Below are positions 1 through 64,000 of a stretch of DNA of 64,000 nucleotides, in pieces. Numbering within the stretch: position 1 is the first letter of the stretch; every line of letters starts with the position of its first letter. This stretch comes from Lacipirellulaceae bacterium (GTDB lineage: Bacteria > Planctomycetota > Planctomycetia > Pirellulales > Lacipirellulaceae). Under the pieces are notes generated by a model. It was given only the letters and a program-made list of their open reading frames with translations, searched no databases and was not told the origin of the DNA. The position numbers and the translations under genes are program-made. Where the stretch lies: positions 558,001 to 622,000 of the forward strand of contig JAVJRG010000012.1 of the NCBI GenBank assembly GCA_040218535.1, in the 5' to 3' direction.

Positions 1-1202
1 TCCGTAGCGTCTTCCGTTGGCGGCTCTTTCATATCTGGGCCGATGCGTGTTGTTGAATCACCTGACGGTTCGCTTGGCGACTCGGTATCAAAGGTCTCAA
101 CATCAATGGGACCTAGCGGCTCTATCTCTCTCCCCTCATCGCCCTTGCGATAGTTAGGATCCTCGACTCTCGGCGGCAGATCAGGAAGCTCATCCCCTCC
201 GCCACCCGCCTCCTCACCGGTTGCGTCGTCTTTCGAAGTTGGGCCGTCACCATTCTCGGCTGGCGTCCCCGGCACAAACGGCGGTGGTCCATCTCCTTCG
301 GCACCACTTGGGTCGAACGGTGGAGGCCCATCACCAGTCGCCTCTGGAACGGGCATATCGGCGCCAGAGGATTCACCACCGGCTAGCGGGTCCTCGATCT
401 CCAATCCCCCGTCCACATCTTCCGGCATGCTTTGCGCGACTTCGTTAGAAACCTCCACGGGTCCTTGAGGCCAGAATAGATAGGTGAGCGAAAGCCCCAA
501 CACCAACGCCGCGGCAATCGCCAACTTCGTGTTACGACTTCTTCGCTCGCTGGCCGCAGCGGTCCGTAAGTAATCCGGGACTTCTTTACTGTCGCTCGCT
601 TTCGTTTCCCTTGGTTCCTCACGCACGGCAGCAACCGGCGGTGCTACAGGCTCGGCTGCTTCAGCAGCCGTGTTCGTCGGCTCACCAGTTTCACCAACCG
701 CATCGGCATGCGCGGGCTCAATTCGTAGCTTCTCACCAATCGGGTCGGCACTTTGGCCTGCCGCGGCCATCATCGCTTCCGCCTTGGCCTTCAGCGAGTA
801 CATCCGCTCGCGTACTTCGGTCGGCACGTCGGCCGGCTCTCCCAGAACCATCGTCAAAATGTGATGGCAAGAAGCGACTTCCGCCAACCGCATGTCGGCG
901 TCCATTCCCATCTCAAGGCACTGGCGTTCGAAGACAGCCACTTGCTCCGGCGGCATCGTGTTGTCGAGATACTCCGCCACCGCATTCGCATCCAGGTTAG
1001 GCGTACCCCCGAGAACTTCGTCGTTGTCCCCAGCATCAACGTCCGGCGCCGCCAGCTTAGTCCGCCGCACGGTGTCACGCGTCCGATGAATCAGCTCGGT
1101 GGCGAAGTCGCTCGATTCGATCTTCCGACCCAATTCCTCATGGTCGGCCGGATCGAGGATGTCGTCCATGTAAGCAAGTAGCGTACGGAGAGTAAGTCGC
1201 AT
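1..1202 (-). CDS. Anti-sigma-like single-pass membrane protein, 3' end beyond the window
   Basis: About 400 codons are visible, reading from an ATG at 1202 down to the window edge with no stop, so the C-terminus is missing. The first ~150 residues are helical and begin MRLTLRTLLAYMDDILDP; they include EYLDNTMPPEQVAVFE, a layout shared by small cytosolic anti-sigma-like domains common in Pirellulales (family memory, not searched). One membrane segment lies near residues 225-245 (KLAIAAALVLGLSLTYLF). After it comes a long acidic, proline- and glycine-rich tail, expected outside the cytoplasm. No zinc-binding His-Cys motif is evident. No Shine-Dalgarno sequence precedes the ATG. Partner and function are unknown; a regulatory role is inferred from the topology only. 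Confidence 0.75.
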   Translation of the reverse strand, partial: MRLTLRTLLAYMDDILDPADHEELGRKIESSDFATELIHRTRDTVRRTKLAAPDVDAGDNDEVLGGTPNLDANAVAEYLDNTMPPEQVAVFERQCLEMGMDADMRLAEVASCHHILTMVLGEPADVPTEVRERMYSLKAKAEAMMAAAGQSADPIGEKLRIEPAHADAVGETGEPTNTAAEAAEPVAPPVAAVREEPRETKASDSKEVPDYLRTAAASERRSRNTKLAIAAALVLGLSLTYLFWPQGPVEVSNEVAQSMPEDVDGGLEIEDPLAGGESSGADMPVPEATGDGPPPFDPSGAEGDGPPPFVPGTPAENGDGPTSKDDATGEEAGGGGDELPDLPPRVEDPNYRKGDEGREIEPLGPIDVETFDTESPSEPSGDSTTRIGPDMKEPPTEDAT

Positions 1203-1353
1203 GAGAGGGTCCAGATTCAAGAGAAAGCGGTAGGCAGCCGCAGGCTAACCAGCCTGCCGGAGAATCACCAAAAAGTTCCACCATGAGTAATAGTGGGAAT
1301 CGCGAGCAGATTTCGTGCAAGAAAATCACGAAAAGGGAGAAAGTTTTCTGAAA

Positions 1354-1405
1354 TTTCCACCACGCGGAGCGTGGTGTTACTGTAACTCCACGCTCCGCGT
1401 GGAAA
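1354..1405. repeat. Nested palindrome between two genes
   Basis: Two arms, 1354-1380 and 1382-1405, are near-complementary (CACGCGGAGCGTGGTGTTAC against GTAACTCCACGCTCCGCGTG). Each arm is itself a small palindrome around GCGGAGCG. The element sits 6 bp beyond the stop of the next minus-strand gene and upstream of the first gene, so it could act as that gene's transcript end. It belongs to the variable-stem palindrome family seen elsewhere in the window. Confidence 0.7.
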
Positions 1406-1410
1406 AGCGT

Positions 1411-1869
1411 CTAAGAAGCAGTCGCACCTTGACGAGTTACCAGCCCCCGCCGCTTCTCATGCCGCGCCGCTTGCGTCTTCGCCGTCGCAGTCTCGCCCGC
1501 CAGCACCCGAGCTCGACTAGGAAACGCCATCAGCGCAAGCGAAGAAAGCCCAAGCTGCAGCGCCGCGATGATCCCCGGATGCGGCAACGGCCAAGGGTTC
1601 GATGACGGGGCCGGATCGAGGACATGACGTCGCTCCCAACCGTCGCGCGTGCGGATCCAGTCGCCAACACTCGACCTCGCGGTCCCCAGAGTCGCCGATC
1701 CGTAGCCGAAGGATTCCGCGCCGCCTTGACCTTGAGCGACTTGTCGCACCTCCAACTCGCAGCGCGAGAAGAGTCCCGCCAAGCAGGAAACGATCAGTAG
1801 TGTCAGACAGAAACGACGCACAGCACGGCTCGCAAAGAAGGAGGATCGCCAAGACAGGCAATTCACCAT
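1411..1869 (-). CDS. Small hypothetical membrane protein
   Basis: A 152-residue protein. Residues ~15-35 (AVRRFCLTLLIVSCLAGLF) form a signal anchor or signal peptide. The middle contains IRTRDGWERRHVLDP, a 'TxDGWxR' pattern I associate with small planctomycete proteins of unknown function, followed by a second hydrophobic stretch near residues 98-118 (HPGIIAALQLGLSSLALMAF). This suggests two membrane segments enclosing a short exported loop. Reading frames on the opposite strand over the same bases are Arg/Ser-rich and look like shadows. No function can be assigned. Reality is supported by its hydrophobic pattern and the recognisable motif. Confidence 0.6.
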   Translation of the reverse strand: MVNCLSWRSSFFASRAVRRFCLTLLIVSCLAGLFSRCELEVRQVAQGQGGAESFGYGSATLGTARSSVGDWIRTRDGWERRHVLDPAPSSNPWPLPHPGIIAALQLGLSSLALMAFPSRARVLAGETATAKTQAARHEKRRGLVTRQGATAS

Positions 1870-2318
1870 TTCGCAAGGGACGTACCGCGTCGGAAAATGC
1901 CGCGAGATTCGGACTATTCGTTACAGGCAGACGCGAGATGATTCCAAGAGGCAACGCCCGTGGCGAATTCGCCACTTCAGAGGGATTCTTCATGCGAACT
2001 CCACTAGCCGCGATGCTACGCATCGCCGGGCGGTTTTTTGGCGATTCACCGGCGGCTCGTAGAGCCGCGGCTAGGGAGACACCACCAGGAATGAAGCCCC
2101 AGCAAACTCAACCGCACCTTCACACGCAGCAGATTCGCGCAACTCTTTTCCGCGACCCTACCGCCACGCTCTCTTAGGGTTACGTCACGACTTCCGTCAA
2201 CTCGTGGGCGACAAACAAATGCGCGTGTACAATTAAGCCTTGTCACATCGGCTGCCGCTTTCGCAGAATCCGCAGCCCTGTTACTCAACCGCGTTCGTAC
2301 TAACGCAAGCTCCCCAAA
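1870..2318. other. Intergenic region with two palindromes
   Basis: No convincing gene. It holds a perfect 16-bp palindrome GTGGCGAATTCGCCAC at 1960-1975, about 90 bp upstream of the 1411-1869 gene, and a hairpin repeat at 2049-2074 (GGCTCGTAGAGCC flanked by CGGC/GCGGCTAG) whose relative lies at 41012-41035. The last ~140 bases before 2319 probably carry the promoter of the TPR gene, but no clear -35/-10 pair stands out. Confidence 0.5.
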
Positions 2319-2831
2319 ATGAAAACTACGCACCTACGCGACCGCGTCGAGCGGCTTCGTCGAGAGGCTGAAGGCTACCTCGAACTGGGCATGCCCAGCC
2401 ACGCCTTCGCAGCGATCCAACGCCACGGCAAACTCATCCACACCGACGCCCGCGGGTGTTACCTAATGGGCGAGGCACTCCGCGAGATGCGTCGCTACAA
2501 GGAAGCAATCTTCCCGCTGCGTCGCAGCCTAGAACTGATCCCCGACGATATGCACACCGCCTTGTCCCTAGCGTGGTGCTTCAAGCGGATCGGCCAACTC
2601 GACCGCGCGATCGACGCCCTGGAACACGCGGTGCGAATCGAACCGGGCGAGGCGATCCTACACTACAACCTCGCCTGCTACTGGAGCCTCGCCCACAACC
2701 GCCGCCGCAGCTTGCAACACTTGGCAAATGCGTTAGAAATCGACGGCAACTTCCGTGAGATGGTCTACGACGAACCGGATTTCGAGCCGATGCGCACCGA
2801 TCCATTGTTTCGGAGTTTGACGGGGGTTTGA
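2319..2831 (+). CDS. TPR-repeat protein
   Basis: A 170-residue soluble protein made almost entirely of tetratricopeptide repeats. Recognisable units include GEALREMRRYKEAIFPLRRS (residues ~52-71), ALSLAWCFKRIGQLDRAIDA and ILHYNLACYWSLAHNRRRSL, each with the usual small and large residue spacing of helix A and B. The C-terminal MVYDEPDFEPMRTDPLFRSL is the ending often seen in bacterial TPR proteins where the last helix caps the solenoid. No signal peptide or enzyme domain is present, so it is probably a cytoplasmic protein-protein adaptor. The partner is unknown. It is followed at once by two tiny membrane-protein genes on the same strand. Confidence 0.85.
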   Translation: MKTTHLRDRVERLRREAEGYLELGMPSHAFAAIQRHGKLIHTDARGCYLMGEALREMRRYKEAIFPLRRSLELIPDDMHTALSLAWCFKRIGQLDRAIDALEHAVRIEPGEAILHYNLACYWSLAHNRRRSLQHLANALEIDGNFREMVYDEPDFEPMRTDPLFRSLTGV

Positions 2832-2844
2832 AAACCGACGCGAA

Positions 2845-3009
2845 ATGAACACTCAATACAAAATACTAGCTGTTGTACTTATCACTGGAGTCGTAGCTTT
2901 CGTAACGTCGCCGGCAGATCAACTTTCTTTCCTGATGTATTGGGCGATACTCCTTCTATGCGCTGCGGCTCTATTCTTAGTCGCGAACAAGTTGCGCACT
3001 CGCCAATGA
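2845..3009 (+). CDS. 54-residue two-helix membrane protein
   Basis: A short frame starting MNTQYKILAVV, with two hydrophobic segments at residues ~5-22 and ~27-48 separated by SPADQLS, and a basic end KLRTRQ. It starts 13 bp after the TPR stop and its stop codon overlaps the start of the next membrane protein as ATGA (3006-3009). That coupling and the clean hydrophobic pattern are the reasons for calling so short a gene. Function unknown. The two proteins are probably made together and may form a complex. Confidence 0.55.
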   Translation: MNTQYKILAVVLITGVVAFVTSPADQLSFLMYWAILLLCAAALFLVANKLRTRQ

Positions 3010-3338
3010 CCGCAAAGAACCGAACTTCAATGGAGCCCAAACCATCACGGTTCGCAACGGTTGCCTTCTACCTTCAGTTTCTTGCAATCGCGATCATAGC
3101 CGTTTATTTGGACGCTGTTTGGCGTTGGATTTCCAACAGCCACTGGCTCTGGAAGCATCGCTACCCTTGGGTGCCGCAAGCTCTAGCAATTGCTATGCTC
3201 ATTTCTACGGCAGTAGGGCTAAGCTGTTCTCTGTACTGCATGAAGCGATATGAGCAAAAACTTTGGGTAATAAGCTTGATGCTAGGCATGCTATTCGCAG
3301 GTCATAGCATCCTTCTATTGGTTATGAGCTTAGGCTAG
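3006..3338 (+). CDS. Small integral membrane protein
   Basis: A 110-residue protein. I chose the ATG at 3006 (MTAKNRTSMEPKPSRF) because it overlaps the preceding stop by four bases, a usual sign of translational coupling; the frame stays open upstream but that part reads in a different frame from the 54-residue gene. Three or four hydrophobic segments are visible: FYLQFLAIAIIAVYL, ALAIAMLISTAVGLSCSLYC and SLMLGMLFAGHSILLLVMSL, with a tryptophan-rich loop between the first two. No family recognised. Confidence 0.6.
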   Translation: MTAKNRTSMEPKPSRFATVAFYLQFLAIAIIAVYLDAVWRWISNSHWLWKHRYPWVPQALAIAMLISTAVGLSCSLYCMKRYEQKLWVISLMLGMLFAGHSILLLVMSLG

Positions 3339-3366
3339 GACCCTATCTTGTTTATCCTGAAAACTG

Positions 3367-3693
3367 CTAAGGCTTCAGTTCGCCTTCAACAAGCGGTGCT
3401 TGCCCTGGACCGCGTAGCCGTAAAATGATGACATCCTCGCCATCAACCGTAAACACGGCACGATAGCGTCTTCCGTGCGGCGTCTTGAAGAACATCTGGC
3501 GCAGCTCAAAGTCAACGCGTTCGTCCTCAGGTGCCATTCCACAAGAGAACGGATTGCTCTTCAATCGGTTCGTTGCGGTGTAGAAAGCCGCTTCCCAACG
3601 GTCAGCGCCTTCTTGAGAACGCTGAGCGATGTAGCCATACATGCTCCGAAGATCGCGCTTCGCTCTCGCGAGCAGACGGACCGAGTAGCTCAC
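3367..3693 (-). CDS. RelE/ParE-family toxin
   Basis: A 108-residue protein with the compact fold signature of the RelE/ParE superfamily: an N-terminal strand and helix (YSVRLLARAKRDLRSMYGYI), a second helix rich in Arg/Trp, and C-terminal strands with RRYRAVFTVDGEDVIILRLRG. Members act as gyrase poisons (ParE) or ribosome-dependent mRNases (RelE); which applies here cannot be read from the sequence. Translation probably starts at GTG (3693), which overlaps the antitoxin stop as GTGA, so the two are translationally coupled with the antitoxin first. Confidence 0.85.
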   Translation of the reverse strand: MSYSVRLLARAKRDLRSMYGYIAQRSQEGADRWEAAFYTATNRLKSNPFSCGMAPEDERVDFELRQMFFKTPHGRRYRAVFTVDGEDVIILRLRGPGQAPLVEGELKP

Positions 3694-3932
3694 TTCGATT
3701 CGCCCGCGGCACGTTCAGCACGCAGCTCGGCAAGCACATCCTCGACCAGCTCGCCCCGTTCGCCGTTCTCATAATCCCGGGCAGCAGCGAGGATGGCTCT
3801 GGCATCCTCATCACGATACGCTTCTTCTCGCCAACGGTCGTAGATTACATCGAGAGAAATATCACTGCCTTCTTGCTCGGCAACCGTCATTGCGAACTTC
3901 GTGAAGTCACTTATTTGTTCAATCGTTGACAT
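3690..3932 (-). CDS. Antitoxin of the adjacent RelE/ParE-type toxin
   Basis: An 80-residue acidic protein starting MSTIEQISDFTKFAM. The frame is open for 35 more codons upstream, but that extension reads through the intrinsic terminator of the BBP7 gene, so the internal ATG at 3932 is preferred. The C-terminal half is charged and helical (RAILAAARDYENGERGELVEDV), as expected for the toxin-wrapping part of an antitoxin. No clear DNA-binding motif is visible. Identification rests mainly on size, acidity and the four-base overlap with the toxin. Confidence 0.75.
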   Translation of the reverse strand: MSTIEQISDFTKFAMTVAEQEGSDISLDVIYDRWREEAYRDEDARAILAAARDYENGERGELVEDVLAELRAERAAGESK

Positions 3933-3980
3933 GCCGCAATTGTACCTCGGAAGCAGCGAAAGACCAAACCACAACCGCAC

Positions 3981-4019
3981 AGAAAAAACCCCGGCCGGCG
4001 CAAACGCGCCGACCGAGGC
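3981..4019 (-). terminator. Intrinsic terminator of the BBP7 gene
   Basis: Read on the minus strand this is CCTCGGTCGGCGC, loop GTTT, then GCGCCGGCCGGGG and a run of six T. The stem is GC-rich with few mismatches. It lies ~70 bp beyond the BBP7 stop and ends the transcript before the antitoxin gene. Confidence 0.85.
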
Positions 4020-4091
4020 TTTGAAGGGGGTACACACTATTTCCTCTTCGGCCAGCGGCTATCGCCCCTGGCCTCTCGTCTCTCAAATCTC

Positions 4092-5849
4092 CTAGTAGCA
4101 GAACTCGACACCGGCTTGCAGGCCGTGCAGCAATAGGGAGCCGTTCGTGTTGACGTAGTTCAAGTGAGCCGGGTCGATAAACGCACTCGGTACTTGATCC
4201 GTTGCCAGGGCAACGCCGGTGACGCCAATCGCACGCCAACCGCCGTAGAGTCGCGTGCGGCAGCTATGTTGGTAGCTCAGACCGGCACGAATCTCGCCGA
4301 CGAATGAAACATCGCTGCGAGTCGCATGCACATTGAAGTCGTCACCCGTCAGGACGTAGCGAATGTCGCCCGTCGGAGAATCGAAGTACTGGCGAACTTC
4401 AGAATCGTTGCCATAGATACCACCGTTGACGCCAAAGTTCAGTCCCCAACGCCCCGAGCAACCAAGACGGTAGAGACCGCGGCTACCGATTTGGAAACCG
4501 TAGAGTTGGTTCTCAACATCGGCGTGGTAGTTCATGAACCCGGTCGCTGCCGTAGCGGTGTTCGTAAAATCAACGCCGTACATGAACGACTCGTCGATCT
4601 TCAGATAACGGAAACCGAACAACGAGGTGAGCGTGAAGCGTTGACCGCAGCCGCAGCCACCGCCACCACAAGTGTCACATCCACCGGCGGTGCAACCGCT
4701 CAAGTCGCAGCCCCCTGCGTCGCAGCCGCCAACGCCACAAGCACCAGCACCGCGACGAGCAGCCAAGCGTCCACCAAGGCCAGCACCGTAGCCAATGCCA
4801 GGACCAGCAGCAACGCCGAAGCCGTTAGCACCGAATAGTGAAACGCGAAGCAGGTTAATCTCAGCATTGATCACTTCAAAGGTGCTGCGGACACGAGCCA
4901 GATCAACGCGGATCGGGTCGCCGTTGTCCGGTTGGATCGGCGTGCCGAAGTCGTAGTAGTCGTTCATTGAACGATAGCCAGTCCCCGGATCGTATTCCAA
5001 TCCGCGGAAGTCCATCATGCCGTAGATGCGGAGCGTACCACTTTGCACGTTCACTGCTGTGGAACTCTCCTCGAACAGTTGCCAGTAGCCGCCTTCGACA
5101 CCCCAGCGAGGACCGCAACCGCACGGATCGCAACCCAACCACTTACCAACGCGAGCCTCGAAGCCACCTTGGTATCCGAGATCAACATTGCGAGTGGTTA
5201 GCGTGATCGTGCTGGAAGGAGCGTAATCGCCCACGGCGTAAGTACCGTCAACGGCTGTGAACGCCAGGGGCACTTTGTCGGCGGTGTCGCGTTCCATCAA
5301 CAGGCCGTAAACACCACCAAACCAGTTACCACCGTGACCGTAGCCACCGCCGAAACCGCCACCGAGTCCGCGACGAACAGCAGCGGCACCAGCGCCATAG
5401 CTGCAGCCGAAGGTGTTGTAGCCGTTGCTTGCACAGTCGTAGCTACCGTAGGGTGAACCTCCGTAGCCAACGCCACACTGGCCCGTCGAACAACCAGCCG
5501 CTGGGGCCGGAGTCGAGTACACGGGAGCGGGTGCCGCTACGGGAGCAGGCATCGTGTAGTTAGCCGCTGGGGCTGGGTTGCAATTGCAGTCAGCACCGAC
5601 AGGTGGCAAAGCCACGGGCTGTTGGGCTGCCGCATGTGGGGCTGGGTCCTGGAAGTTCATCGCCACGCGTGGTGCGGGACCTTGCGGAACGACATAGCCT
5701 TGCTGGGTTTGCTGATAGGCTTGGTAGGGCTGATACTGCTGCTGCGGCTGGGCGCCGTAGCCTTGATATTGTGCTTGGGCAGCAGTGTTCCCAAGCAGGG
5801 CGGCCGTCGCGGTTAGCAGGCCGAGCCCAAATAGTTTGGTAACTCGCAT
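4092..5849 (-). CDS. BBP7-family outer-membrane beta-barrel protein
   Basis: A 585-residue exported protein. Signal peptide: LFGLGLLTATAALLGNTAAQA, cleaved near residue 27. Residues ~28-160 are a Gln/Tyr/Pro/Ala-rich low-complexity region, followed by Gly-rich sequence, then the barrel-like part (GLLMERDTADKVPLAF, RWGVEGGYWQLFEES, FTLTSLFGFRYLKIDESF, RTRLYGGWRAIGVTGVALA) and a C-terminal aromatic ending (GLQAGVEFCY), typical of planctomycete BBP7 porin-like proteins. An unusual insert near residues 363-400 has cysteines every fifth residue (CGVGGCDAGGCDLSGC) and more Cys-Gly. A good AAGGAG lies 8 bp before the ATG. Expected in the outer membrane; substrate unknown. Confidence 0.88.
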   Translation of the reverse strand: MRVTKLFGLGLLTATAALLGNTAAQAQYQGYGAQPQQQYQPYQAYQQTQQGYVVPQGPAPRVAMNFQDPAPHAAAQQPVALPPVGADCNCNPAPAANYTMPAPVAAPAPVYSTPAPAAGCSTGQCGVGYGGSPYGSYDCASNGYNTFGCSYGAGAAAVRRGLGGGFGGGYGHGGNWFGGVYGLLMERDTADKVPLAFTAVDGTYAVGDYAPSSTITLTTRNVDLGYQGGFEARVGKWLGCDPCGCGPRWGVEGGYWQLFEESSTAVNVQSGTLRIYGMMDFRGLEYDPGTGYRSMNDYYDFGTPIQPDNGDPIRVDLARVRSTFEVINAEINLLRVSLFGANGFGVAAGPGIGYGAGLGGRLAARRGAGACGVGGCDAGGCDLSGCTAGGCDTCGGGGCGCGQRFTLTSLFGFRYLKIDESFMYGVDFTNTATAATGFMNYHADVENQLYGFQIGSRGLYRLGCSGRWGLNFGVNGGIYGNDSEVRQYFDSPTGDIRYVLTGDDFNVHATRSDVSFVGEIRAGLSYQHSCRTRLYGGWRAIGVTGVALATDQVPSAFIDPAHLNYVNTNGSLLLHGLQAGVEFCY

Positions 5850-6230
5850 CTCTCACGCTCTCCTTAGTGTGTGTTTCCCGTTGTCGTCGTCCGTGACGCG
5901 CGAGGGCAGTGTCCGTCTGCCCACGGGGGATCGGTCCTTGTTGAGGCTGCCAGGCAACCTCCGGTGTCACTTTCCGTGCAGAAGGACCCACCGCCAATTT
6001 GCGCACATCTGAGCGCAGGTGTTTCCATCCATAGGAGCCAATCGACCAAGACCGGTCCGAAGAATTGGCACAGGTGGTGGCTACCGGCAAGGTTTTTCTC
6101 ACCGGAGGTGCATCACCCGCATAGCCGGAAAAGCTTCCCAGGAGAGCTTTTGCCAATCGGCAAGGTTTGCCAAACCGCTTGCGGCTTAGCCGGGGGGTTG
6201 GCTTAGCATGCTTGAGATTCCGGCCAGAAC
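5850..6230. other. Upstream region of the BBP7 gene with stacked hairpins
   Basis: No gene. Reading on the minus strand it is the gap between the PIN toxin and the BBP7 start. It contains the GCTAAGCCGCAAGCGG-type hairpin (6173-6191), a GGCAA/TTGCC hairpin and a 7-bp AAAAGCT/AGCTTTT stem at 6131-6153. The first probably lies at the toxin transcript's end; the others could be in a long BBP7 leader. No riboswitch class could be matched. Confidence 0.5.
6173..6191. repeat. GCTAAGCCGCAAGCGG-type hairpin repeat
   Basis: AACCGCTTGCGGCTTAGCC, a short hairpin with stem AGCCGC/GCGGCT and a two-base loop. Near-identical copies sit at 45949-45968 and 61006-61028, and inside genes at 24724, 39564 and 39971. 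Here it lies ~40 bp beyond the PIN-toxin stop. Confidence 0.75.
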
Positions 6231-6662
6231 TCACATCATTGCGTCAGGGAGGAGAGAGAAGGCCTCCCCATTCAGTTTCCGGAAGACGCTAAAGTGCCGA
6301 CGGTCGGTCGTAAAGATCGAACCGATGTTTTCTCGCTCGGCAAGATGCACTAAGCATGCATCAGCCAAGTCGACTTGCTGATCGTGATACTTCTCGAACA
6401 CGTCTCTAATCCCTTGCAAGTCCCCGCTCCGCAGAGCAAGGATTTGCATATCTTGAGATTGCACGGTGTCCAACATCTCCTCACGCAAGGCAGCCTTTTC
6501 ACCAAGCATGTAGACTGCCTCAGTGATAACTGGCCAGCAAGTAAAGACTTTACCCAATGGGAGATTCAAAGACTGCTCTCGGCAGGCTTCGTGATGCTGG
6601 TCACGTTTGTTATACATTGCCAGTAATGCACCAGTATCGACAAGCACTGGATCACTGAGCAT
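6231..6662 (-). CDS. PIN-domain ribonuclease toxin (VapC-like)
   Basis: A 143-residue protein, starting MLSDPVLVDTGALLAMYNKR. The PIN acidic residues are visible: Asp in VDTGALL near the N-terminus, Glu in ITEAVYML, Asp in VDLADACLV and Asp in FTTDRRHF. This is the four-acid metal site used to cut RNA. The frame is open 23 codons upstream, but the ATG at 6662 overlaps the antitoxin stop by 11 bases and gives the normal family start, so it is preferred. The target RNA is unknown. Confidence 0.85.
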   Translation of the reverse strand: MLSDPVLVDTGALLAMYNKRDQHHEACREQSLNLPLGKVFTCWPVITEAVYMLGEKAALREEMLDTVQSQDMQILALRSGDLQGIRDVFEKYHDQQVDLADACLVHLAERENIGSIFTTDRRHFSVFRKLNGEAFSLLPDAMM

Positions 6663-6891
6663 TGCGACCGAATCCTTCCATGTACTTCGGATTCGTACTC
6701 CAATCTTCCGGAGCATCGTCGATGCAGCCAATCAGACCACGCTCGTTGAGCGCATCAAAAAGTGTTCGTTGAGCGGAGTCGGCGTGGCCATCAGACTGCC
6801 TTCGGTCTAGCTGCAAGATCAAATTCTCACGCTCCTCGGCGCTGAGCGTATCAAATCGCTTCAGAATTTCTTCGATGTTCTCAGAAGCCAT
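6652..6891 (-). CDS. Antitoxin partner of the PIN toxin
   Basis: A 79-residue protein beginning MASENIEEILKRFDTLSAEE, helical and charged, with ERENLILQLDRRQ and a C-terminal part rich in Asp/Trp/Pro (DDAPEDWSTNPKYMEGFG). Small size, acidity, position just upstream of the PIN toxin and an 11-base overlap with it argue for an antitoxin. The sequence resembles small planctomycete proteins encoded beside PIN toxins rather than classical VapB; no AbrB or ribbon-helix-helix motif is obvious. Confidence 0.7.
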   Translation of the reverse strand: MASENIEEILKRFDTLSAEERENLILQLDRRQSDGHADSAQRTLFDALNERGLIGCIDDAPEDWSTNPKYMEGFGRNAQ

Positions 6892-6969
6892 TTCTCGCCC
6901 TCATCTCTTTGAACAGTCGTTTGCTACGATTTTCTATTGTATTGACAACATTCCTCGTGAGGCAAATCT

Positions 6970-7812
6970 TTAAGCAGCCATAGGAACTTCCGACGGAGTC
7001 ACCACTTCCCCGTACAGAGCAATCACCTCGTCCGCCAAAGCACGATAATCCTCCGCCCCGGCTGATTGCGGAGCGTATTGAAAGATCGATTGCTCGTGGC
7101 TCGGCGCTTCAGCCAGGCGAATATTGCGACGGATGGCCGTTTCGAAGAGACGCACATCGCTCCAAGCGGAGTTGCCCGAAGCGGCTTCTTGGAAGAATGC
7201 CGCCACGTCATCGCTCACTTCGGCTGCTAAACGAGTGCCTGATTCGTAGAGACAGCGAATCACGCCAGCGAGACGCAACCGATCGTTCAATCGCCGTCGC
7301 ACTAAGTCGATCGTCTGCAGCAGTTTACTCAAGCCGTGAAGCGCCAAGTAATGGGGCTGTAACGGCAGAAACACATCATCGACGGCACTCAAGGCGTTCA
7401 GCGTCAGAATGCCAAGCGACGGAGGACAATCAATCAGCACGAAATCGAGCGGTTCCTTTAGCTCCGCTAGCGCGTCGCGCAGAATCACTTCGCGTCCCAC
7501 GACCCCAGCCAACTCAACTTCGGCGGCGGCCAAATCAATGTGTGAGCTGGCAACGCGCAGGTTTGTCTCGACCGTTTGCCAGATTTCATCCAACGGGACT
7601 TCGCCGGTCAACAAGTCGTAAGTGGTCGGCTTGGGTTCACTCTCAGCACCATGCTCAGGACCAACCCCTAAGTGCAACGAAGCATGCGCCTGCGGGTCGA
7701 GGTCAATCAGCCCAACACGATAGCCCGCCTCAGCGAGCGCAGCGCTTAAATTCACTGCCGACGTGGTTTTTCCCACCCCGCCTTTTTGATTGATGATGGC
7801 AATCGAACGCAT
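6970..7812 (-). CDS. ParA/Soj-family partition ATPase
   Basis: A 280-residue protein. The deviant Walker A motif KGGVGKTT is at residues ~10-17, the A' motif LIDLDPQAHAS at ~36-46 and Walker B FVLIDCPPSLG at ~124-134, all diagnostic of ParA ATPases that bind DNA non-specifically and move chromosomes, plasmids or protein complexes. The N-terminus MRSIAIINQ is short, so no DNA-binding HTH is fused as in plasmid ParA. No parB or parS site is seen nearby; the upstream neighbour is a DUF4288 protein and the downstream one a toxin-antitoxin pair. It may be the chromosomal Soj or an orphan positioning ATPase. Confidence 0.9.
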   Translation of the reverse strand: MRSIAIINQKGGVGKTTSAVNLSAALAEAGYRVGLIDLDPQAHASLHLGVGPEHGAESEPKPTTYDLLTGEVPLDEIWQTVETNLRVASSHIDLAAAEVELAGVVGREVILRDALAELKEPLDFVLIDCPPSLGILTLNALSAVDDVFLPLQPHYLALHGLSKLLQTIDLVRRRLNDRLRLAGVIRCLYESGTRLAAEVSDDVAAFFQEAASGNSAWSDVRLFETAIRRNIRLAEAPSHEQSIFQYAPQSAGAEDYRALADEVIALYGEVVTPSEVPMAA

Positions 7813-7938
7813 AACTCAAGCCCAAAGGGGTTCTCGTGTTTGATAGCGTCGCGATTGTAGAAATCCACCCCCAGCGGAAACAGAGCATCTAGAAAATAGT
7901 GCTAGCAGTGCAATACGAATCTCAGTCACTAGCCTGGG

Positions 7939-8262
7939 TTACTGCGAGCATTCGTTCCCATCGTCGTAGAAACGATCAAGATATTCGTCAGTCGTCAAAC
8001 TACTCTTTCGCACTAGTGAGTAGACTTCTACGCCCTCGGGTAGAGTCTCACCATTCTCGTCAAAGATGTGAAAAGCTTGAGCGAAGCCTACATAGACTGT
8101 TGTTTCGCTTTCGTACGACTGACGTGAAATACTCTCTGCACGCCCTATGGCAGAATCGATATCTAGAGCGCGAACGACAAGTATTCTTTCTTCGTAATGC
8201 TGCTCTGCTTGGCCTGATAGCTTGTAAATTAGTCGCACTCCGTACCATGGTTCGTTGATCAT
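7939..8262 (-). CDS. DUF4288-like protein
   Basis: A 107-residue soluble protein. The N-terminal WYGVRLIYKLSG, the central EERILVVRALDIDSAIGRAE and the late VYVGFAQAFHIFDENGE and VEVYSLVRKS match the order of elements in DUF4288 proteins, which are small alpha/beta domains of unknown function. No catalytic residues are recognised. It stands alone on the minus strand between the ParA gene and a membrane protein. Confidence 0.6.
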   Translation of the reverse strand: MINEPWYGVRLIYKLSGQAEQHYEERILVVRALDIDSAIGRAESISRQSYESETTVYVGFAQAFHIFDENGETLPEGVEVYSLVRKSSLTTDEYLDRFYDDGNECSQ

Positions 8263-8301
8263 GGAATAAGTTCCTCACCTTTTCGAGCATACGACAGGCA
8301 A

Positions 8302-8883
8302 CTAGTTCTCCTCTAGCTCACCGATGTACTCACGCGTCATCCGATCCAGATTGACCGCCGGAACGACGTCCACCGTTTCGCCATCCTCACCTAAACGCCC
8401 CCAATTCTGGTAGCCTTCATCAAGCAAAATGGTGAGCTGCTTTTCGCCGCCTGAAAACACCAACGCTTGCTGCCATCGCTCCTGTGACTCGGCAAGGGGG
8501 ACGCTTTCCAGCCGTGTCCAATCAAAGTAGCGATCTAGCGTCAGTGCGTTGCGGAAATGAACCATCCCCGGCTTTCCTGTGAGCACATGGCGAGCCGTCA
8601 CGGCGAAGCCGGCAAGCGCGGGATTCGCTGGTTCAGGGCCTGACGCCTCGCTTGCGTCTTCACCGTCCATCGGCTTGAATTCGAGCAGCTCCGCTTCGCC
8701 CTCTCCTACGATCAATTGCGAACCTTCCACTCCCCAGAATCTCACGCAATCGTCAGTCGTCGAGACCCGGTACCAAGCTCCCCCCAGACCAATGATCGCG
8801 GCCAATCCCAGGCAGGAGAGGAACACGAGACGCCCACTGACTTCGGGGATTTCGATTTCTGCAGAACGACTATTATCTTCCAC
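8302..8883 (-). CDS. Hypothetical membrane-anchored protein
   Basis: A 193-residue protein. I place the start at GTG 8883 because AGGAG lies six bases before it; the frame also has an ATG at 8940, but those 19 residues read like non-coding sequence. One membrane segment at ~residues 17-36 (VFLSCLGLAAIIGLGGAW) anchors a C-terminal domain with RFWGVEGSQLIVGEGEAELL and the repeated aromatic pattern YFDWTRL / YQNWGRL. No family recognised. Its start region faces the divergent small gene at 8995. Confidence 0.65.
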   Translation of the reverse strand: MEDNSRSAEIEIPEVSGRLVFLSCLGLAAIIGLGGAWYRVSTTDDCVRFWGVEGSQLIVGEGEAELLEFKPMDGEDASEASGPEPANPALAGFAVTARHVLTGKPGMVHFRNALTLDRYFDWTRLESVPLAESQERWQQALVFSGGEKQLTILLDEGYQNWGRLGEDGETVDVVPAVNLDRMTREYIGELEEN

Positions 8884-8994
8884 GCATAACTCCTGTGGTA
8901 CGCAGGCCGAGGGCCGCCTTCCGCCCTCCCATTGATTCACTATACTGAGAGATTACAGCCGCCTAAACCACAACCTTTATGAAGCGACCCCACA

Positions 8995-9219
8995 ATGGCC
9001 GACAAGTTTGATCCTTACCGTGAAGCCCTGGTGATGGAAACAGAAACCGAGTGGCCAGAGTCTTACCTCGACCGCGACCCGGCAGAGCTCACCAAGATCG
9101 CCATCGCGCTCCATGCAGCGGCTGAGGAAGCGACTGAAATCCAATACGTCCGCACCCACACGGGCTTCTGCCGCAAGATCGTTGCGACGGAAGAGGACAT
9201 TGAGCGGGTTAGTGACTGA
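8995..9219 (+). CDS. Small conserved soluble protein
   Basis: A 74-residue acidic protein, MADKFDPYREALVMETETEW, followed by a helical YLDRDPAELTKIAIALHAAA and a short strand-rich end (VRTHTGFCRKIVATEEDIER). It resembles small planctomycete proteins found in front of shikimate or housekeeping genes; that is from memory and not searched. No cysteine pair, HTH or membrane segment is present. Function unknown. Confidence 0.65.
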   Translation: MADKFDPYREALVMETETEWPESYLDRDPAELTKIAIALHAAAEEATEIQYVRTHTGFCRKIVATEEDIERVSD

Positions 9220-9220
9220 T

Positions 9221-9342
9221 AAGCTGTCAGCTCTCAGCCTTCAGCTATCAGCTTTTGTATCGAGACAAAGCTTTCATCCCTACATCCGCGTTTATCTGCG
9301 TTCATCCGCGGCTAAATCTTCCTCCGTGCTCTCTGTGTCTCT
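9221..9342. repeat. Phrase-like repeats in front of aroB
   Basis: Two repeat styles follow each other: 'agctgtcagctctcagccttcagctatcagc' (9223-9253) and 'catccgcgtttatctgcgttcatccgcggctaaatcttcctccgtgctctctgtgtctctgtggt' (9283-9347). Both recur in other intergenic spaces. The second runs into the aroB start codon. Confidence 0.7.
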
Positions 9343-10452
9343 GTGGTAAATTCTGAATCAAAAGTCCGCGTTAATCTCGCTGAGCGTTCCTACGACATCG
9401 CCATCGGCAACGGCAACCGCCACCAGTTGGCGGAGTTCCTCAGCTCGCGCACCAAGCACGACCATGCCGTCATCATTACTGACGAGAATGTCGACCAGCT
9501 TTACGCAGACACGATCGCCGATTCTTTGACCGACGCCGGCTGGGAAGTGCAAGTGCTGATCGTCGAACCGGGCGAAACGAGCAAGTGCATCGGCGAAGCA
9601 GAGAACCTCTGGGAAACGATGCTCAACGAAGGAGCCGATCGCCATTCGATCGTGCTGGCCATCGGCGGCGGTGTCGTCGGGGACCTCGCCGGTTTCGTCG
9701 CGGCAACCTTTACCCGCGGACTCGACTTTTTCCAAGTTCCGACAACACTGCTCGCGCAGGTTGATAGCTCGGTCGGCGGCAAGACGGGCGTCAATCTTCC
9801 CGGCGGTAAGAACATGGTCGGCTGCTTCTGGCAACCCCTCGGCGTGCTGATCGATGTCGAAGTCCTCACCACCCTGCCCGACCGCGAGTATCGAGCCGGC
9901 CTCGCCGAGGTCGTGAAGTACGGCGTCATTCTCGACGAGCCCTTCTTCGCGTACCTCGAAGACAACGCGGAAGCGATCAACGCCAAAGACCCGGCCGTCC
10001 TCGCTGAAATCGTCCGCCGCAGTTGTGAACTGAAAGCCAAAGTCGTCGAAGCGGACGAACTGGAAGCCGTCGACATGGATGTCCCTCTAACACGTGCCAT
10101 TCTCAACTACGGCCACACCTTCGCCCACGCCTTCGAAGCGATTACCGGCTATGGCGAAATGCTCCACGGTGAAGCCGTCGCCGCCGGGATGCGCTGTGCT
10201 GCGCGACTCGCAGAGAAGCAATGCCGCGTCGACGAACAATTCGTTCAGCGCCAAGATCTCTTGCTCGCCACCCTCGGCCTCTCTTTCGCCCCACCCGAGG
10301 CGGACCCGGAAGACCTCCTCCATCTGATGAGCCGCGACAAAAAAAGCGACGGCGGCCAAATTCGCTTCATCCTGCCTACGAAGATGGGCCACGTCGAGCT
10401 GGTCGACGACTTCAAGAGCGAAGACGTCATCGCGTCGTTCAAGTTCGAATAG
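9343..10452 (+). CDS. aroB: 3-dehydroquinate synthase
   Basis: Second enzyme of the shikimate pathway: converts DAHP to 3-dehydroquinate using NAD and a divalent metal. The 369-residue length is normal. Diagnostic stretches are GGGVVGDLAGFVAATF (NAD-binding glycines), VPTTLLAQVDSSVGGKTGVN, EYRAGLAEVVKYG and the metal-binding histidines in LNYGHTFAHAFE and GEMLHGEAVAAG. The likely start is GTG at 9343, which lies inside a dispersed repeat ending CTCTGTGTCTCTGTGGT; there is no Shine-Dalgarno sequence and no later ATG before the conserved VRVNLAERSYDI. The SMUG1-like gene follows after 6 bp, so the two are probably cotranscribed. Confidence 0.95.
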   Translation: MVNSESKVRVNLAERSYDIAIGNGNRHQLAEFLSSRTKHDHAVIITDENVDQLYADTIADSLTDAGWEVQVLIVEPGETSKCIGEAENLWETMLNEGADRHSIVLAIGGGVVGDLAGFVAATFTRGLDFFQVPTTLLAQVDSSVGGKTGVNLPGGKNMVGCFWQPLGVLIDVEVLTTLPDREYRAGLAEVVKYGVILDEPFFAYLEDNAEAINAKDPAVLAEIVRRSCELKAKVVEADELEAVDMDVPLTRAILNYGHTFAHAFEAITGYGEMLHGEAVAAGMRCAARLAEKQCRVDEQFVQRQDLLLATLGLSFAPPEADPEDLLHLMSRDKKSDGGQIRFILPTKMGHVELVDDFKSEDVIASFKFE

Positions 10453-10458
10453 CTCGAT

Positions 10459-11196
<738 letters not shown>

Positions 11197-11327
11197 CTCT
11201 ACTTTTCTCCGCCCCGATTTATTTCATGGAACGATAAGAGCTCACTATACCTGTCGAATGGCATGTCAACCGATGCTATGCAATGCATAGCTACCAGAAT
11301 ACTAGCCGCGACGAGAAAGAGAGACGA

Positions 11328-11915
11328 ATGAAAGAAGACATTCTTGAGCAACTGGTAGACGACTACTTACAAACGAAGGGCTACTTCACTCAACACAATC
11401 TGAAGTTTCGTCCAAGTCCCGACCACCCAGACTTTGTGACCAATCAAGACTCCAACCATAGTGACATCGATGTCATTGGCTATAACCCGTGTCTCCGAGG
11501 CGCCAAGAGAGTGATGGCTGTCAGCTGCAAAAGTTGGCAAGGTGGACTGCGGCCAAGAAAAAAAATCCGACAGATAGAAAACGGAATGACAGCCGGAGGA
11601 AGGGACGCCTGGCGAGGATTCCGCGAACTCGTTGTCCCGAAGTGGAGCGAGGCTTTTCGAAACGCCATCCTTGAGATCACAGGACGCCAAAAGTTCACTT
11701 ACGTGACGGCAGTTACCAGAATTCACGGAGATCGCCGCGTATGGGAGAAACACGCACCTTTCCGTCAAGCGATGGGCAACAATCCCATTCAAGTGCTAAC
11801 CTTCGCAGACATACTTGCAGAGCTGTGGCCAAAGCTGAACACAACAGTGGCGGCCTCCGATGTCGGTCGAACTCTCCAACTCATGAAGGCTTCAGGTTGG
11901 AAAGTCGATGAATAG
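11328..11915 (+). CDS. Possible PD-(D/E)XK-like nuclease, hypothetical
   Basis: A 195-residue basic protein; I chose the ATG at 11328 (MKEDILEQLVDDYLQT), preceded by an AG-rich stretch, over one 15 codons upstream. DSNHSDIDVIGYNP followed by MAVSCKSWQGG resembles the D-x-D ... C-K arrangement of PD-(D/E)XK nucleases, with a strand-turn-strand between the acids and the lysine. The C-terminal half (FTYVTAVTRIHGDRRVWE, IQVLTFADILAEL) looks like the remaining alpha/beta fold. No methyltransferase is adjacent, so a restriction role is not supported. Hypothetical, with a nuclease fold as the best guess. Confidence 0.6.
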   Translation: MKEDILEQLVDDYLQTKGYFTQHNLKFRPSPDHPDFVTNQDSNHSDIDVIGYNPCLRGAKRVMAVSCKSWQGGLRPRKKIRQIENGMTAGGRDAWRGFRELVVPKWSEAFRNAILEITGRQKFTYVTAVTRIHGDRRVWEKHAPFRQAMGNNPIQVLTFADILAELWPKLNTTVAASDVGRTLQLMKASGWKVDE

Positions 11916-11987
11916 GCCAGAACAAGCGAGAACTGGTTTCGAGTCAACTAGACTGAACTTGTAACAATCGCGTGATCTTCACGCTCA

Positions 11988-12032
11988 ACAAGGCAGACAA
12001 CCCCATCCCACAAACGCCTGCCTTGTAAGGAG
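11988..12032 (+). promoter_or_regulatory. Hairpin abutting a strong Shine-Dalgarno sequence
   Basis: Arms ACAAGGCAG (11988-11996) and CTGCCTTGT (12018-12026) are perfectly complementary over 9 bp with a 21-base loop. AAGGAG follows directly at 12027-12032, five bases before an ATG at 12038. The stem's position could control access to that ribosome-binding site. Confidence 0.45.
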
Positions 12033-12037
12033 CAATC

Positions 12038-12082
12038 ATGTTCAACACAACGAACAACCGCGAACACAACCAGTGGTGGTAA
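12038..12082 (+). CDS. Possible 14-residue leader peptide
   Basis: The frame reads MFNTTNNREHNQWW then TAA. It has one of the best ribosome-binding sites in the window (AAGGAG, five-base spacing), directly after a 9-bp hairpin, and ends 57 bp before the gene for a four-helix membrane protein. Asn-rich content and the Trp-Trp ending resemble attenuator peptides, but no alternative terminator/antiterminator hairpins were recognised downstream. A chance frame cannot be excluded. Confidence 0.35.
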   Translation: MFNTTNNREHNQWW

Positions 12083-12139
12083 GGCCATACCAACCTTAAA
12101 ACCCGCCCGCACAGTCTCTCAACACATCAACGATTCACC

Positions 12140-12571
12140 ATGAAAACCCTAGAAATGCTCGGCATCGTGCTACTGCGATTCCGGCCAATCCCACGAGCGT
12201 GGGCAGCCGTGCTGATCGCCATCAACGCGTGTGCGCTGTTGTTTATCAACACGTCCTACGGACAGGCCAACCTCGTTGCTCTCGGGGCAGCGATTTTGGT
12301 CATGTCGATCCTTCACGCTCGCCTAGGATTCGTTCGCTTATTGGGCATTGGGCACGTGTTTTGGATCCCGATGCTCCTTTGGTTCGCCGCGAATCTCCCC
12401 GACCGTGCCACCCAGCCTTGGCTCTACGCCTGGGTGGTCACACTGATGGCGTGCAACTGCGTGTCGTTGGTGATCGACACGATCGATGTGGTCCGCTACG
12501 CCCGTGGAGAACGCGAGCCGCACTATCGTTGGCAAGAGTCGGCCGACAATCAGACGCTTAGTGCGACGTAG
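12140..12571 (+). CDS. Four-helix integral membrane protein
   Basis: A 143-residue protein with four hydrophobic segments: AWAAVLIAINACALLFI, NLVALGAAILVMSIL, GHVFWIPMLLWFAANL and LYAWVVTLMACNCVSLVI. Between them lie LLRFRPIPRAW and ARLGFVRLLG. The tail RYARGEREPHYRW is charged and probably cytoplasmic. This arrangement recurs in planctomycete and gammaproteobacterial proteins of unknown function. Its 3' end overlaps the convergent small gene by 14 bases. Confidence 0.75.
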   Translation: MKTLEMLGIVLLRFRPIPRAWAAVLIAINACALLFINTSYGQANLVALGAAILVMSILHARLGFVRLLGIGHVFWIPMLLWFAANLPDRATQPWLYAWVVTLMACNCVSLVIDTIDVVRYARGEREPHYRWQESADNQTLSAT

Positions 12572-12743
12572 GCCGCGTTAGCGCGAAATAAATCACATAG
12601 AACCAGGACAAAAGACCAGCAATGATCGCGAATAGAATCGAACGGTTCCGCTCCCAAGAACAAACCACGGCGATCACGGAACCCAAACCGAGCCCACCTC
12701 GCACAACGACATGGGCCTCAGCAAGTAGCAGTGGAACAGTCAT
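12558..12743 (-). CDS. Small two-helix membrane protein
   Basis: A 61-residue protein from the ATG at 12743 (MTVPLLLAEAHVV), with SVIAVVCSWERNRSILFAII and GLLSWFYVIYFALTR. The 'SWxRNRSI...LLxWFYVIYFALTR' pattern matches a common planctomycete family whose members have two helices around a short basic loop. The stop overlaps the 3' end of the convergent gene by 14 bases. Function unknown; the hydrophobic pattern makes a real gene likely. Confidence 0.65.
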   Translation of the reverse strand: MTVPLLLAEAHVVVRGGLGLGSVIAVVCSWERNRSILFAIIAGLLSWFYVIYFALTRPTSH

Positions 12744-12911
12744 TACGATCAAGCACCTGAAATCAAGAAACGGTCATACTCAGCTAGCTCATTCGCCCAA
12801 CAAGCACCGATCTTCCCAAAAATCCGTGTCATCCGTGCTAATCCGTGGCCCAAAAACCATTCGTGCGATTCGTGAAAATCGTTGATAAGACTTTGCTAAG
12901 ACAAGACCGTA

Positions 12912-13313
12912 TCAATCCCACCACAGCGCAACTGCCTTGTCTCGTTTCAAAGCTCGGGCGAGTAACTCGACGCCGTAGCTTTCCTCAGATAGGTCAACGC
13001 CCTCCAACAATTCGAGCGCCTCCGGGGGAATCTCTTGTCCCATTTCCTCGACCATTTCGATCATTTCGTCGTAGCAGCCAAAACCTTGATCGACAGTGTC
13101 CGGGCAGAACTCATAGATCTCTTCGGCCAACGCTCTGGTATCGTCCGGCAGCGATTCGAATTTGACCGTCACCCGGTCGTGCGTGATGCCGGAAGTTTCG
13201 ATCCCGTACTTCGCGTCCCAGGCTTCCAACCGCGCGATGATGTCAGCGTTGCTGACTTCGTAGTTGTCACCGTTGGTGGCTTTGGCTTTGAGTTCGTCAG
13301 TGTTGATCATCAT
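12912..13313 (-). CDS. DUF4253-like protein
   Basis: A 133-residue acidic soluble protein. The central EIYEFCPDTVDQGFG is the hallmark of the DUF4253 C-terminal region, preceded by IARLEAWDAKYGIETS and followed by MIEMVEEMGQEIPPEALELL, and the end is ALWWD. Members are often linked to immunity or accessory loci, but no specific function is established. The gene stands between repeat-rich DNA (12780-12885) and the TetR gene. Confidence 0.75.
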   Translation of the reverse strand: MMINTDELKAKATNGDNYEVSNADIIARLEAWDAKYGIETSGITHDRVTVKFESLPDDTRALAEEIYEFCPDTVDQGFGCYDEMIEMVEEMGQEIPPEALELLEGVDLSEESYGVELLARALKRDKAVALWWD

Positions 13314-13348
13314 TCACGCTCCCAGAATGAGAAGGACGGTACACTTAT

Positions 13349-13972
13349 CTAACAGCCTAACGTCGCTGCCACAAGTTGTTCCACGGCAGGCTTGATCACT
13401 CGCGCCGCATCGTTCCGGCCGTGAACCTGCCGTAACACGAGCGTCCCTTCCACCAACGCCGTGAATTGGCCCGCGAAAGATTCCGGATCAGTCGCACCCG
13501 CCGCTTCCGCAAGGTCGCGAAACAGATCTCGATTCTTCCGCTTGTGTTCGGCCGCGACTTGGTGAACCGGGTCATGTGGGTTGGGGAACTCAGCAGCGGC
13601 GTTAATGAACTGACACCCACGGAAGTCGGGCGAATTAAACCAAAGATCAAGCACTTCGAAGAACCCCACAAGCTGATCTCGGGGATCGTCTCCCGCAAAG
13701 TCCTTGACAGCGCTAACCCAAGCCTGCATCTCCCACTCGTCGCGCTGGCGGATCGCGGCAACCAAAAGGTCGTCTTTGCTTTCGAAATGCTTATAGAAGG
13801 TTGTCTTTGCCACGCCCGCCGCGGAGAGAATCTGATCAACGCCAACCGCCTGAAAACCGTGGCTATAAAACAACTCGATCGCCGCGTTGACCAACCGCCC
13901 ACGTCCCGTTTTGGGTGGTTCGGGCAGGCCGAACAACTCGGCGACTGGCTTGTGTTTGTCGTTGTAGACCAT
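13349..13972 (-). CDS. TetR-family transcriptional repressor
   Basis: A 207-residue regulator starting MVYNDKHKPVAELFG at 13972. The frame stays open far upstream, but that part crosses the operator and the divergent gene's leader. The N-terminal helix-turn-helix is clear: RLVNAAIELFYSHGFQAVGV, QILSAAGVAKTTFYKHFESK. The C-terminal ligand domain (LDLWFNSPDFRGCQFINAAA, FTALVEGTLVLRQVHGRND) resembles TetR proteins controlling oxidoreductase genes. Cys in RGCQF might sense electrophiles. AGGAG lies before the ATG within a short GGAG/CTCC hairpin. It is divergent from the OsmC and monooxygenase genes, with a palindromic operator between. Confidence 0.9.
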   Translation of the reverse strand: MVYNDKHKPVAELFGLPEPPKTGRGRLVNAAIELFYSHGFQAVGVDQILSAAGVAKTTFYKHFESKDDLLVAAIRQRDEWEMQAWVSAVKDFAGDDPRDQLVGFFEVLDLWFNSPDFRGCQFINAAAEFPNPHDPVHQVAAEHKRKNRDLFRDLAEAAGATDPESFAGQFTALVEGTLVLRQVHGRNDAARVIKPAVEQLVAATLGC

Positions 13973-13994
13973 CGGAGGAAAACTCCTATCAGGG

Positions 13995-14013
13995 GGTGTA
14001 CCTAAAGTACACC
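13995..14013. promoter_or_regulatory. Palindromic operator of the TetR regulator
   Basis: GGTGTAC-CTAAA-GTACACC, two perfect 7-bp arms around a five-base centre, lies 23 bp upstream of the tetR start and 113 bp upstream of the osmC start. Position and symmetry fit TetR autoregulation together with repression of the divergent genes. Confidence 0.8.
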
Positions 14014-14125
14014 GGGGGGTGACCTCAAGTCCACTCCGCACGGCCGATTCAGAGACGATACTTGGTTGCAAAGGACACGTCATGTAGGCGTGTCGCAAGC
14101 AAGTCTCACTTTTAGGAGTCCTGTC

Positions 14126-14689
14126 ATGCCAGCTCAAACTCACGCAGCCGTCATCAACGGCATCGATGTCGAAGCCCTCCTGGGAGCGATTGCAGCTATC
14201 GAAGCGAACCCCGCTGAAGGAGCAACCACTTGGAAAGTCACCAGTCGCTGGAACGGAGGAACTCGAACTGATCACTTTGTTGACGGTTTCACAATGGGCG
14301 GGAATAAAGTTGATCGTCACTTCCAGATACAGATCGACGAGCCAAAAGAGCTCTGCGGCACGGATCAATTCGCGAATCCGCAAGAGTACCTCCTAGCAGC
14401 AACCAACGCCTGCATGATGGTCGGCTATTCCGCGGTTGCAGCGCTGATGGGCATCGAGCTGTCGAAGCTTGAAATCGAGATCTCCGGCGATATCGACCTG
14501 CAAGGATTCCTCAATATTAATCAGGCGGTCGCACCCGGATACGAACGATTGCACTATGTCGTGCACTTGGCGGGCAATGCGACTGCTGAGCAGTTGGAGC
14601 AACTACATGCAACGGTGCAGCGTACGAGTCCCAACTATTACAATATCTCTAATCCCATCGAACTCACTTGCGACCTGATTGTTGAGTAA
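14126..14689 (+). CDS. OsmC-family peroxide/thiol-handling protein
   Basis: A 187-residue protein; start at ATG 14126 after TTAGGAGTCCTGTC. OsmC/Ohr proteins reduce organic hydroperoxides with two cysteines. Here NPQEYLLAATNACMMVGYSA gives the C-terminal conserved Cys in its normal helix, and ELCGTDQFANP has the other nearby. The N-terminal half (ATTWKVTSRWNGGTRTDHFV) is the OsmC beta-sheet. The gene follows the TetR operator and is followed after 45 bp by an FAD monooxygenase, suggesting a module that responds to a reactive organic compound. Confidence 0.85.
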   Translation: MPAQTHAAVINGIDVEALLGAIAAIEANPAEGATTWKVTSRWNGGTRTDHFVDGFTMGGNKVDRHFQIQIDEPKELCGTDQFANPQEYLLAATNACMMVGYSAVAALMGIELSKLEIEISGDIDLQGFLNINQAVAPGYERLHYVVHLAGNATAEQLEQLHATVQRTSPNYYNISNPIELTCDLIVE

Positions 14690-14734
14690 TTTCCGTTTCC
14701 CAATCGCCCTTCTCAAAAGTCAGTGAGCAGTCCC

Positions 14735-15928
14735 ATGAACGATCGCATCCTCATCGCCGGGGGCGGCATTGGTGGCTTGACCGCCGCCATTGCCTTGCGG
14801 AAGTGTGGCGCGGAAGTTGTCGTTCTCGAGCGCCAGCCGGTCGTCGCCCCGGCTGGCGCGGGCATCACGATTCAAGCCAATGCCCACGCCATCTTGGATG
14901 CCCTGGGCGTGATGATCCCCACCGAAGATGCCAGCCCGTTGGGCTCGTTCCGCATGGTCAACAGCAAGAACCAAGTGCTGATGCGGGGCGACGCGGGGAA
15001 TGTCGATATTGCGACCCCCTCGATCAACGTCCACCGAGCCGATCTCCACCGCGCCCTCGACAGCGCTGCCGAAGCGTTATGTATCGAGCGACGCCTCGGA
15101 TGCGAAGTTGTTGAAGCAACCCAACATGGCGACAAGGTTGAAGTTAAGTTGAACAACGGCCACAAGGAAACGGGCGACCTCCTTATCGGAGCCGATGGAG
15201 TCCGTTCGCGTACGCGGAAGTCCCTGCTGGGTGAAGAGGCGATGCACTTCCGGAGTAGCCGACAAACTTGCTGGCGATTCGCTCTCGAAGCGCCTGACCT
15301 AATGAAAGAGGAGACGATTGAGAACTGGGCCCCAGGTCGTCGCGCGGGGATTGTGCCGCTCTCTCGTGGCAGGCTCTACGTGTATCTGGTGATGAGCGAC
15401 TGGTGGAACCCCGACGCCGCTCGCGAGAACAGCTCCGCGTTTCTCCAACAAGAATTCGGCGGCATCTCCAAAGCTCTCGACGAGGTGCTGGAACGTGTCG
15501 ATCCCAAGCTCACCCTCCACGCCGACGAATTAGCCGAGCAGCCTCACATCCATTTCGGCACCGACCGCATCCTACTAATCGGCGACGCCGCCCACGCGAT
15601 GACTCCCAACCTCGGCCAAGGCGCCGGCATGGCCATCGAAGACGCCGCCACCCTCGCCCTCATCTACGCCGAGCTGCAAAACCACCCCGAAAGAATCGCC
15701 GCCGAACTCACCAAGCAAAGAATGACCCGCGTCAAGAAGGTCCAAAAAACCTCCTGGCGAATCGGCCAAATCGCTCACACGAAGAACCCCGTTCTCCGCA
15801 CGGTTCGCGACTGGCTTCTACAACGCATGTCAACGGCTGCGACGGAGAAACAAGCAACGTCGCTGTGGGGACCTGGGTTGGAGTTGGGAGAGCGGGTTCG
15901 GGTGGAGTTGGTAAATGTAGCCAAGTAG
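14735..15928 (+). CDS. FAD-dependent aromatic-ring-type monooxygenase
   Basis: A 397-residue flavoprotein. The N-terminal GxGxxG (ILIAGGGIGGLTAAIALRKC), the DG motif (GDLLIGADGVRSRTR) near residue 155, and the GD motif with FAD ribityl contact (ILLIGDAAHAMTPNLGQGAG) define class A hydroxylases such as salicylate or 6-hydroxynicotinate monooxygenases and zeaxanthin epoxidase relatives. The substrate cannot be read. ATG 14735 is preferred; a GTG four codons upstream is possible. Probably cotranscribed with the osmC-like gene and under the same TetR operator. Confidence 0.88.
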   Translation: MNDRILIAGGGIGGLTAAIALRKCGAEVVVLERQPVVAPAGAGITIQANAHAILDALGVMIPTEDASPLGSFRMVNSKNQVLMRGDAGNVDIATPSINVHRADLHRALDSAAEALCIERRLGCEVVEATQHGDKVEVKLNNGHKETGDLLIGADGVRSRTRKSLLGEEAMHFRSSRQTCWRFALEAPDLMKEETIENWAPGRRAGIVPLSRGRLYVYLVMSDWWNPDAARENSSAFLQQEFGGISKALDEVLERVDPKLTLHADELAEQPHIHFGTDRILLIGDAAHAMTPNLGQGAGMAIEDAATLALIYAELQNHPERIAAELTKQRMTRVKKVQKTSWRIGQIAHTKNPVLRTVRDWLLQRMSTAATEKQATSLWGPGLELGERVRVELVNVAK

Positions 15929-15938
15929 TAGGCTCGGA

Positions 15939-17192
15939 CTATTTCATACGCCGCATCAAGCAGACGGAAGCGAGCAGCATCAGTACTACACTGGATGGCT
16001 CGGGGATCAGCAACTCGAATAAATGCACTTGGCTAACAGAAGCGTTAGTGCTGCTAAAAGACGGCGATCCGATGACAATTTTATCGCTGTCAATTGCTAA
16101 AGAAGTTCCAAACCTGTCTCCCCCGGAAACCGATGGCTCATTAAGAGTATTCTGCAAATTGCCGGTTATGGCATCGAATAAATGAGCTTGGCCAACATTG
16201 AAACCGTCAGCGTCGTCAAATCTCGCTCCGATCAAAACGTTGGTACCATCGATCGCAACAGAAGAGCCAAAATTGTCGCGGAGGTTGCTCTGGGGGTCGT
16301 CAAAGGTATGTAGCAGGTTGCCCGCGGTATCAAACAAATGTGCTTGCCCAGCTTCGATAGCATTCGTGCTATCTGCTGGTGCTCCGATGACGATTAAGTC
16401 GTCCCCAATGTCTACGGAAGCGGCGAATACGCCACCGGCTCCGCCGATGAATGTGGGCGTGGGGTCATTAAATGTAAACTGAAGGTCGCCACTTATTGCA
16501 TCGAAGAGGTGAGCCTGGCCTGCTGCAGTACCTAAAGTGCTATCCAAGGATGAGCCAATCAGGACGTTATCACCGTCGATTGCCACAGCGTTTCCAAAAT
16601 TACCGAAACTGCGGGTATTAGGATTATTGAAAGTGTGCAGAAGATCACCAGAGGCAGCGTCGAATAGGTGAGCCTGACCAATACTTCCGTTCGTGTCGTC
16701 ACCGCTAGCCCCGATAAGGACTTTGTTACCGTCAATCGCTACTGCACCACCGAAATTGTCGGCAGCAGTAGGTGTTGGATCATTGAAAGTACGTAGCAAG
16801 TTGCCTGTGATTCTATCGTAGAGATGAGCCTGCCCAACGCGTCTACCGTTCGTGTCATCGCCCCATGCACCGATCAGAATATTTCTTCCACTGATTGCGA
16901 CTGAAACTCCGAATTGATCAATATCTGTGGGCGTGGGGTCGTCGAAAGTATGCAGTAATCCGCCCGAATTGTACTCGAACAAATAGGCCCGACCGATACG
17001 GTTTCCTTTGGTGGTGTCTTCCATAGCACCAACAAGAACATAACTTTCATCTATTGCTACAGCGCTGCCAAACGCGGCGGTACTCGTCAGCTCAGGATCG
17101 TCAACAGTCTGCCTAAAAGTAACGGCGGCAAAACTGATTTGCGCAACTAGGAATACTGCGAGAAAGAAGAAGCCTATCCGAAGAAACTGCAT
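15939..17192 (-). CDS. Secreted seven-repeat beta-propeller protein with PEP-CTERM anchor
   Basis: A 417-residue exported protein. Signal peptide: FLRIGFFFLAVFLVAQISFA. Seven repeats of ~52 residues follow, each with a variant of HTFNDPTPT...NFGxAVAIDGxxVLIGAxxDDT...GQAHLFDAxTGNLL, the FG-GAP-like pattern of a seven-bladed propeller; the Asp-Gly-rich turns may bind calcium. The C-terminus is a PEP-CTERM sorting signal: IPEPSSVV, a hydrophobic helix, then RRMK. PEP-CTERM proteins are processed by exosortase and usually leave the cell or join the matrix. Repeat five carries a few extra residues. The gene stop lies 11 bp from the convergent monooxygenase stop. Confidence 0.88.
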   Translation of the reverse strand: MQFLRIGFFFLAVFLVAQISFAAVTFRQTVDDPELTSTAAFGSAVAIDESYVLVGAMEDTTKGNRIGRAYLFEYNSGGLLHTFDDPTPTDIDQFGVSVAISGRNILIGAWGDDTNGRRVGQAHLYDRITGNLLRTFNDPTPTAADNFGGAVAIDGNKVLIGASGDDTNGSIGQAHLFDAASGDLLHTFNNPNTRSFGNFGNAVAIDGDNVLIGSSLDSTLGTAAGQAHLFDAISGDLQFTFNDPTPTFIGGAGGVFAASVDIGDDLIVIGAPADSTNAIEAGQAHLFDTAGNLLHTFDDPQSNLRDNFGSSVAIDGTNVLIGARFDDADGFNVGQAHLFDAITGNLQNTLNEPSVSGGDRFGTSLAIDSDKIVIGSPSFSSTNASVSQVHLFELLIPEPSSVVLMLLASVCLMRRMK

Positions 17193-17264
17193 TCAGATCA
17201 TCCCCCGACTATTTACTTGCACATAGACCGTGCAACTTGGCCGACAATAATCTAAACTGTCGGC

Positions 17265-17825
17265 TCACGCAAATAACTCCGCCGCCGTCAACTTCGCACT
17301 GGCAAGCACCAACGGACTGGCCGCCTCCTTACCGCGGAAAACCTGCTTGCTCTTGTAAGCGTTCCCCTCGGGCTCGCGATAGACCTCAATCTGCTTGTCG
17401 ACGCAGTTGACGATCCAGTAATCGGCAATGCCTGCCTCCGCGTAGAGAGCGAGTTTTTCTCCTCTATCATCAGCTAGCGATGCGTTGGCGACTTCGATCA
17501 GCAGTAGCACATCTTCAGGGCCAGGATGTTGTTGGCGATAGTCGGCTTCGCGCAACCACAGAATATCTGGCTCAGGCTCGCTTACCAGTTCTGCAATCCG
17601 CAAAGAGCCTTGCACTCGAATGTGGATTGGCTGATTCCCTACGCAGGAGAAACTCCAACGCATTAGGTAGTCCACTTCGTGGTTGTGCAACGGACCAATC
17701 GGCGTCATTTCAACAATCTCCCCGCGAATTAGTTCCATCCGCTTCCGCTGGATGCCCTCAAACACCCCTCGCTCGCCCATTCGCTCGTATTCTTCAAGCG
17801 TGAACTTGGCCGTCGTCATGCTCAT
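17265..17825 (-). CDS. Uma2-family (DUF820) protein, PD-(D/E)XK fold
   Basis: A 186-residue protein of the Uma2 family. Typical elements are FTLEEYERMGERGVFEG, MELIRGEIVEMTPIGPLHN, SEPEPDILWLREADY (first acid), EDVLLLIEVANASLADDRGE (Glu of the ExK-like site) and KLALYAEAGIADYWIVNCVD. The fold is that of PD-(D/E)XK endonucleases, and copies are abundant in planctomycetes and cyanobacteria; a role as an endonuclease or toxin-like element is inferred, not proven. It stands alone on the minus strand. Confidence 0.88.
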   Translation of the reverse strand: MSMTTAKFTLEEYERMGERGVFEGIQRKRMELIRGEIVEMTPIGPLHNHEVDYLMRWSFSCVGNQPIHIRVQGSLRIAELVSEPEPDILWLREADYRQQHPGPEDVLLLIEVANASLADDRGEKLALYAEAGIADYWIVNCVDKQIEVYREPEGNAYKSKQVFRGKEAASPLVLASAKLTAAELFA

Positions 17826-18035
17826 GCGATACTCTCCTGATCCCGAATGACCTGATCCAACTCATGGGAATATCACCCATTGTACACGATCTCCGCAGGA
17901 TCTTAGCGCTTCTCAGCGTCCTTTGCACCTTTGCGTCAAAACCCATATCGCCCACAACAGTGCCAACTGATTGTCACTAAAGCAACTAACCCCTGGCCCC
18001 TCACCCCTCGCCTCTCCTCAAGCGGCCAAAAACAG
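17826..18035. repeat. Repeat-rich spacer
   Basis: No gene. It contains two phrase-like dispersed repeats: 'gcgcttctcagcgtcctttgcacctttgcgtc' (17906-17937), related to 33338 and 33939, and 'cccctggcccctcacccctcgcctctcctc' (17990-18019), related to 4064 and 45797. The promoter of the downstream RNA candidate begins right after. Confidence 0.6.
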
Positions 18036-18065
18036 TTGCGGACACGCCTACCCACATGCTATACA
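18036..18065 (+). promoter_or_regulatory. Sigma-70-type promoter for the RNA candidate
   Basis: TTGCGG at 18036-18041 and TATACA at 18060-18065 are separated by 18 bp. The expected transcript start is ~18073, exactly where the closing stem of the downstream structured element begins. Confidence 0.6.
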
Positions 18066-18072
18066 ATCGTCC

Positions 18073-18300
18073 ACGTTCGACGGCGGCCCCCAGGGCGACA
18101 GCGGCGGACTGCGAAAAGGTAGCAACGCACGCTTGAACAAAGCAACCTGAGCCTCTTTAGCGGGAGGCCCGTGGACGTTTCCCGGGAGCGTGCGCGGCAA
18201 CCCCAGTAGCGGTGCTCGCGAACGCGGTTCTGGAGGTCGACGAACGGAACGGCCCGATGGATCGCCCGTTCCCCTCGAATGATGGACGTCCATCTTTTTT
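18073..18300 (+). ncRNA. Candidate structured non-coding RNA with its own terminator
   Basis: After a good promoter, CGTTCGACGGC (18073-18083) can pair with GTCGACGAACG ending ~18246 (6 bp, an A-A mismatch, then 4 bp), closing a body of ~174 nt. Inside lie CCAG/CTGG and AGGT-a-GC/GC-a-ACCT stems. A further stem GGAACGG/CCGTTCC is followed by GATGGACGTCCATC and six T (18281-18300), an intrinsic terminator. No coding frame fits. The 4.5S/SRP, RNase P and tmRNA core motifs are absent; 6S RNA is possible by size and shape but was not matched. Identity unknown. Confidence 0.5.
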
Positions 18301-18302
18301 AT

Positions 18303-18390
18303 GTAGGGTCCGCTTTGCGGACCAAAGAAATAGCGGCGACACGTCCGCCAATCACTGTCCATTGATCATGGTCCGCACAGCGGACCCTAC
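18303..18390. repeat. Nested palindrome abutting the dprA start codon
   Basis: Left arm GTAGGGTCCGCTTTGCGGACC at 18303, and a right arm ending GCGGACCCTAC at 18390, are reverse complements with one difference; each arm is itself a hairpin. The right end lies three bases before the dprA ATG, leaving no room for a ribosome-binding site outside the repeat. Confidence 0.8.
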
Positions 18391-18393
18391 AGC

Positions 18394-19518
18394 ATGGAAT
18401 TCAACGACTCCGACCGCGCTCAAATCCTTTTAGCGTTAACCCGCGATGTCGGGCCGTTGACGCGTGCGCGGTTGTTGGAAGCCTTCGCTACGCCTGAGCG
18501 CGTGCTGGCTGCCAGCGAAGCGGACTTGCAAAAGGTACAGGGCATCGGACCGAAAATTTCACGGCGGATTATCAACGCACGACGAGACATCGATCTCGAC
18601 GTGCAACTCGGTTTCGTCGAGCGCGAAGGCCTTGGCGTACTATTACCTCCCCGCAACCCAGAGGATGACACTGACTATCCCCGCATGCTTCGCGAAATTC
18701 CCGACCCGCCAGGCGTGTTGTTCACCCGTGGCGAACTATTGCCGGGTGACGCAGTCGCTGTGGGCATCGTTGGTACCCGCAGGGCAACTCATTACGGCAA
18801 GCAACAAGCAGAGCGTCTGGCGGGAGCACTCGCCCGTGCGGGCGTCACCGTGGTTAGCGGTTTGGCCCGCGGCATCGACACGGCAGCCCATGGCGGAGCG
18901 CTGGCAGCGGGTGGTCGCACGATTGCCGTGTTGGCCAGTGGCGTGTTGAACATTTACCCACCTGAGAATGAAGGGCTTGCCGAGGAGATCTCTCAAAACG
19001 GTTGCGTCCTCAGCGAAGCGGCCCCGACGATGCCACCAATGAGCGGGATGTTCCCGCAGCGCAACCGCATCATCAGCGGGCTGTCCTTGGGGGTGATCGT
19101 CATCGAAGCTGCCGAGCGCAGCGGGGCGCTAATTACCGCTCGCCATGCTTACGAACAGAACCGCGAAGTGTTTGCTGTGCCGGGCCAAGTCACCAGTCGA
19201 GTTTCCGCCGGGCCGCACAAGTTGCTGCGCGATGGGGCCAAACTGGTTACTTGTGTCGACGACGTGCTGGAGGAACTCGGCCCACTGGTCGAGCCTGCCC
19301 CGCGCGAAGATGGCCGCGTGATGCGCTCCCCCGCCGAGCTGAAGCTCAATGAGATGGAACAACGCGTTCTCGACAAAATCGACCCGGCGGGCTCACACAT
19401 TGAAAATGTCGCCATCCACTGCGAGCTACCGATCCATCGCGTACTCGCCACGATCAGCGTTTTGGAGACTCGACATTTAGTAAGGAAAATTGGTGGGAAC
19501 CAAATCGCGCGGATTTGA
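18394..19518 (+). CDS. dprA: DNA processing protein DprA/Smf
   Basis: A 374-residue protein that binds incoming single-stranded DNA and loads RecA during transformation. Three parts are visible: an N-terminal helix-hairpin-helix region (LQKVQGIGPKISRRIINARR, ~44-63), the Rossmann-like DprA core with GIVGTRRATHYG, VVSGLARGIDTAAHGGAL and FPQRNRIISGLSLGVIVIEA, and a C-terminal winged-helix (LDKIDPAGSHIENVAIHCEL, VLATISVLETRHLVRKIGG). All core motifs are intact, implying competence or at least DNA-uptake processing. The gene is bracketed by palindromic repeats, 18303-18390 and 19531-19599. Confidence 0.95.
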   Translation: MEFNDSDRAQILLALTRDVGPLTRARLLEAFATPERVLAASEADLQKVQGIGPKISRRIINARRDIDLDVQLGFVEREGLGVLLPPRNPEDDTDYPRMLREIPDPPGVLFTRGELLPGDAVAVGIVGTRRATHYGKQQAERLAGALARAGVTVVSGLARGIDTAAHGGALAAGGRTIAVLASGVLNIYPPENEGLAEEISQNGCVLSEAAPTMPPMSGMFPQRNRIISGLSLGVIVIEAAERSGALITARHAYEQNREVFAVPGQVTSRVSAGPHKLLRDGAKLVTCVDDVLEELGPLVEPAPREDGRVMRSPAELKLNEMEQRVLDKIDPAGSHIENVAIHCELPIHRVLATISVLETRHLVRKIGGNQIARI

Positions 19519-20182
19519 GTCTAAGCCTTGTTAGCCGCCGTCCTTGGTCGGCGCATGGTTTGTGCACCCAACATCGCGCCGACCAAGGTCGGCGGCTAAC
19601 CAAGCAAGTTTGGAGTGACAGAACGACGAAAATTCGGCCAAGAACGAAATACCACCAACGAACTACCCAACTCAGGCTGAAAACTGAGCACTGACAACTG
19701 AATACTATCGCTACCCCCCCCATAGAGGGGAAACGATCAATAACGCCCATTGTCTCAAAATTGACCACTCAAACACCCACTTTGAGACCGCCAACCTGCC
19801 AAATCTCGTGTAAGAAGTGCAAGGTTGGCAGCCAAATATTTTACAAAATCCGCGTGAACCAACCCCCTGCAAGCGACGTAAACCCTTAGCTAGTCTACTT
19901 TTCGCCCTTCGCTAGCCCTTTTGACGCTAGCACGGCCACCGGCGAACGGCATGTGACTTGCTTAACTGAGATCCGGTTGCTTAAACGTCATAATTGATCG
20001 TAAGCAACTAAACAGAGAAGTGCGGTAACGCAGACCATCACGGTCAAAAGCCGCCAAAGAGATGCATCCCCAATCCATGGAAATGCCTGTCGGCTAGGAC
20101 TGGCGGATTACTGAATTGACGGCGAGGAGCAAGGACTTTCTCCTCCGATACGTCGGACTCTCTTATGAGGAGTTCGTTGACT
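19519..20182. other. Long intergenic region upstream of the ECF sigma gene
   Basis: No gene found in 664 bp. It contains the nested palindrome at 19531-19599, a 'gctgaaaactgagcactgacaactgaatac' phrase near 19677-19706, a GCCAACC/GGTTGGC hairpin (19791-19829 region), and just before the sigma gene a GAGGAG (20124-20129) / CTCCTC (20140-20145) hairpin ~38 bp from its start. A long regulated leader for the sigma factor is plausible. Confidence 0.5.
19531..19599. repeat. Nested palindrome after dprA
   Basis: TTAGCCGCCGTCCTTGGTCG at 19531 pairs with CGACCAAGGTCGGCGGCTAA ending at 19599, with a single mismatch over 24 bp and a loop of ~21 bases. It begins 12 bp past the dprA stop, so it may serve as its transcript end. 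Ends are TTAGCC/GGCTAA, like other family members. Confidence 0.8.
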
Positions 20183-20821
20183 ATGACTAAGACACGCACG
20201 GAAGATAAGGTCAAACGACAAGCCGCTGACAGCACGATGATCAGTGATGAACAATTGTTCGAATCCTATCGCAAAGATGGTGACTCGACCGTGTTCTCTC
20301 AACTGGTCGAGCGCTACCAGCGAGAACTGTACAACTACCTCCGACGCTACCTGAACGATGCGTCGCTCGCTGAGGATGTGTTTCAAGCCACATTTTTAGC
20401 CGTCCACGTAAAACAGCACCTTTACCAATCAGGCCGTAAGTTTCGTCCTTGGCTCTACACCATCGCTACCAACCAAGCGATCGACGCCACGCGACGCAAC
20501 AAACGGCACAAGCGTCTAAGCCTTGATCAAAGCCACAGCACTGGCAGCGAACAGCTCGGCTCGCTCTTAGACATCGTCGCAGGCGGGCAGCTTAGCCCCT
20601 CAGAAGCCGTCGACCAAAGCGAGCAAGCCGCCTGGGTCCGCGATGCGGTAGCCAACCTGCCTGACTCGCTCCGCAATGCGGTCAACCTTGTATACTTCAA
20701 GGGCATGAAATACCGCGACGCCGCTGAGGTGATGAGCATCCCCGTCGGCACGGTCAAGAGCCGCCTCCACTCAGCTATCAGTCGCCTTGGCGAAGCCTGG
20801 AGTGAAGGCAAGACCACCTAG
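20183..20821 (+). CDS. ECF-type RNA polymerase sigma factor
   Basis: A 212-residue sigma-70 family protein. Region 2 is clear (LFESYRKDGDSTVFSQLVER, NDASLAEDVFQATFLAVH, RKFRPWLYTIATNQAIDATR), as is region 4 (VANLPDSLRNAVNLVYFKGM, KYRDAAEVMSIPVGTVKSRL). AGGAG precedes the ATG at 20183 with normal spacing, so that start is favoured over an ATG six codons upstream. A strong terminator follows at 20878, then the gene for an anti-sigma-like membrane protein, its probable partner. The signal it answers is unknown. Confidence 0.92.
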   Translation: MTKTRTEDKVKRQAADSTMISDEQLFESYRKDGDSTVFSQLVERYQRELYNYLRRYLNDASLAEDVFQATFLAVHVKQHLYQSGRKFRPWLYTIATNQAIDATRRNKRHKRLSLDQSHSTGSEQLGSLLDIVAGGQLSPSEAVDQSEQAAWVRDAVANLPDSLRNAVNLVYFKGMKYRDAAEVMSIPVGTVKSRLHSAISRLGEAWSEGKTT

Positions 20822-21142
20822 GATTTGAAAATTCGTTACAACCGGGTATTGTTGGCTGCTAACCTAGTAAGCCACACAAGCCTGCCATCCAGCCACCCCT
20901 CCCCGTGGGCCGGATGGCAGGCTTTTTTCATGTTTTTTTGCCGCCTGAGCGGCCAGTTCTTTGACAACCGAAACCTTGCTACCGAAGCTAGAGACTACCA
21001 TAGCTTAAGAATGGTCTGTTTTTCGCAAACAGACGGCCAGCTGGCTACGTAGAGAATGCAGGCCAACCGCTGCGGTATCTGCAGCTTTGGCCTAAAATCG
21101 CTATGTCGCTGAATTCCCAGGTGTTTGTAAACTTCTCCCGCT
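20822..21142. other. Terminator and spacer between sigma and anti-sigma genes
   Basis: Beyond the terminator at 20878-20928, this gap holds GTCTGTTT/AAACAGAC as a hairpin around 21014-21034 and no gene. A promoter for the anti-sigma gene must lie here if the terminator is efficient, but none is obvious by eye. Confidence 0.5.
20878..20928 (+). terminator. Intrinsic terminator after the ECF sigma gene
   Basis: AAGCCTGCCATCC (20878-20890) pairs perfectly with GGATGGCAGGCTT (20912-20924), with a 21-base loop and a run of six T. It is one of the clearest terminators in the window. Confidence 0.92.
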
Positions 21143-22285
21143 ATGACCGACGAGCCCACCAAAACCGATGAGCTAGTCGCCTATTTATTGAATGATCTCT
21201 CCGACGACCGCCGGGCGGAGGTCGAAAGCCGGCTCGCCGTTGATCCCCAATGGCGAAGCGAACTCGAACGCCTTAAGGAATGTCTCGGCGAAGGGCACGA
21301 ACCGGGTGATTGCGGTCAGCCTTCGGAAGCCCAACACACGGACGAGCCACCAGGCGACTTGGTCACCCGCACTTGTACACTGGTGGACAGTGTCTGTGAT
21401 TCGGTGAGCGGCCTCTCGCAAACGAGCGAGCGTTGCTCTGGCCGGTCTCGCTGGACGCTTGCAGACGTTTGCGTGGCAACAGGCGTCGTCCTAATCCTGA
21501 GCGCTCTGGTGCTGCCCGCTATTCGCGGTAGCCGCGACGATGCCCGCCGCATTGCTTGCCAGAATAACTTGCGCACGCTCGGCACAGCGTTGTACGACTA
21601 TGCTCAAGCGCACGATGGTCAGTTGCCGACCATCCGCGCGAACGAAAACGCCGGCATGTTTGCCGTGAAGCTCGCGTCAGCCGGTTATCTTCCGCCACAA
21701 GAATTGGCGCAATCGCTGGTCTGCCCGGAGTCAAAACTTGCCGGCGAGTCGACAAATCGTCGTGTGCTGGTCCGTGTGCTTTCCTCACGTGACATGCATG
21801 GTGATGTGAAACTCAAGGTTCAACTGTGGCCAATCATGGGCGGTAGCTATGCGTATCGGCTTGGTCACTTCGACAAGTATGGCCAGTACCAGCAGGTTCC
21901 CTTCACGGGCAGTCGTCATGCTCCGATGCTGTCGGATGCTCCCAGCTTCACCCTGGCGAGCTTCCGCAGCGATAACCATGGCGGCAACGGCTACAACATG
22001 ATGGCTCAAGACTTGAGTTGCCGTTACGTGGTCGACTGCGAAACAAGCTGCCAAGCGAAGGACTACGACCATCCGTTCCTGAACAGCGATCTCACCCACG
22101 CCGCCGGACGAAGCCCACATGATGTGGTCATGGGCCGCAGCGAATGCACGGCACTGGGTCCACTTGCCCCGGTGAGCCAGTCCGTCGCCGCGAGAGTCTC
22201 ACCTGTTTCGATGATGCTCTACGTCAGCGGAATGAACGGTGAAGGCCCATCTAAGCGTGTCAGGATTCGCAGCGTTGCCAAGTAA
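21143..22285 (+). CDS. Anti-sigma-like membrane protein with DUF1559-like exterior
   Basis: A 380-residue protein. Residues 1-60 (TDELVAYLLNDLSDDRRAEV, VDPQWRSELERL) match the cytoplasmic anti-sigma domain style in which subdivided helices clamp an ECF factor; no zinc His-Cys motif is present. A membrane segment follows near 110-130 (VCVATGVVLILSALVLPAI), then a prepilin-like helix RRIACQNNLRTLGTALYDYA and a ~220-residue exported domain resembling planctomycete DUF1559 (pseudopilin-like) proteins. It lies downstream of the ECF sigma gene on the same strand, so it probably holds that factor until an outside signal is received. Confidence 0.8.
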   Translation: MTDEPTKTDELVAYLLNDLSDDRRAEVESRLAVDPQWRSELERLKECLGEGHEPGDCGQPSEAQHTDEPPGDLVTRTCTLVDSVCDSVSGLSQTSERCSGRSRWTLADVCVATGVVLILSALVLPAIRGSRDDARRIACQNNLRTLGTALYDYAQAHDGQLPTIRANENAGMFAVKLASAGYLPPQELAQSLVCPESKLAGESTNRRVLVRVLSSRDMHGDVKLKVQLWPIMGGSYAYRLGHFDKYGQYQQVPFTGSRHAPMLSDAPSFTLASFRSDNHGGNGYNMMAQDLSCRYVVDCETSCQAKDYDHPFLNSDLTHAAGRSPHDVVMGRSECTALGPLAPVSQSVAARVSPVSMMLYVSGMNGEGPSKRVRIRSVAK

Positions 22286-22293
22286 GCTCTTCG

Positions 22294-24165
22294 CTACGAT
22301 TCGTTACCCCTCTGTTGCTCTCTCTGAGCCACCAGCTTGCGAATGTGTTCGAGATCGTCATTGGGTGTCGCGCTGATGAGACGCTGCGTGTACTGCTCTC
22401 GCGGATGCTCGTAGATGGCTTCGCTGGGACCGAATTCGACTATCTTGCCTTTGTTCATCACTGCCATCATGTCAGCCATGAACTTCACGACGCTCAAATC
22501 GTGGCTGATGAAAATGTAAGTTAGCCCGCGCTGCTCTTGAAGTCGCTTCAACAGATTCAACACTTGGGCTTGTACGGAAACATCGAGTGCCGAAACCGAT
22601 TCATCACAGATGATGAACTCCGGTTCCACGGCAATCGAACGCGCGATGCAAATCCGCTGGCGTTGGCCGCCGGAGAATTCGTGCGGATAGCGTCGCAAGA
22701 AGGCGGGGCTGAGGTCCACTTCTTCCAGCAGTGCCGCGGCACGGTCACGACGGTCTTTCTTCGAATCGCCAATCCCTTGAATGACCATTGGTTCGGTGAT
22801 TGCCGATTCGATCGTCATGCGAGGATTCAACGAGCCGTAGGGATCTTGGAAAATGATCTGCATACGGCTGCGAATCTCGCGCAAGTCTTTTCTGCCAAGC
22901 CCTGCAACGTCGATCCCGTCAAAGGTAACCTCGCCGCTGGTCGGTTCAATCAGTCGCAAAATCGCGCGGCCTGTGGTCGTCTTGCCGCAACCGCTCTCGC
23001 CCACAAGCCCCAAAGTTTGCCCCGGATAGACGTCGAAGCTGACCCCATCGACCGCTTTCACATGATCAACCACTCGTGCCAGCAAACCTCGTCGCACAGG
23101 GAAGTGGACTTTCAGATCACGAATCGAAAGCAGCGGCTTGGTCCCTTCCTCGACGGCTGTCGCGTCGGGAAGGTGGTTCGCTTCTTCCCAAGGATGGCCA
23201 ATCTCAGCAAGTTGGCTCTTGGGGTGCAGCAGCCTGCCGCGGCCCTGCGTCTTGAGTTGATTGAGCCGCTCCTCGCTGATTCGCTTCTCGATCACCTCGA
23301 CGCGACGACCCTGCTCATCTTCGATTGTCTTCGCTTCCATGAAGTCGCTTACCGTGGGAAGCAGTCGATAAGGCGTATCAAGCCGCGGGCGGCAGGCGAG
23401 CAGGCCTTTCGTGTAAGGGTGCTTGGGGTTCTCGAAAATCTCAAGGACGGTGCCCTGCTCCACCATCTCGCCACGGAACATCACCAGCACTTCGTCGGCG
23501 ATCTCCGCGATCACGCCCAGATCGTGGGTGATGAACAAGATGGCCATGCCGCGTTCGTCGCGTAACTTGCGTAGCATGTCGAGGATTTGCTTTTGAATCG
23601 TCACGTCGAGCGCGGTCGTCGGCTCGTCGGCGATCAGCAGCTTCGGATTGCAAGAGAGCGCCATCGCAATCATCACCCGCTGCTTCTGCCCGCCCGACAT
23701 TTGATGCGGATAGGAATCGACGCGCTGCTCCGGCTCCGGAATGCCAACCTCTTGAAACAACTCAATCGTTTTCTGCCGTGCTTCTTCCTTGGTGGTTTTC
23801 TGATGGAGGATAATCGCCTCCATCACTTGGGCACCGACGGTGAATACGGGATTCAGCGAGGTCATCGGCTCTTGAAAAATCATGCTGACATCCTTGCCAC
23901 GGATGTCGCGCATCTCGGGCTCGGGCAAACCGACCAAGTTCTTGCCCAGCAGCGAGATGGAGCCGGTCTCGATCTTCGCTGAAGAAGCCAGTAGTTGCAT
24001 GATCGAAAGCGACGTGACCGACTTGCCCGAGCCGCTCTCCCCGACGATTCCGAGCGTATGTCCCGGTTCGATGCGAAACGAGACTCCATCAACGGCTTTG
24101 ACAACGCCCTCGTCGGTATGGAAGTGGGTGTGGAGATCGCTGACATCAACAACGGCGGTGGACAC
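22294..24165 (-). CDS. Peptide ABC transporter, two fused ATP-binding subunits
   Basis: A 623-residue fusion of DppD/OppD-like and DppF/OppF-like ATPases. The first domain has Walker A GESGSGKS, signature MSGGQKQRV, Walker [10 protein letters not shown]; the second has [17 protein letters not shown] and IICDESVSA. Each half ends with the oligopeptide-family extension ([29 protein letters not shown]). The two ATPases power uptake of peptides or nickel; permease and binding-protein genes are not adjacent. Likely start is GTG at 24165 (GTGTCCACCGCC) after GAAGG; an in-frame ATG 38 codons upstream overlaps the divergent gene's leader. The second Walker B keeps the catalytic Glu. Confidence 0.92.
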
Positions 24166-24297
24166 GGGTGAACCTTCAAATGGTGGTCTGTAGGGAACGC
24201 CCTCGGTGGCGTCCGCTTGTGAGCGTGAACCACATTTTAGGTGATCGTCGTCACGAAACGAAGCGCAACTTTTAGCCACTTTGCTACACTGCTCGGC

Positions 24298-25338
24298 ATG
24301 ACATACCTCATCGGCATCGACGAAGCGGGTTATGGTCCGAATCTGGGGCCGTTGTGTATCGGTGCGACTGCGTGGAAAGTCGAGTCGATAGTAGGCCCAT
24401 TCCCCAAAGATTCAGGGCAAGGGGCAGCCACATTACCAAACCTCTACGAGACTCTCTCCGATATCGTTACACAAACAGCTTCTGAAGGAAAAGTTGCAAT
24501 TGCCGACTCGAAGCAACTCTACAAGCCCGCCTCGCATGCCAAAGGGAGCGCCGGCTTGAAACACTTGGAATTGGGTGTTCTTTCAGCACTGAGAGCGTCA
24601 GGTAGCGAAGGCAAAACACCAACGAATGTCGAGGAATTCTTCGCTGCGACCTCTGCGGACCCTGCCAATCATCGTGCGGGTATCCCATGGTATCAAGAAG
24701 CCAATGAGCGCTTGCCGATTGATGCTAAACCGCAAGCGGTTGACCAGGTCGCTTGTCGGCTTCGCCGCGTGCTGGAAGAAACTAACATCAAGCTCTGCGA
24801 AATGCAAAGCCGATTGGTTTACCCCGAAGAGTTCAACACACTTGTCGAGAAATATGAGACCAAGGGAGCCGCATTGAGTCATGTCACGCTCGCTCTCGTG
24901 CGTGGAGTTATTGATGCTCTTGGAAACTCAAACGGGGCCGGGGACAGCCCGACTCGCTATTCCATCGTTTGCGACAAACATGGCGGGCGGAATCGTTACG
25001 CGGCTCTCCTGCAACATCACTTTCCAGAAGATTGGATCGAAACGGAAGTCGAAAGCCGTGGCGAGAGTCGTTACCGCTGGCAATCAGAAACCCGCCAGGC
25101 GACGATCAGTTTTCGCTCAAAAGGTGAATCGTTTCTCCCTGCCGCTCTCGCGTCAATGATTGCCAAGTATCATCGTGAACTGGCAATGAGAAGTTTCAAC
25201 GCCTTTTGGCAGAAACAAGTCCCAGGCATCAAACCAACGGCTGGCTACCCGCAAGATGCAAAGCGGTTCAAAGCAGAGATTGTGGAGAAGCAACGAGAGC
25301 TTGGGATAGATGATCGCGTGTTGTGGAGAAGTCGATAG
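24298..25338 (+). CDS. RNase HII-like nuclease, divergent
   Basis: A 346-residue protein beginning MTYLIGIDEAGYGPNLGPLC, close to RNase HII motif I (DExGRGxxxGP) but with Tyr for the Arg of the GRG loop. KVAIADSKQLYKP matches the DSK motif, and CDKHGGRNRYAALLQHHF and FRSKGESFLPAALASMIAKY fit later core helices and the third acid. The usual ~200-residue enzyme is enlarged by ~130 residues between motifs. RNase HII cuts RNA in RNA-DNA hybrids and single ribonucleotides; loss of the GRG arginine may change junction recognition. Start at 24298 chosen because the upstream 19 codons overlap the divergent ABC gene's leader. Codons 24724-24743 carry a dispersed hairpin repeat. Confidence 0.75.
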   Translation: MTYLIGIDEAGYGPNLGPLCIGATAWKVESIVGPFPKDSGQGAATLPNLYETLSDIVTQTASEGKVAIADSKQLYKPASHAKGSAGLKHLELGVLSALRASGSEGKTPTNVEEFFAATSADPANHRAGIPWYQEANERLPIDAKPQAVDQVACRLRRVLEETNIKLCEMQSRLVYPEEFNTLVEKYETKGAALSHVTLALVRGVIDALGNSNGAGDSPTRYSIVCDKHGGRNRYAALLQHHFPEDWIETEVESRGESRYRWQSETRQATISFRSKGESFLPAALASMIAKYHRELAMRSFNAFWQKQVPGIKPTAGYPQDAKRFKAEIVEKQRELGIDDRVLWRSR

Positions 25339-25373
25339 CCTAAAACCATCTAACAGCGGAGAAGTTATATTAA

Positions 25374-25523
25374 GCCACGGATTGCACGGATGACACGGAT
25401 TCTTGTTGATCGACAATATTAACACGCAGCGCCAGCAAGTGAATAATTGCTCTCGATTTACTTGCTAGCGCTGCGTGTTGGTAGTGCTCAGAATCCATCC
25501 GTGTCATCCGTGCAATCCGTGGC
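25374..25523. repeat. Two nested inverted repeats of different word families
   Basis: Outer arms of 27 bp, 25374-25400 (starting GCCACGGATTGCACGGATGA) and 25497-25523, are perfect reverse complements. Inside them lie arms of ~20 bp, 25421-25440 (AACACGCAGCGCCAGCAAGT) and 25460-25479, complementary apart from one base. The whole fills the gap between the RNase HII-like gene and sixA. Confidence 0.9.
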
Positions 25524-25570
25524 CAAAAACAAAGGCTGCGCCCTTCCTCCTGGTTTGCTAGAATCTTGTC

Positions 25571-26065
25571 ATGCCCGAATTCCTCTACATCGCTCGTCAC
25601 GCTTGGGCTGGTTCGTTTGGTGATCCTGGTTGGCCGAACGATTCCCTGCGCGAGCTGGAACCTGAAGGCATCGAGCGTTACGAGCGCGTGATCGAACTTC
25701 TTGCCGATCGCGGCTTAGCCCCTGAGGTAATCGCCACAAGCCCCTACATCCGTTGCCGTCAAACGGCCGAGATCATGGCCGCGGGCGTTGCGGGAAATCC
25801 CGAGGTTGTCGAACTCGAAGCCCTCACCCCAGGGAGCGATTTTGAAGCGGTCGTCGAATGGTCGCGCCCGTACTCGGGGTCCTCGATCGCCTGGGTTGGT
25901 CATGCACCCGACGTGGGTCTGATGACTTCCGCGGTGATTGGTCAGGGACGCTCGCACATTCGATTCGCGAAAGGCTCGATCGCTGCCATTCAACTATTCG
26001 ACGAAATTGACTACTCAAGCGGCGAGCTCTACTGGCACACGACGGCGAAGTCGCTTGGGGTTTGA
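25571..26065 (+). CDS. SixA-like phosphohistidine phosphatase
   Basis: A 164-residue protein of the histidine phosphatase superfamily. The catalytic ARHAWAG at residues ~8-14 replaces the usual RHG with RHA, as in SixA; SPYIRCRQTAEIMA carries the phosphate-binding Arg, and WVGHAPDVGLM the second catalytic His. SixA removes phosphate from histidine residues on phosphorelay or PTS proteins. No sensor kinase is adjacent. It is followed by a hairpin (26073-26107) that may end its transcript. Confidence 0.85.
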   Translation: MPEFLYIARHAWAGSFGDPGWPNDSLRELEPEGIERYERVIELLADRGLAPEVIATSPYIRCRQTAEIMAAGVAGNPEVVELEALTPGSDFEAVVEWSRPYSGSSIAWVGHAPDVGLMTSAVIGQGRSHIRFAKGSIAAIQLFDEIDYSSGELYWHTTAKSLGV

Positions 26066-26072
26066 ATGTAAT

Positions 26073-26107
26073 GCGTAGGGTATGCCTCGTTCCTCGGCAT
26101 ACCCTAC
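26073..26107. repeat. Palindromic hairpin between sixA and the oxidoreductase gene
   Basis: CGTAGGGTATGCC and GGCATACCCTACG are perfect 13-bp arms around TCGTTCCTC. It starts 8 bp beyond the sixA stop. Ends GTAGGG/CCCTAC are shared with the palindrome before dprA. Confidence 0.85.
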
Positions 26108-26166
26108 GAAAACAGGCTCGCATCGCGTATTCTTGAGGAACACGCATCTCAAGGAGGAACCAACGA

Positions 26167-27795
26167 GTGCCAAAACACGGAAAGTACGACTGCATCATTA
26201 TCGGCGGAGGCCACAACGGGCTTGTCTGCGCTGCTTATCTGGCGAAGGCTGGTCGCAAGGTTTGCGTTCTGGAACGCCGCCATGTGCTCGGTGGTTGCGC
26301 GACGACCGAAGAACTTTGGCCCGGTTATAAAGTCTCGACCGCCGCGTATGTGATCAGTCTGTTTCAGACGCAGATCATTCGCGAGCTAGCACTCAAAGAC
26401 AACGGGCTGAAGATTCTCCCACGGACGCCTTCCTCGTTCACGCCGTTGCCCGATGGTCGAAGTCTCACGCTCGGACCCGACGCGGCACTCTGCGAACGTG
26501 AGATTGGCAAGTTTAGTCTTCGCGATACGCAGGCCTATCCGCGTTACAACAAGCTGCTCGAAAAGGTGGCTGCGACGCTAGAGCCAACCCTCTCTGAGGC
26601 AGCCCCTGATCCGTTACCGTTGCCCGAGAGCTGGCGGAAGATCGGGTTTGGGAAGAAACTTCGCGACGGAAAAAAACTCTGGGCGATGTATGGCGCACTC
26701 AAGAATCTTGGCGACGCGATGCCCGAAGCGGTTGAGCTGCTAACTGCCGCCGCACGCCCGATTCTTGATCGCTGGTTTGAATCCGAGGCGCTGAAAGCGA
26801 CGCTCGCGACTGATGCCATTATCGGCGCGTTTACTTCGATCAGTTCACCCGGCAGTGCTTATGTGTTGTTGCATCACGTGATGGGTGAAGCAGGCGGTGC
26901 GCGGGGTGTTTGGGGCTACGTCGAAGGGGGCATGGGCGGGCTCGCAGATTCGTTGGAGAAAGTCTGCCAGCAGCTAGGCGTTGACATCCGTCGCGAGTCG
27001 CCCGTGAATTCGATTCATACCGACAAGTCAGGAGTCAGCGGTGTGGGTCTCGTCGATGGTTCGCAGCTCGAGGCTCACGTCGTTGCTTCGAGCGTCGATG
27101 CGAACTTAACCTTCAACAAGATGCTCGACCCCAGCGTCTTGCCCGATGAGTTCCGCGCTGCTGTGAGCCGAATCGACTACGCCAGCGCTTCGGCTAAGAT
27201 CAACTTAGCACTGGCCGAACCGCCAAACTTTACTTGCCTGCCATCAGAAGGAATCATGCCACACCATCACGGCACGATGCACGTTGGCCCGACGATGGAC
27301 TATATCGACCGCGCGTACGACGATGCGAAGTATGGTCGCCCTAGCGAGAACCCGGTTCTCGAAATGACGATGGCTACGAGCGTCGATCACACGATCGCTC
27401 CTGAGGGCAAACACATCTTGAGCATGTTCGTGCAGTATGCTCCATACGATTTGGCGGAGGGCACGTGGGAAGAAAAGCGTGAATCATTTGCCGATCGCTG
27501 CATCGAGGTCCTCGCCGAATACGCACCCAACGTCCCGGGAGCGATTGAGCATCGTCAGGTGCTCACGCCCGTCGACCTCGAAAGTGTCTACGGCATCACC
27601 GGCGGCAACATCATGCAGGGAGCGATGGGGCCGCACCAGCTCTACTGCTTTCGTCCGGTCGCTGGCTGGGCCGACCATCGCACGCCAGTGCCAGGGCTCT
27701 ATCTCTGCGGAGCTGCCAGTCATCCCGGCGGCGGCGTGATGGGAAGCTGCGGAAAGAATGCCGCGACGGAGATTCTACGGGACAAGAGCTGGTAG
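26167..27795 (+). CDS. Phytoene-dehydrogenase-like FAD oxidoreductase
   Basis: A 542-residue flavoprotein of the CrtI/PYROXD2-like group. The N-terminal dinucleotide motif DCIIIGGGHNGLVCAAYLAK is followed by the long LERRHVLGGCATTEELWPGY typical of this group; the C-terminal FAD contact is GLYLCGAASHPGGGVMGSCG. Members desaturate or isomerise polyenes or are of unknown substrate; no carotenoid genes are adjacent. Start is GTG at 26167 with an excellent AAGGAGGAACC upstream. No signal peptide, so cytoplasmic or membrane-peripheral. Confidence 0.88.
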   Translation: MPKHGKYDCIIIGGGHNGLVCAAYLAKAGRKVCVLERRHVLGGCATTEELWPGYKVSTAAYVISLFQTQIIRELALKDNGLKILPRTPSSFTPLPDGRSLTLGPDAALCEREIGKFSLRDTQAYPRYNKLLEKVAATLEPTLSEAAPDPLPLPESWRKIGFGKKLRDGKKLWAMYGALKNLGDAMPEAVELLTAAARPILDRWFESEALKATLATDAIIGAFTSISSPGSAYVLLHHVMGEAGGARGVWGYVEGGMGGLADSLEKVCQQLGVDIRRESPVNSIHTDKSGVSGVGLVDGSQLEAHVVASSVDANLTFNKMLDPSVLPDEFRAAVSRIDYASASAKINLALAEPPNFTCLPSEGIMPHHHGTMHVGPTMDYIDRAYDDAKYGRPSENPVLEMTMATSVDHTIAPEGKHILSMFVQYAPYDLAEGTWEEKRESFADRCIEVLAEYAPNVPGAIEHRQVLTPVDLESVYGITGGNIMQGAMGPHQLYCFRPVAGWADHRTPVPGLYLCGAASHPGGGVMGSCGKNAATEILRDKSW

Positions 27796-27800
27796 AACCT

Positions 27801-27841
27801 ACAAAAAGAAAATGCCCGCGACAGTTTTAACCGTCGCGGGC
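27801..27841 (-). terminator. Intrinsic terminator, mainly for the minus strand
   Basis: GCCCGCGAC (27814-27822) and GTCGCGGGC (27833-27841) form a perfect 9-bp stem; on the minus strand it is followed by ATTTTCTTTTTG. It lies between convergent stops at 27795 and 27878 and serves the minus gene best. Confidence 0.88.
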
Positions 27842-27877
27842 CTTCGCCTGAAAAGTTGATTAGAATGAACTAATCAA

Positions 27878-28750
27878 CTATTTCACATCGACTGTTGAAG
27901 CAAGATTTGAGTCGACTTTCGACTTACTGTCACCGACCTCTACATCAGTGTTTTGGTCGGCTTCAACTGAAGCTTCAAGGTCGTCTTGTTCAGACTGCGA
28001 ATTATCCGCGGGAAGATCACTTTCTGCATCTACATCTGCGTCAGCTTTAGACTGCTGATTCGCAAGAGCTTCCTCAGTCTGAGCTTTAGCAGGAGGTGCT
28101 TGTTGACCTTCCGCTACACTTTCGTCCGATGGCTGCTCAGCTTTATTAATCGCTGTCTCTTCAACTTCACTCCCTGAGCTCGACGATTGTGCTGTCGCGG
28201 CCTGATTATCAAAGTAAATCCTTTGACCATTCGCACAGATGAACTCGCGTCCATTGGCGTCATGCTGCAATGTGTACACAGGTGAGTTATTAGCAGCCTG
28301 CTGATACTTTACCGGCTGACCAACGGTCGCATAAGACTGATGCTGTACATTACCATCATACCACCACTGTCCTTCATTCGACTGGTAAGACTGCGATGGT
28401 TGCACGTAGGCATTGCCGCGATAGTTACTTGAATAACGACCATTAAATGGCTGCGTGATACGGTCAGTTGTACGGTCAAGCGTATTAACTGTTGCTTGTC
28501 CAGCACGTCGCGTCACATTGGCTGCACCTTGTACTGTGTTGCGAGTTACCTGTGCGGCACCCTGTGCGACGTTACGAGTTGCTTGGGCGGCACCTCGAGT
28601 AATACTGGCCGCGCCTTGAGCCACACCGCGGGCTGTATTTCGTACGGGCCCCTGTCCACTGACTTCACTAGCCACTGGAAGAATCAACATGGCACCAAGT
28701 GCACTCGCTCCGAACTTACTGAATCGCGTTTTACGAAATTTACCAAACAT
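27878..28750 (-). CDS. Secreted protein with 11-residue Ala/Gln/Gly repeats
   Basis: A 290-residue protein; start at ATG 28750 (MFGKFRKTRFSKFGASALGA) preceded by GGGAG, with a basic signal peptide ending near VSG. Residues ~36-85 consist of hendecad-like repeats (RGVAQGAASIT, RNVAQGAAQVT, RNTVQGAANVT), a pattern of amphipathic helices resembling LEA or apolipoprotein-like proteins. A Tyr/Gln-rich middle (GNAYVQPSQSYQ) and a ~100-residue acidic, disordered tail follow. No known family. Its position in line with the PA2169-like and DUF1328 genes suggests a role in envelope or desiccation/osmotic stress; that is inference. Confidence 0.75.
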   Translation of the reverse strand: MFGKFRKTRFSKFGASALGAMLILPVASEVSGQGPVRNTARGVAQGAASITRGAAQATRNVAQGAAQVTRNTVQGAANVTRRAGQATVNTLDRTTDRITQPFNGRYSSNYRGNAYVQPSQSYQSNEGQWWYDGNVQHQSYATVGQPVKYQQAANNSPVYTLQHDANGREFICANGQRIYFDNQAATAQSSSSGSEVEETAINKAEQPSDESVAEGQQAPPAKAQTEEALANQQSKADADVDAESDLPADNSQSEQDDLEASVEADQNTDVEVGDSKSKVDSNLASTVDVK

Positions 28751-28817
28751 ATTGTTACTCCCTTCAAAGTAGAAATTCATTCATGTCAGCTTCTTTCGCT
28801 GACTGTGATATTCAGAC

Positions 28818-28857
28818 CCTCCGCTCGTTGGAAAATCATCAATCCTCCGAGCGGAGG
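28818..28857. terminator. Hairpin after the PA2169-type gene
   Basis: CCTCCGCTC (28818-28826) pairs with GAGCGGAGG near 28849-28857, about 20 bp beyond the stop at 28877 on the minus strand. The T-rich follow-up is weak, so it may be a 3' end structure or leader element of the next gene rather than an efficient terminator. Confidence 0.45.
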
Positions 28858-28876
28858 TTCGCACCCTGCAAGCTTT

Positions 28877-29356
28877 CTAGCTCTGCTTGTAGGAGTCGCG
28901 GAGATCACGAACTTCGTCGTGGACTTTCTTCACTTCTGCATACTGGTGCTGAATAACATCGTTCACCGCAGAGCCGGGTGTGTCCTTCAGCACTTCTTCG
29001 TATGCCTCTTTGATATGATCTTCACCGGCTTCAGCTTCTTCCAAAACGGTTTGCTTGTCGTCAGAAGTCAGAGCCGCTTTCATGTTGAGATAGCAGCGGT
29101 GGAAAGCGGCCAACCAGCTACCTTCACGATCGATCTCCTCGCCATTGATCTCGATCAACTCCCCGAGTTCGGTCGAGTTTGCACGACGTTGTTGTGCCCA
29201 CTTCTCGAACTTCGACTTAAGGGTTGGATCGTCAAGATGTTTGGCGGCTTCAGTGAATCCGTCTGCCGCGTCAATATTTGCTTGACGAATCTTCGCAAGA
29301 TTATCAATAACCTCTGGCTTGAGGTCGTATTTCGTTTCCGATGCTAATAAACTCAT
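28877..29356 (-). CDS. PA2169-type four-helix-bundle protein (DUF2383)
   Basis: A 159-residue all-helical soluble protein. LAKIRQANIDAADGFTEAAK, LKSKFEKWAQQRRANSTELG, GSWLAAFHRCYLNMKAALT and VLEEAEAGEDHIKEAYEEVL match the four helices of DUF2383, a ferritin-like fold in which Glu/His pairs sit where metals bind in relatives; metal binding is not established here. Such genes are induced by stress in many bacteria. A strong GGAGG lies seven bases before the ATG. It sits between the DUF1328 and hendecad-repeat genes. Confidence 0.88.
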   Translation of the reverse strand: MSLLASETKYDLKPEVIDNLAKIRQANIDAADGFTEAAKHLDDPTLKSKFEKWAQQRRANSTELGELIEINGEEIDREGSWLAAFHRCYLNMKAALTSDDKQTVLEEAEAGEDHIKEAYEEVLKDTPGSAVNDVIQHQYAEVKKVHDEVRDLRDSYKQS

Positions 29357-29410
29357 AATAATTCCTCCTTGGAATTAGTCGTTAGGGTGGATGGTTAACA
29401 GATGCTTTCC

Positions 29411-29447
29411 GAAGAAAACAAGGCGAGGCGGTGTTGAGCTGCCTCGC
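29411..29447 (-). terminator. Intrinsic terminator after the DUF1328 gene
   Basis: On the minus strand GCGAGGC, a loop of ~11 bases and GCCTCGC are followed by CTTGTTTTCTTC. It lies 8 bp beyond the DUF1328 stop and would make that gene a separate transcript. Confidence 0.7.
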
Positions 29448-29455
29448 GAGAAGTG

Positions 29456-29620
29456 CTAGACGCTTCGCAGCTTAGGAACGACCAAGCTGACCACGAACAA
29501 CACTAGAAATATGAAGAAACAAATCTGCGCGATACTGGCCGAAGCACCGGCTACGCCCGTAAATCCCAGTACGCCAGCAATCAAAGCAATCAGGAAAAAT
29601 GTAAGTGCCCAACTAAGCAT
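29456..29620 (-). CDS. DUF1328 small membrane protein
   Basis: A 54-residue protein, [20 protein letters not shown], then a second helix with [18 protein letters not shown] and a basic end. This is the full DUF1328 (YtjA) pattern: two helices with a glycine-rich [13 protein letters not shown] turn. The frame stays open 38 codons upstream, but the ATG at 29620 has AAAGG in front and gives the normal family length. A sigma-54 promoter (29707-29722) is ~85 bp upstream. YtjA-type proteins are typical of stress or stationary-phase regulons. Confidence 0.85.
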
Positions 29621-29923
29621 GATGCACCAAACCTTTCTAAAAACAGGGTGACGAAGTTTTGAATAGCGAACACTTTCATGTGTCGTTCGCGTTGCGATAC
29701 TTAGGTTGCAACCCTCATGCCAAAGCCGCGTCACCCTTGTTTTCCAGCGGTTTTTGCTGCTTTGGAGGATAATCAGCCAAGACTGGCTGACGGTTGATCA
29801 ACCAGGTCGGTGGCGAAGTGACCAGATTCAAGTGACGCAGAGCTATCGCCCGCCAGAGAGCGTGTTTAAGATAAGGGACTACCGCTCACTATCTCGGTCA
29901 GGCCTTAGGTCGAGATCTTTCCC
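29621..29923. other. Divergent control region of the stress cluster and its activator
   Basis: No gene in 303 bp. It holds the sigma-54 promoter for the minus-strand DUF1328 gene, leaving ~200 bp between that promoter and the activator start at 29924 for upstream activator sites; CAGCCAAGACTGGCTG near 29775 is one inverted repeat that could be such a site. Confidence 0.6.
29707..29722 (-). promoter_or_regulatory. Sigma-54 (-24/-12) promoter of the DUF1328 gene
   Basis: Read on the minus strand the sequence is TGGCATGAGGGTTGCA, matching the consensus TGGCAYRN4TTGCW at every fixed position, including the invariant GG and GC ten bases apart. Predicted transcript start is ~29695, giving a leader of ~75 nt. 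A sigma-54 activator is encoded divergently next to it. Confidence 0.8.
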
Positions 29924-31450
29924 ATGTCGATTATTCTGCTGGTCGGCAACGACCCCTCATTGCTGCCCTCGCTGCAGTGCGTCACGTATCACTCTCCTCT
30001 TGAAGTCAAGCACGTGGGGACCGCAGAGGAGGCCATTAGCTTTATAAAAGATCACCAGCCAGAGATCGTTCTCCTGGAGAATGATCTTCCCGACCGCTCG
30101 GGTTTAGACTTTTATGACGAACTCATCGAGATCGATGCTCAACTCCCGGTGATCATCTTCGCCTCGGAGGCTTCAAGTGAGATCGCCATTGAAGCGATGA
30201 AGAAGGGGGCATTCGATTTCTTGACGCTTCCTATCGACGAACCACGTCTTGAGCTTGTCATCGAAGATGCGGCGAAATCGCGACGCATGATGACACGCAA
30301 GGTCGCATTGGACCGCCTTCTAAAGCCCGACGAGAAAGCGGACGAGTTCGTTGGTTCTTGCGAAGCGATGCAAAACGTTTTCAAGGAAATAGGACGTGTT
30401 GCCGCGCAAAATGTTGCCGTATTAATCCGTGGTGAAAGTGGTACAGGGAAAGAGCTGGTCGCGCGGGCGATCTATCAGCATAGCGATCGTGCGAACAAAC
30501 CATTCTTAGCCGTCAACTGCGCAGCGCTTTCTGAAAATCTGCTGGAAAGCGAGCTTTTTGGCCATGAAAAAGGCGCCTTCACTGGGGCGAATGAGCAGCG
30601 TATCGGCAAGTTCGAACAATGCAACGGAGGAACGATCTTCCTCGATGAGGTCGGCGACATGTCTCCCTCGCTGCAAGGCAAAGTATTGCGACTGCTCCAA
30701 CAGCAAGAGTTTGAACGCGTTGGTGGTCGCGAAACCATCAAGACCGACGTGCGTATTCTCTCTGCCACAAATCGTCCCCTAGAAGAGATGTGTCGCGAAG
30801 GTGACTATCGCGACGACCTTTACTATCGGCTGAATGGTTTCGCGATCAATCTGCCTCCACTTCGCGAACGGGGCGACGATCTGCAAATATTAATTGAGCA
30901 TTTTCTCGCTCGCATTGCCGAAGAGCTCGACAAAGAACTAACCGGCGTTGCACCAAAAGCGCGAGAACTATTGCTCGCCTACGATTGGCCTGGCAATGTT
31001 CGCGAGCTGGAGAGTTTGCTCCGCAAGGCGGTACTGTTAACACCAGGACCTGTGCTCTTAGAAACCTCGCTGCCTGAACCCATTCTTGGCGAGGATGCCG
31101 TCGCGCTTGAGGAAAGAGAAACGCGAACCTCATGGCCGGTCGAAGACGCAGCAATCAACGCCGAGACAAGTATCAGTAATTCCACCACCGCTGAGGGGCT
31201 ACTGACCTTCTTTCAGAAACGCCTCGCCGCAGGGACTTCCGACCTCTACAGCGAGGTTATCGATCGGGTTGACCGTGAGCTCCTCACTTTCTTACTTAGA
31301 CAAACCGACGGCAACCAGTCCGAGGCGGCCCGCATCCTTGGCATTACCCGCGGTAGCCTGCGAAACAAGATTCGCTCGCTGGGAATCGTGATTGACCAAG
31401 TTGTCAAGGTCGAGGAAGAGCCGGCAGTGGACCCCGTTCCTGCCGAGTAG
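29924..31450 (+). CDS. Sigma-54-dependent activator with degenerate receiver (NtrC family)
   Basis: A 508-residue regulator. Residues ~1-120 are a receiver fold lacking its phosphorylation site: Glu52 replaces the acceptor Asp (VLLENDLPDRSGLD), the acidic pair is Asn9-Asp10, the switch Thr is Ala80 and the conserved Lys is Leu102. The AAA+ domain is intact: Walker A GESGTGKE (~170-177), GAFTGA (~217-222) for sigma-54 contact, Walker B GGTIFLDEVGD, sensor R. The C-terminal Fis-type HTH is NQSEAARILGITRGSLRNKI. It probably opens the adjacent sigma-54 promoter, perhaps without phosphorylation since Glu can mimic phospho-Asp. Confidence 0.92.
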   Translation: MSIILLVGNDPSLLPSLQCVTYHSPLEVKHVGTAEEAISFIKDHQPEIVLLENDLPDRSGLDFYDELIEIDAQLPVIIFASEASSEIAIEAMKKGAFDFLTLPIDEPRLELVIEDAAKSRRMMTRKVALDRLLKPDEKADEFVGSCEAMQNVFKEIGRVAAQNVAVLIRGESGTGKELVARAIYQHSDRANKPFLAVNCAALSENLLESELFGHEKGAFTGANEQRIGKFEQCNGGTIFLDEVGDMSPSLQGKVLRLLQQQEFERVGGRETIKTDVRILSATNRPLEEMCREGDYRDDLYYRLNGFAINLPPLRERGDDLQILIEHFLARIAEELDKELTGVAPKARELLLAYDWPGNVRELESLLRKAVLLTPGPVLLETSLPEPILGEDAVALEERETRTSWPVEDAAINAETSISNSTTAEGLLTFFQKRLAAGTSDLYSEVIDRVDRELLTFLLRQTDGNQSEAARILGITRGSLRNKIRSLGIVIDQVVKVEEEPAVDPVPAE

Positions 31451-31565
31451 GAACGGGATGCTAGCCGCGGGGCGTGTTCGAGGTAAGATGGAAGTAATCA
31501 GAAGTGCGGATCAGCAATGTCATTAGCACTTCGTCCCTCGCACATCGTACCTTGACCTTCCCACC

Positions 31566-31955
31566 ATGCCCTCCGAAGAAGAGCTCTACGAAGAGCATAT
31601 CCTCGACCACTACGAAGACCCTTTCCACCGCGGCAACCTGGCCGACGCGACCCATGCGCATGAGGACAAGAATCCGCTGTGCGGCGACGTCGTGCGGATC
31701 GAGTTGAAGCTCGACGAAGCGGGAAAAATCACCGATGCCTATTTCGAAGGCCAAGGCTGCGTGATTAGCCAAGCCTCGGCCTCGATGTTGCTGGAAGAAA
31801 TGCAAGGCAAGACGGTCGACGACCTGAAAGACTTTAGCGCCGAAAACATGCTCGACCTCTACGGCCCGCGGCTCACCCCGAACCGACAGAAGTGTTGCTT
31901 GCTCTCTTGGAAGGTGCTGCAATCGGCGGTGCATGCTCCTACGAATGACCAATGA
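31566..31955 (+). CDS. sufU: SufU/IscU-type iron-sulphur scaffold
   Basis: A 129-residue protein. The three conserved cysteines of IscU-fold scaffolds are in NPLCGDVVRIEL, EGQGCVISQASASM and NRQKCCLLSWKVL, with the Asp after the first cysteine. The short loop and LTPNRQKC ending favour the SufU group, which accepts sulphur from SufS. The last residues (HAPTNDQ) are written by a dispersed phrase repeat (aatgaccaatgatcaaat...), so the native C-terminus may have been altered. sufS follows 91 bp downstream. Confidence 0.88.
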   Translation: MPSEEELYEEHILDHYEDPFHRGNLADATHAHEDKNPLCGDVVRIELKLDEAGKITDAYFEGQGCVISQASASMLLEEMQGKTVDDLKDFSAENMLDLYGPRLTPNRQKCCLLSWKVLQSAVHAPTNDQ

Positions 31956-32026
31956 TCAAATCCAAATGACTAATACGCTGCAATGAATCCCTTTGGTCAT
32001 TTAGGCTTGGTTATTGGTCATTTATC
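31938..32026. repeat. 'Tgaccaatgatcaaat' phrase repeat between sufU and sufS
   Basis: The stretch repeats variants of 'aatgaccaatgatc', then its partial complement 'ggtcatttaggcttggttattggtcattt'. The two halves can pair as a long imperfect hairpin spanning the sufU stop and the gap before sufS. Confidence 0.65.
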
Positions 32027-32046
32027 CCCTTCTGTGGTTCAAAAAA

Positions 32047-33333
32047 ATGAATGCCGTTGAAGTCAGCAATTCCCAGTTACTTTCCGAGTCGTTTCGCGAC
32101 GACTTTCCGATCCTTCGAGAAACCGTTCAGAATGGTCACCCGCTCGCGTTTCTCGACAATGCGGCAAGCACGCAACGACCTTCGCAGGTGATTGATGCGA
32201 TCTCTCGCGTCTATGAGCGCGACTACGCGAATGTCCATCGTGGAATTCATACGCTGAGCGAACGCAGCACCGAACTCTACGAGGAAGCACGGGAGAGTGT
32301 CCGGGCGTTCATCAACGCGAAGAGTTCCCGCGAGTGCATTTTTACGCAAGGGACGACCGCTTCGATCAACCTCGTCGCCCGAAGTTGGGGAGATGCAAAT
32401 CTCAAGGAAGGCGATGAGATTCTGCTCACGGTAATGGAGCATCACTCGAACCTCGTCCCGTGGCATCAGCTTGCCGAGCGGACCGGAGCGGTACTGAAGC
32501 ACATTCCGCTCACCGAGGATGGCCGACTCGACATGGCGGCATTCGAGACGCTGCTGTCTGAGCGAACTAAGATGGTTTCGGTCGTGAGTGTTTCCAACAC
32601 GCTTGGCACGGTGAACCCCGTTGAAGAGATCGTTGCCAAATCGCATGCAGCGGGCGCACTTGTGCTGATTGATGCCGCACAAAGTGTTCCGCACATGCCG
32701 ACGGATGTGCAGCAGCTCGATTGCGATTTTCTCGCTTTCAGCGGCCACAAGATGTGCGGCCCCTCGGGCGTGGGCGTCCTCTATGGTAAAGAAGAGTTGC
32801 TCGACGCGATGCCTCCATTCTTGGGCGGAGGGAGCATGATCAACGAGGTGAAACTCGATAGCTTCACGCCGGCGGAATTGCCTTCGAAGTTCGAAGCTGG
32901 CACACCACCGATTGTACCAGTGATCGCCATGCGGGCCGCGGTGGATTATCTCTCAGAAGTTGGGCTCGAGAAGATTCACGCACACGAACAGGTCCTCGTC
33001 AGCGAAGCTTACACGCGCCTTAGCGAAGTCGAAGGGCTAACGATCCTCGGTCCTGCGCCCGCGCATCGTGCTGGCTTAGTATGTTTTTCGTTCGAGAAGA
33101 TTCACGCTCACGAGTTCGCCCAAATCCTGAACGACAATTTCGGCGTGGCGGTGCGTGCTGGACATCATTGCACGCAACCGCTACACGCACTACTAGGAAT
33201 TACTTCCAGTACGCGTGCCAGTTTCTATCTGTACAACACCCTCAATGAAGTCGACCGTTTGGTTGAAGGTGTGAAGGCGGTACAGGAGAAGTTCAAGCCG
33301 CAGGGGCGGAAGCGCAAGCCGCGACGTACGTAG
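32047..33333 (+). CDS. sufS: Cysteine desulfurase SufS
   Basis: A 428-residue PLP enzyme that takes sulphur from cysteine and passes it to SufU. Signatures: PLAFLDNAASTQRPSQVIDA at the N-terminus, VMEHHSNLVPWHQLA, LIDAAQSVPHMPTDV, the PLP lysine in DFLAFSGHKMCGPSGVGVL, and the catalytic Cys in VRAGHHCTQPL. The last motif and the short loop place it in group II (SufS). Start chosen at ATG 32047. The order sufU-sufS is reversed from the common sufS-sufU, and the other suf genes are not in this window. Confidence 0.93.
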   Translation: MNAVEVSNSQLLSESFRDDFPILRETVQNGHPLAFLDNAASTQRPSQVIDAISRVYERDYANVHRGIHTLSERSTELYEEARESVRAFINAKSSRECIFTQGTTASINLVARSWGDANLKEGDEILLTVMEHHSNLVPWHQLAERTGAVLKHIPLTEDGRLDMAAFETLLSERTKMVSVVSVSNTLGTVNPVEEIVAKSHAAGALVLIDAAQSVPHMPTDVQQLDCDFLAFSGHKMCGPSGVGVLYGKEELLDAMPPFLGGGSMINEVKLDSFTPAELPSKFEAGTPPIVPVIAMRAAVDYLSEVGLEKIHAHEQVLVSEAYTRLSEVEGLTILGPAPAHRAGLVCFSFEKIHAHEFAQILNDNFGVAVRAGHHCTQPLHALLGITSSTRASFYLYNTLNEVDRLVEGVKAVQEKFKPQGRKRKPRRT

Positions 33334-33337
33334 TTTT

Positions 33338-33376
33338 TGACGCAAAGGCGCGAAGGACGCAAAGAAACGCAGAGAG
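33338..33376. repeat. Left inverted repeat of the DUF1643 cassette
   Basis: GACGCAAAGGCGCGAAGGAC, then GCAAAGAAACGCAGAGAGG. Its reverse complement occurs at 33939-33967. Together they flank the DUF1643 gene; a related stretch is at 17906-17937. Confidence 0.75.
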
Positions 33377-33386
33377 GATGCTGTTT

Positions 33387-33914
33387 ATGGCAAAGAGGGT
33401 CTACTATCACCGCAGCGACCTCAGTGTAGATGTGGTTGCAGAGACTGTGAAAGGTGTACGGTACCGATACCTCTTGGATGTGAAACTTAGATCGCAGCCC
33501 AAGGGGTCTGGCGAAACGGCATGCATAGTCATGCAGAATCCGAGCGAAGCCAATCAGGAGAAAGCGGACAAAAGTGTCAAGTTTTTGGAAAACTATTTTT
33601 TCGAGAAGCGTTTTCCTAGATTTTCAGCTGTGTCCCGGCTGTTGATTGTTAACCAGTTTGCAAGAGTCAAGACCAACAATTTTCAGGGTAAGCCTTCCGA
33701 CATCGGAGCGGAAAACGACAAGTATATTCAGAAGGCAATTAGCAAATCTGACTTGGCTATTATCGCCTGGGGTTCATCTAATACTTACTGCGATCGACAA
33801 GTTGCGATTAAAGCATTCCTCAAGAAAAGAGCTGGTTTGCGTTGCTACCAAACAACAAAGCACCCACGGTGTGGAGAACATTCCAGTAGTTATATCCTCA
33901 GGGTTCTTCTCTGA
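33387..33914 (+). CDS. DUF1643-like protein
   Basis: A 175-residue protein. CIVMQNPSEANQEKADKSVK, LLIVNQFARVKTN and AIIAWGSSNTYCDRQV follow the DUF1643 order (NPSxA...D, NLFA, AWG). The fold is thought to be nucleoside-phosphate-like, but no activity is established. The base composition is visibly more AT-rich than neighbours, and the gene is bracketed by inverted copies of a dispersed repeat, which suggests acquisition as a unit. I prefer ATG 33387; ATG 33378 is also possible. Confidence 0.7.
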   Translation: MAKRVYYHRSDLSVDVVAETVKGVRYRYLLDVKLRSQPKGSGETACIVMQNPSEANQEKADKSVKFLENYFFEKRFPRFSAVSRLLIVNQFARVKTNNFQGKPSDIGAENDKYIQKAISKSDLAIIAWGSSNTYCDRQVAIKAFLKKRAGLRCYQTTKHPRCGEHSSSYILRVLL

Positions 33915-33938
33915 CTTACAGGTATGCGATTGGCAGCT

Positions 33939-33967
33939 CTCTGCGCACTTCGCGTCTTTGCGTCGAA
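33939..33967. repeat. Right inverted repeat of the DUF1643 cassette
   Basis: CTCTCTGCGCACTTCGCGTC, then TTTGCGTC, the imperfect reverse complement of 33338-33376 (GACGCAAAG..CGCGAAG..CGCAGAGAG). Confidence 0.75.
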
Positions 33968-34048
33968 GCCTAATCGTTTTGCTTTTCCAGTAAGTTCTCC
34001 GCTATAATCACGCACGAACAAACTCGAGCCTCTTCAAGGAAACTCTCG

Positions 34049-35020
34049 ATGCCCTTCCAATTCCCCGGCCAATCGCGCAAACGTAGCGGCGGCTTTCCGT
34101 TTCCCTTCCCGCAGCAACGCCAACCTCAACAACGTCGCAGGCAGCGTCCAATGTTTGGCGGTGGCAGCCGAGGGCAGCGTTCTGCCGGTGGTGGCATGGG
34201 CAGCGCTATCAAGATGCGGCTGTTGATCGCGGCGGGAATAGCCGTGTTTGCTTTGATTAGCTACTACGGCAAGCCGGGTGATGTGAACGAAGTCACAGGC
34301 GAGAGCGAACGCGTGGCGATGGCCGACGAGGCGGAAGAGATTCAACTTGGCCTGCAAGCCGCCCCGAAGATGATTCAACAACATGGCGGGCCGTCGAATA
34401 GCTTGGCGGACCGACGACGTGTCCACAACATCGGGCAACGCCTGCTTGCCGCGCTCGATGAAGAGCTGGCAGGGTCTGATCGTCACAACCCTTACCGTGA
34501 TAGTTTTCACTTCACGCTGCTCGCCGACCCACAAACGGTGAACGCCTTCGCGCTGCCCGGCGGGCCGGTGTTCATTACGCACGCTCTTTACGATCGCCTG
34601 ACCGATGGCGAACTGGCTGGTGTCTTAGGTCATGAAATCGGCCACGTCCTCTTGCGACATGGCAACAAACGGATGGCCAAGCAAGGGCTCTACCAGGGCC
34701 TTGCTGGAGCGATGGGCGTTCTTGGCGGCGACGCCGGGGGGCAACGGATGGCGCAGATGATTTCTAGCGCTTTGAGCATGAAGTATGGTCGCGATCATGA
34801 GCTCGAAAGCGACAAGTGGGCCGTCAAACTCACGGCGATGGCCGGCTACGACCCACGGGCGATGATCGGCGTGATGAAAATTCTCGACGAAGCAACAGGG
34901 GGACAGGGGCCGCCCGAGTTTCTTAGCACGCATCCGAAGCCTGAGAACCGCGTGGCTTACATTGAAGAAGTGATCGCCAAGCAGTTCCCGAACGGCGTGC
35001 CTGACGGGTTGCGGCAATAG
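34049..35020 (+). CDS. M48-family zinc metalloprotease, membrane-anchored
   Basis: A 323-residue protein. The N-terminus is rich in Gln/Arg/Gly (QQRQPQQRRRQRP), then one membrane segment near residues 55-75 (MRLLIAAGIAVFALISYY). The catalytic motif is LGHEIGHVLLRHG near residue 193, and the third zinc ligand is Glu in HELESDKWAVKL. NAFALPGGPVFITHALYDRL is typical of M48 proteases related to BepA/YggG/LoiP. The protease domain probably faces the periplasm in envelope quality control. The start is MPFQFPGQ at 34049. Confidence 0.9.
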   Translation: MPFQFPGQSRKRSGGFPFPFPQQRQPQQRRRQRPMFGGGSRGQRSAGGGMGSAIKMRLLIAAGIAVFALISYYGKPGDVNEVTGESERVAMADEAEEIQLGLQAAPKMIQQHGGPSNSLADRRRVHNIGQRLLAALDEELAGSDRHNPYRDSFHFTLLADPQTVNAFALPGGPVFITHALYDRLTDGELAGVLGHEIGHVLLRHGNKRMAKQGLYQGLAGAMGVLGGDAGGQRMAQMISSALSMKYGRDHELESDKWAVKLTAMAGYDPRAMIGVMKILDEATGGQGPPEFLSTHPKPENRVAYIEEVIAKQFPNGVPDGLRQ

Positions 35021-35030
35021 CGGATTTCTT

Positions 35031-35186
35031 GTCAACGAATCACACGAATTTCACGAATTTTCGTAGCCATCTCGCTCCGCGAGATGAATTGCGGCCCCGC
35101 CGCCAACCGCCCAGGCAAGAGACCTGTCTAACAATCGCCGCTATCCTCTCGCGGAGCGAGAGGGCTACTTTGAGATTCGTTGACAA
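35031..35186. repeat. Three-layer nested inverted repeat
   Basis: The outer layer is TTGTCAACGAATC (~35030) against GATTCGTTGACAA (~35173-35185), from the 'cacgaat' word family. The middle layer is GTAGCC (35063) against GGCTAC (35168). Inside each middle arm is a hairpin, CTCGCTCCGCGAG and CTCGCGGAGCGAG. It fills the gap between the convergent M48 and BlaR1-like genes. Confidence 0.85.
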
Positions 35187-35214
35187 AAAACGTCCCGTGC
35201 AGAGTCGCGGAGTT

Positions 35215-38200
35215 TCACTCTCCGAAAATGATTTTGCGTTCTTGCTCAAGAAGTTCACGGATTTTGTAAGCATTGAGGCGTTCGCCTTCTTCCGTGGCAA
35301 GTACTGTGTAGAGAGTCTGCGTTGCTTTTTCCCTATTGTTAGTAATTTGCTGGAGGGCATAAGCTGTGGCCACGTGCGACTGCTGACTTTGCTCGGAATC
35401 AAGAAGCAGCAAGAGATAGTCGCTAGCCCCACGCGCTTTCCCTTGAAGTGCCGCCAAGTTGCGTATCGCTGAGATCTTCTGCTTCTCGTCGTCTGGTTGC
35501 TTTAACTCGTGAATCATCTGCTCATAAACCTCTTTGGCAGCGACCGCATCTTTCAAATCTCGCAACCCGGTACGAGCCACGAGTCGGACACGTTGGTTCT
35601 CGTCCCTTGTGAGCTCAACCCACTTCGGTCCACTCCCTTGTACGGAAGCAAGTAACCAGAGGAGTTGCTCGTTGGGATTCTCCTGAAACTCTCGTAACGT
35701 TTGCTCAACCAGCTTCGCGGTCGGCTCGTGTTTCATCGTTGGGTAACGTTGGAGATAATGATTGGCTGCTTCATAGTTGTGTGGGTACTCTGGATTCGAA
35801 GCAATTCGCAAAAGCTCTTCATCGAGGGCTTTTCGGTTTTCTTTTTTCAAGCGTTCCGACGCGGCAGCCACGACGACCCAACTCCAGTTTCTGGGCTCTT
35901 CTTGAAAACGCTGCTTCAGCAGTGGTAGCCAAACGCTGTCTGGCATCCGCAATAACGAACTTCTCGCTTCATAAAGTAGCTTGCCTTCGGAATTCGCCAC
36001 GTGATTGAAATCGTATTCGGCCATCACCTCCATGATCGCCTCAGCCGCTTCCGTCTGCTTCCCTGATCGCCCAAACGCCGCCAGTGCTTTGATCGCTTCG
36101 AGGCGCCGCTCGGTGCTTAGTTCGTACTTGAAGAGGTCACGCCAATGCTCGAAAGATTTGCCAGCGTAGAGATACTTGCGTGGCGATTGTCGCGGTTCGC
36201 TCTTGCCAAGCTTGGCTTTTAGCAACTCGATTTCCTTCTCTTTGGCTTCGATTTGCACGCGAAGTTTTCGTTCCTCTTTTGCTGGCTCACCCTTGAGGTC
36301 ACCTCGCTTGATGGCAGCTTGTAACGTCCGCCAAGTTTCCAGGATCACGGCGAGTTCTGTCTCGGCTTGGCGTAATGTCTTCGTGGGGGAAGACACTTGT
36401 TGTGGCTTTGAATATCCGAGCTGAATGAGCACTTCTTCCCGCTGTGCTTTTATTGCTTTGTTACGTTCCTCGGCTTCTACGCGTTGCTGTAGTTGCTTTG
36501 CGGTTTGTTTGCGTGTGGCTTCTAGCGCCTTTAGCTCCACTTCTTTGGTCGCCAGCATCGACTTGAGGTTGGCAATGGTGGCTTGGAGCTCGTTGACATC
36601 GACACTTGATTTTGCATTACGAAGCTGTTCTTGGCGTTTCTTCAAGTCGATTTGCAACTTGGCGAGGTCAGCTTTCACTTTCTTGCTCTCATTCTCCCTA
36701 CGAAGGTCGTCCAATGAGGATCGAGAGGCTGAGTCCCCAAGCTGCTGTGCTCCTTTCTCTTGCTGCGTCCCCTTCGCTTTCCGACGCTGCTGGATCGTGC
36801 GCCACGCTTCGAGGTCTGGCTCGATTCGCCCCGTGATCAGCACGTCAACCGCTTCTAATTCCGGCTCGCGGGACGCTCCAAACTCGCCACCGCCGTACTC
36901 GCCGCCGAATTCTCCCCCGTAGCCGCCGCCATACTCGCCTCCGTAGCCACCGCCACCGAACTCGCCGCCACCGCGACGCTTGCGGGCCCGCTCCTGTTGG
37001 CGTTTTTGCTCCGCTTCTGTCGGACGCATTTCTTGGCGGATGACGTAGAACTTCAGCGGGGAAAGCTCATCGAGGTCGTCGCGCTGGAAGATGGTTTCGA
37101 TGTCTGCCAGCGAAGTCGTCGGCCAGACATGGAGGCCAACAAGCAGGTCGCCTGATTGCAAAGGACGCATGCCTCTCCCCATGCTCCCGGGGAATTGTCC
37201 ATCAGTGATTTTCAACCCGCCGGCAAACTTCTTTGCCTTCACCCGCTTGAGTTCTTCGTCACTGAGCTTCTCAACTTCGATATTCAGCAGCTTGTAAACA
37301 AGGTCCGCGGCGCGTTGTTCCTCGAGGGTTGGGAATAGGGACTTTTCGTCCACGGAAGTCTGAGAAGCGTTTAAGAACTCTACCCAGGGTACTCTTGCCG
37401 AGTCATCAATCGAGATCTGAATCTTTGCGTTCGGAATCTTATGGTGATCAATGAGCTGATTGATTTCCTGCGTCGGCGTGTTTCGAGGAGCAACGATTCG
37501 AATCGTAATTTCGTCATTGCTAGAGCCAATGCTTTTGACGATTTCCTCTACAGAGTTCGTTTCCGAACCTGCGGTCTCACCCAGGGTGCTGCTCTCTTCT
37601 ACGACCGCTTCACCTTCATGACTCAGCTCCGAGGCTTCCTCCGTGGTTGAATCCTTCACTTCGACAACTTCTTCTTGCTTCGTTTCCTGGGCAATGCTTT
37701 CCGGTGCCGGTTGCCAGATCAAGAGGCTCAGCACCACCAGCACGGCGAAACCGGCAAGCGTTGCGGTGGAACGTTTGACGAGCATCGGTTCGTCCTCCAA
37801 ATTCAGGATTCTGCGAATGCGGCCAGCCAGCGGGTGACGGGCCATCGCGCTGGCGGCGAGGTTTCGTGGTAACTGGTTGCGCGCGGCAGCGAAGTTCACA
37901 AGAAGCTCCGCATACGCTTGCGGTTTCGCCGTCCGTCCGACGACCGCGGCGTCGACGCACTCTTCGCGATCGATTCGTACCTGACGGCTAATCCACCAAA
38001 CGCACGGATGAAAGAATAGCAGCGACTCAATGAGCCTTTGAGCGAGATTCACCAAGTTGTCCCAGCGGCGCACGTGCGACAGTTCATGCAGCAGGACCAT
38101 TTCTAGTTCTTCAGGAGTCCAGCCCGTGAGCGCTGACGAAGGCAAGAGAATCATGGGGCGAACGATGCCGATGAGGATCGGTTGTGCGATGCGATCACTC

Positions 38201-38883
38201 ACCGCGACGGCGACATTTCGCGAAATCGGAAGCGTCGCGGCCAAGCGATCAGCGATCTCTTTGATCTGATCACTGGCAGACTGTGTAGTCCGGCGGAGCT
38301 TTTCGGAGCCTACAATTCCGGTTGTGAGCAAAGCGAATGTCAACGGTGCGCCGACCAACCAAACCCAGGGCAAGTGAGAAGCGAGCGATGAGAGGCGCGG
38401 GGCGAGAAGTGTGGTTGTAGCGCGCGAGGCGCTGGGCGCTGGTTGTTGGTCGGTTGGGAAAGCCGGCTGGCTGTGCGTTATTGTGGGGAGGTTGCCTAGT
38501 TCGGTGTCGATACGGTCGAGGTGGGTTTCCTCAAGTGGCATTTCGGCCAAGTCGATCACGAGAGGTTCGTCGGGCTGTTCATCCTCGATTGTTAGAGGAA
38601 GCACAGCGGCTGGCGGTAATGGAGCTGATGGTTGTGGTTCGACGTTTGTAACTTCGCTCTTCGGCGGTAAATGATTCGACAAGTGCCAGGCAATTCCTAC
38701 CGGAGCAACGGCGAAGACGACAAGCGTGACAAGGGCCGTCATGTAACGCAAACCTTGCCGCTGTCGGCCTGCGAAGTAATGCATCAGCATCCCCAGCAAT
38801 GCGATCGCTGTGCCGATCCAGAGAAAATGCAACATGGTCCAGCCAGCGATATGCCATCCGTGCGTATTGAGTAACGCGTTCAT
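35215..38883 (-). CDS. BlaR1/MecR1-like M56 metallopeptidase with long C-terminal extension
   Basis: A 1222-residue membrane protein starting MNALLNTHGWHIAGWTM. The N-terminal ~350 residues are the M56 domain: several membrane helices and the zinc site LLHELSHVRRWDNL near residues 264-268. After a last helix near 380 (LAGFAVLVVLSLLIW) comes a ~840-residue exported part: an acidic segment, a PDZ-like KFAGGLKITDGQFPG region, a Gly-Tyr-Glu repeat near 650, a coiled coil (~720-830) and a HEAT-like helical C-terminus (LEAIKALAAFGRSGKQTEAA). Adjacent to a BlaI-like repressor, it probably senses an envelope signal and triggers cleavage of that repressor. There is no penicillin-binding domain, so the signal is not simply a beta-lactam. 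Confidence 0.88.
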   Translation of the reverse strand: MNALLNTHGWHIAGWTMLHFLWIGTAIALLGMLMHYFAGRQRQGLRYMTALVTLVVFAVAPVGIAWHLSNHLPPKSEVTNVEPQPSAPLPPAAVLPLTIEDEQPDEPLVIDLAEMPLEETHLDRIDTELGNLPTITHSQPAFPTDQQPAPSASRATTTLLAPRLSSLASHLPWVWLVGAPLTFALLTTGIVGSEKLRRTTQSASDQIKEIADRLAATLPISRNVAVAVSDRIAQPILIGIVRPMILLPSSALTGWTPEELEMVLLHELSHVRRWDNLVNLAQRLIESLLFFHPCVWWISRQVRIDREECVDAAVVGRTAKPQAYAELLVNFAAARNQLPRNLAASAMARHPLAGRIRRILNLEDEPMLVKRSTATLAGFAVLVVLSLLIWQPAPESIAQETKQEEVVEVKDSTTEEASELSHEGEAVVEESSTLGETAGSETNSVEEIVKSIGSSNDEITIRIVAPRNTPTQEINQLIDHHKIPNAKIQISIDDSARVPWVEFLNASQTSVDEKSLFPTLEEQRAADLVYKLLNIEVEKLSDEELKRVKAKKFAGGLKITDGQFPGSMGRGMRPLQSGDLLVGLHVWPTTSLADIETIFQRDDLDELSPLKFYVIRQEMRPTEAEQKRQQERARKRRGGGEFGGGGYGGEYGGGYGGEFGGEYGGGEFGASREPELEAVDVLITGRIEPDLEAWRTIQQRRKAKGTQQEKGAQQLGDSASRSSLDDLRRENESKKVKADLAKLQIDLKKRQEQLRNAKSSVDVNELQATIANLKSMLATKEVELKALEATRKQTAKQLQQRVEAEERNKAIKAQREEVLIQLGYSKPQQVSSPTKTLRQAETELAVILETWRTLQAAIKRGDLKGEPAKEERKLRVQIEAKEKEIELLKAKLGKSEPRQSPRKYLYAGKSFEHWRDLFKYELSTERRLEAIKALAAFGRSGKQTEAAEAIMEVMAEYDFNHVANSEGKLLYEARSSLLRMPDSVWLPLLKQRFQEEPRNWSWVVVAAASERLKKENRKALDEELLRIASNPEYPHNYEAANHYLQRYPTMKHEPTAKLVEQTLREFQENPNEQLLWLLASVQGSGPKWVELTRDENQRVRLVARTGLRDLKDAVAAKEVYEQMIHELKQPDDEKQKISAIRNLAALQGKARGASDYLLLLLDSEQSQQSHVATAYALQQITNNREKATQTLYTVLATEEGERLNAYKIRELLEQERKIIFGE

Positions 38884-38923
38884 ACGACAGAGCCTTAGGG
38901 GAAGAGGACTTTTGGTTTGGCTT

Positions 38924-39307
38924 TCACTTCTTTGTCTTTTGATCAATCAATTCGCGTAGCTCTTGGAGCTGTTTCTTCGAGAGTTGCCCGCCCTCGACCA
39001 AGTGTGCTGCCAAGCGGTCGGTCGAGCCATCGAACACGCCTTCGACCAGTTTGCGGACCATTCCGCGGGCCGTCTTCTTCTGGGTCGTGGCAGCCGACCA
39101 GGTGGCCCCGCGACCTTGGCCGGTTCGTTTGACGAGCCCCTTATCGAGCATCACGCGGAGCATGGTCGCCACGGTTGTGGTGGCGACTTCGCGCTCGCGA
39201 CGGAGTTGTTCGCAAAGATCACTTAACGAAGTCGCACCGTCGGACCAGAGCACGCGAAGGATTTCCAGCTCGCCGTCGGTTGGTTGATTGGCAGGAGGTC
39301 GAGGCAT
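38924..39307 (-). CDS. BlaI/MecI/CopY-family repressor
   Basis: A 127-residue winged-helix regulator starting MPRPPANQPTDGELEILRVL at 39307. The pattern LSDLCEQLRREREVATTTVATMLRVMLDKGLVKR is the BlaI DNA-binding domain, and the C-terminal helices (GMVRKLVEGVFDGSTDRLAA, SKKQLQELRELIDQ) are the dimerisation part that the partner protease cuts. An inverted repeat at 39375-39392 is a candidate operator. The BlaR1-like gene begins 40 bp downstream, so both are likely one autoregulated operon. Confidence 0.93.
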   Translation of the reverse strand: MPRPPANQPTDGELEILRVLWSDGATSLSDLCEQLRREREVATTTVATMLRVMLDKGLVKRTGQGRGATWSAATTQKKTARGMVRKLVEGVFDGSTDRLAAHLVEGGQLSKKQLQELRELIDQKTKK

Positions 39308-39374
39308 GGGGAGTTCGTCGGTCGAGAGTAGAAAGGAGAGAGTCGAGGCATGGATCAACGACCTGCTCGATCCG

Positions 39375-39392
39375 CTAATTCTATCGAATTAG
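39375..39392. promoter_or_regulatory. Candidate operator of the BlaI-like repressor
   Basis: CTAATTC-TATC-GAATTAG, perfect 7-bp arms around four bases, 68 bp upstream of the repressor start, followed by ACTAGT. Position suits an autoregulatory site; the sequence differs from the classical TACA/TGTA BlaI box. Confidence 0.5.
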
Positions 39393-39414
39393 AACTACTA
39401 GTCAAGCCGATAAT

Positions 39415-39531
39415 GTAGCCCTCTCGCTCCGCGAGAGGAATTGCGGTCTCTAGGAACGGCCTTCTCCTGCCGCTCCGGTATCGAGCGTGTGTTGGAGCGC
39501 TGCTTTTCCTACCGCGGAGCGGTAGGGCTAC
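39415..39531. repeat. Chimeric palindrome element
   Basis: Ends GTAGCCC (39415) and GGGCTAC (39531) pair, but the two inner hairpins carry different text: CTCTCGCTCCGCGAGAG on the left and CCTACCGCGGAGCGGTAGG on the right. The left half plus GAATTGCGG is shared with 35063-35094. Confidence 0.8.
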
Positions 39532-39536
39532 GGGGG

Positions 39537-40769
39537 TTACTCGAACAGCAGCACTGAATAATCAGCCGCTTGCGGCTTAGCCGGTACCACTTGCTCCGGC
39601 AGCAACCGCTCGCAACGAACTGCCCAGGCATCACTCGCCGTGGGCGGGGAGTCAACAAGTGAGCTCCACGCGACGGCCACTTCGACTTGCCAATGCGTTT
39701 CGGAGGAATGGGCGGCGACGAACCATTCAGGGTTCCACGTCGCGTCACCCCAGCATGCGTCGGAGGTCCAGCCGCGATGGTCGATCGTCATTTCATAGGC
39801 GGTAGCGTAATCGCGATCAACATCCAAGAGAAAACGGACCCGATCAAAATTCGAAAGATCCGTATCGCGAGATCGCGGACGCTCGTCCGGCACGAAAGCA
39901 ATGCTTGCTTTGCGTTCCACCTTCGCGGTAAAGTAAAGATATTCCGAATCGTAAGCGAAACGTAATGCCACTGCTTGCGGCTTAGCTGTCGGGCTTTCGT
40001 TTACCTTGCCGTTCCAAATCGGATCATCGAGAACACCGTCAAGATGAGGCCGCTGAGCGGAGTAGACGCAAGCGATGGTTGGGATTGGTGCTTCCGATTC
40101 GCGGTCGCCTGTCACCCACTCTTCGAAGTCGACCCGCTTGCGATAGGAATCGCCCGGCGGTCGTCGTTTCAACGGGGTGTGCAATCCGATCGCTGCTTTC
40201 TCTTTCCCCAAGAGTCGCTGAATCGTGCCGCGGTGCCAATCGAGGTCGGGCGTTTGCAGGGCCTTGTTCGCTTTGAGTTGCTGAGTCGAAAACATACCGG
40301 CATAGGTAAGCATCTGCCGATTGGCGGGCCCTTGCTCTGCAGAAGTCTTCATGGCTGACGTTAGCCGATGCGCATGGGCAACTTCGCCGCTGGAGTACGT
40401 TTGAATGAGGTCGAGAAACGCGGCCTTGGCCTCGGGCGACGAAGGGAACTTCTGCAGGAGAGTCCGTCGACATTCACCCGCCAAGTCGATCTCACCCGCG
40501 GTGTGCCATTCTCTAGCGAGCCGCTCGAACAACTTCGCTGAGTTCTTATCTGGCAGATCTCGACAGAGCTGAAGGAGCAGCGCCACCGAAGCGGCATTCG
40601 CTCCGCGCGTGCGGACCATATGGTAGGCGCGTTCGCTTTTGGCGTGGACTACTTCTTCCGGCAGGGCAGACTGTTGGTAAGTCGCCTGCTCGATACGTTC
40701 GCCCGCGTGAGACACGAGTGGGATGAGCAAGCCGAGAAATAATACGAGTCGAAACGTCATGGTTCGCAA
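39537..40769 (-). CDS. Exported protein with CBM9-like domain
   Basis: A 410-residue protein. Signal peptide: FRLVLFLGLLIPLVSHAG. Residues ~30-170 are helical with TPR-like spacing (LAREWHTAGEIDLAGECRRT). The C-terminal ~190 residues look like a carbohydrate-binding family 9-like beta-sandwich: RPHLDGVLDDPIWNGKV, VALRFAYDSEYLYFTAKVER, FDRVRFLLDVDRDYATAYEM and WQVEVAVAWSSL. Such domains often accompany outer polysaccharide-handling proteins. The peptide AKPQA occurs twice (TAKPQAVAL, PAKPQAADY), each coded by a copy of the dispersed hairpin repeat. Confidence 0.8.
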   Translation of the reverse strand: MRTMTFRLVLFLGLLIPLVSHAGERIEQATYQQSALPEEVVHAKSERAYHMVRTRGANAASVALLLQLCRDLPDKNSAKLFERLAREWHTAGEIDLAGECRRTLLQKFPSSPEAKAAFLDLIQTYSSGEVAHAHRLTSAMKTSAEQGPANRQMLTYAGMFSTQQLKANKALQTPDLDWHRGTIQRLLGKEKAAIGLHTPLKRRPPGDSYRKRVDFEEWVTGDRESEAPIPTIACVYSAQRPHLDGVLDDPIWNGKVNESPTAKPQAVALRFAYDSEYLYFTAKVERKASIAFVPDERPRSRDTDLSNFDRVRFLLDVDRDYATAYEMTIDHRGWTSDACWGDATWNPEWFVAAHSSETHWQVEVAVAWSSLVDSPPTASDAWAVRCERLLPEQVVPAKPQAADYSVLLFE

Positions 40770-40814
40770 ATTCTATCGCTGCAACCTCTGGCAACCTAGA
40801 GGAATCGAAATGCC

Positions 40815-40882
40815 CTAGCCCGCGAGCTACGCCTCGCGCGGAAATCTCAAAGTCTCCGTGCGAGGCGTAGCTCGCGGGCTAG
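40815..40882. repeat. Perfect 23-bp inverted repeat in a divergent promoter region
   Basis: CTAGCCCGCGAGCTACGCCT (first 20 of 23 bp, 40815-40837) has its exact reverse complement at 40860-40882, with a 22-base loop. Each arm folds on itself (GCGAG-ctac-GCCTCGC). It lies between divergent CBM9-like and HDOD genes. Confidence 0.9.
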
Positions 40883-41011
40883 AGGACATGCGATTGGTGA
40901 TGCGATTGTAGGGCTTGTGCTAGCAGTAGGGCCGAGTTCTTCCCGCTGCGTGAGCTATGTTTCTATAGCCCTTCGTTTCCTGATTCGACGTCCCCTGATT
41001 CGATACTCTCT

Positions 41012-41035
41012 CCGGCGGTGCGTAGCACCGCGGCT
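41012..41035. repeat. Hairpin repeat upstream of the HDOD gene
   Basis: CCGGCGGTGCGTAGCACCGC then GGCT; stem GGTGC/GCACC. It is the counterpart of 2049-2074 with a covarying stem (CT/AG replaced by TG/CA). It ends 12 bp before the HDOD start codon. Confidence 0.7.
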
Positions 41036-41047
41036 GTATCCAACGAC

Positions 41048-42664
41048 ATGTCTGCTGCCACTGCTACGAAACAAACGAATCCCCAGCTTGCAGCGCTTGT
41101 CCAGCGAAGTTCTGCGCTTTACACGCTTCCGGCAGTCGCCTCGGAAGTCTTGCGACTGACTGAAAGCCCTAAGGTGGATGCCCAGGCGCTCAAGGAGTGC
41201 ATCGAGCGCGATCCGGCTCTCACAGCCAAAGTGCTGCGGGTAGTCAACAGCTCGATGTTTGGTCTGTCGAGGGGCGTGAGCGATCTCAACCAAGCGGTTG
41301 CACTTTTGGGCGTGAAGCCGCTGAAACTGCTCGTACTGGGCTTCTCACTGCCAGAGAACTTATTCGCCAATGTTGCTGCGGAGGAGCTGCAATGGTATTG
41401 GCGGACGACTTTAGCACGTGCGGTAGCTGCTCGGGAAATCAGCGAACAAGTCTTTCAGAAGAACGGTAACGATGCTTTTCTTGCCGGACTGATGCAAGGA
41501 ATTGGCATCCTCGCTTTGCTGGGTGAACTCAAAATAACTTATGCGGAGTTCATTCGACGCGTGATCGCCGAGCAAGGCGACCTGAGTGATATTGAAAGAG
41601 TAGCTCTAGGTTTCGATCATCGTGACCTGACAGCCGCACTCTTGAGCCAGTGGCGGCTTCCTCAGGAATTAGCCGAGGCAATTCGCCAACCGCGAATCGT
41701 TGCCGTACTTGCCCGCGGCACCGACGATGCTCATCGCTTGCGGCAATCGGTTCACTTGGGCGACTTGCTCGCTCAGTTGGTTTCCCAACGTCGAATCAAA
41801 GTCTTACCGGAGTTGCTCGAAGCGGCAGATGCTTACGCTGGTTTGAATCGCGACCAACTCAACGGATTCGTCGCTACGCTGCAGGAGCATGTTGAACAAC
41901 TCGCCGATGTGCTGTCTGTGGGATTGGCGGACCAAGAGAACTATTTGGAGATCGTGGCTGAAGCTCATGAACGACTCGGCAGGGTTGCTGAAGAGTCCTC
42001 GAAGGAACATGGCCCATTCAACGCTTGCGACGAACTAGGTAAGGCGGAGCTCGCCAGCAAAACCGCGTTGCTGCAGTCCGCGGTAGCCACGGCGACCGAG
42101 AGCGTTGCTAACGAAAATGACTCCGAACAATCTGAGGAGCAAGCGTCCGCCGAGCGTAGAAAGCAAACTGCGAATCCCCCATGTGCTGATCATCCGGAGG
42201 TGACCGGGCGACGGTTTGAGGACAGACTCACGCTTGCCGTCGGACAATGTCGCGCAGCACGCCAACCCTTAAGTGTTATTCACATCGCGGTAGAGGCCTC
42301 ACCGAGTCTGACGGCCAAGACAAAGAGCGTTCTCGACCAAGTCTTTGATGCGGTCTGTGAGCAGATCGATCACGAGGGTCGTGATTTTGGAGCGGTACAG
42401 CCGGCAACCCGTGCGGTTGTCCTGCCAGATTGCGATCGTCGTGAAGCCATCCAGCTCGCTCACGAAGCGAACAATCGACTTCGCACCGTACTCCAACGCT
42501 TGGCCTCTTCCGGAAAACTTCCGCCTTGTACCGTGAGCGCTGGCGTCGCAACGGTTGCTCTCGTGCCAAAGAACTTTCCCCCAACGGCGTTGCTAGAAAC
42601 GGCTCAACGCTGCCAAGCTGCCGCCCAAACGGCGGGGACGGTCAAGAGTTTGGAGATTTGCTGA
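41048..42664 (+). CDS. HDOD-domain protein with degenerate GGDEF-like domain
   Basis: A 538-residue protein from ATG 41048. Residues ~15-210 form an HDOD domain: LPAVASEVLRLTESPKVDAQ, IERDPALTAKVLRVVNSSMF, VSDLNQAVALLGVKPLKLLV. HDOD proteins lack HD phosphodiesterase residues and act in signalling. A charged linker follows, then a C-terminal nucleotide-cyclase-like fold (FEDRLTLAVGQCRAARQPLS ... VSAGVATVALVPKNFPPTAL) in which the GGDEF signature is replaced (AVQPATRAVVLPD), so it probably does not make c-di-GMP. The upstream in-frame codons run through a hairpin repeat and are excluded. Confidence 0.85.
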   Translation: MSAATATKQTNPQLAALVQRSSALYTLPAVASEVLRLTESPKVDAQALKECIERDPALTAKVLRVVNSSMFGLSRGVSDLNQAVALLGVKPLKLLVLGFSLPENLFANVAAEELQWYWRTTLARAVAAREISEQVFQKNGNDAFLAGLMQGIGILALLGELKITYAEFIRRVIAEQGDLSDIERVALGFDHRDLTAALLSQWRLPQELAEAIRQPRIVAVLARGTDDAHRLRQSVHLGDLLAQLVSQRRIKVLPELLEAADAYAGLNRDQLNGFVATLQEHVEQLADVLSVGLADQENYLEIVAEAHERLGRVAEESSKEHGPFNACDELGKAELASKTALLQSAVATATESVANENDSEQSEEQASAERRKQTANPPCADHPEVTGRRFEDRLTLAVGQCRAARQPLSVIHIAVEASPSLTAKTKSVLDQVFDAVCEQIDHEGRDFGAVQPATRAVVLPDCDRREAIQLAHEANNRLRTVLQRLASSGKLPPCTVSAGVATVALVPKNFPPTALLETAQRCQAAAQTAGTVKSLEIC

Positions 42665-42670
42665 TTAGGG

Positions 42671-43876
42671 CTATTGGCTCTTGGCTGATAGCTCATGGCC
42701 AAGCAACTCATCACAGAGTCTCACTGCTGCTTCGAGCTGGTTCGATTCGAGTTCTTCTGCCAAGCGCGTCAGCCCGGTTGATTGTCGCTGGGTGAAAGGA
42801 ATAGGCTCGTTCGCTTCTGGCGCGAACGGAATCAGGCGCTCGATGATTTCTTCGATGAGCTCCGGAATTCCTTCGCCGGTCAGTGCGGAGACTAGTAGCT
42901 CGGGCCTCCAGGCCTGAGTCGATTCGCCGAGCTTGTCACACTTATTGAGTACCACTAAAGGTGAACCAGCAAGAGGTTGCCCCACAAGCTGATTGACTTC
43001 GCTAGCAACAGTCTGCTCGAATTCACTGTCTCCTACCGACATCGCACTGTCCACTTCTTCAACCCACAGCACCAAGTCAGCAGCGGCAATCGTTTCGCGA
43101 GCCAGCGCGATCCCTGCCGCCTCGAGCGGCTCGCCGGTTTCTCTCAATCCGGCCACGTCGAACAGGGCGACAGGCCAACCTTCCAACGCAGTAACTGAAG
43201 AAACCACGTCGCGGGTTGTGCCGGGCTGGTCATAAACGATTGCCCGTTGGTATCCCACCAATGCATTGATAAGGCTACTCTTGCCGACGTTAGGTCGCCC
43301 GGCAATCACAACACGCCAGGGCTTGGTGAGGTGCAAGCCGAACGGGATGCGTGCGATGAGGTGGTTGACGCGTTCGAGGGCTTCAGATCCCTCGCCGGAA
43401 TCGATCAATTGTTGGATTCGTTGGATCTCGTTTCTTAAGGCTCCCCCGTGCTGCTGAAGCAGCACGGCCGAAGTTTTTAGGGTGGTTGCTTCGACGAGGG
43501 CGATTTTGGCTTCGGCGGTGATTTTGTCGGGGGTTTGTCTTTCGAGCCATTGCTGCCAGGGAATAGTTTCGCAATCCGCTTCTGCGAAGTGACCGATGAT
43601 GCGTTCGACTGCTGCGGGGCCGCCGTGGCAATGGACTTCGATCTCTGCCTGTGAGGTTCGACAGACGATCGCTTCTTCGCGGTGATTGTTGGCGTCTCGC
43701 CAGTGGCCAAAGACGATTCGGTTAATTTCCTGTTCGCGGATTCGTCGACCATTGGCCGCCGCGAAGCGGGCGTCAATCGCTACCATTGCCTGCTCGCCAC
43801 AAGCAATCACCACGGCTACGGCGCCGCGCCCTGGCGGCGTCAGGACGCTTGCCAAGTTCTCTAGGCTCTCGCTCAA
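42671..43876 (-). CDS. MnmE/TrmE-like GTPase, short form
   Basis: A 401-residue protein. The N-terminal VLTPPGRGAVAVV and AEIEVHCHGGPAAVERI match the formyl-tetrahydrofolate-binding domain of MnmE; the G domain has GRPNVGKSS (~193-201), PGTTRDVV, DVAGLRE and NKCD. The final FCIGK motif with the catalytic cysteine of true MnmE is absent: the protein ends LCDELLGHELSAKSQ. It may be a paralogue with another role rather than the tRNA wobble-uridine enzyme. The likely start is TTG at 43876, overlapping the coaX stop as TTGA; no ATG in frame lies near the conserved N-terminus. Confidence 0.75.
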   Translation of the reverse strand: MSESLENLASVLTPPGRGAVAVVIACGEQAMVAIDARFAAANGRRIREQEINRIVFGHWRDANNHREEAIVCRTSQAEIEVHCHGGPAAVERIIGHFAEADCETIPWQQWLERQTPDKITAEAKIALVEATTLKTSAVLLQQHGGALRNEIQRIQQLIDSGEGSEALERVNHLIARIPFGLHLTKPWRVVIAGRPNVGKSSLINALVGYQRAIVYDQPGTTRDVVSSVTALEGWPVALFDVAGLRETGEPLEAAGIALARETIAAADLVLWVEEVDSAMSVGDSEFEQTVASEVNQLVGQPLAGSPLVVLNKCDKLGESTQAWRPELLVSALTGEGIPELIEEIIERLIPFAPEANEPIPFTQRQSTGLTRLAEELESNQLEAAVRLCDELLGHELSAKSQ

Positions 43877-44733
43877 GATTCGCTCGCTTTGTTGATCGCC
43901 GCCCAAATCCCAGAGAGCGTTAGCGCCGGCTCTAGTCGAAGATCGAAGCCGTCGAGTTCGAGGTATTCTCTCAAGTGGCGAGAGTCGCCACCGGTGAGAT
44001 AGACCTTGCTCGCATGGCCGCAACCTTCGTCTTGCAACCATTCGCCGGCCTTCAAAACAAGCTCTTTGATGGCACCAACCGCCCCCCAAAAGAGCCCGGC
44101 AGAAATCGCGGCGCTGGTATTCCTACCAACCGAGGGCGGTGCCGAACCGTCAATCTCCAGCGACACTTCAGGAAGCGATGCGGTCCCGGCATGGAGGGAC
44201 TGGCTCGCTAGTCGAATGCCCGGAAGAATCGCCCCGCCGCGGAAGTTTCCCTCGGCATCGACCGCATCCACTTTGATGGCAGTGCCCACATCAACGACGA
44301 TCGCCGATTCGTGCGCTGGCCGCAGGCGATTAACCGCGACGGCATTCAAGAGTCGATCGATGCCGACCTTCTCCGGAAATTCAACGTCAATCGCCAAGGG
44401 AAGATCGTCGAACGTCAAAGCCTGTAAAGGTCCAACGCCTGCACGTTTCAAGCCAAGCTGCAGATCCCCAAGCGTTGGCGGATGGACCGAACCAACCGCA
44501 CATGCAAGTTCCTCGCACTCACTCTGATCGATGCCAAATTTCTCGAAGGTCGTGCGAACTTCGCTCAGCCAAACTTTGACCGGGCGGTCGCGATGAGGCA
44601 CCGCGATGAACTCCTCAGGCTGTGCCAGGGGCGGCGCGGCTATCGGTAACAGTGTCTGGGGCTTGTCCGTGCAGCCCGTAGCGTTGCGAAACAAACCGAG
44701 CTTGATGCGCGAGCTGCCGACATCGATGGCCAA
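43873..44733 (-). CDS. coaX: Type III pantothenate kinase
   Basis: A 286-residue ASKHA-fold kinase catalysing the first step of coenzyme A synthesis. MAIDVGSSRIKLGLF is the phosphate-binding motif, FPEKVGIDRLLNAVAV carries the pantothenate-binding GxDR, and IVVDVGTAIKVDAVDAEG with GGAILPGIRLASQSL are the later conserved loops. The usual GTATTxD reads GTAIKVD here. It is followed by the MnmE-like GTPase with overlapping stop/start. The 60 bp upstream are a 'tcagtgttcagttctcagtg' repeat. Confidence 0.85.
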   Translation of the reverse strand: MAIDVGSSRIKLGLFRNATGCTDKPQTLLPIAAPPLAQPEEFIAVPHRDRPVKVWLSEVRTTFEKFGIDQSECEELACAVGSVHPPTLGDLQLGLKRAGVGPLQALTFDDLPLAIDVEFPEKVGIDRLLNAVAVNRLRPAHESAIVVDVGTAIKVDAVDAEGNFRGGAILPGIRLASQSLHAGTASLPEVSLEIDGSAPPSVGRNTSAAISAGLFWGAVGAIKELVLKAGEWLQDEGCGHASKVYLTGGDSRHLREYLELDGFDLRLEPALTLSGIWAAINKASES

Positions 44734-44797
44734 AAGAGTGTTCAGTGTTCAGTTCTCAGTGTTCAGTTCGACAGGTCGTTAGCTCTTCCGCCAAAAT

Positions 44798-45793
44798 TCA
44801 ATCCGGTGACTCAGCGAGAACGGCGTAGGTTCGATTCATCAGCTCATTGAGCCCTTCGCCTGTCACGGCTGAGAATTTCAGCACTTCCTTGCTGATTGCT
44901 TGAGCCAGCTTGGCCTGAACTTCCTCTGCCTCGGGGAGTTCACACTTGCTGACAGCAACGATCTCTGGGCGGCTGGCCAGATCGACATCGTAGCTTTCGA
45001 CCTCTTTGCGAATCGCCTGATAGTTCTCTATAGGGTCGGTACCATCCACAGGAGCCGGTTCCACTAGGTGAACCAACACACGTGTTCGCTCAACGTGACG
45101 GAGGAACTCATGGCCCAGCCCTGCCCCCTCGGCGGCACCTTCGATCAGGCCGGGAATGTCCGCCATGACCAAGGTGCGATCCATGTCGATCTGCACGATA
45201 CCGAGGTTGGGAATCTTGGTCGTAAACGGGTAGTCGGCGATCTCTGGCCGGGCCCTGGAAACGCGGCTGAGCAGCGTGCTTTTACCGGCGTTGGGCTTGC
45301 CTAGCAATCCGACGTCGGCAATCACCTTCAGCTCGAAGGTTAGCCGACGCGATTCTCCCTCGCCGCCACGCGTGAACTCGCGTGGTGCTTGATTGGTGGA
45401 CGACTTGAACCGGGTATTCCCCTTGCCCCCTTTGCCACCGCGTGCAGCAACAACTTGCTCTTCGTCGGCGGCCAAATCCTTGAGAACGAAGTCGCCTTTC
45501 TCATCAATGACAACCGTGCCGGGAGGCACGCGGATGATCAGGTCGTCAGCATTCGCACCGTGACGATTCGAGCCCTGCCCAGGTGTGCCGCTCTTGGCAC
45601 GCCAATGCTTGCGATGGATGAGCTCAGAAAGACTGTCGACCCCGGCTTGCGCAACAACGATCACACTCCCACCGTTGCCTCCATCACCTCCGTCAGGGCC
45701 GCCACGAGGGACGAACTTCTCACGACGAAAGCTCAGGCAGCCATCACCCCCACGGCCCGCTTCGACATCGACAGTGACTCGGTCTATGAACAT
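44798..45793 (-). CDS. obg: Ribosome-associated GTPase Obg/CgtA
   Basis: A 331-residue protein needed for large-subunit assembly and stress control. The Obg fold with glycine-rich loops is intact (FIDRVTVDVEAGRGGDGCLS, GGPDGGDGGNGGSVIVVA), and the G domain has GKPNAGKSTLL, DIPGLIEGAAEGAGLG and SKCELPEAE in the NKxD position. The C-terminal OCT domain of many Obg proteins is missing; the chain ends soon after the G domain, which is common outside Firmicutes. It lies downstream of rpmA, the usual partner. Confidence 0.95.
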   Translation of the reverse strand: MFIDRVTVDVEAGRGGDGCLSFRREKFVPRGGPDGGDGGNGGSVIVVAQAGVDSLSELIHRKHWRAKSGTPGQGSNRHGANADDLIIRVPPGTVVIDEKGDFVLKDLAADEEQVVAARGGKGGKGNTRFKSSTNQAPREFTRGGEGESRRLTFELKVIADVGLLGKPNAGKSTLLSRVSRARPEIADYPFTTKIPNLGIVQIDMDRTLVMADIPGLIEGAAEGAGLGHEFLRHVERTRVLVHLVEPAPVDGTDPIENYQAIRKEVESYDVDLASRPEIVAVSKCELPEAEEVQAKLAQAISKEVLKFSAVTGEGLNELMNRTYAVLAESPD

Positions 45794-45796
45794 TCG

Positions 45797-45893
45797 AGAG
45801 GCGAGGGGTTAGGGGCGAGGGGCGAGAACTTGAAGACGCTTCGGAAGCGAAGTACTCGCCTCTCGTCTCTGGCCTCTCATCCCTCAAAGAAAA
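45797..45893. repeat. Inverted 'cccctcgcc' phrase repeat between rpmA and obg
   Basis: The left part reads 'gaggcgaggggttaggggcgaggggcgag' and the right part 'ctcgcctctcgtctctggcctctcatccctc', the same words in reverse complement. Relatives lie at 4064-4092 and 17990-18019. Confidence 0.7.
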
Positions 45894-45923
45894 AGGGATG
45901 CCACCGCACGCGGCGCATCCCTT
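45885..45923 (-). terminator. Intrinsic terminator after rpmA
   Basis: On the minus strand AAGGGATGC, a ~13-base loop, GCATCCCTT and then TTTCTTTGAG. It lies ~43 bp beyond the rpmA stop, so obg may need its own promoter in the following ~90 bp. Confidence 0.8.
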
Positions 45924-45948
45924 GGATTACGTATGGTTGAGCTGGAAC

Positions 45949-45968
45949 GGCTAAGCCGCAAGCGGCTA
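45949..45968. repeat. Hairpin repeat supplying the rpmA stop codon
   Basis: GGCTAAGCCGCAAGCGGCTA. Read on the minus strand its first three bases are TAG, the rpmA stop. The same arrangement occurs at rpmJ (61006-61028). Confidence 0.8.
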
Positions 45969-46241
45969 CGATTTAACGACCACGCCTGCGACTTGGTCTG
46001 CGGCAAGGACGCTAATGCGGCGGCCCTTGCGGTCGAACTTTACGTGGCCTTCAACCAGGGCGAACAGGGTGTAGTCGTTACCTTGCCCGACACCCTTACC
46101 AGGATGCACCTTGTTACCGAGCTGGCGAATGAGAATGTTGCCGGGCATGACATGCTCGCCACCAAACTTCTTTACGCCACGGCGTTGTGCGTTGGAATCG
46201 CGACCGTTACGGCTCGAGCCTTGTCCCTTTTTATGTGCCAT
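45966..46241 (-). CDS. rpmA: Ribosomal protein bL27
   Basis: A 91-residue large-subunit protein whose N-terminus reaches the peptidyl transferase centre. [24 protein letters not shown] is the standard start, with [20 protein letters not shown] and [12 protein letters not shown]. The stop codon TAG lies in a dispersed hairpin repeat. No rplU (bL21) gene is found upstream, although rplU-rpmA-obg is the common order; the upstream 248 bp appear non-coding. Confidence 0.97.
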
Positions 46242-46489
46242 CTGAATTCACCTCGCAGTTAAAACTGCTGTCTTGTCTCTTAGTTTGGAAACTTACTGCC
46301 CGTGAGGGAAAATTCTTTCGAGCCCCAAATTTTAGCAGGGTTGGCGGGGGTGGGCAAGTGCTGGAAAACAAGCGTTTCGGGCTACCAGATTAGCTGCACA
46401 AGACTACTTATCGCTTAGTACTATAATAGTAATGACAGTATTAGCTAGACCATGTCATTTACCGACACCTTCTCGACGGAAACGATGCG

Positions 46490-46717
46490 ATGCACCCAGC
46501 ACTAGGCCAACTCACCCAGCTACCTGTCGCTGAGCGTCTTGAGATCGTTCACGAACTGTGGGATAGCATTGCAGAATCGAAAGAGCAACTTTCAGCAGAA
46601 CAATGGCACCGTGAAATCGCTACCGCCAGACTTGCGGAGCTGGAAGGACGGGAAGAGGAAGAGGGACTTACTCGTGAGCAAGTTTGGGAACAGGTAGATC
46701 AACGACGTGGCTCATAG
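46490..46717 (+). CDS. Antitoxin, addiction-module (TIGR02574-like) family
   Basis: A 75-residue protein: LPVAERLEIVHELWDSIAES, EQWHREIATARLAELEGREE, REQVWEQVDQRRGS. This 'LsvaeRleivxxLWdSI' start and the Trp-containing end match the small antitoxins paired with RelE/ParE toxins in planctomycetes and cyanobacteria. The toxin gene begins inside its last 11 bases. Start ATG 46490 fits the family length; no strong Shine-Dalgarno sequence is seen. Confidence 0.85.
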   Translation: MHPALGQLTQLPVAERLEIVHELWDSIAESKEQLSAEQWHREIATARLAELEGREEEEGLTREQVWEQVDQRRGS

Positions 46718-47012
46718 GCTGATCTTTCATCGCGAGATCCCCGCTGATCTCTCAAATGCACTCGACTACTACGAGCCCATTTCGCTTGAGCTCGCCAACA
46801 ACTTTCGCCGTTCGGTCGATCGAACTCTAAATCATTTATCGAGTAGCCCAGAGATCTATCCACTGGATGTCGTCCCGATCCGCTTCGCAAAAGTCCAGCG
46901 ATTTCCTTACCTCATCTTCTTTGCTGCCAGAAAGGATATTGTCCTTGTGTTGGCAGTACTACATGGATCAACCGATCCTTCGAAGTGGCGTTCGCGGTTG
47001 GAGGGCCAATGA
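46707..47012 (+). CDS. RelE/ParE-family toxin
   Basis: A 101-residue protein starting at GTG 46707. HREIPADLSNALDYYEPISL and LANNFRRSVDRTLNHLSSSP are the two N-terminal helices, and IRFAKVQRFPYLIFFAARKD and IVLVLAVLHGSTDPSKW the C-terminal strands with the catalytic or contact residues of this superfamily. It overlaps its antitoxin by 11 bases. Its stop overlaps the next gene as ATGA, an unusual three-gene chain. Confidence 0.85.
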   Translation: MAHRLIFHREIPADLSNALDYYEPISLELANNFRRSVDRTLNHLSSSPEIYPLDVVPIRFAKVQRFPYLIFFAARKDIVLVLAVLHGSTDPSKWRSRLEGQ

Positions 47013-47260
47013 TCCACCGCCCGCTGGAAGACTGGGAATACCCCGACCCCGACGAAGAGGACGATCTCGACGAGGACGCCACCGCCACGCGGCCTTGCCC
47101 GACTTGTGGCACTGAGGTCTATGAAGACTCGCAACGCTGTGCGGTGTGTGGCGAGTACGTGACGTTTCCCAACCCTGCCCTGGAAGGTTGGCCTTGGTGG
47201 GCTGCAGCGCTGGGGCTGGTGGGGATCGTCGCCGTGATTCTGGCGATGGCTGGGGGATGA
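47009..47260 (+). CDS. Zinc-ribbon membrane protein
   Basis: An 83-residue protein, MIHRPLEDWEYPDPDEEDD, with an acidic N-terminus, a zinc ribbon CPTCGTEVYEDSQRCAVCGE (four cysteines) and a single C-terminal helix WWAAALGLVGIVAVILAMA. Start at 47009 because it overlaps the toxin stop as ATGA. Similar small proteins are frequent in planctomycetes; function unknown. The tight link to the toxin-antitoxin pair may be accidental. Confidence 0.75.
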   Translation: MIHRPLEDWEYPDPDEEDDLDEDATATRPCPTCGTEVYEDSQRCAVCGEYVTFPNPALEGWPWWAAALGLVGIVAVILAMAGG

Positions 47261-47337
47261 GCCGTGAGCCGCGAAGCGTTGGCTCGCAGGTAGACGCGTG
47301 TAGGAGTGCAACCTGACGGCTCTTGGACGGCAGAAAG

Positions 47338-48321
47338 TTACCGATAAATCCAGCGGTAGTTGACGCCTTCGTTGGCACCGTCGTAAAGATTGGCTTTGCC
47401 GGGGGGCGTGCCGAAGCGGATTTCGCCTTCGTCTTCCTCGTACTCATCGCCGGGTCGCCAGAAGTTCAACTGCAGCAGCTTGTGCGTAAACTCGCGACCG
47501 GTGGCGGGCGCGTCGCCCGCTTTGAAGGCGCCCTCGGGATCGTCCCAACGGTATGCGTTCGAGAGTCCCCGAACGTAGACGCTGAAGTAATCGGTGGTCG
47601 GGTCAACATCTTCCCACATGGCAACTCCCCACAAACCGCGGGCGTCGCGGCCCTCCTCGATGGGAAGCTTCTGCTGTGCCATCTGGGCGCTAGTGAGCAG
47701 TCGACCGGTCGAAAACTCGCGGCGTCGGATTGGCTCCAACGCAGCGGGAATCACGCGATCAAGGTACGCCTTGCGAATACGCTGGCCGGTCGCCTGATCA
47801 CGATCTTGCGTGCTGAGGATAAAGCTCGGCAGGAAACGAACGTCTTCGGTGCCTTGGCTTTCTGTGACGAACTCGCCATCCTCTTGCACTTTGGGGATCA
47901 GACCGGCACCCGTGTTGCGGACGCGGTAAACCATGTACCAAATCAGTTTTCGTTCGACGCCGCCTTCGCGGGTCGGCACATCCACGGCAAGCATCCGTAG
48001 TGGCTTGAAGGTAAGCTCCAGGCACCAAACGTCGTGGACGAAGGGCACGTCGGCAGCCATTTCGTAGAGCGTCCGGCTCACAGCCGTCGAAGCCGGATCC
48101 CACTGCAACGATTCGTCTGCTCGAAGGGACAACAGATCATGGATGGAAACGGCGTCCGCGCGTTCGACCTTCGGCGGAATGGTCGTCAGGATGCCTGGTG
48201 CAAACTTGGGGACGCTGCCAAAGGAATCGTCCTGAGCGAACGAGTGATCGCCGAACGCAGCAACGAGTGCGACGATCGCCCAGAACTTGAGCGAGAGAGA
48301 CTGAATACGATGGCGGTCCAT
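47338..48321 (-). CDS. Conserved exported protein of unknown function
   Basis: A 327-residue protein with signal peptide (LSLKFWAIVALVAAFGDHSFA). The mature part contains VWCLELTFKPLRMLAVDVPT, RKLIWYMVYRVRNTGAG, RFLPSFILSTQDRDQATGQR, GLWGVAMWEDVDPTTDYFSV and RGLSNAYRWDDPEGAFKAGD, a set of aromatic-rich segments I recall from planctomycete hypothetical proteins. No catalytic motif or anchor is recognised. The start MDRHRIQSL at 48321 gives a normal signal peptide. Confidence 0.75.
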   Translation of the reverse strand: MDRHRIQSLSLKFWAIVALVAAFGDHSFAQDDSFGSVPKFAPGILTTIPPKVERADAVSIHDLLSLRADESLQWDPASTAVSRTLYEMAADVPFVHDVWCLELTFKPLRMLAVDVPTREGGVERKLIWYMVYRVRNTGAGLIPKVQEDGEFVTESQGTEDVRFLPSFILSTQDRDQATGQRIRKAYLDRVIPAALEPIRRREFSTGRLLTSAQMAQQKLPIEEGRDARGLWGVAMWEDVDPTTDYFSVYVRGLSNAYRWDDPEGAFKAGDAPATGREFTHKLLQLNFWRPGDEYEEDEGEIRFGTPPGKANLYDGANEGVNYRWIYR

Positions 48322-48566
48322 GAACTGCTTCCAATAGTGAGCGGACGAGGCAAATAGCCCTGCTCTAGCAGTATAAATGGGCCGTCGGAGAGGGGCAAAC
48401 TTTTCCGCTCAGGGAAGTGGCCTCGGCGAGGGTCTCAGTCGCAGAGCAGTTTCAACCGTCACAATCGGAACGCAAAATCGCCTGCAACTCGGCTCGCTGG
48501 GGCATACAGGCGAAGCCGAGTCGCAAGCGGTGGGGGCGGTTCGGTCGGCGTTTCCTTGCTCAGCCG

Positions 48567-49385
48567 CTAGGTCGTCTTGTCGATGTCTACGTCCTGGGAA
48601 TTGCTCTCGGGGCGCGGACGCCCACGACGGCCCTCGCGACGAGGACCTCGCTCGCCGTCTCGTGGCGGGCCGCGGAATTCACCCCGATCCTCTCCCCGAG
48701 GTGGTCCAGGGAAGTCCCCGCGATCTCCGAACCGGGGACCACGCGGAGGGCCACGGAACTCGTCACGCCCCCCTTGGGCTTGCCCACGCATCTGCTGCAT
48801 CTGTTGCATCCGCTCGGCGAGGCGGCCGAACTCTTCGCGGCTGAGCATGCCATCGCCATCCTCATCGAAGTGGTCGAAGGCTCGCATCGGATCGGGCCCT
48901 CCGCGACGATTTCCGTCACCACGGCGACCTCCGGCAGGTCCCGCTTGCTCGCCACCGCGACGTCGTGGGCCATCAGCGCGATCGCGATCTTCTGGTGGAG
49001 GTCCGCGGCGTTCGCCAGGTCGTTGGGGACGAACTCCTCGTTCGATGCGGTCGCCCGGATTGAAGTTACCGCGACCTTTTCCTCCGCCACGCATTCTCTC
49101 CTGCATTCTTTCCCGCATCGCTTCGCGTGCCTTGGAACGCTCTTCGCCGGTCAGCTCGCCATCGCCATCCTCGTCGAATTCTTCGAGCATACGGGCTCGT
49201 ATTTCTTTCCTGTCTGGACGATCCGCTTGATCGGGACGAGCCCGACGCTTCGGCTTTTCGTTGTCGACTTCCGAGGCCGCAGGTGAGTCGTCATTGTCTT
49301 CGCCTGCAACCACGTCATTTGCCGCTACACCGATTAAGAGGAGCCATGCGACGGCGGATAAGCTGAGGTAGGTAAGTTGTTTCAT
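48567..49385 (-). CDS. Secreted EF-hand protein, Arg/Gly-rich
   Basis: A 272-residue exported protein; signal peptide YLSLSAVAWLLLIGVAANDV. Two EF-hand loops are clear: DEDGDGELTGEE near residue 71 and DEDGDGMLSREE near 173, each with the calcium-ligand pattern DxDxDG..xxE. Around them are long low-complexity Arg/Gly/Pro/Asp tracts (GPPRGPRFGDRGDFPGPPRG). Such EF-hand proteins are numerous in planctomycetes and presumably bind calcium outside the cytoplasm. The strongly biased composition creates long open frames on the opposite strand that I do not accept. Confidence 0.85.
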   Translation of the reverse strand: MKQLTYLSLSAVAWLLLIGVAANDVVAGEDNDDSPAASEVDNEKPKRRARPDQADRPDRKEIRARMLEEFDEDGDGELTGEERSKAREAMRERMQERMRGGGKGRGNFNPGDRIERGVRPQRPGERRGPPPEDRDRADGPRRRGGEQAGPAGGRRGDGNRRGGPDPMRAFDHFDEDGDGMLSREEFGRLAERMQQMQQMRGQAQGGRDEFRGPPRGPRFGDRGDFPGPPRGEDRGEFRGPPRDGERGPRREGRRGRPRPESNSQDVDIDKTT

Positions 49386-49606
49386 GGTTTTCTCACTTCA
49401 TTTACTTCGAGGTAGAAAAGGCCTCAAAGAGAGGCCCGTGGGTTGCTGCCTGGTTAATCTAACTCCGGTTGGGAACTGGAGTTTCGCTTAAATTGCCCAT
49501 TTTTTGATCGTTCTCTGGTCCGCTGGTCAGGCTATATTGCCAGTCATACAAAAGAACTCTCGGCGAGATTCATGAAACATTTCGACACTCCTCAATAGCT
49601 TTCATC

Positions 49607-51535
49607 ATGCTTCATCCGGCCCTCGCCTTCTCGCTCGAGTTCACTCCCGCCGTCCAGGTTGCTAGCGTGTTAGCACTTGGAATTGTCGCCCAATGGGTCG
49701 CCTGGCGACTTCGCCTTCCGGCGATTGTGCTGCTACTGGTGTTCGGCGTTGCACTGGGACGGTTTCTGCCTGCCGAAGAGTTGGGTGCCAACCAGAAACT
49801 GTTTTTCGCCCTGGTTTCGCTGGCGGTCGGCGTGATTCTGTTTGAAGGCGGACTGAGCCTCAACTTCCGCGAGATCCATGACACGAAGGGGGTGGTTGCC
49901 CGGTTGGTTTCTGTGGGCCTGGTGATCACTTGGCTGGCCACAGCGGCGGCGGCGCATTACGTGGGCGATTTTTCGATCCCCACCTCGCTACTGCTGGGAG
50001 CACTGCTCACCGTCAGTGGACCAACGGTGGTGTTGCCGCTGTTGCGGCACGTGCAGCCGGTCCGACGGATCGGTTCGCTGGCGAAGTGGGAAGGGATTGT
50101 GAACGACCCGATCGGTGCGGTCCTGGCGGCGCTCGTCTTTGAGGTTGTCCTGGGGCAAGCCGAGCGAGGTGAGTTTTCGACAGGGGACATGTTCGTCAAT
50201 CTCGGTTTGACGATCGTTTGGGGGCTCGGATTAGCAGCTCTCGGGGCCTGGTTCCTGCTGTCGGTTCTGCGGCAATACCTCGTCCCAGACTTTCTACAGA
50301 ACCCGTTGATCCTGGCATTTGTGATGCTACTGTTTGCTGCTTCGAATCAACTGCAGCACGAGTCGGGCCTCGTTACCGTCACACTCATGGGCGTGATCCT
50401 GGCGAACCAGCGCAAAGTCGAACTGCGGCATGTTGTCGAGTTCAAAGAGAATCTGCGCGTGCTGCTGATCTCGATGTTGTTTATCGTGCTGGCATCGCGT
50501 TTGGAATTCTCCCGGGAAAAGATTGCCGAGCTTGGCTGGGGAAGTGTTGGGCTAGTCCTGTTGATCATCGTCGTGATCCGACCGATTGCCGTCTTCTGCT
50601 CGACGGTGGGAAGTAGCCTCAGTTGGAATGAGAGAGCCTTCCTCGCCTGGATTCATCCCCGCGGAATCGTTGCCGCCGCGGTGAGTTCGCTGCTCGCATT
50701 GCGCATCACCCTCAATCTAAAAGAAAACCATCCTGACGCCACGCTCCTGGCGGAAGCGGAACGGTTTGAGCTGGTCACGTTTCTGGTGATCATGGCCTCG
50801 GTGACCATTTACGGGCTGACGCTCGCGCCGCTAGCACGGTGGTTGGGCCTTTCGGGCGAGAACCCACAGGGGGTTCTCTTCGCTGGTGCTTCGCGCGCCG
50901 CGCGTGAGATTGCCCTGGCGATCCAGGAAGAAGGGTTCCCCGTGTTGCTCGTCGATACCAACCACAAGAACAATTCTTCCGCACGCATGAAGGGCTTGTC
51001 GGTCACACGGGCGAGTATCGGTAGCGAGTTCGTCCAAGAAGAGATCGACCTGGGTGGCATCGGTCGGCTGTTGGCGATGACACCCAATAATGAGGTCAAC
51101 ACCCTTGCCGTGCAGGGCTTCACGGAGCGTTTCGGGAGGGTCGAAGTCTACCAACTGGCCTCCCCTGAGGCGGGCAGCGAGAAGACCGAGTCAGTAACGG
51201 CATATCGCCGCGGGCGAATCCTTTTTGATAAGCCCACCACGTTTGGAGAATTGGAAGATCGCTTTGAAGCCGGGGCGAAGATTAAGAAAACGATGCTGAG
51301 TGAGGATTTTACTTACGCGGATTTCCTCGCCGAGCACGGGCAGAACGTGTTGCCGCTGTTCCGCGTTGAGGGCAAACGTTTGATCGTCGAAACCGACGAG
51401 AACGAAGCGAGCCCCAAGCCTGGACAGAAAGTGATCGCCCTGATCGATAAGAACGAATCCGTGCTGGATCGCGATATCAGAACGACAACTTTAAGCGACG
51501 ATGCGAGTGATTCCACGCTGGGGGCGGGGCTTTAG
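49607..51535 (+). CDS. CPA1-type Na+(K+)/H+ antiporter with C-terminal RCK-like domain
   Basis: A 642-residue membrane protein. About twelve helices fill residues 1-400; GGLSLNFREI, TVSGPTVVLPLLRHVQPVRR and the ND pair in WEGIVNDPIGAVLAALVFE (ion-binding Asn-Asp) mark the CPA1 antiporter core. The C-terminal ~230 residues form a TrkA-N/RCK-like Rossmann domain (GVLFAGASRAAREIALAIQE, FPVLLVDTNHKNNSSARMKG, SVTRASIGSEFVQEEIDLGG), probably a regulatory nucleotide site. It exports Na+ or K+ in exchange for protons in the inner membrane. A 'cacggat' phrase repeat follows. Confidence 0.9.
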   Translation: MLHPALAFSLEFTPAVQVASVLALGIVAQWVAWRLRLPAIVLLLVFGVALGRFLPAEELGANQKLFFALVSLAVGVILFEGGLSLNFREIHDTKGVVARLVSVGLVITWLATAAAAHYVGDFSIPTSLLLGALLTVSGPTVVLPLLRHVQPVRRIGSLAKWEGIVNDPIGAVLAALVFEVVLGQAERGEFSTGDMFVNLGLTIVWGLGLAALGAWFLLSVLRQYLVPDFLQNPLILAFVMLLFAASNQLQHESGLVTVTLMGVILANQRKVELRHVVEFKENLRVLLISMLFIVLASRLEFSREKIAELGWGSVGLVLLIIVVIRPIAVFCSTVGSSLSWNERAFLAWIHPRGIVAAAVSSLLALRITLNLKENHPDATLLAEAERFELVTFLVIMASVTIYGLTLAPLARWLGLSGENPQGVLFAGASRAAREIALAIQEEGFPVLLVDTNHKNNSSARMKGLSVTRASIGSEFVQEEIDLGGIGRLLAMTPNNEVNTLAVQGFTERFGRVEVYQLASPEAGSEKTESVTAYRRGRILFDKPTTFGELEDRFEAGAKIKKTMLSEDFTYADFLAEHGQNVLPLFRVEGKRLIVETDENEASPKPGQKVIALIDKNESVLDRDIRTTTLSDDASDSTLGAGL

Positions 51536-51551
51536 TTCGCGTCCGAGATTA

Positions 51552-51625
51552 CTTTGGCCACGGATGAACACGGATTTCACGGATATCGCTTGATGCTATC
51601 TGTGTCATCGGTGTTCATCCGCAGT
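51552..51625. repeat. 'Cacggat' phrase repeat after the antiporter gene
   Basis: GGCCACGGATGAACACGGAT, then TTCACGGAT, and 20 bp later a partial complement (CTGTGTCATCGGTGTTCATC). It can fold as an imperfect hairpin in the gap between convergent genes. Family members lie at 9283, 12826 and 25374. Confidence 0.75.
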
Positions 51626-51634
51626 CTTACTTGA

Positions 51635-52363
51635 TTACTTATTCATCTGCCATTCGATCTGCTCAACAGTGGCAGCAGGGAGAAGTTCGCTGGTGTTCTT
51701 ATAACGGGCAACAGGGACCAACTTGGCTTCCAGACTGCCATTGAGTTGAGGCCCCTCGAAGGGCCATGGTTTGGCCGTGAATTGCCACCTGGCTTGACGC
51801 GTGAAGGTGATTGCTTTGCCGTTGCCGCAAGTGAGTTCGAAGCTTGGCTCGTCGCGCATGATCGCTTCACACATCCAAAGGCTGAGCGCGTCGAACCCAG
51901 GGACCACCTCTTGATAGCGATCCAGTTCCGCCTTGCCGATCTCAGAAGCGGCGAGCATCTGTGTGTCTGCCATTTCTTCTAGCCATCGACGACACTCGGG
52001 GTCCGCCTGAGCATTCTCGTCCCGCAACAGCAACTGCTTGAAATGCTCTGCAACGAAATACGCGGCGGTAAAATCGCGAGTCAGTGTGCGGCTGATTGAG
52101 CGTTCCCAGATTGCAAGCGAGGTCGCTCGGTCGACTTCCGAAAACGTGAGCGGCCTGCCTTGCTCGTCGAGCTCGGGAGCTTCGTCCCACTCGCGCCAGC
52201 CGTCGTCATGGTGATGGACTGCTTTGAGGAGAGAGTCTCGTAGCGGCGAAACCGCAAGCGGTTGGTAGGCCTCGGCGAGTTCACCACTGAGGCGAGCGTG
52301 CTCGATTTGGGGAATGAGTTGCCAGTGAGGCCTGCCTTCGATCGTGATTTCGCGGCGGAGCAT
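51635..52363 (-). CDS. DUF3891-family protein
   Basis: A 242-residue soluble protein. The key motif LLKAVHHHDDGWREWDEAPE near residue 46, together with PQIEHARLSGELAEAY before it and TAAYFVAEHFKQLLL after it, matches DUF3891; the clustered His-Asp pattern resembles an HD-type metal site. Function unknown. The segment YQPLAVSPLRD is written over another copy of the CCGCTTGCGG hairpin repeat. Start MLRREITIEGRPHWQ is the normal family start. Confidence 0.8.
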   Translation of the reverse strand: MLRREITIEGRPHWQLIPQIEHARLSGELAEAYQPLAVSPLRDSLLKAVHHHDDGWREWDEAPELDEQGRPLTFSEVDRATSLAIWERSISRTLTRDFTAAYFVAEHFKQLLLRDENAQADPECRRWLEEMADTQMLAASEIGKAELDRYQEVVPGFDALSLWMCEAIMRDEPSFELTCGNGKAITFTRQARWQFTAKPWPFEGPQLNGSLEAKLVPVARYKNTSELLPAATVEQIEWQMNK

Positions 52364-52388
52364 GAACTTGTTCCTCGCGCATGAAAAA

Positions 52389-52463
52389 CCGGCGAGACGT
52401 AACTCGCCGGCTAGTGGTTTCGACTTTTCGCTTAGCCGTCTCCAACTCGGTGACGGCTAAGCG
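52389..52463. repeat. Two hairpins between the DUF3891 and aldolase genes
   Basis: The first is CCGGCGAG-acgtaa-CTCGCCGG (52389-52410) followed by CTAG. The second has perfect 12-bp arms CGCTTAGCCGTC (52429-52440) and GACGGCTAAGCG (52452-52463). The second lies 28 bp beyond the aldolase stop on the minus strand and could end that transcript, though no T-run follows. Confidence 0.8.
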
Positions 52464-52490
52464 GCGAGCGGCGTCATGTCTTCTAAAAAC

Positions 52491-53534
52491 CTAGACCGCG
52501 GCGTAGAAGCTGCTGAACTTGTCGATCGAAACTGGCTCGATCTTGTCCGCATTTCCAGCTTGGCCAAAGGCGGTCATGCGGGCGACGCAGACTTCCTTCA
52601 TTGCGGCACGAGCGGGCTTCATCCAGTCGCGAGGGTCGAACTTCGTGGGGTCTTCGAACAACGCCTTACGAACCGCACCGGTCATCGCGAGACGGTTGTC
52701 CGTGTCGACATTCACCTTGCGGACGCCGTGCTTGATGCCCTTTTGGATTTCCTCGACGGGCACGCCGAACGTCGGTTTGATCTGGCCGCCGTACTGGTTG
52801 ATGATGTCCTGCAAGTCCTGAGGCACGCTGCTGCTGCCATGCATGACGAGATGGCAGTTGGGCAGACGCTTGTGGATCTCTTCAATACGATCCATCGCCA
52901 ACACGTCGCCAGTCGGCTTGGTGGTAAACTTATAAGCACCGTGGCTGGTGCCGATCGCAACGGCGAGTGCGTCAACGCCGGTCTCCGCAACAAAGCGTTC
53001 CGCTTCATCCGGGTCGGTCAGAAGCTGATCATGCGAAAGCTTACCGACAGCGCCGTGACCATCTTCGGCTTCACCCTCGCCACTTTCCAGTGAGCCAAGA
53101 CAACCGAGTTCGCCTTCGACCGAAACCCCTTGTGAGTGGGCGGACTCGACAACCTTCTTAGTCACTTCGACGTTGTAATCGAAATCGGCAGGCGTCTTGC
53201 CATCTTCCTTGAGCGAGCCGTCCATCATCACGCTGGTGAACCCGTTGTCGATGGCGCTCTGACAAGTCTCCGGGCTATTGCCATGATCCTGGTGCATGGC
53301 GATCGGAATCTTCGGATAAAGCTCAGCCGCGGCCAGCATCAGGTGACGCAGGTAAGCATCTTGCGAATAGGAACGAGCACCACGCGACGCCTGAATGATG
53401 ACCGGCGAATTGGTCTCCTCGGCGGCTTCCATGATCGCCTGGATTTGCTCCATGTTGTTCACGTTGAAAGCGGCCAAGCCGTAATCGTTCTCGGCGGCAT
53501 GGTCGAGCAGGATACGCATGGGGACTAGGGGCAT
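52491..53534 (-). CDS. fba: Class II fructose-bisphosphate aldolase
   Basis: A 347-residue zinc enzyme cleaving fructose 1,6-bisphosphate in glycolysis and gluconeogenesis. [39 protein letters not shown] (zinc His and catalytic Asp), [51 protein letters not shown] (zinc His) and [18 protein letters not shown] (zinc His and phosphate loop) are all present, in the longer 'CbbA/Calvin-cycle' subtype. Cytoplasmic. Start ATG 53534; an internal ATG at 53519 ([11 protein letters not shown]) is the alternative. Confidence 0.96.
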
Positions 53535-53909
53535 GGTTGGGTCCTCTTTTTTAGCTGTTAGTGATTAGTCGTTAGCTATTAGCTTTTTTTATCGGAGAGC
53601 GACCGCCGTAGCTGAGCGTCGCTCGATATGTTTTCGCCTACGGTCACAGTTTACCAAATCTTAGGGGCTGTGGTGAGGGGGCGGGAATGGCTGCTAGAGA
53701 GGCTTCTTAGGAGTCATGACTACTCTCGTGGCCGACGATCAACTCGAATTTATCCCTAGAACGCAGGCTCCGAATCAGAAGAACGGTTGTGGCAGTCTCG
53801 TTCGGTTGAAGTAGAATTGTTAGGATACTTCAACGACGGAGTTCCCGAATGAACTACTTGGGAAGACGAATTTCCGCGGGCGATATCGAACACTTATCTG
53901 GAAATTAAA
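53535..53909. other. Spacer with a phrase repeat, no gene
   Basis: 375 bp. 'Tagctgttagtgattagtcgttagctattagc' lies at ~53553-53585, followed by a T-run, just in front of the aldolase start. The rest contains no clear gene, hairpin or promoter. Confidence 0.5.
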
Positions 53910-54476
53910 ATGCCAATCCAAGCCAAGTGCCCCGGTTGCAAGAAGTCATTATCGATACCATCGAAATTCTTTGGGAAGTCGGTTGCTTGCCCCGCCTGCA
54001 AGACAGAATTAGCTATACCCGCTGCTCAAGAAGTTCAGAGTACAACGCATTCGAAGGTCTCCTCAGCAGCGCCGCCGAGGGTTTCACCCCGAGTGGATAC
54101 GGAACCTCTACGTTCTGATCAACACGGCGTAGCCCAGAAAAGAACTTGCCCAAACTGCGGAGAAGATATTCTTACAGCAGCGAAAAAGTGTAAACATTGC
54201 GGCGAATTCCTCGATCCAATTCTACGCGATCAACAGCGCATGGATAGCAACGCAACGAAGCCCTTGGACCCACAGGCACCTAATCCAGGAGTTGCGGCGG
54301 TCTTGAGCCTTGTAATTCCTGGCGCTGGTCAGATGTATCGTGGAAAAATTGGGGAGGGATTCGTCTGGCTTGTCTGCGTGTGTATAGGCTACCTGCTTCT
54401 TATCATCCCTGGCCTCATTCTTCATATTTTTTGCATAGTCTACGCAGCTTCATCCAACCAAAGTAAATTCGACTAG
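53910..54476 (+). CDS. Double zinc-ribbon TM2-type membrane protein
   Basis: A 188-residue protein. Two zinc ribbons are seen: CPGCKKSLSIPSKFFGKSVACPACK (residues ~7-31, CxxC pairs) and CPNCGEDILTAAKKCKHCGE (~79-98). The C-terminal part has VAAVLSLVIPGAGQMYRGKI and FVWLVCVCIGYLLLIIPGLI, the paired helices and GAGQxYxGK turn of TM2-like domains. Function unknown; probably an inner-membrane protein with cytoplasmic zinc domains. The gene is preceded by ~375 bp without genes. Confidence 0.8.
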   Translation: MPIQAKCPGCKKSLSIPSKFFGKSVACPACKTELAIPAAQEVQSTTHSKVSSAAPPRVSPRVDTEPLRSDQHGVAQKRTCPNCGEDILTAAKKCKHCGEFLDPILRDQQRMDSNATKPLDPQAPNPGVAAVLSLVIPGAGQMYRGKIGEGFVWLVCVCIGYLLLIIPGLILHIFCIVYAASSNQSKFD

Positions 54477-54513
54477 ACTTTCACGTTTCAGGCTGGAAGC
54501 ACTGCTCTACTTG

Positions 54514-54805
54514 TCACGACAGCCGTCGCCATGTCCACTCAGGATCGCGTCGAGCATCCAGTACGGCCATCACCACGACTAGCTCTGCGTGAACTTCGTA
54601 ATAGATGGCGTAGGGAAAACGGCGCGATAGTACACGGTGATAACCGTAAGCAATCTCATGAATTCCGCCATAGAGTGTGAGTGACTTCGATGTCAGCGAT
54701 CAGGCAATCGCGAAAGTAGCTCCCCAGGCCCGGTTCCTGTGCTTCATAAAACCAGTAACCAGCAACAAGATCGTCTTCTGCATCGGAGGAGACTTCGACA
54801 ATCAT
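54514..54805 (-). pseudogene. ParE-type toxin interrupted by a one-base frameshift
   Basis: From ATG 54805 the frame reads MIVEVSSDAEDDLVAGYWFY, then QEPGLGSYFRDCLIADIE before leaving the family pattern and stopping at 54656. Shifting frame by one base at the GAAGTCA near 54681-54687 restores the rest of the toxin: SLTLYGGIHEIAYGYHRVLS, RRFPYAIYYEVHAELVVVMA, VLDARRDPEWTWRRLS, stop at 54514. The start overlaps the antitoxin stop as ATGA. It is either a recently inactivated toxin or a sequencing error. Confidence 0.85.
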
Positions 54806-55020
54806 TGACCCAACTTCTGCAGACGTTGCTTGACTTCTTGCCAAGGGCTTAGTGTCGCCTCACCGGATTCAAGGCGGCGTTTCCGCTCTTTCAGCACTTC
54901 TTCGTGCCATGCAGGTGACTCGACATCGCTTGGTTTCTGGCAGAGGCTAGCCCAGATCGTTTCAATGGTCGCGAGTTTGTCGGCGACGGACATGCTATCC
55001 AAGGGTAGGTCGACGGGCAT
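54802..55020 (-). CDS. Antitoxin, addiction-module family
   Basis: A 72-residue protein: MSVADKLATIETIWASLCQK, PAWHEEVLKERKRRLESGEA, LSPWQEVKQRLQKLGQ. It has the same layout as the antitoxin at 46490 but a more basic end. The frame is intact although its partner toxin is frameshifted. Its stop overlaps the toxin start by four bases. Start MPVDLPLDSM at 55020 is the normal family start. Confidence 0.8.
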   Translation of the reverse strand: MPVDLPLDSMSVADKLATIETIWASLCQKPSDVESPAWHEEVLKERKRRLESGEATLSPWQEVKQRLQKLGQ

Positions 55021-55097
55021 TGGAGGTCCTCACGTGGAAGAACTGGAGATCTCTGCAATTATACTCGCGCGAATGGCTGTGTACGAGTATCACTTCC

Positions 55098-55173
55098 TGT
55101 CAACGAATCTCACGAATCGCACGAATTTTGTTCGCATCGAATTCATTCGTGGAATTCGTGAGATTCGTTGACA
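55098..55173. repeat. Perfect 20-bp inverted repeat of 'cacgaat' words
   Basis: TGTCAACGAATCTCACGAAT (55098-55117) has its exact complement at 55154-55173. The same outer word pairs with itself at 35031-35186, and a single copy lies near 12857-12882. Confidence 0.9.
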
Positions 55174-55232
55174 AAACGAGAGTACAATCCAGATTCCTCG
55201 GTCGCTGGGGCTCGGTCGGAATGACACGAAGG

Positions 55233-56114
55233 CTACCGCTCCGCTAGAATCTCGCTCGGCGGCACCTGGAGTAGCCTGACGAGGATCAGTTTGCTCTGTG
55301 GCGTTCCCGAGGTTTCGGCGACGTGGAAGGCGTTGCCGAGACTGCTGCCGGCGTCTTCGAGGCCGCCGAGGATCAGGATTTCGCCGGCGGAGATTTCTGC
55401 CGCGATGCGTAGGCGAGAGAAAGTCTCGCGTTCGCGGGAGGCGGTCATTAGGAAGATGCCTTTGTCAGAACCGATGCGTCGGTTGCGAAGCTGGCCGTGG
55501 TGCAACTCGGGGGTGACGCTCAGGCGAACGCGTTGGCCGGTCTGGGGTGTAGCTTTCAGCGAATAGACGGCTTCCACCTCGCGATACTCGTTGCCGCTCA
55601 GCCCACTGTCATCGTTGATGATCACCTGCAGCTTTTCACGGACTTCGCTGGCGGTGATCGGCATCTGTTCACGAAGGGAGAGCTGCTCGACCCGGCGGGT
55701 GATACGCGGCTGGGCGGTCAGGGTGGTGATCACCTTCTCGCCGGTCATGGCCGTGTCGTCCGAGGTTGGCTGGTCGACGAGTTCGAGGAGCTCCGTCAGC
55801 TGAACAGGAAGCGGCGCGCCGACGGTCCCGGCGCGGAGGCCATTGGCGGTCAAGCGGCTACGCGTTTGGTTGTCGATTTGCTGTTCGTCGACACGCTGCC
55901 AAAGCTCGCGGACTTCGGCTTCCATCTCGACGGGAATTCGCACGTGGAAGACTTCCAACGTCACACTTTCGGGTGCGGACTCGATCGGCCTAAGGAGCGA
56001 CTCGAATGCTTCATCCGAAGGAGCAAGCATTGTATGGCAACCGACCAAGGCACAGGCCAGGGCGATACAGAGGCCATGGTAGAGCAACAGTGCTGGATGA
56101 AACCGAACGGGCAT
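55233..56114 (-). CDS. Lipoprotein of unknown function, secretin-like C-terminus
   Basis: A 293-residue protein. The lipobox ALACALVGCHT puts the lipidated cysteine at residue 26. Residues ~48-120 (VTLEVFHVRIPVEMEAEVRE) and the C-terminal ~150 (LQVIINDDSGLSGNEYREVE, RVRLSVTPELHHGQLRNRRI, RLRIAAEISAGEILILGGLE) have the alternating strands and 'GEILILGGL' ending reminiscent of bacterial type II/III secretin domains, but pore-forming signatures are not complete. Anchored to a membrane, facing the periplasm. Function unknown. Confidence 0.75.
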   Translation of the reverse strand: MPVRFHPALLLYHGLCIALACALVGCHTMLAPSDEAFESLLRPIESAPESVTLEVFHVRIPVEMEAEVRELWQRVDEQQIDNQTRSRLTANGLRAGTVGAPLPVQLTELLELVDQPTSDDTAMTGEKVITTLTAQPRITRRVEQLSLREQMPITASEVREKLQVIINDDSGLSGNEYREVEAVYSLKATPQTGQRVRLSVTPELHHGQLRNRRIGSDKGIFLMTASRERETFSRLRIAAEISAGEILILGGLEDAGSSLGNAFHVAETSGTPQSKLILVRLLQVPPSEILAER

Positions 56115-56384
56115 GGAGGAGTTTTGCAGCTGTCAGCGATCAGCCATCAGCTTCTTTTAGGGCTTCCTTGAAACACAGGGTAGCGCGAGCGTTGCGGAGA
56201 ATAGGATTTCAGTGCTTCGACGGCAATGGCGGCAGCGGGTGCTAGCAACGTTTGAAAAGGCAGCCGGCAAGCCAACAGCTTGCCTGCAATTTGCTTGCCG
56301 ACTTTCCACCGCTTGTCCGGCGAGCTGTTAGAAGCGCGGCTGTCTTCGTGCTTCACGGCGTTCCTCACAGTGCGACGTTCTCTT

Positions 56385-56969
56385 TCACGCAGGAATCAGC
56401 TTCGGTGCGGGCCAGCGTGTGCCGACGATGCGGCCATGCTCGGCAGTCAGCTCATTGAAGTCGAACTCAAGAAAATCGTAGAGGTGGGCCGGTGGATCGG
56501 CCGCGAGCCATTGCTGGGCGAAGCGTTCCATTTGAGCGTCGTACTCTCGTTGTGAATTGCCATGCGCATAGTTGCGCCCCGGGAAGCGGCGCAGGTCGCC
56601 GTCGAAATTCGGCCCGATGTGCCACAGTTCGTGCAGCAGAGTGGCCAGTTTTTCTTCGAGAGAAGTATTCAAAAACCGCGGCAGATAGATGCTCAGGATA
56701 TAGAGATACTCTCGCCCTTGGCGATCGCAAACGGATTGAACCAAATAACGTCGACCCCGCGTACGCTTCTCGCGAGCACCACCTTCGAAACGCAACGGCG
56801 TTAGCGACGCGTAGATCCCGTGGGAAACATCCCTGCGAGCTTGGACGAGACTAACAGCAACGCGATCGAAATCGATGTGCGAGAACTCCGGCAGCCGTGC
56901 GATCATATCGCGGCAGACCTTCTCGATGGCAGCGGAGAAGTTGAAGCTTTGGCCAGGGTCTGAAAACAA
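56385..56969 (-). CDS. Putative zinc metallopeptidase-like protein
   Basis: A 194-residue soluble protein. The motif LATLLHELWHIGPNFDGDLR contains HExxH near residues 113-117, with LRRFPGRNYAHGNSQREYDA giving a later histidine as a possible third ligand. EYLYILSIYLPRFLNTSLEE precedes it. I recall similar proteins in planctomycetes annotated as putative metallopeptidases; the substrate is unknown. No signal peptide, so cytoplasmic. Confidence 0.7.
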   Translation of the reverse strand: MFSDPGQSFNFSAAIEKVCRDMIARLPEFSHIDFDRVAVSLVQARRDVSHGIYASLTPLRFEGGAREKRTRGRRYLVQSVCDRQGREYLYILSIYLPRFLNTSLEEKLATLLHELWHIGPNFDGDLRRFPGRNYAHGNSQREYDAQMERFAQQWLAADPPAHLYDFLEFDFNELTAEHGRIVGTRWPAPKLIPA

Positions 56970-57496
56970 AGTGCGCCCCTCCTTGGGTACATTTCGCGAA
57001 TCAAAGGAGCGTCATTTCAAGCACGCCCGTCGAACCACTTCTCTTATCATACGCCGAAGGCGTTACATCCCATAGCCTAGGGTTCGATCATCACGAGCCC
57101 CAGCGAGTGTGACCGTACCCTAGGTCAAATCCGACAACAAACATCGACCGAGCAACAAGTCATGGATGCCGATAAGCTTTACCGAGGTCGAAACGAAAAT
57201 GGTTAGCCTCGGCGTGTTGCGACCTCGGTTGAGCGCCGCCGGTAGTCAAGCCTTCTTGCTCGGTCGCCTACCTACGTTCAATTGCGTACCCAGGGTAGGT
57301 CAAAGCTCGCCGGGGCTCGCTGTTGACCAACCCTGGGCTATGTTATGTAACGCCTTCGGCGTAGCTTTAGAAATCCTAACCTTCCGAAGTCGCTCATATT
57401 CAAACAACAGGAGGCCGCAGAGGAAACAAAGCATTACGATGCTCTGCTAACTCTGCGACCTCCTGATGGCTTCTCAGGTCGCGAGAAGTATGTCTG
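56970..57496. other. Repeat-filled spacer before the ribosomal operon end
   Basis: No gene in 527 bp. It contains the two inverted elements at 57051-57361 described separately. The last 100 bases are the downstream side of rplQ on the minus strand; AGGAGGCCGCAGAG / CTCTGCGACCTCCT at 57409-57464 form an imperfect hairpin that may end the ribosomal transcript. Confidence 0.55.
57051..57361. repeat. Pair of related elements in inverted orientation
   Basis: CGCCGAAGGCGTTACATCCC (57051 onward, continuing ATAGCC) and its complement GGGCTATG...TGTAACGCCTTCGGCG (57333-57361) are outermost. Next inwards on both sides come CCTAGGG or CCCTGGG words and 'cgagccccagcgag' or 'ctcgccggggctcgc'. So two copies of one ~75-bp element face each other ~160 bp apart, each with internal hairpins. 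Confidence 0.75.
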
Positions 57497-58219
57497 CTAC
57501 TCTTTCGACTCTTCCTCGTCCGCAGCAGCTTCTTCGCTCTCGTTTGTCTCCTCGGCAGCCTCCTCTGATGTGGATTCTGCCTCTTCCGCAGATTCTTCTT
57601 CGGCTACCTCTTCATCCGCTGGTGACTCTTCCTCAGCGGGCGCGTCGTCGAAGGCGGGCTTTTCGCTCTTTTGAACGACACGGTCTCGAACGCCAACGAA
57701 CTCGAGAATCGCGCGGGTTGCATTATCTCCGAGGCGGGGATTCGCTAAGCGGACGATGCGAGTGTATCCGCCTGGACGTTCCATGAATCGACCAGCGACT
57801 TCTTCGAAGAGAACTGAGACGGCGTTCTTGTCTCCGAGCAGTTGGAGGCATCGCCGACGGGCGGCGACGGCGGGTGCCATCGCGGCGTTCCATTGCGACC
57901 ACTTGTCGCTGGATCGCCAAGCCTTGTACTGATCGCTCCCCTGCTCTGCGTCGGTTCCGAATTGGCGTGCTTCTTCAGCAGCAGCGAGTCCACGACGAGC
58001 GATCGTGATGCACTTCTCGACCAGTGGGCGAACTTCCTTGGCCTTGCTGATCGTGGTGACAATACGTCCCTTAACCGTAGGCTCGCTTTCTAGCTTGATG
58101 TAGCGAATGTCCTCGACATCACGTTCGGTGAGGAAGAGCGCGGAAGCAAGGCTACGCAGCAAAGCGCGTTGATGCTTAGGATTGCGACCGAGCTTGCGGC
58201 CTTTACGACGATGACGCAT
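57497..58219 (-). CDS. rplQ: Ribosomal protein bL17 with insertion and acidic tail
   Basis: A 240-residue protein, twice the usual ~120. MRHRRKGRKLGRNPKHQRAL and RGRIVTTISKAKEVRPLVEK match the conserved start; a ~45-residue insertion (AEEARQFGTDAEQGSDQYKA and onward) precedes the conserved VLFEEVAGRFMERPGGYTRI and RLGDNATRAILEFVG. The last ~60 residues are almost all Glu, Ala and Ser. Such tails occur in planctomycete ribosomal proteins, but their role is unknown. Last gene of the alpha-operon block, directly after rpoA. Confidence 0.95.
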   Translation of the reverse strand: MRHRRKGRKLGRNPKHQRALLRSLASALFLTERDVEDIRYIKLESEPTVKGRIVTTISKAKEVRPLVEKCITIARRGLAAAEEARQFGTDAEQGSDQYKAWRSSDKWSQWNAAMAPAVAARRRCLQLLGDKNAVSVLFEEVAGRFMERPGGYTRIVRLANPRLGDNATRAILEFVGVRDRVVQKSEKPAFDDAPAEEESPADEEVAEEESAEEAESTSEEAAEETNESEEAAADEEESKE

Positions 58220-58282
58220 GGTTGGGTTTCCTGAATACTTCTTTCAGCACTTCGCAAGCGAAGCGGCACGGTGTTGCTGTTG

Positions 58283-59275
58283 CTACATGCTTGATGCGGC
58301 GGGGACTCTCATGCCAAGGTGCAAGTTTAGCTCACGCATTTTTTGCTGCACTTCGGTCAAGGTGGTTTCGCCGAAGTTACGTACTTCAAGCAGTTGATCT
58401 TCGGTCAATGCAACTAAGTCGCGGACCGTAAGGATGTTTTCACTTTCGAGGCAATTGCTTGCTCGCACAGAGAGGTTCAAGTCAGCAAGCGTCATGTTGA
58501 GCTTGGCATCGAGAGCCGCATCGCCACCGCCACCTGGGCCAGAGCGTGGTGCGGAGTGAACTTGCGAGCCGAGCTCCGTGTACTGAACAAACGGAGCCAA
58601 GTGCTTGCGAAGAATCTTCGAGGCTTCGACCAGTGCCATTTCAGGGCTGAGCGAACCATCGGTGAAGATCTCCAAGGTGAGCTTGTCGTAGTTGGTCTTT
58701 TGGCCAACGCGTGTTTCTTCAACGTCGTAGCGGACGCGAGTGACGGGACTAAACACGGCATCGATAGGGATAATGCCGATCTCTTGGCCCCCTTCACCAT
58801 GCTCGCCCGAAGAGACATAGCCGCGACCATTTTCGACGACCATTTCCACAACGAAAGGAACATCGTCGGTGAGGGTGGCAATCACCAAGTCTTTGTTGAT
58901 GATCTCAACGGACTCATCCGTCTCGATATCCGCGGCGGTGACGTCGCCCGCGGTGTTGCGTTCAACGCGAAGAACCTTTGTTGAATCACTATGGTTCTTG
59001 ACCACCAATGATTTAATATTCAGCACAATGTCCGTGACATCCTGCAGGACGCCCTCAATCGTGGTGAATTCGTGCTGCGCGTTGTGAACTTTGATCTGCG
59101 TGACGGCACTACCTTCGAGGCTCGAAAGCAGAATGCGACGCAAGCCGTTACCGATCGTGGTACCGAAGCCACGCTCGAACGGTTCCGCATAGAATTTGCC
59201 ATAGTTGGCAGTGAGCGACTCAGCGTCGCAAACTACTTGACTAGGAAGCTCAAGTCCACGCCAGCGAATATGCAT
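58283..59275 (-). CDS. rpoA: RNA polymerase alpha subunit
   Basis: A 330-residue protein. N-terminal domain: [56 protein letters not shown]-terminal domain: [40 protein letters not shown]. Together they assemble polymerase and contact activators and UP elements. I chose ATG 59275; the frame stays open 43 codons upstream through a 'ggctagcaattgatggctag' repeat. Located between rpsD and rplQ as in most bacteria. Confidence 0.97.
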
Positions 59276-59384
59276 TTGGAGGGTCTCCGGGGAGTTAGTG
59301 GCTAGCAATTGATGGCTAGTCACTGGTGTTTCTATTGAGTGGCTATCGTTTCGAGGAAGGCTCGTCGACTGTTGGAACCGAAAC

Positions 59385-60011
59385 TTATCTTGAGCAGAGC
59401 TCAACGATTAGTTGGGTTTCGATGGGGATCGAAACATCCTCAGCAGCAGGCAGGCGACCGATGATGCCCTCGGGGACGCCTTCAGTCGTTACGGATAGGA
59501 AGTCAGGAACGTCAACGCCCCCTTCTTCGATATGACCACGAGCCAAATCGAGGCTCTTTGCACGGTTCTTCACGCGGATGATATCGCCCACGCGAACCTG
59601 GAAGCTTGCGACGTCGGTGCGGACACCGTTGACCGTAACGTGACCGTGGTTGATCATCTGCCGTGCTTGGCTACGGCTGAGGCCGAAACCGAGACGATGA
59701 ACGACGTTGTCTAAGCGACGTTCTAGCAAGCTCATCAAGACGTCGCCCGTGTTCCCTTTAGCACGTTCCGCCTGCGTGAAGTACTTGCGGAACTGGCGTT
59801 CCAGCACGCCGTAGTAATGCTTCACCTTCTGCTTTTCACGCAGATGGATACCGTAGTCGGTCTGCTTACCACGACGGTAGTTTTGCTGTCCTGGTGGTTG
59901 CTCGCGGCGTTCGATCGCGCACTTCGGCGTATCGCAACGCGTGCCCTTGAGAAAGAGCTTCATTCCGTCGCGACGGCAAAGGCGACAAACAGGTCCGGTG
60001 TATCTTGCCAT
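59385..60011 (-). CDS. rpsD: Ribosomal protein uS4
   Basis: A 208-residue protein that nucleates small-subunit assembly. The N-terminus [16 protein letters not shown] with CDTPKCAIE gives four cysteines of the zinc-binding (C+) form. The S4 RNA-binding domain is [20 protein letters not shown] and [20 protein letters not shown]. It is normally autoregulatory on the alpha operon; no pseudoknot could be confirmed by eye. Confidence 0.97.
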
Positions 60012-60107
60012 AGTTTCAGCTTCTTCGTTTCTTTATGCCAACTTTAATGCTATCCAGATTCCTCGGTCGGCTAGCCTCCCGTCGGAATGACATGTCTTCT
60101 CTATACG

Positions 60108-60500
60108 CTATACGCGTCGCTTTTTGCGGGGGCGGCAGCCGTTGTGGGGAAGCGGCGTGACGTCCTCAATCGACTTGACCTTTAGGCCGGCCGCTTCGAG
60201 GGCGGTGATCGCACTTTCGCGACCGCTGCCGGGGCCCTTCACACGGACCTCAACATCCTTGACGCCAAACTTCCGTGCTTTTTCAGCCGCCTGTTGAGCA
60301 GCCATCTGACCGGCGAACGGTGTGCTCTTGCGACTTCCCTTAAAGCCACTTGTACCGGCGCTCGCCCAGCAAAGCGTGTCGCCCTTGGTATCGGTGATTG
60401 TCACGGTAGTGTTGTTGAACGTAGCAACAATGTGAGCCACGCCCACAGTCACGTTGCGGCGTGCCTTTTTGGCTTTTGATTTGGTTTTCTGCTTGGCCAT
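60108..60500 (-). CDS. rpsK: Ribosomal protein uS11
   Basis: A 130-residue platform protein. [60 protein letters not shown] and [18 protein letters not shown] are all standard. The basic N-terminal tail ([15 protein letters not shown]) is typical. It lies between rpsM and rpsD. Confidence 0.98.
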
Positions 60501-60573
60501 AAGTTTCTACTACTTTTGATTTCAAAACGCCGAACAAGCTCGGCAACTAGACATTGTTGGCAACCGCTGGCTA

Positions 60574-60957
60574 TTAGCGGAGATCTTTCACGCCCTTCTT
60601 ACCGGCAACGGTCTTCTTGGGGCCTTTGCGTGTGCGAGCGTTGGTCTTTGTGCGTTGGCCGCGAACGGGCAGGCCGCGACGATGTCGCAAACCTCGATAG
60701 CTTGCGATGTCTCGCAGGCGGGAAATGTTTTGGCTGACTTGACGGCGGAGTTGACCCTCGACGGTGTAATCTTTGTCGAGCAGAGCCGCGATGCGAGCGA
60801 CCTCGTCTTCGTGCAACTCACGGGCACGAGCCTGAGGATTGACCCCTGCTTTGTGGCAGAGCTCACGGGCTGTCTTCTCACCAACACCATAGAGGTAGGT
60901 CAGGGACACAACCGTGGGGCGGTCGGCGGGGATATCAACACCAAGCAAACGTGGCAT
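60574..60957 (-). CDS. rpsM: Ribosomal protein uS13
   Basis: A 127-residue protein contacting the P-site tRNA and L5. [58 protein letters not shown] and [20 protein letters not shown] are the family's conserved order. Start ATG 60957. It follows rpmJ at 65 bp and precedes rpsK. Confidence 0.98.
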
Positions 60958-61005
60958 CTGGGGAACTCCAAAAAATCAAAGTCGCAACTTGTACGGTTTA
61001 TGAAC

Positions 61006-61028
61006 GGCTAAGCCGCAAGCGGTTAGCC
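61006..61028. repeat. Hairpin repeat supplying the rpmJ stop codon
   Basis: GGCTAAGCCGCAAGCGGTTA then GCC. On the minus strand it reads GGCTAACCGC, where GGC-TAA are the last sense codon and the stop of rpmJ. It matches the copy at the end of rpmA. Confidence 0.85.
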
Positions 61029-61136
61029 TTGTCGTTGTTTGTGACGGGGGTTGCTGCAGACGACCCGAACCACGCCACGGCGGCGGACGACTTTGCACTT
61101 GTCGCAAATGCGTTTCACACTGGCACGGACTTTCAT
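61023..61136 (-). CDS. rpmJ: Ribosomal protein bL36
   Basis: A 37-residue protein, too short for most gene finders: [20 protein letters not shown], then [17 protein letters not shown]. The zinc ligands Cys11, Cys14, Cys27 and His32 are present, so this is the C+ form. It lies at its classical place before rpsM, but infA, usually between map and rpmJ, is absent: the map-rpmJ gap is only 157 bp. Confidence 0.97.
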
Positions 61137-61293
61137 GGCGGGGTTTCCTGCTCTAGGTCTTCAAATAAAAACGTCTTCTGACAAAAACCGGGGCCACTAC
61201 TGTCGGCTCCGGCGAGATTGGTCGAAACGTGCTAATATAGCCGTTTCTGGGAGGAGGCTTCAAGGGCTGGCAAGCGGTTTTTGTCTCGTTCCG

Positions 61294-62106
61294 CTAAACA
61301 GCCAATTCTTCCAATTCTGCGGGCGTGGGGGCTCTGGTAAGCAGTTCGGGGCCGTCTTCGGTAATCGCAATCGTATGCTCAAAGTGGGCACTTGGCTTGC
61401 CGTCGGCGGTGACTTGGGTCCAGTAGTCTTTCATCATTTTCACCCGCTTGGTGCCCATGTTGACCATGGGCTCAACGGCAATCACGAGACCTTCCTCGAT
61501 GAGAAAATCGCCGCTCCCTTTGAGCCCCCGGCCAGCAAAGTTAGGCACTTGCGGGTCTTCGTGCATGTCGCGTCCGATGCCGTGCCCGACAAAGCACTCG
61601 ACCGTGGAGAACCCGTGGTCGCGGACGTACTTGGCCATCTCGCGAGCAATCGAGCTCCAGCGGTTCTTCACCGCGAGCAGTTCAATTGCCAAATCGAGCG
61701 TCCCTTGCGTGACATCGAGTAACTTCTGGACTTCTGGGCTGACTTCACCAATGGCGTGGGTCACGGCCGCGTCGCCGCACCAGCCGTTGAGGCGACAGCC
61801 GGTGTCGATGCTGACGATGTCGCCCTCTTCGAGTGGACGATCATCGGGGATGCCGTGGACGACCGCCTCGTTGACGCTCATACAAGTGACGGCTGGAAAC
61901 GGTGGCTTGGTTTTGACGGAGTTGGGGTAGTTCTTAAACAGCGGCGTCGCACCAAGCTCATCGAAGTGGGCTTCGATCGCCTTGTCGATTTCTTTGGTCG
62001 TCGCTCCGGGGCCGATCATCTCCGCAGCGATCTGATGCGCACGCCAAACTGCCAGGCCAGCGCGCCGCATTTTTTTGAGTTCGCGTTTGGATTTCAGTTC
62101 GGCCAT
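61294..62106 (-). CDS. map: Methionine aminopeptidase, type I
   Basis: A 270-residue metalloprotease that removes N-terminal methionine. The five metal ligands are visible: Asp in VSIDTGCRLNG, Asp in GWCGDAAVTHA, His in FVGHGIGRDMHEDP, Glu in VIAVEPMVNMG and Glu in SAHFEHTIAIT. The start MAELKSKRELKKMRRAG is normal; no N-terminal zinc-finger extension. It lies between adk and rpmJ as in many spc operons. Confidence 0.97.
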   Translation of the reverse strand: MAELKSKRELKKMRRAGLAVWRAHQIAAEMIGPGATTKEIDKAIEAHFDELGATPLFKNYPNSVKTKPPFPAVTCMSVNEAVVHGIPDDRPLEEGDIVSIDTGCRLNGWCGDAAVTHAIGEVSPEVQKLLDVTQGTLDLAIELLAVKNRWSSIAREMAKYVRDHGFSTVECFVGHGIGRDMHEDPQVPNFAGRGLKGSGDFLIEEGLVIAVEPMVNMGTKRVKMMKDYWTQVTADGKPSAHFEHTIAITEDGPELLTRAPTPAELEELAV

Positions 62107-62213
62107 CGGAGGCAGTTCAGATTCGCTTGTTGTTCAGGCCAGATCGATAGACTGCTGGCAAAAGGTGCAGGGTGTCGCGAGCAACTGCGAAACGAACCCT
62201 ACAAAGTATTTCT

Positions 62214-62786
62214 CTACTCCGTTGCTCCATGACTTTCCTGTCCCACGGCAGCCACGATGCGGCCGAACACCTCATCCGGTGTGCCGTGGCCATCGATCAC
62301 GTGCAGCACATCACGCTGCTGGTAATATTCCAACAGCGGACGGGTTAAGTCGTTGTATTGCTGCAATCGCTTTTTGATAATCTCCAGGTTGTCATCCTCG
62401 CGGCCTCGATCTGATAGCCTCGCAAGGAGAATCAACTCTTCGACTCGAATCTCGACAGCCAGATCCAACGGCATGCCATGCTCTTCGAGCATTTCATCAA
62501 GCGTCTCCGCTTGAAACTCCGTCCGTGGGAATCCATCCAGGATGTATCCGCCTTGGCAGTCGGGTTCCTCGACGCGGGCGACGAGAATCTCGCGAACGAG
62601 ATCATCGGGCACCAATCGCCCCGTCTGCATGAACTCTTCGGCCTGCTTGCCGATGGGCGTTCCTTGACGACATGCTTCGCGGAGCAGGTCGCCGGTAGAA
62701 AGGTGTGGAACTTTCAGCTTCTCGGCAAGCCGAACTGACTGCGTCCCCTTCCCGGCACCGGGCGGCCCTATGAAAACAATCCGCAT
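62214..62786 (-). CDS. adk: Adenylate kinase
   Basis: A 190-residue enzyme that interconverts ATP, AMP and ADP. P-loop MRIVFIGPPGAGKGTQ, AMP site HLSTGDLLREACRQGTPIGK, GGYILDGFPRTEFQAETLDE, and the LID arginines in LARLSDRGREDDN. The LID is the short type without zinc cysteines. ATG 62786 is preferred; the frame remains open 21 codons upstream, but those residues are not family-like. Positioned between secY and map. Confidence 0.97.
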   Translation of the reverse strand: MRIVFIGPPGAGKGTQSVRLAEKLKVPHLSTGDLLREACRQGTPIGKQAEEFMQTGRLVPDDLVREILVARVEEPDCQGGYILDGFPRTEFQAETLDEMLEEHGMPLDLAVEIRVEELILLARLSDRGREDDNLEIIKKRLQQYNDLTRPLLEYYQQRDVLHVIDGHGTPDEVFGRIVAAVGQESHGATE

Positions 62787-62870
62787 AACTCTCGCGTCGC
62801 TGTGCCCATTGCTACTGACTTCCCTGAGCAGGTCAGCTGAATACAGCAACCAACCCAGTACGCCTCGGCT

Positions 62871-64000
62871 TTAGGATTCCAGCAGTCCTTTGTAATTCCG
62901 CATCACGAGGTGACTGTCGATCTTCTGCACGAGGTCGAACGCAACACTAACGGCAATCAGCAATCCTGTTCCACCGAAGAAGCTCGATACCAAGTAGGAA
63001 ACACCAACCGAGGCAGAAATCAAAGTAGGAATAATTGCTACCAAAGCCAGGAAGCCTGCACCCACGTAGGTAATGCGGAACATGACTTTTTCCAAATAGT
63101 CCGAGGTACGCTTCCCGGGACGATAGCCTGGAATGAACGAGCCGTAATTCTTCAAGTTGTCCGAGACGTCTTTTGGATTGAAGGTGATCGCTGTCCAAAA
63201 GAAGCAGAAGAAGTAAATCAAGGCGATGTATGCGATGACATACAGATAGGAGTTCGCCTGGAAGCTATCGGCAAGTGACCGCATGATCGCGCCAAACGTG
63301 CTGTCTGGGTCTTCGCTAAGCTTGGCGAGCTGCCCGAAAAGCAACGCGGGAATCATCATCAAACTGCTGGCGAAGATAATTGGCATCACGCCAGCTTGGT
63401 TCACCTTGAGAGGCAAGTATTGGCGTGCCCCGCCGAAGACTTTACGACCCCGGACGTGCTTAGCGCTCTGCATGGGAATGCGGCGTTGGCCAAGGGTGAT
63501 GTAGACCACGCCAACCACCACGGCCAGGAACATCGCTGCCAACAGGAGCAATTGCTCAATGCCGTATTCGCCTTTGCCGCCTTCAAGAGAAATCGAAGCG
63601 TTGCCCAAAAGCTCAGCGGCTGCCGCCGGCATGGAAGCGAGAATACCCGCCATAATCAAAAGGCTGATACCGTTGCCGATGCCGAACTCGTCGATCTGCT
63701 CGCCGATCCACATCAGGAACACGGTTCCCGCTGTCATCGTTAGGACGCTGATCATGATCCAACTGAACGGCAGCGAACCGTCAACGAGATAAGTCTCTTT
63801 GACTAATCCCTGGGGAATCACAAAAGCCGTCACGTAGAGATAGCTTTGGATCAAGCAAATCGCCACCGTCGCGTAGCGCGTGTACTCGTTGATTTTCTTA
63901 CGGCCCGCTTCACCCTCTTTCTGGAGGGCTTCCAGAGGAGGATAAACGCTGCCGAGTAGCTGAAAGATAATCGACGCCGAAATATACGGCATGATTCCCA
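62871..64000 (-). CDS. secY: Protein translocase subunit SecY, 5' end beyond the window
   Basis: About 376 C-terminal residues are visible; the reading frame continues past the window edge, and the ATG at 63992 is internal ([20 protein letters not shown]). Conserved SecY features include [20 protein letters not shown] (cytoplasmic loop C4), [38 protein letters not shown] and the C-terminal [20 protein letters not shown] with [20 protein letters not shown]. It forms the inner-membrane protein-conducting channel. First visible gene of the spc-operon tail. Confidence 0.97.

Follow-up and report, generated by a model that had tools for sequence, protein, structure and literature searches.

REP elements with a GTAG foot, BIMEs and REP dimers have been surveyed in bacteria, and the survey covers Planctomycetes and names R. 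baltica (Di Nocera 2013, PMC3733652). The GTAG foot, a stem of 6–13 bp, head-head dimers, dimers of unlike stems, several families per genome and complementary stem changes within families, as described in the parts of that survey considered here, all recur among the host elements reported below. The two differ in the foot: five host families (A, C, H, E and F; the letters A to P are labels of the present analysis) are without GTAG, whereas the degeneration described in those parts of the survey affects the second and third positions and not the first. Coevolution of RAYTs and REPs has been studied in proteobacteria (Nunvar 2010, PMC2817692). As in the host, the gene lies between inverted REPs, the palindromic REPs change with the RAYT and their abundance tracks its presence; one clade of the host RAYTs, however, is almost invisible to Pfam.

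For group 3 TnpA-REP proteins acting on REPs with perfect stems, loop bases were found to be decisive (Corneloup 2021, PMC8266576). The host elements resemble those REPs in their perfect stem, their foot and the loop positions that matter, but the loops are others. A classification of TnpA-Y1 proteins (2018, PMC6006769) includes class 3 of Planctomycetes with a CnGA foot and subclass 2.4 with double-foot REPs, which it explains by central deletion of a dimer. The double-foot unit at 26073-26107 is like the REPs of subclass 2.4, and by our own reading NH(V/F)H and WT in the host proteins L005 and L007 recall class 3. The THxH and YLPxH motifs of the RAYT clade of families A, C and H fit none of the 11 rows in Table 1 of that paper, all of which have N or D before HxH, and judged by these motifs the TAGCC-footed clade seems to belong to none of the published subclasses. 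Several families per genome, unlike-stem dimers, compensated stem changes and RAYT-REP coevolution have been published before (PMC3733652, PMC2817692). The TAGCC-footed clade and the member of it that lacks the Tyr seem to exceed what the parts of these two papers considered here contain; our searches of open-licence PMC papers yielded no record of a TAGCC-footed or Tyr-less RAYT.

Hairpin elements in the window and their families

The window, that is the whole stretch of 64,000 nucleotides that was analysed, represents G000:C12:558001-622000 of a host assembly of 5.36 Mb in 13 contigs (95.8% complete). The initial annotation had listed seven elements with TAGSS-type ends and self-complementary interiors. 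All seven were found at the coordinates given in the first seven lines below, fold as had been described and rank among the 25 longest inverted repeats of the window (span up to 150 nt). According to the ORF list of the window they sit between larger ORFs. At least four further such elements, absent from the initial annotation, occur in the window (last four lines).

18303-18390, unstranded: family G, head-head pair of GTAGGGTCCGCNNTGCGGACC; present at the same site in G001
19531-19599, unstranded: family F, head-head pair with TTAG foot
26073-26107, unstranded: family M, single double-foot hairpin with GTAGGG as one foot and CCCTAC as the other
35063-35168, unstranded: family B, head-head pair with GTAGCC foot, CGCTCCGCG core and two unlike stems
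39415-39531, unstranded: family B, head-head pair with two unlike stems; a family G pair stands at the same site in G001
40815-40882, unstranded: family H, head-head pair of CTAGCCCGCGAGCTACGCCTCGC hairpins, each able to pair with the other as well (units G000:C12:598816 and 598860)
52429-52463, unstranded: double-foot hairpin TTAGCC/GGCTAA
1360-1402, unstranded: family P, two CCACGCTCCGCGTGG hairpins with GTAAC feet facing
2004-2074, unstranded: family C, head-head pair with two unlike stems
42896-42918, plus strand: family D, single hairpin
52389-52413, minus strand: H-like single hairpin with a T run behind it on the same strand

The seven elements listed initially resolve into five repeated hairpin families, the sole remainder being 52429-52463, for which no family was found. 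It had been claimed that their text differs from copy to copy. This did not hold, since 35063-35168 and 39415-39531 belong to one family (B) and four of the other five have kin elsewhere in the genome. The elements starting at 18303, 19531, 35063, 39415, 40815 and 2004 are inverted pairs at short spacing. Counted by sequence and not by hairpin, the family M core TAGGGTATGCC has seven matches in 1.26 Mb, two of which are the element at 26073-26107 itself, and the CCACGCTCCGCGTGG core of 1360-1402 also flanks the RAYT gene L010. An Rfam scan of the window gave nothing at gathering score.

The family B pair at 35063-35168 is enclosed by inverted TTGTCAACGAATC repeats (35025-35190). A similar inverted ACGAAT repeat is found at 55098-55173, there without a TAG hairpin pair.

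Enrichment and clustering of TAG hairpins

We counted TAG[GC] sites that have a hairpin no more than 2 nt after them whose stem reaches 7 or more, and calculated rates per TAG[GC]-type site with other trinucleotides as controls. For C12:1-1,262,000, window included, we obtained 10.8 per mille for TAG compared to 3.5–6.7 per mille for 13 other trinucleotides. TAG ranked first of all 64 trinucleotides in C5:1-800,000 (12.6 per mille; median 4.55, sd 1.44), a region unused in defining the families except for the L009 locus, which had been seen beforehand. It was again first of 64 in 360 kb of G001, a genome of the same genus (13.7 per mille; median 5.07). A cruder count of 8-base inverted arms, uncorrected for composition, gave no clear signal, TAG being second with 10.1 per mille to CGA with 10.5.

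Among the 116 TAG hairpins of C12:1-1,262,000, 69 fell into clusters of at least two and 47 were singletons; the clustering is crude, as the largest cluster merges families A and H and another includes a stray. Nine clusters had at least three members, compared to only 0 to 4 such clusters for each of 11 control trinucleotides, the largest control clusters being those of GTA (15 members, overlapping GTAG), CAG (11) and TTC (9). By a loose criterion, 45 of the 85 TAG hairpins in C5 have an 8-mer in common with a C12 cluster of at least two and 18 with a C12 singleton, leaving 22 with neither.

RAYT genes and their flanking hairpins

Profiles PF01797 and NF047646 mark 12 places in the host genome, one of them with an internal stop. 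Inverted copies of the respective family stand on both sides of six host Y1/RAYT genes: B at L009, C at L008, E at L003, I and J at L088, P at L010 and A at L248. The scanned 2.06 Mb contain seven Y1 genes, and within 700 nt of them we counted 15 TAG hairpins (0, 0, 0, 1, 6, 3 and 5 per gene) against 1.2 expected, and none of 20,000 random placements reached as many; three of the seven genes are without a nearby TAG hairpin. Other inverted repeats accompany the host Y1 genes L001/L004, L002, L007 and L011, and those of L001, L002, L007 and L011 are long and non-TAG. The cognate RAYT lies between inverted copies for families B, C and P in the host, for H in G001 and for G in both G001 and G006. 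For families D, F and M no RAYT was found; a RAYT of G002 with TTTAGCCGC hairpins (L159) is a lead for family F only.

Both profiles failed to list the A- and H-type RAYT genes, which were reached via the H locus of G001. The H pattern led to this locus, where five H hairpins surround a gene of 166 aa and a second gene that is frameshifted. With the 166-aa protein as query two more host genes were found, an H-type gene (75% identical) and L248, which has A hairpins on both sides. No H hairpin is present in the 3.48 kb examined around the host H-type gene.

We regard it as very probable that the elements are REP-type hairpins, mostly in head-head pairs of BIME/REPIN layout, and that they form several families in this planctomycete genome, each processed now or formerly by its own RAYT (TnpA-REP). 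The hairpin would fold on single-stranded DNA, and the RAYT would read a short foot together with the loop, the foot being GTAG in B, D, G, I and M and TAGCC with a variable first base in A, C and H. It would then cut beside the foot and move or copy the pair; cutting, movement and the bases contacted by the protein are what we infer here. The stem is proposed to drift in compensated changes because it would be a mere duplex spacer, and duplicated, diverging RAYTs would give rise to many families of one architecture and different text. The REP/BIME-like character that the initial annotation had suggested, with RAYT genes in the same genome, was borne out, and the ends are enriched in the 2.06 Mb scanned. 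Its picture of one family with unusual freedom of sequence was not: there are several families with constant cores of their own, and what stands is the narrower case of paired stem change around one RAYT clade. The apparent freedom is a mixture of families and compensated stem drift, both known in print. Several REP families with divergent RAYTs in one genome represent a natural series separating foot, loop and stem, so that a small set of constructs would do to test the rule that foot and loop are read while the stem may vary freely.

Paired changes in the stem

One RAYT clade is accompanied by hairpins in which foot and loop are constant and the substitutions in the stem come in pairs. Hairpins beside RAYTs 43–50% identical to L009 keep the GTAG foot and a C-TCC-G centre and have their stem replaced pairwise; family P of L010 keeps the core with the foot GTAA. 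We analyzed 29 distinct B-type units, a set that takes in imperfect variants from G015, G011, G002 and the host and leaves out the host unit C5:733160, which has an altered core of other length. In this set 94.4% of cells are paired and six of the eight stem pairs show changes on both sides, again with constant foot and loop. Changes on both sides affect 31 cells compared to 7.8 after shuffling, and the covariation score is 0.437 compared to 0.140 in shuffled and at most 0.089 in slid alignments. When considering the three free pairs of the B pattern, 29 of 31 host copies are fully Watson-Crick; in G015 this applies to 27 of 48 copies, with 16 needing G-T and five showing a mismatch. Many of these B copies are near-identical and therefore do not represent independent events.

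Feet and copy numbers of the families

GTAG is present in the window units of families B, D, G and M. The first foot base is G in 6/6 units of D, 6/6 of G and 7/7 matches of M, while B was searched with GTAG built into the pattern. Families A, C, H, E and F are without the GTAG foot, and we class them as working like REPs rather than as GTAG REPs. The base before TAG is near constant in most families, being C in family A (16/19) and family H (15/19) and T in family F (8/8) and family E (5/6); in family C it is mixed.

The whole host genome contains 31 dispersed copies of B, nine of G and 36 of H, the latter counted by one exact pattern. Across 19 genomes the copy numbers of these three families roughly follow the cognate RAYT. 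Family B has 31 copies in the host, 48 in G015, two in G011 and none in the other 16 genomes, and B-type RAYTs at E<=1e-10 occur only in the host, G015, G011 and G007. G007 has a B-type RAYT, yet no copy fitting the B pattern, and no such hairpin adjoins L182, the other B-type RAYT of G015. Family G reaches 52 copies in G001, 29 in G006, nine in the host, seven in G004 and one in G005, with none in 14 genomes; the RAYTs of G001 and G006 carry G hairpins alongside. Despite its nine G copies the host, in an assembly that is 95.8% complete, has no G-type RAYT at E<=1e-20. A G-type RAYT homologue with zero G copies is found in G012, G014, G015 and G018, and in G012, G014 and G018 another stem stands beside it. 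Family H has 36 copies in the host, 29 in G001, 16 in G003, one in G010 and none in the other 15 genomes, H-type or nearest RAYTs being present in the host, G001 and G003.

Occupancy of syntenic sites in G001

We compared 19 syntenic sites, comprising 22 hairpins, between the host and G001. A TAG hairpin is present in G001 at six sites and absent at 13, a split in which gain and loss are indistinguishable, and four of the 19 are unlike any family. With 13 of 19 sites lacking a TAG hairpin in G001, site occupancy has therefore changed since the two species split. At 18303 both species carry family G, and in G001 the spacer encloses another palindrome. At 39415 family B in the host corresponds to family G in G001, the two lying 7 and 6 nt, respectively, past a common TCAAGC. 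At C12:725357 family C is present in both species with a paired stem change. The sequences to the left and right of the H-RAYT locus can be aligned between the species, and the hairpins and second gene of G001 have no counterpart there in the host.

The A/C/H RAYT clade and its H-type member

The clade sample consisted of 15 members from named genomes, of which 14 are labelled Planctomycetota or below and one Acidobacteria. HxH is present in all 15 and the Tyr in 14; the motifs are mainly THxH, with the Tyr within YLPxH, and the foot is TAGCC. Near these genes TAG hairpins reach 150 per mille of TAG[GC] sites compared to a median of 12 over 64 trinucleotides, followed in rank by ATA (119 per mille), which overlaps ATAG. 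At least one TAG hairpin is present at 12 of the 15 loci, that of L257 being unlike the rest. The strict hairpin scan found none at L258 and L263, and the H hairpins of L253 escape the same scan. Leaving out the unlike hairpin of L257, the first foot base near the 14 other clade RAYTs is A in 17, C in seven and G in two of 26. The clade goes with TAGCC feet mostly without the canonical leading G; this seems less usual, as does the H-type RAYT, which is without its predicted catalytic Tyr and yet looks conserved by selection.

Two H-type genes belong here:

L235:1501-2016 (C5:1122169), host: H-type RAYT without predicted catalytic Tyr, HVQ in place of HUH
L229:1794-2294, G001: H-type RAYT without predicted catalytic Tyr

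The Tyr column is occupied by T in G001 and by K in the host, and the HUH motif reads HVH and HVQ, respectively. Four residues downstream of this column the host protein has a Tyr, which could substitute for the catalytic one; G001 has a His at this position. In the frameshifted neighbour gene of G001 two motifs, HIH and MYLPRH, lie in different frames. Pfam gave no Y1 match for the H-type protein, and a PDB sequence search returned chance-level carboxypeptidase rows only. For a model of the G001 protein (pLDDT 82.2), the first Foldseek match was 4er8, the structure of a RAYT in complex with a REP hairpin (E 8.5e-5, TM about 0.5), and Y1 transposases fill the first 30 rows, which points to a Y1 HUH fold. 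In VIA-align, transposases scored Z 11.1–13.4, little above Thg1 proteins at 10.6. Because the predicted Tyr is lost, and HUH is altered in the host, the H-type protein is, judged by sequence, a RAYT relative and not an active RAYT. Comparison of the host and G001 genes over 161 codons gave pN 0.161 and pS 0.767, with dS saturated and a single species pair, and the gene looks conserved by selection despite the lost predicted Tyr.

We tentatively suggest, as a possibility that we hold to be less than even, that the H-type RAYT of this genus has been retired as a transposase and retained as a protein that reads structure. It would bind H hairpins whose spread would have been the work of a sister gene with the Tyr; in G001 this sister now carries a frameshift, and in the host it is absent from the corresponding site. 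If true, the Tyr-less clade member would be a transposase retained after catalysis was lost.

More generally, the elements might be relics kept for a host role, immobile pairs persisting as bound sites or as structural elements of mRNA or DNA. The H-type RAYT, without predicted Tyr in both species and with one HUH His lost in the host, yet with low pN relative to pS, is in line with this, as are the G copies that persist in the host without a detectable G-type RAYT. However, these observations concern H and perhaps G only, and the changed occupancy at the 13 sites speaks against immobility, so that we consider a collection of relics rather unlikely. Mobile or formerly mobile REP families with their own RAYTs remain the preferred explanation.

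Family E and IS200-like elements

L003 exceeds the cut-off of the IS200 transposase model (72.4 bits against 55), so that family E may stand nearer to a derivative of IS200. Its pairs, roughly 205 bp long and with common inner blocks, are located at G000 C12:463067, C12:1201798, C5:519352 and C5:765742 and match the IS200-type L003. The elements as a whole could accordingly be read as termini or deletion derivatives of IS200-like elements, that is MITEs, and not as REPs. The inner blocks of family E, common to 4/4 aligned pairs, and their position flanking an IS200-type gene would fit, but family E is absent from the window. B dimers, in contrast, keep spacer length and edges and not the middle (10 aligned), and the genes of B, C, A, I and H either resemble RAYTs or score weakly with the IS200 model. 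For the elements of the window we therefore consider such an origin improbable and retain the assignment to REP families.

Terminators and other repeats

That the elements are unrelated intrinsic or bidirectional terminators, alike merely as GC-rich intergenic hairpins, is very improbable: they do occupy gaps between larger ORFs, but terminators would neither form families flanking RAYT genes nor share a TAG foot, and a scan of 34000-53500 (18303, 19531, 26073, 2004 and 1360 lie outside) called none on an element, two of its 30 calls falling in the spacer of 39415-39531. The initial annotation had named unrelated terminators as the finding that would overturn its reading, and between 34000 and 53500 this did not materialize. 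The hairpin at 52389-52413, with a T run past it on the minus strand as judged by eye, may act as a terminator; at this site G001 has a hairpin without a TAG foot.

Apart from the TAG hairpins, inverted repeats of a distinct type, built of CACGGAT units, are located at 25356-25541 and 51561-51621. The minus-strand ORF 15939-17192 holds diverged direct repeats (16204-16966), several of them at a spacing of 156–159 nt, and probably encodes a repeat-domain protein.
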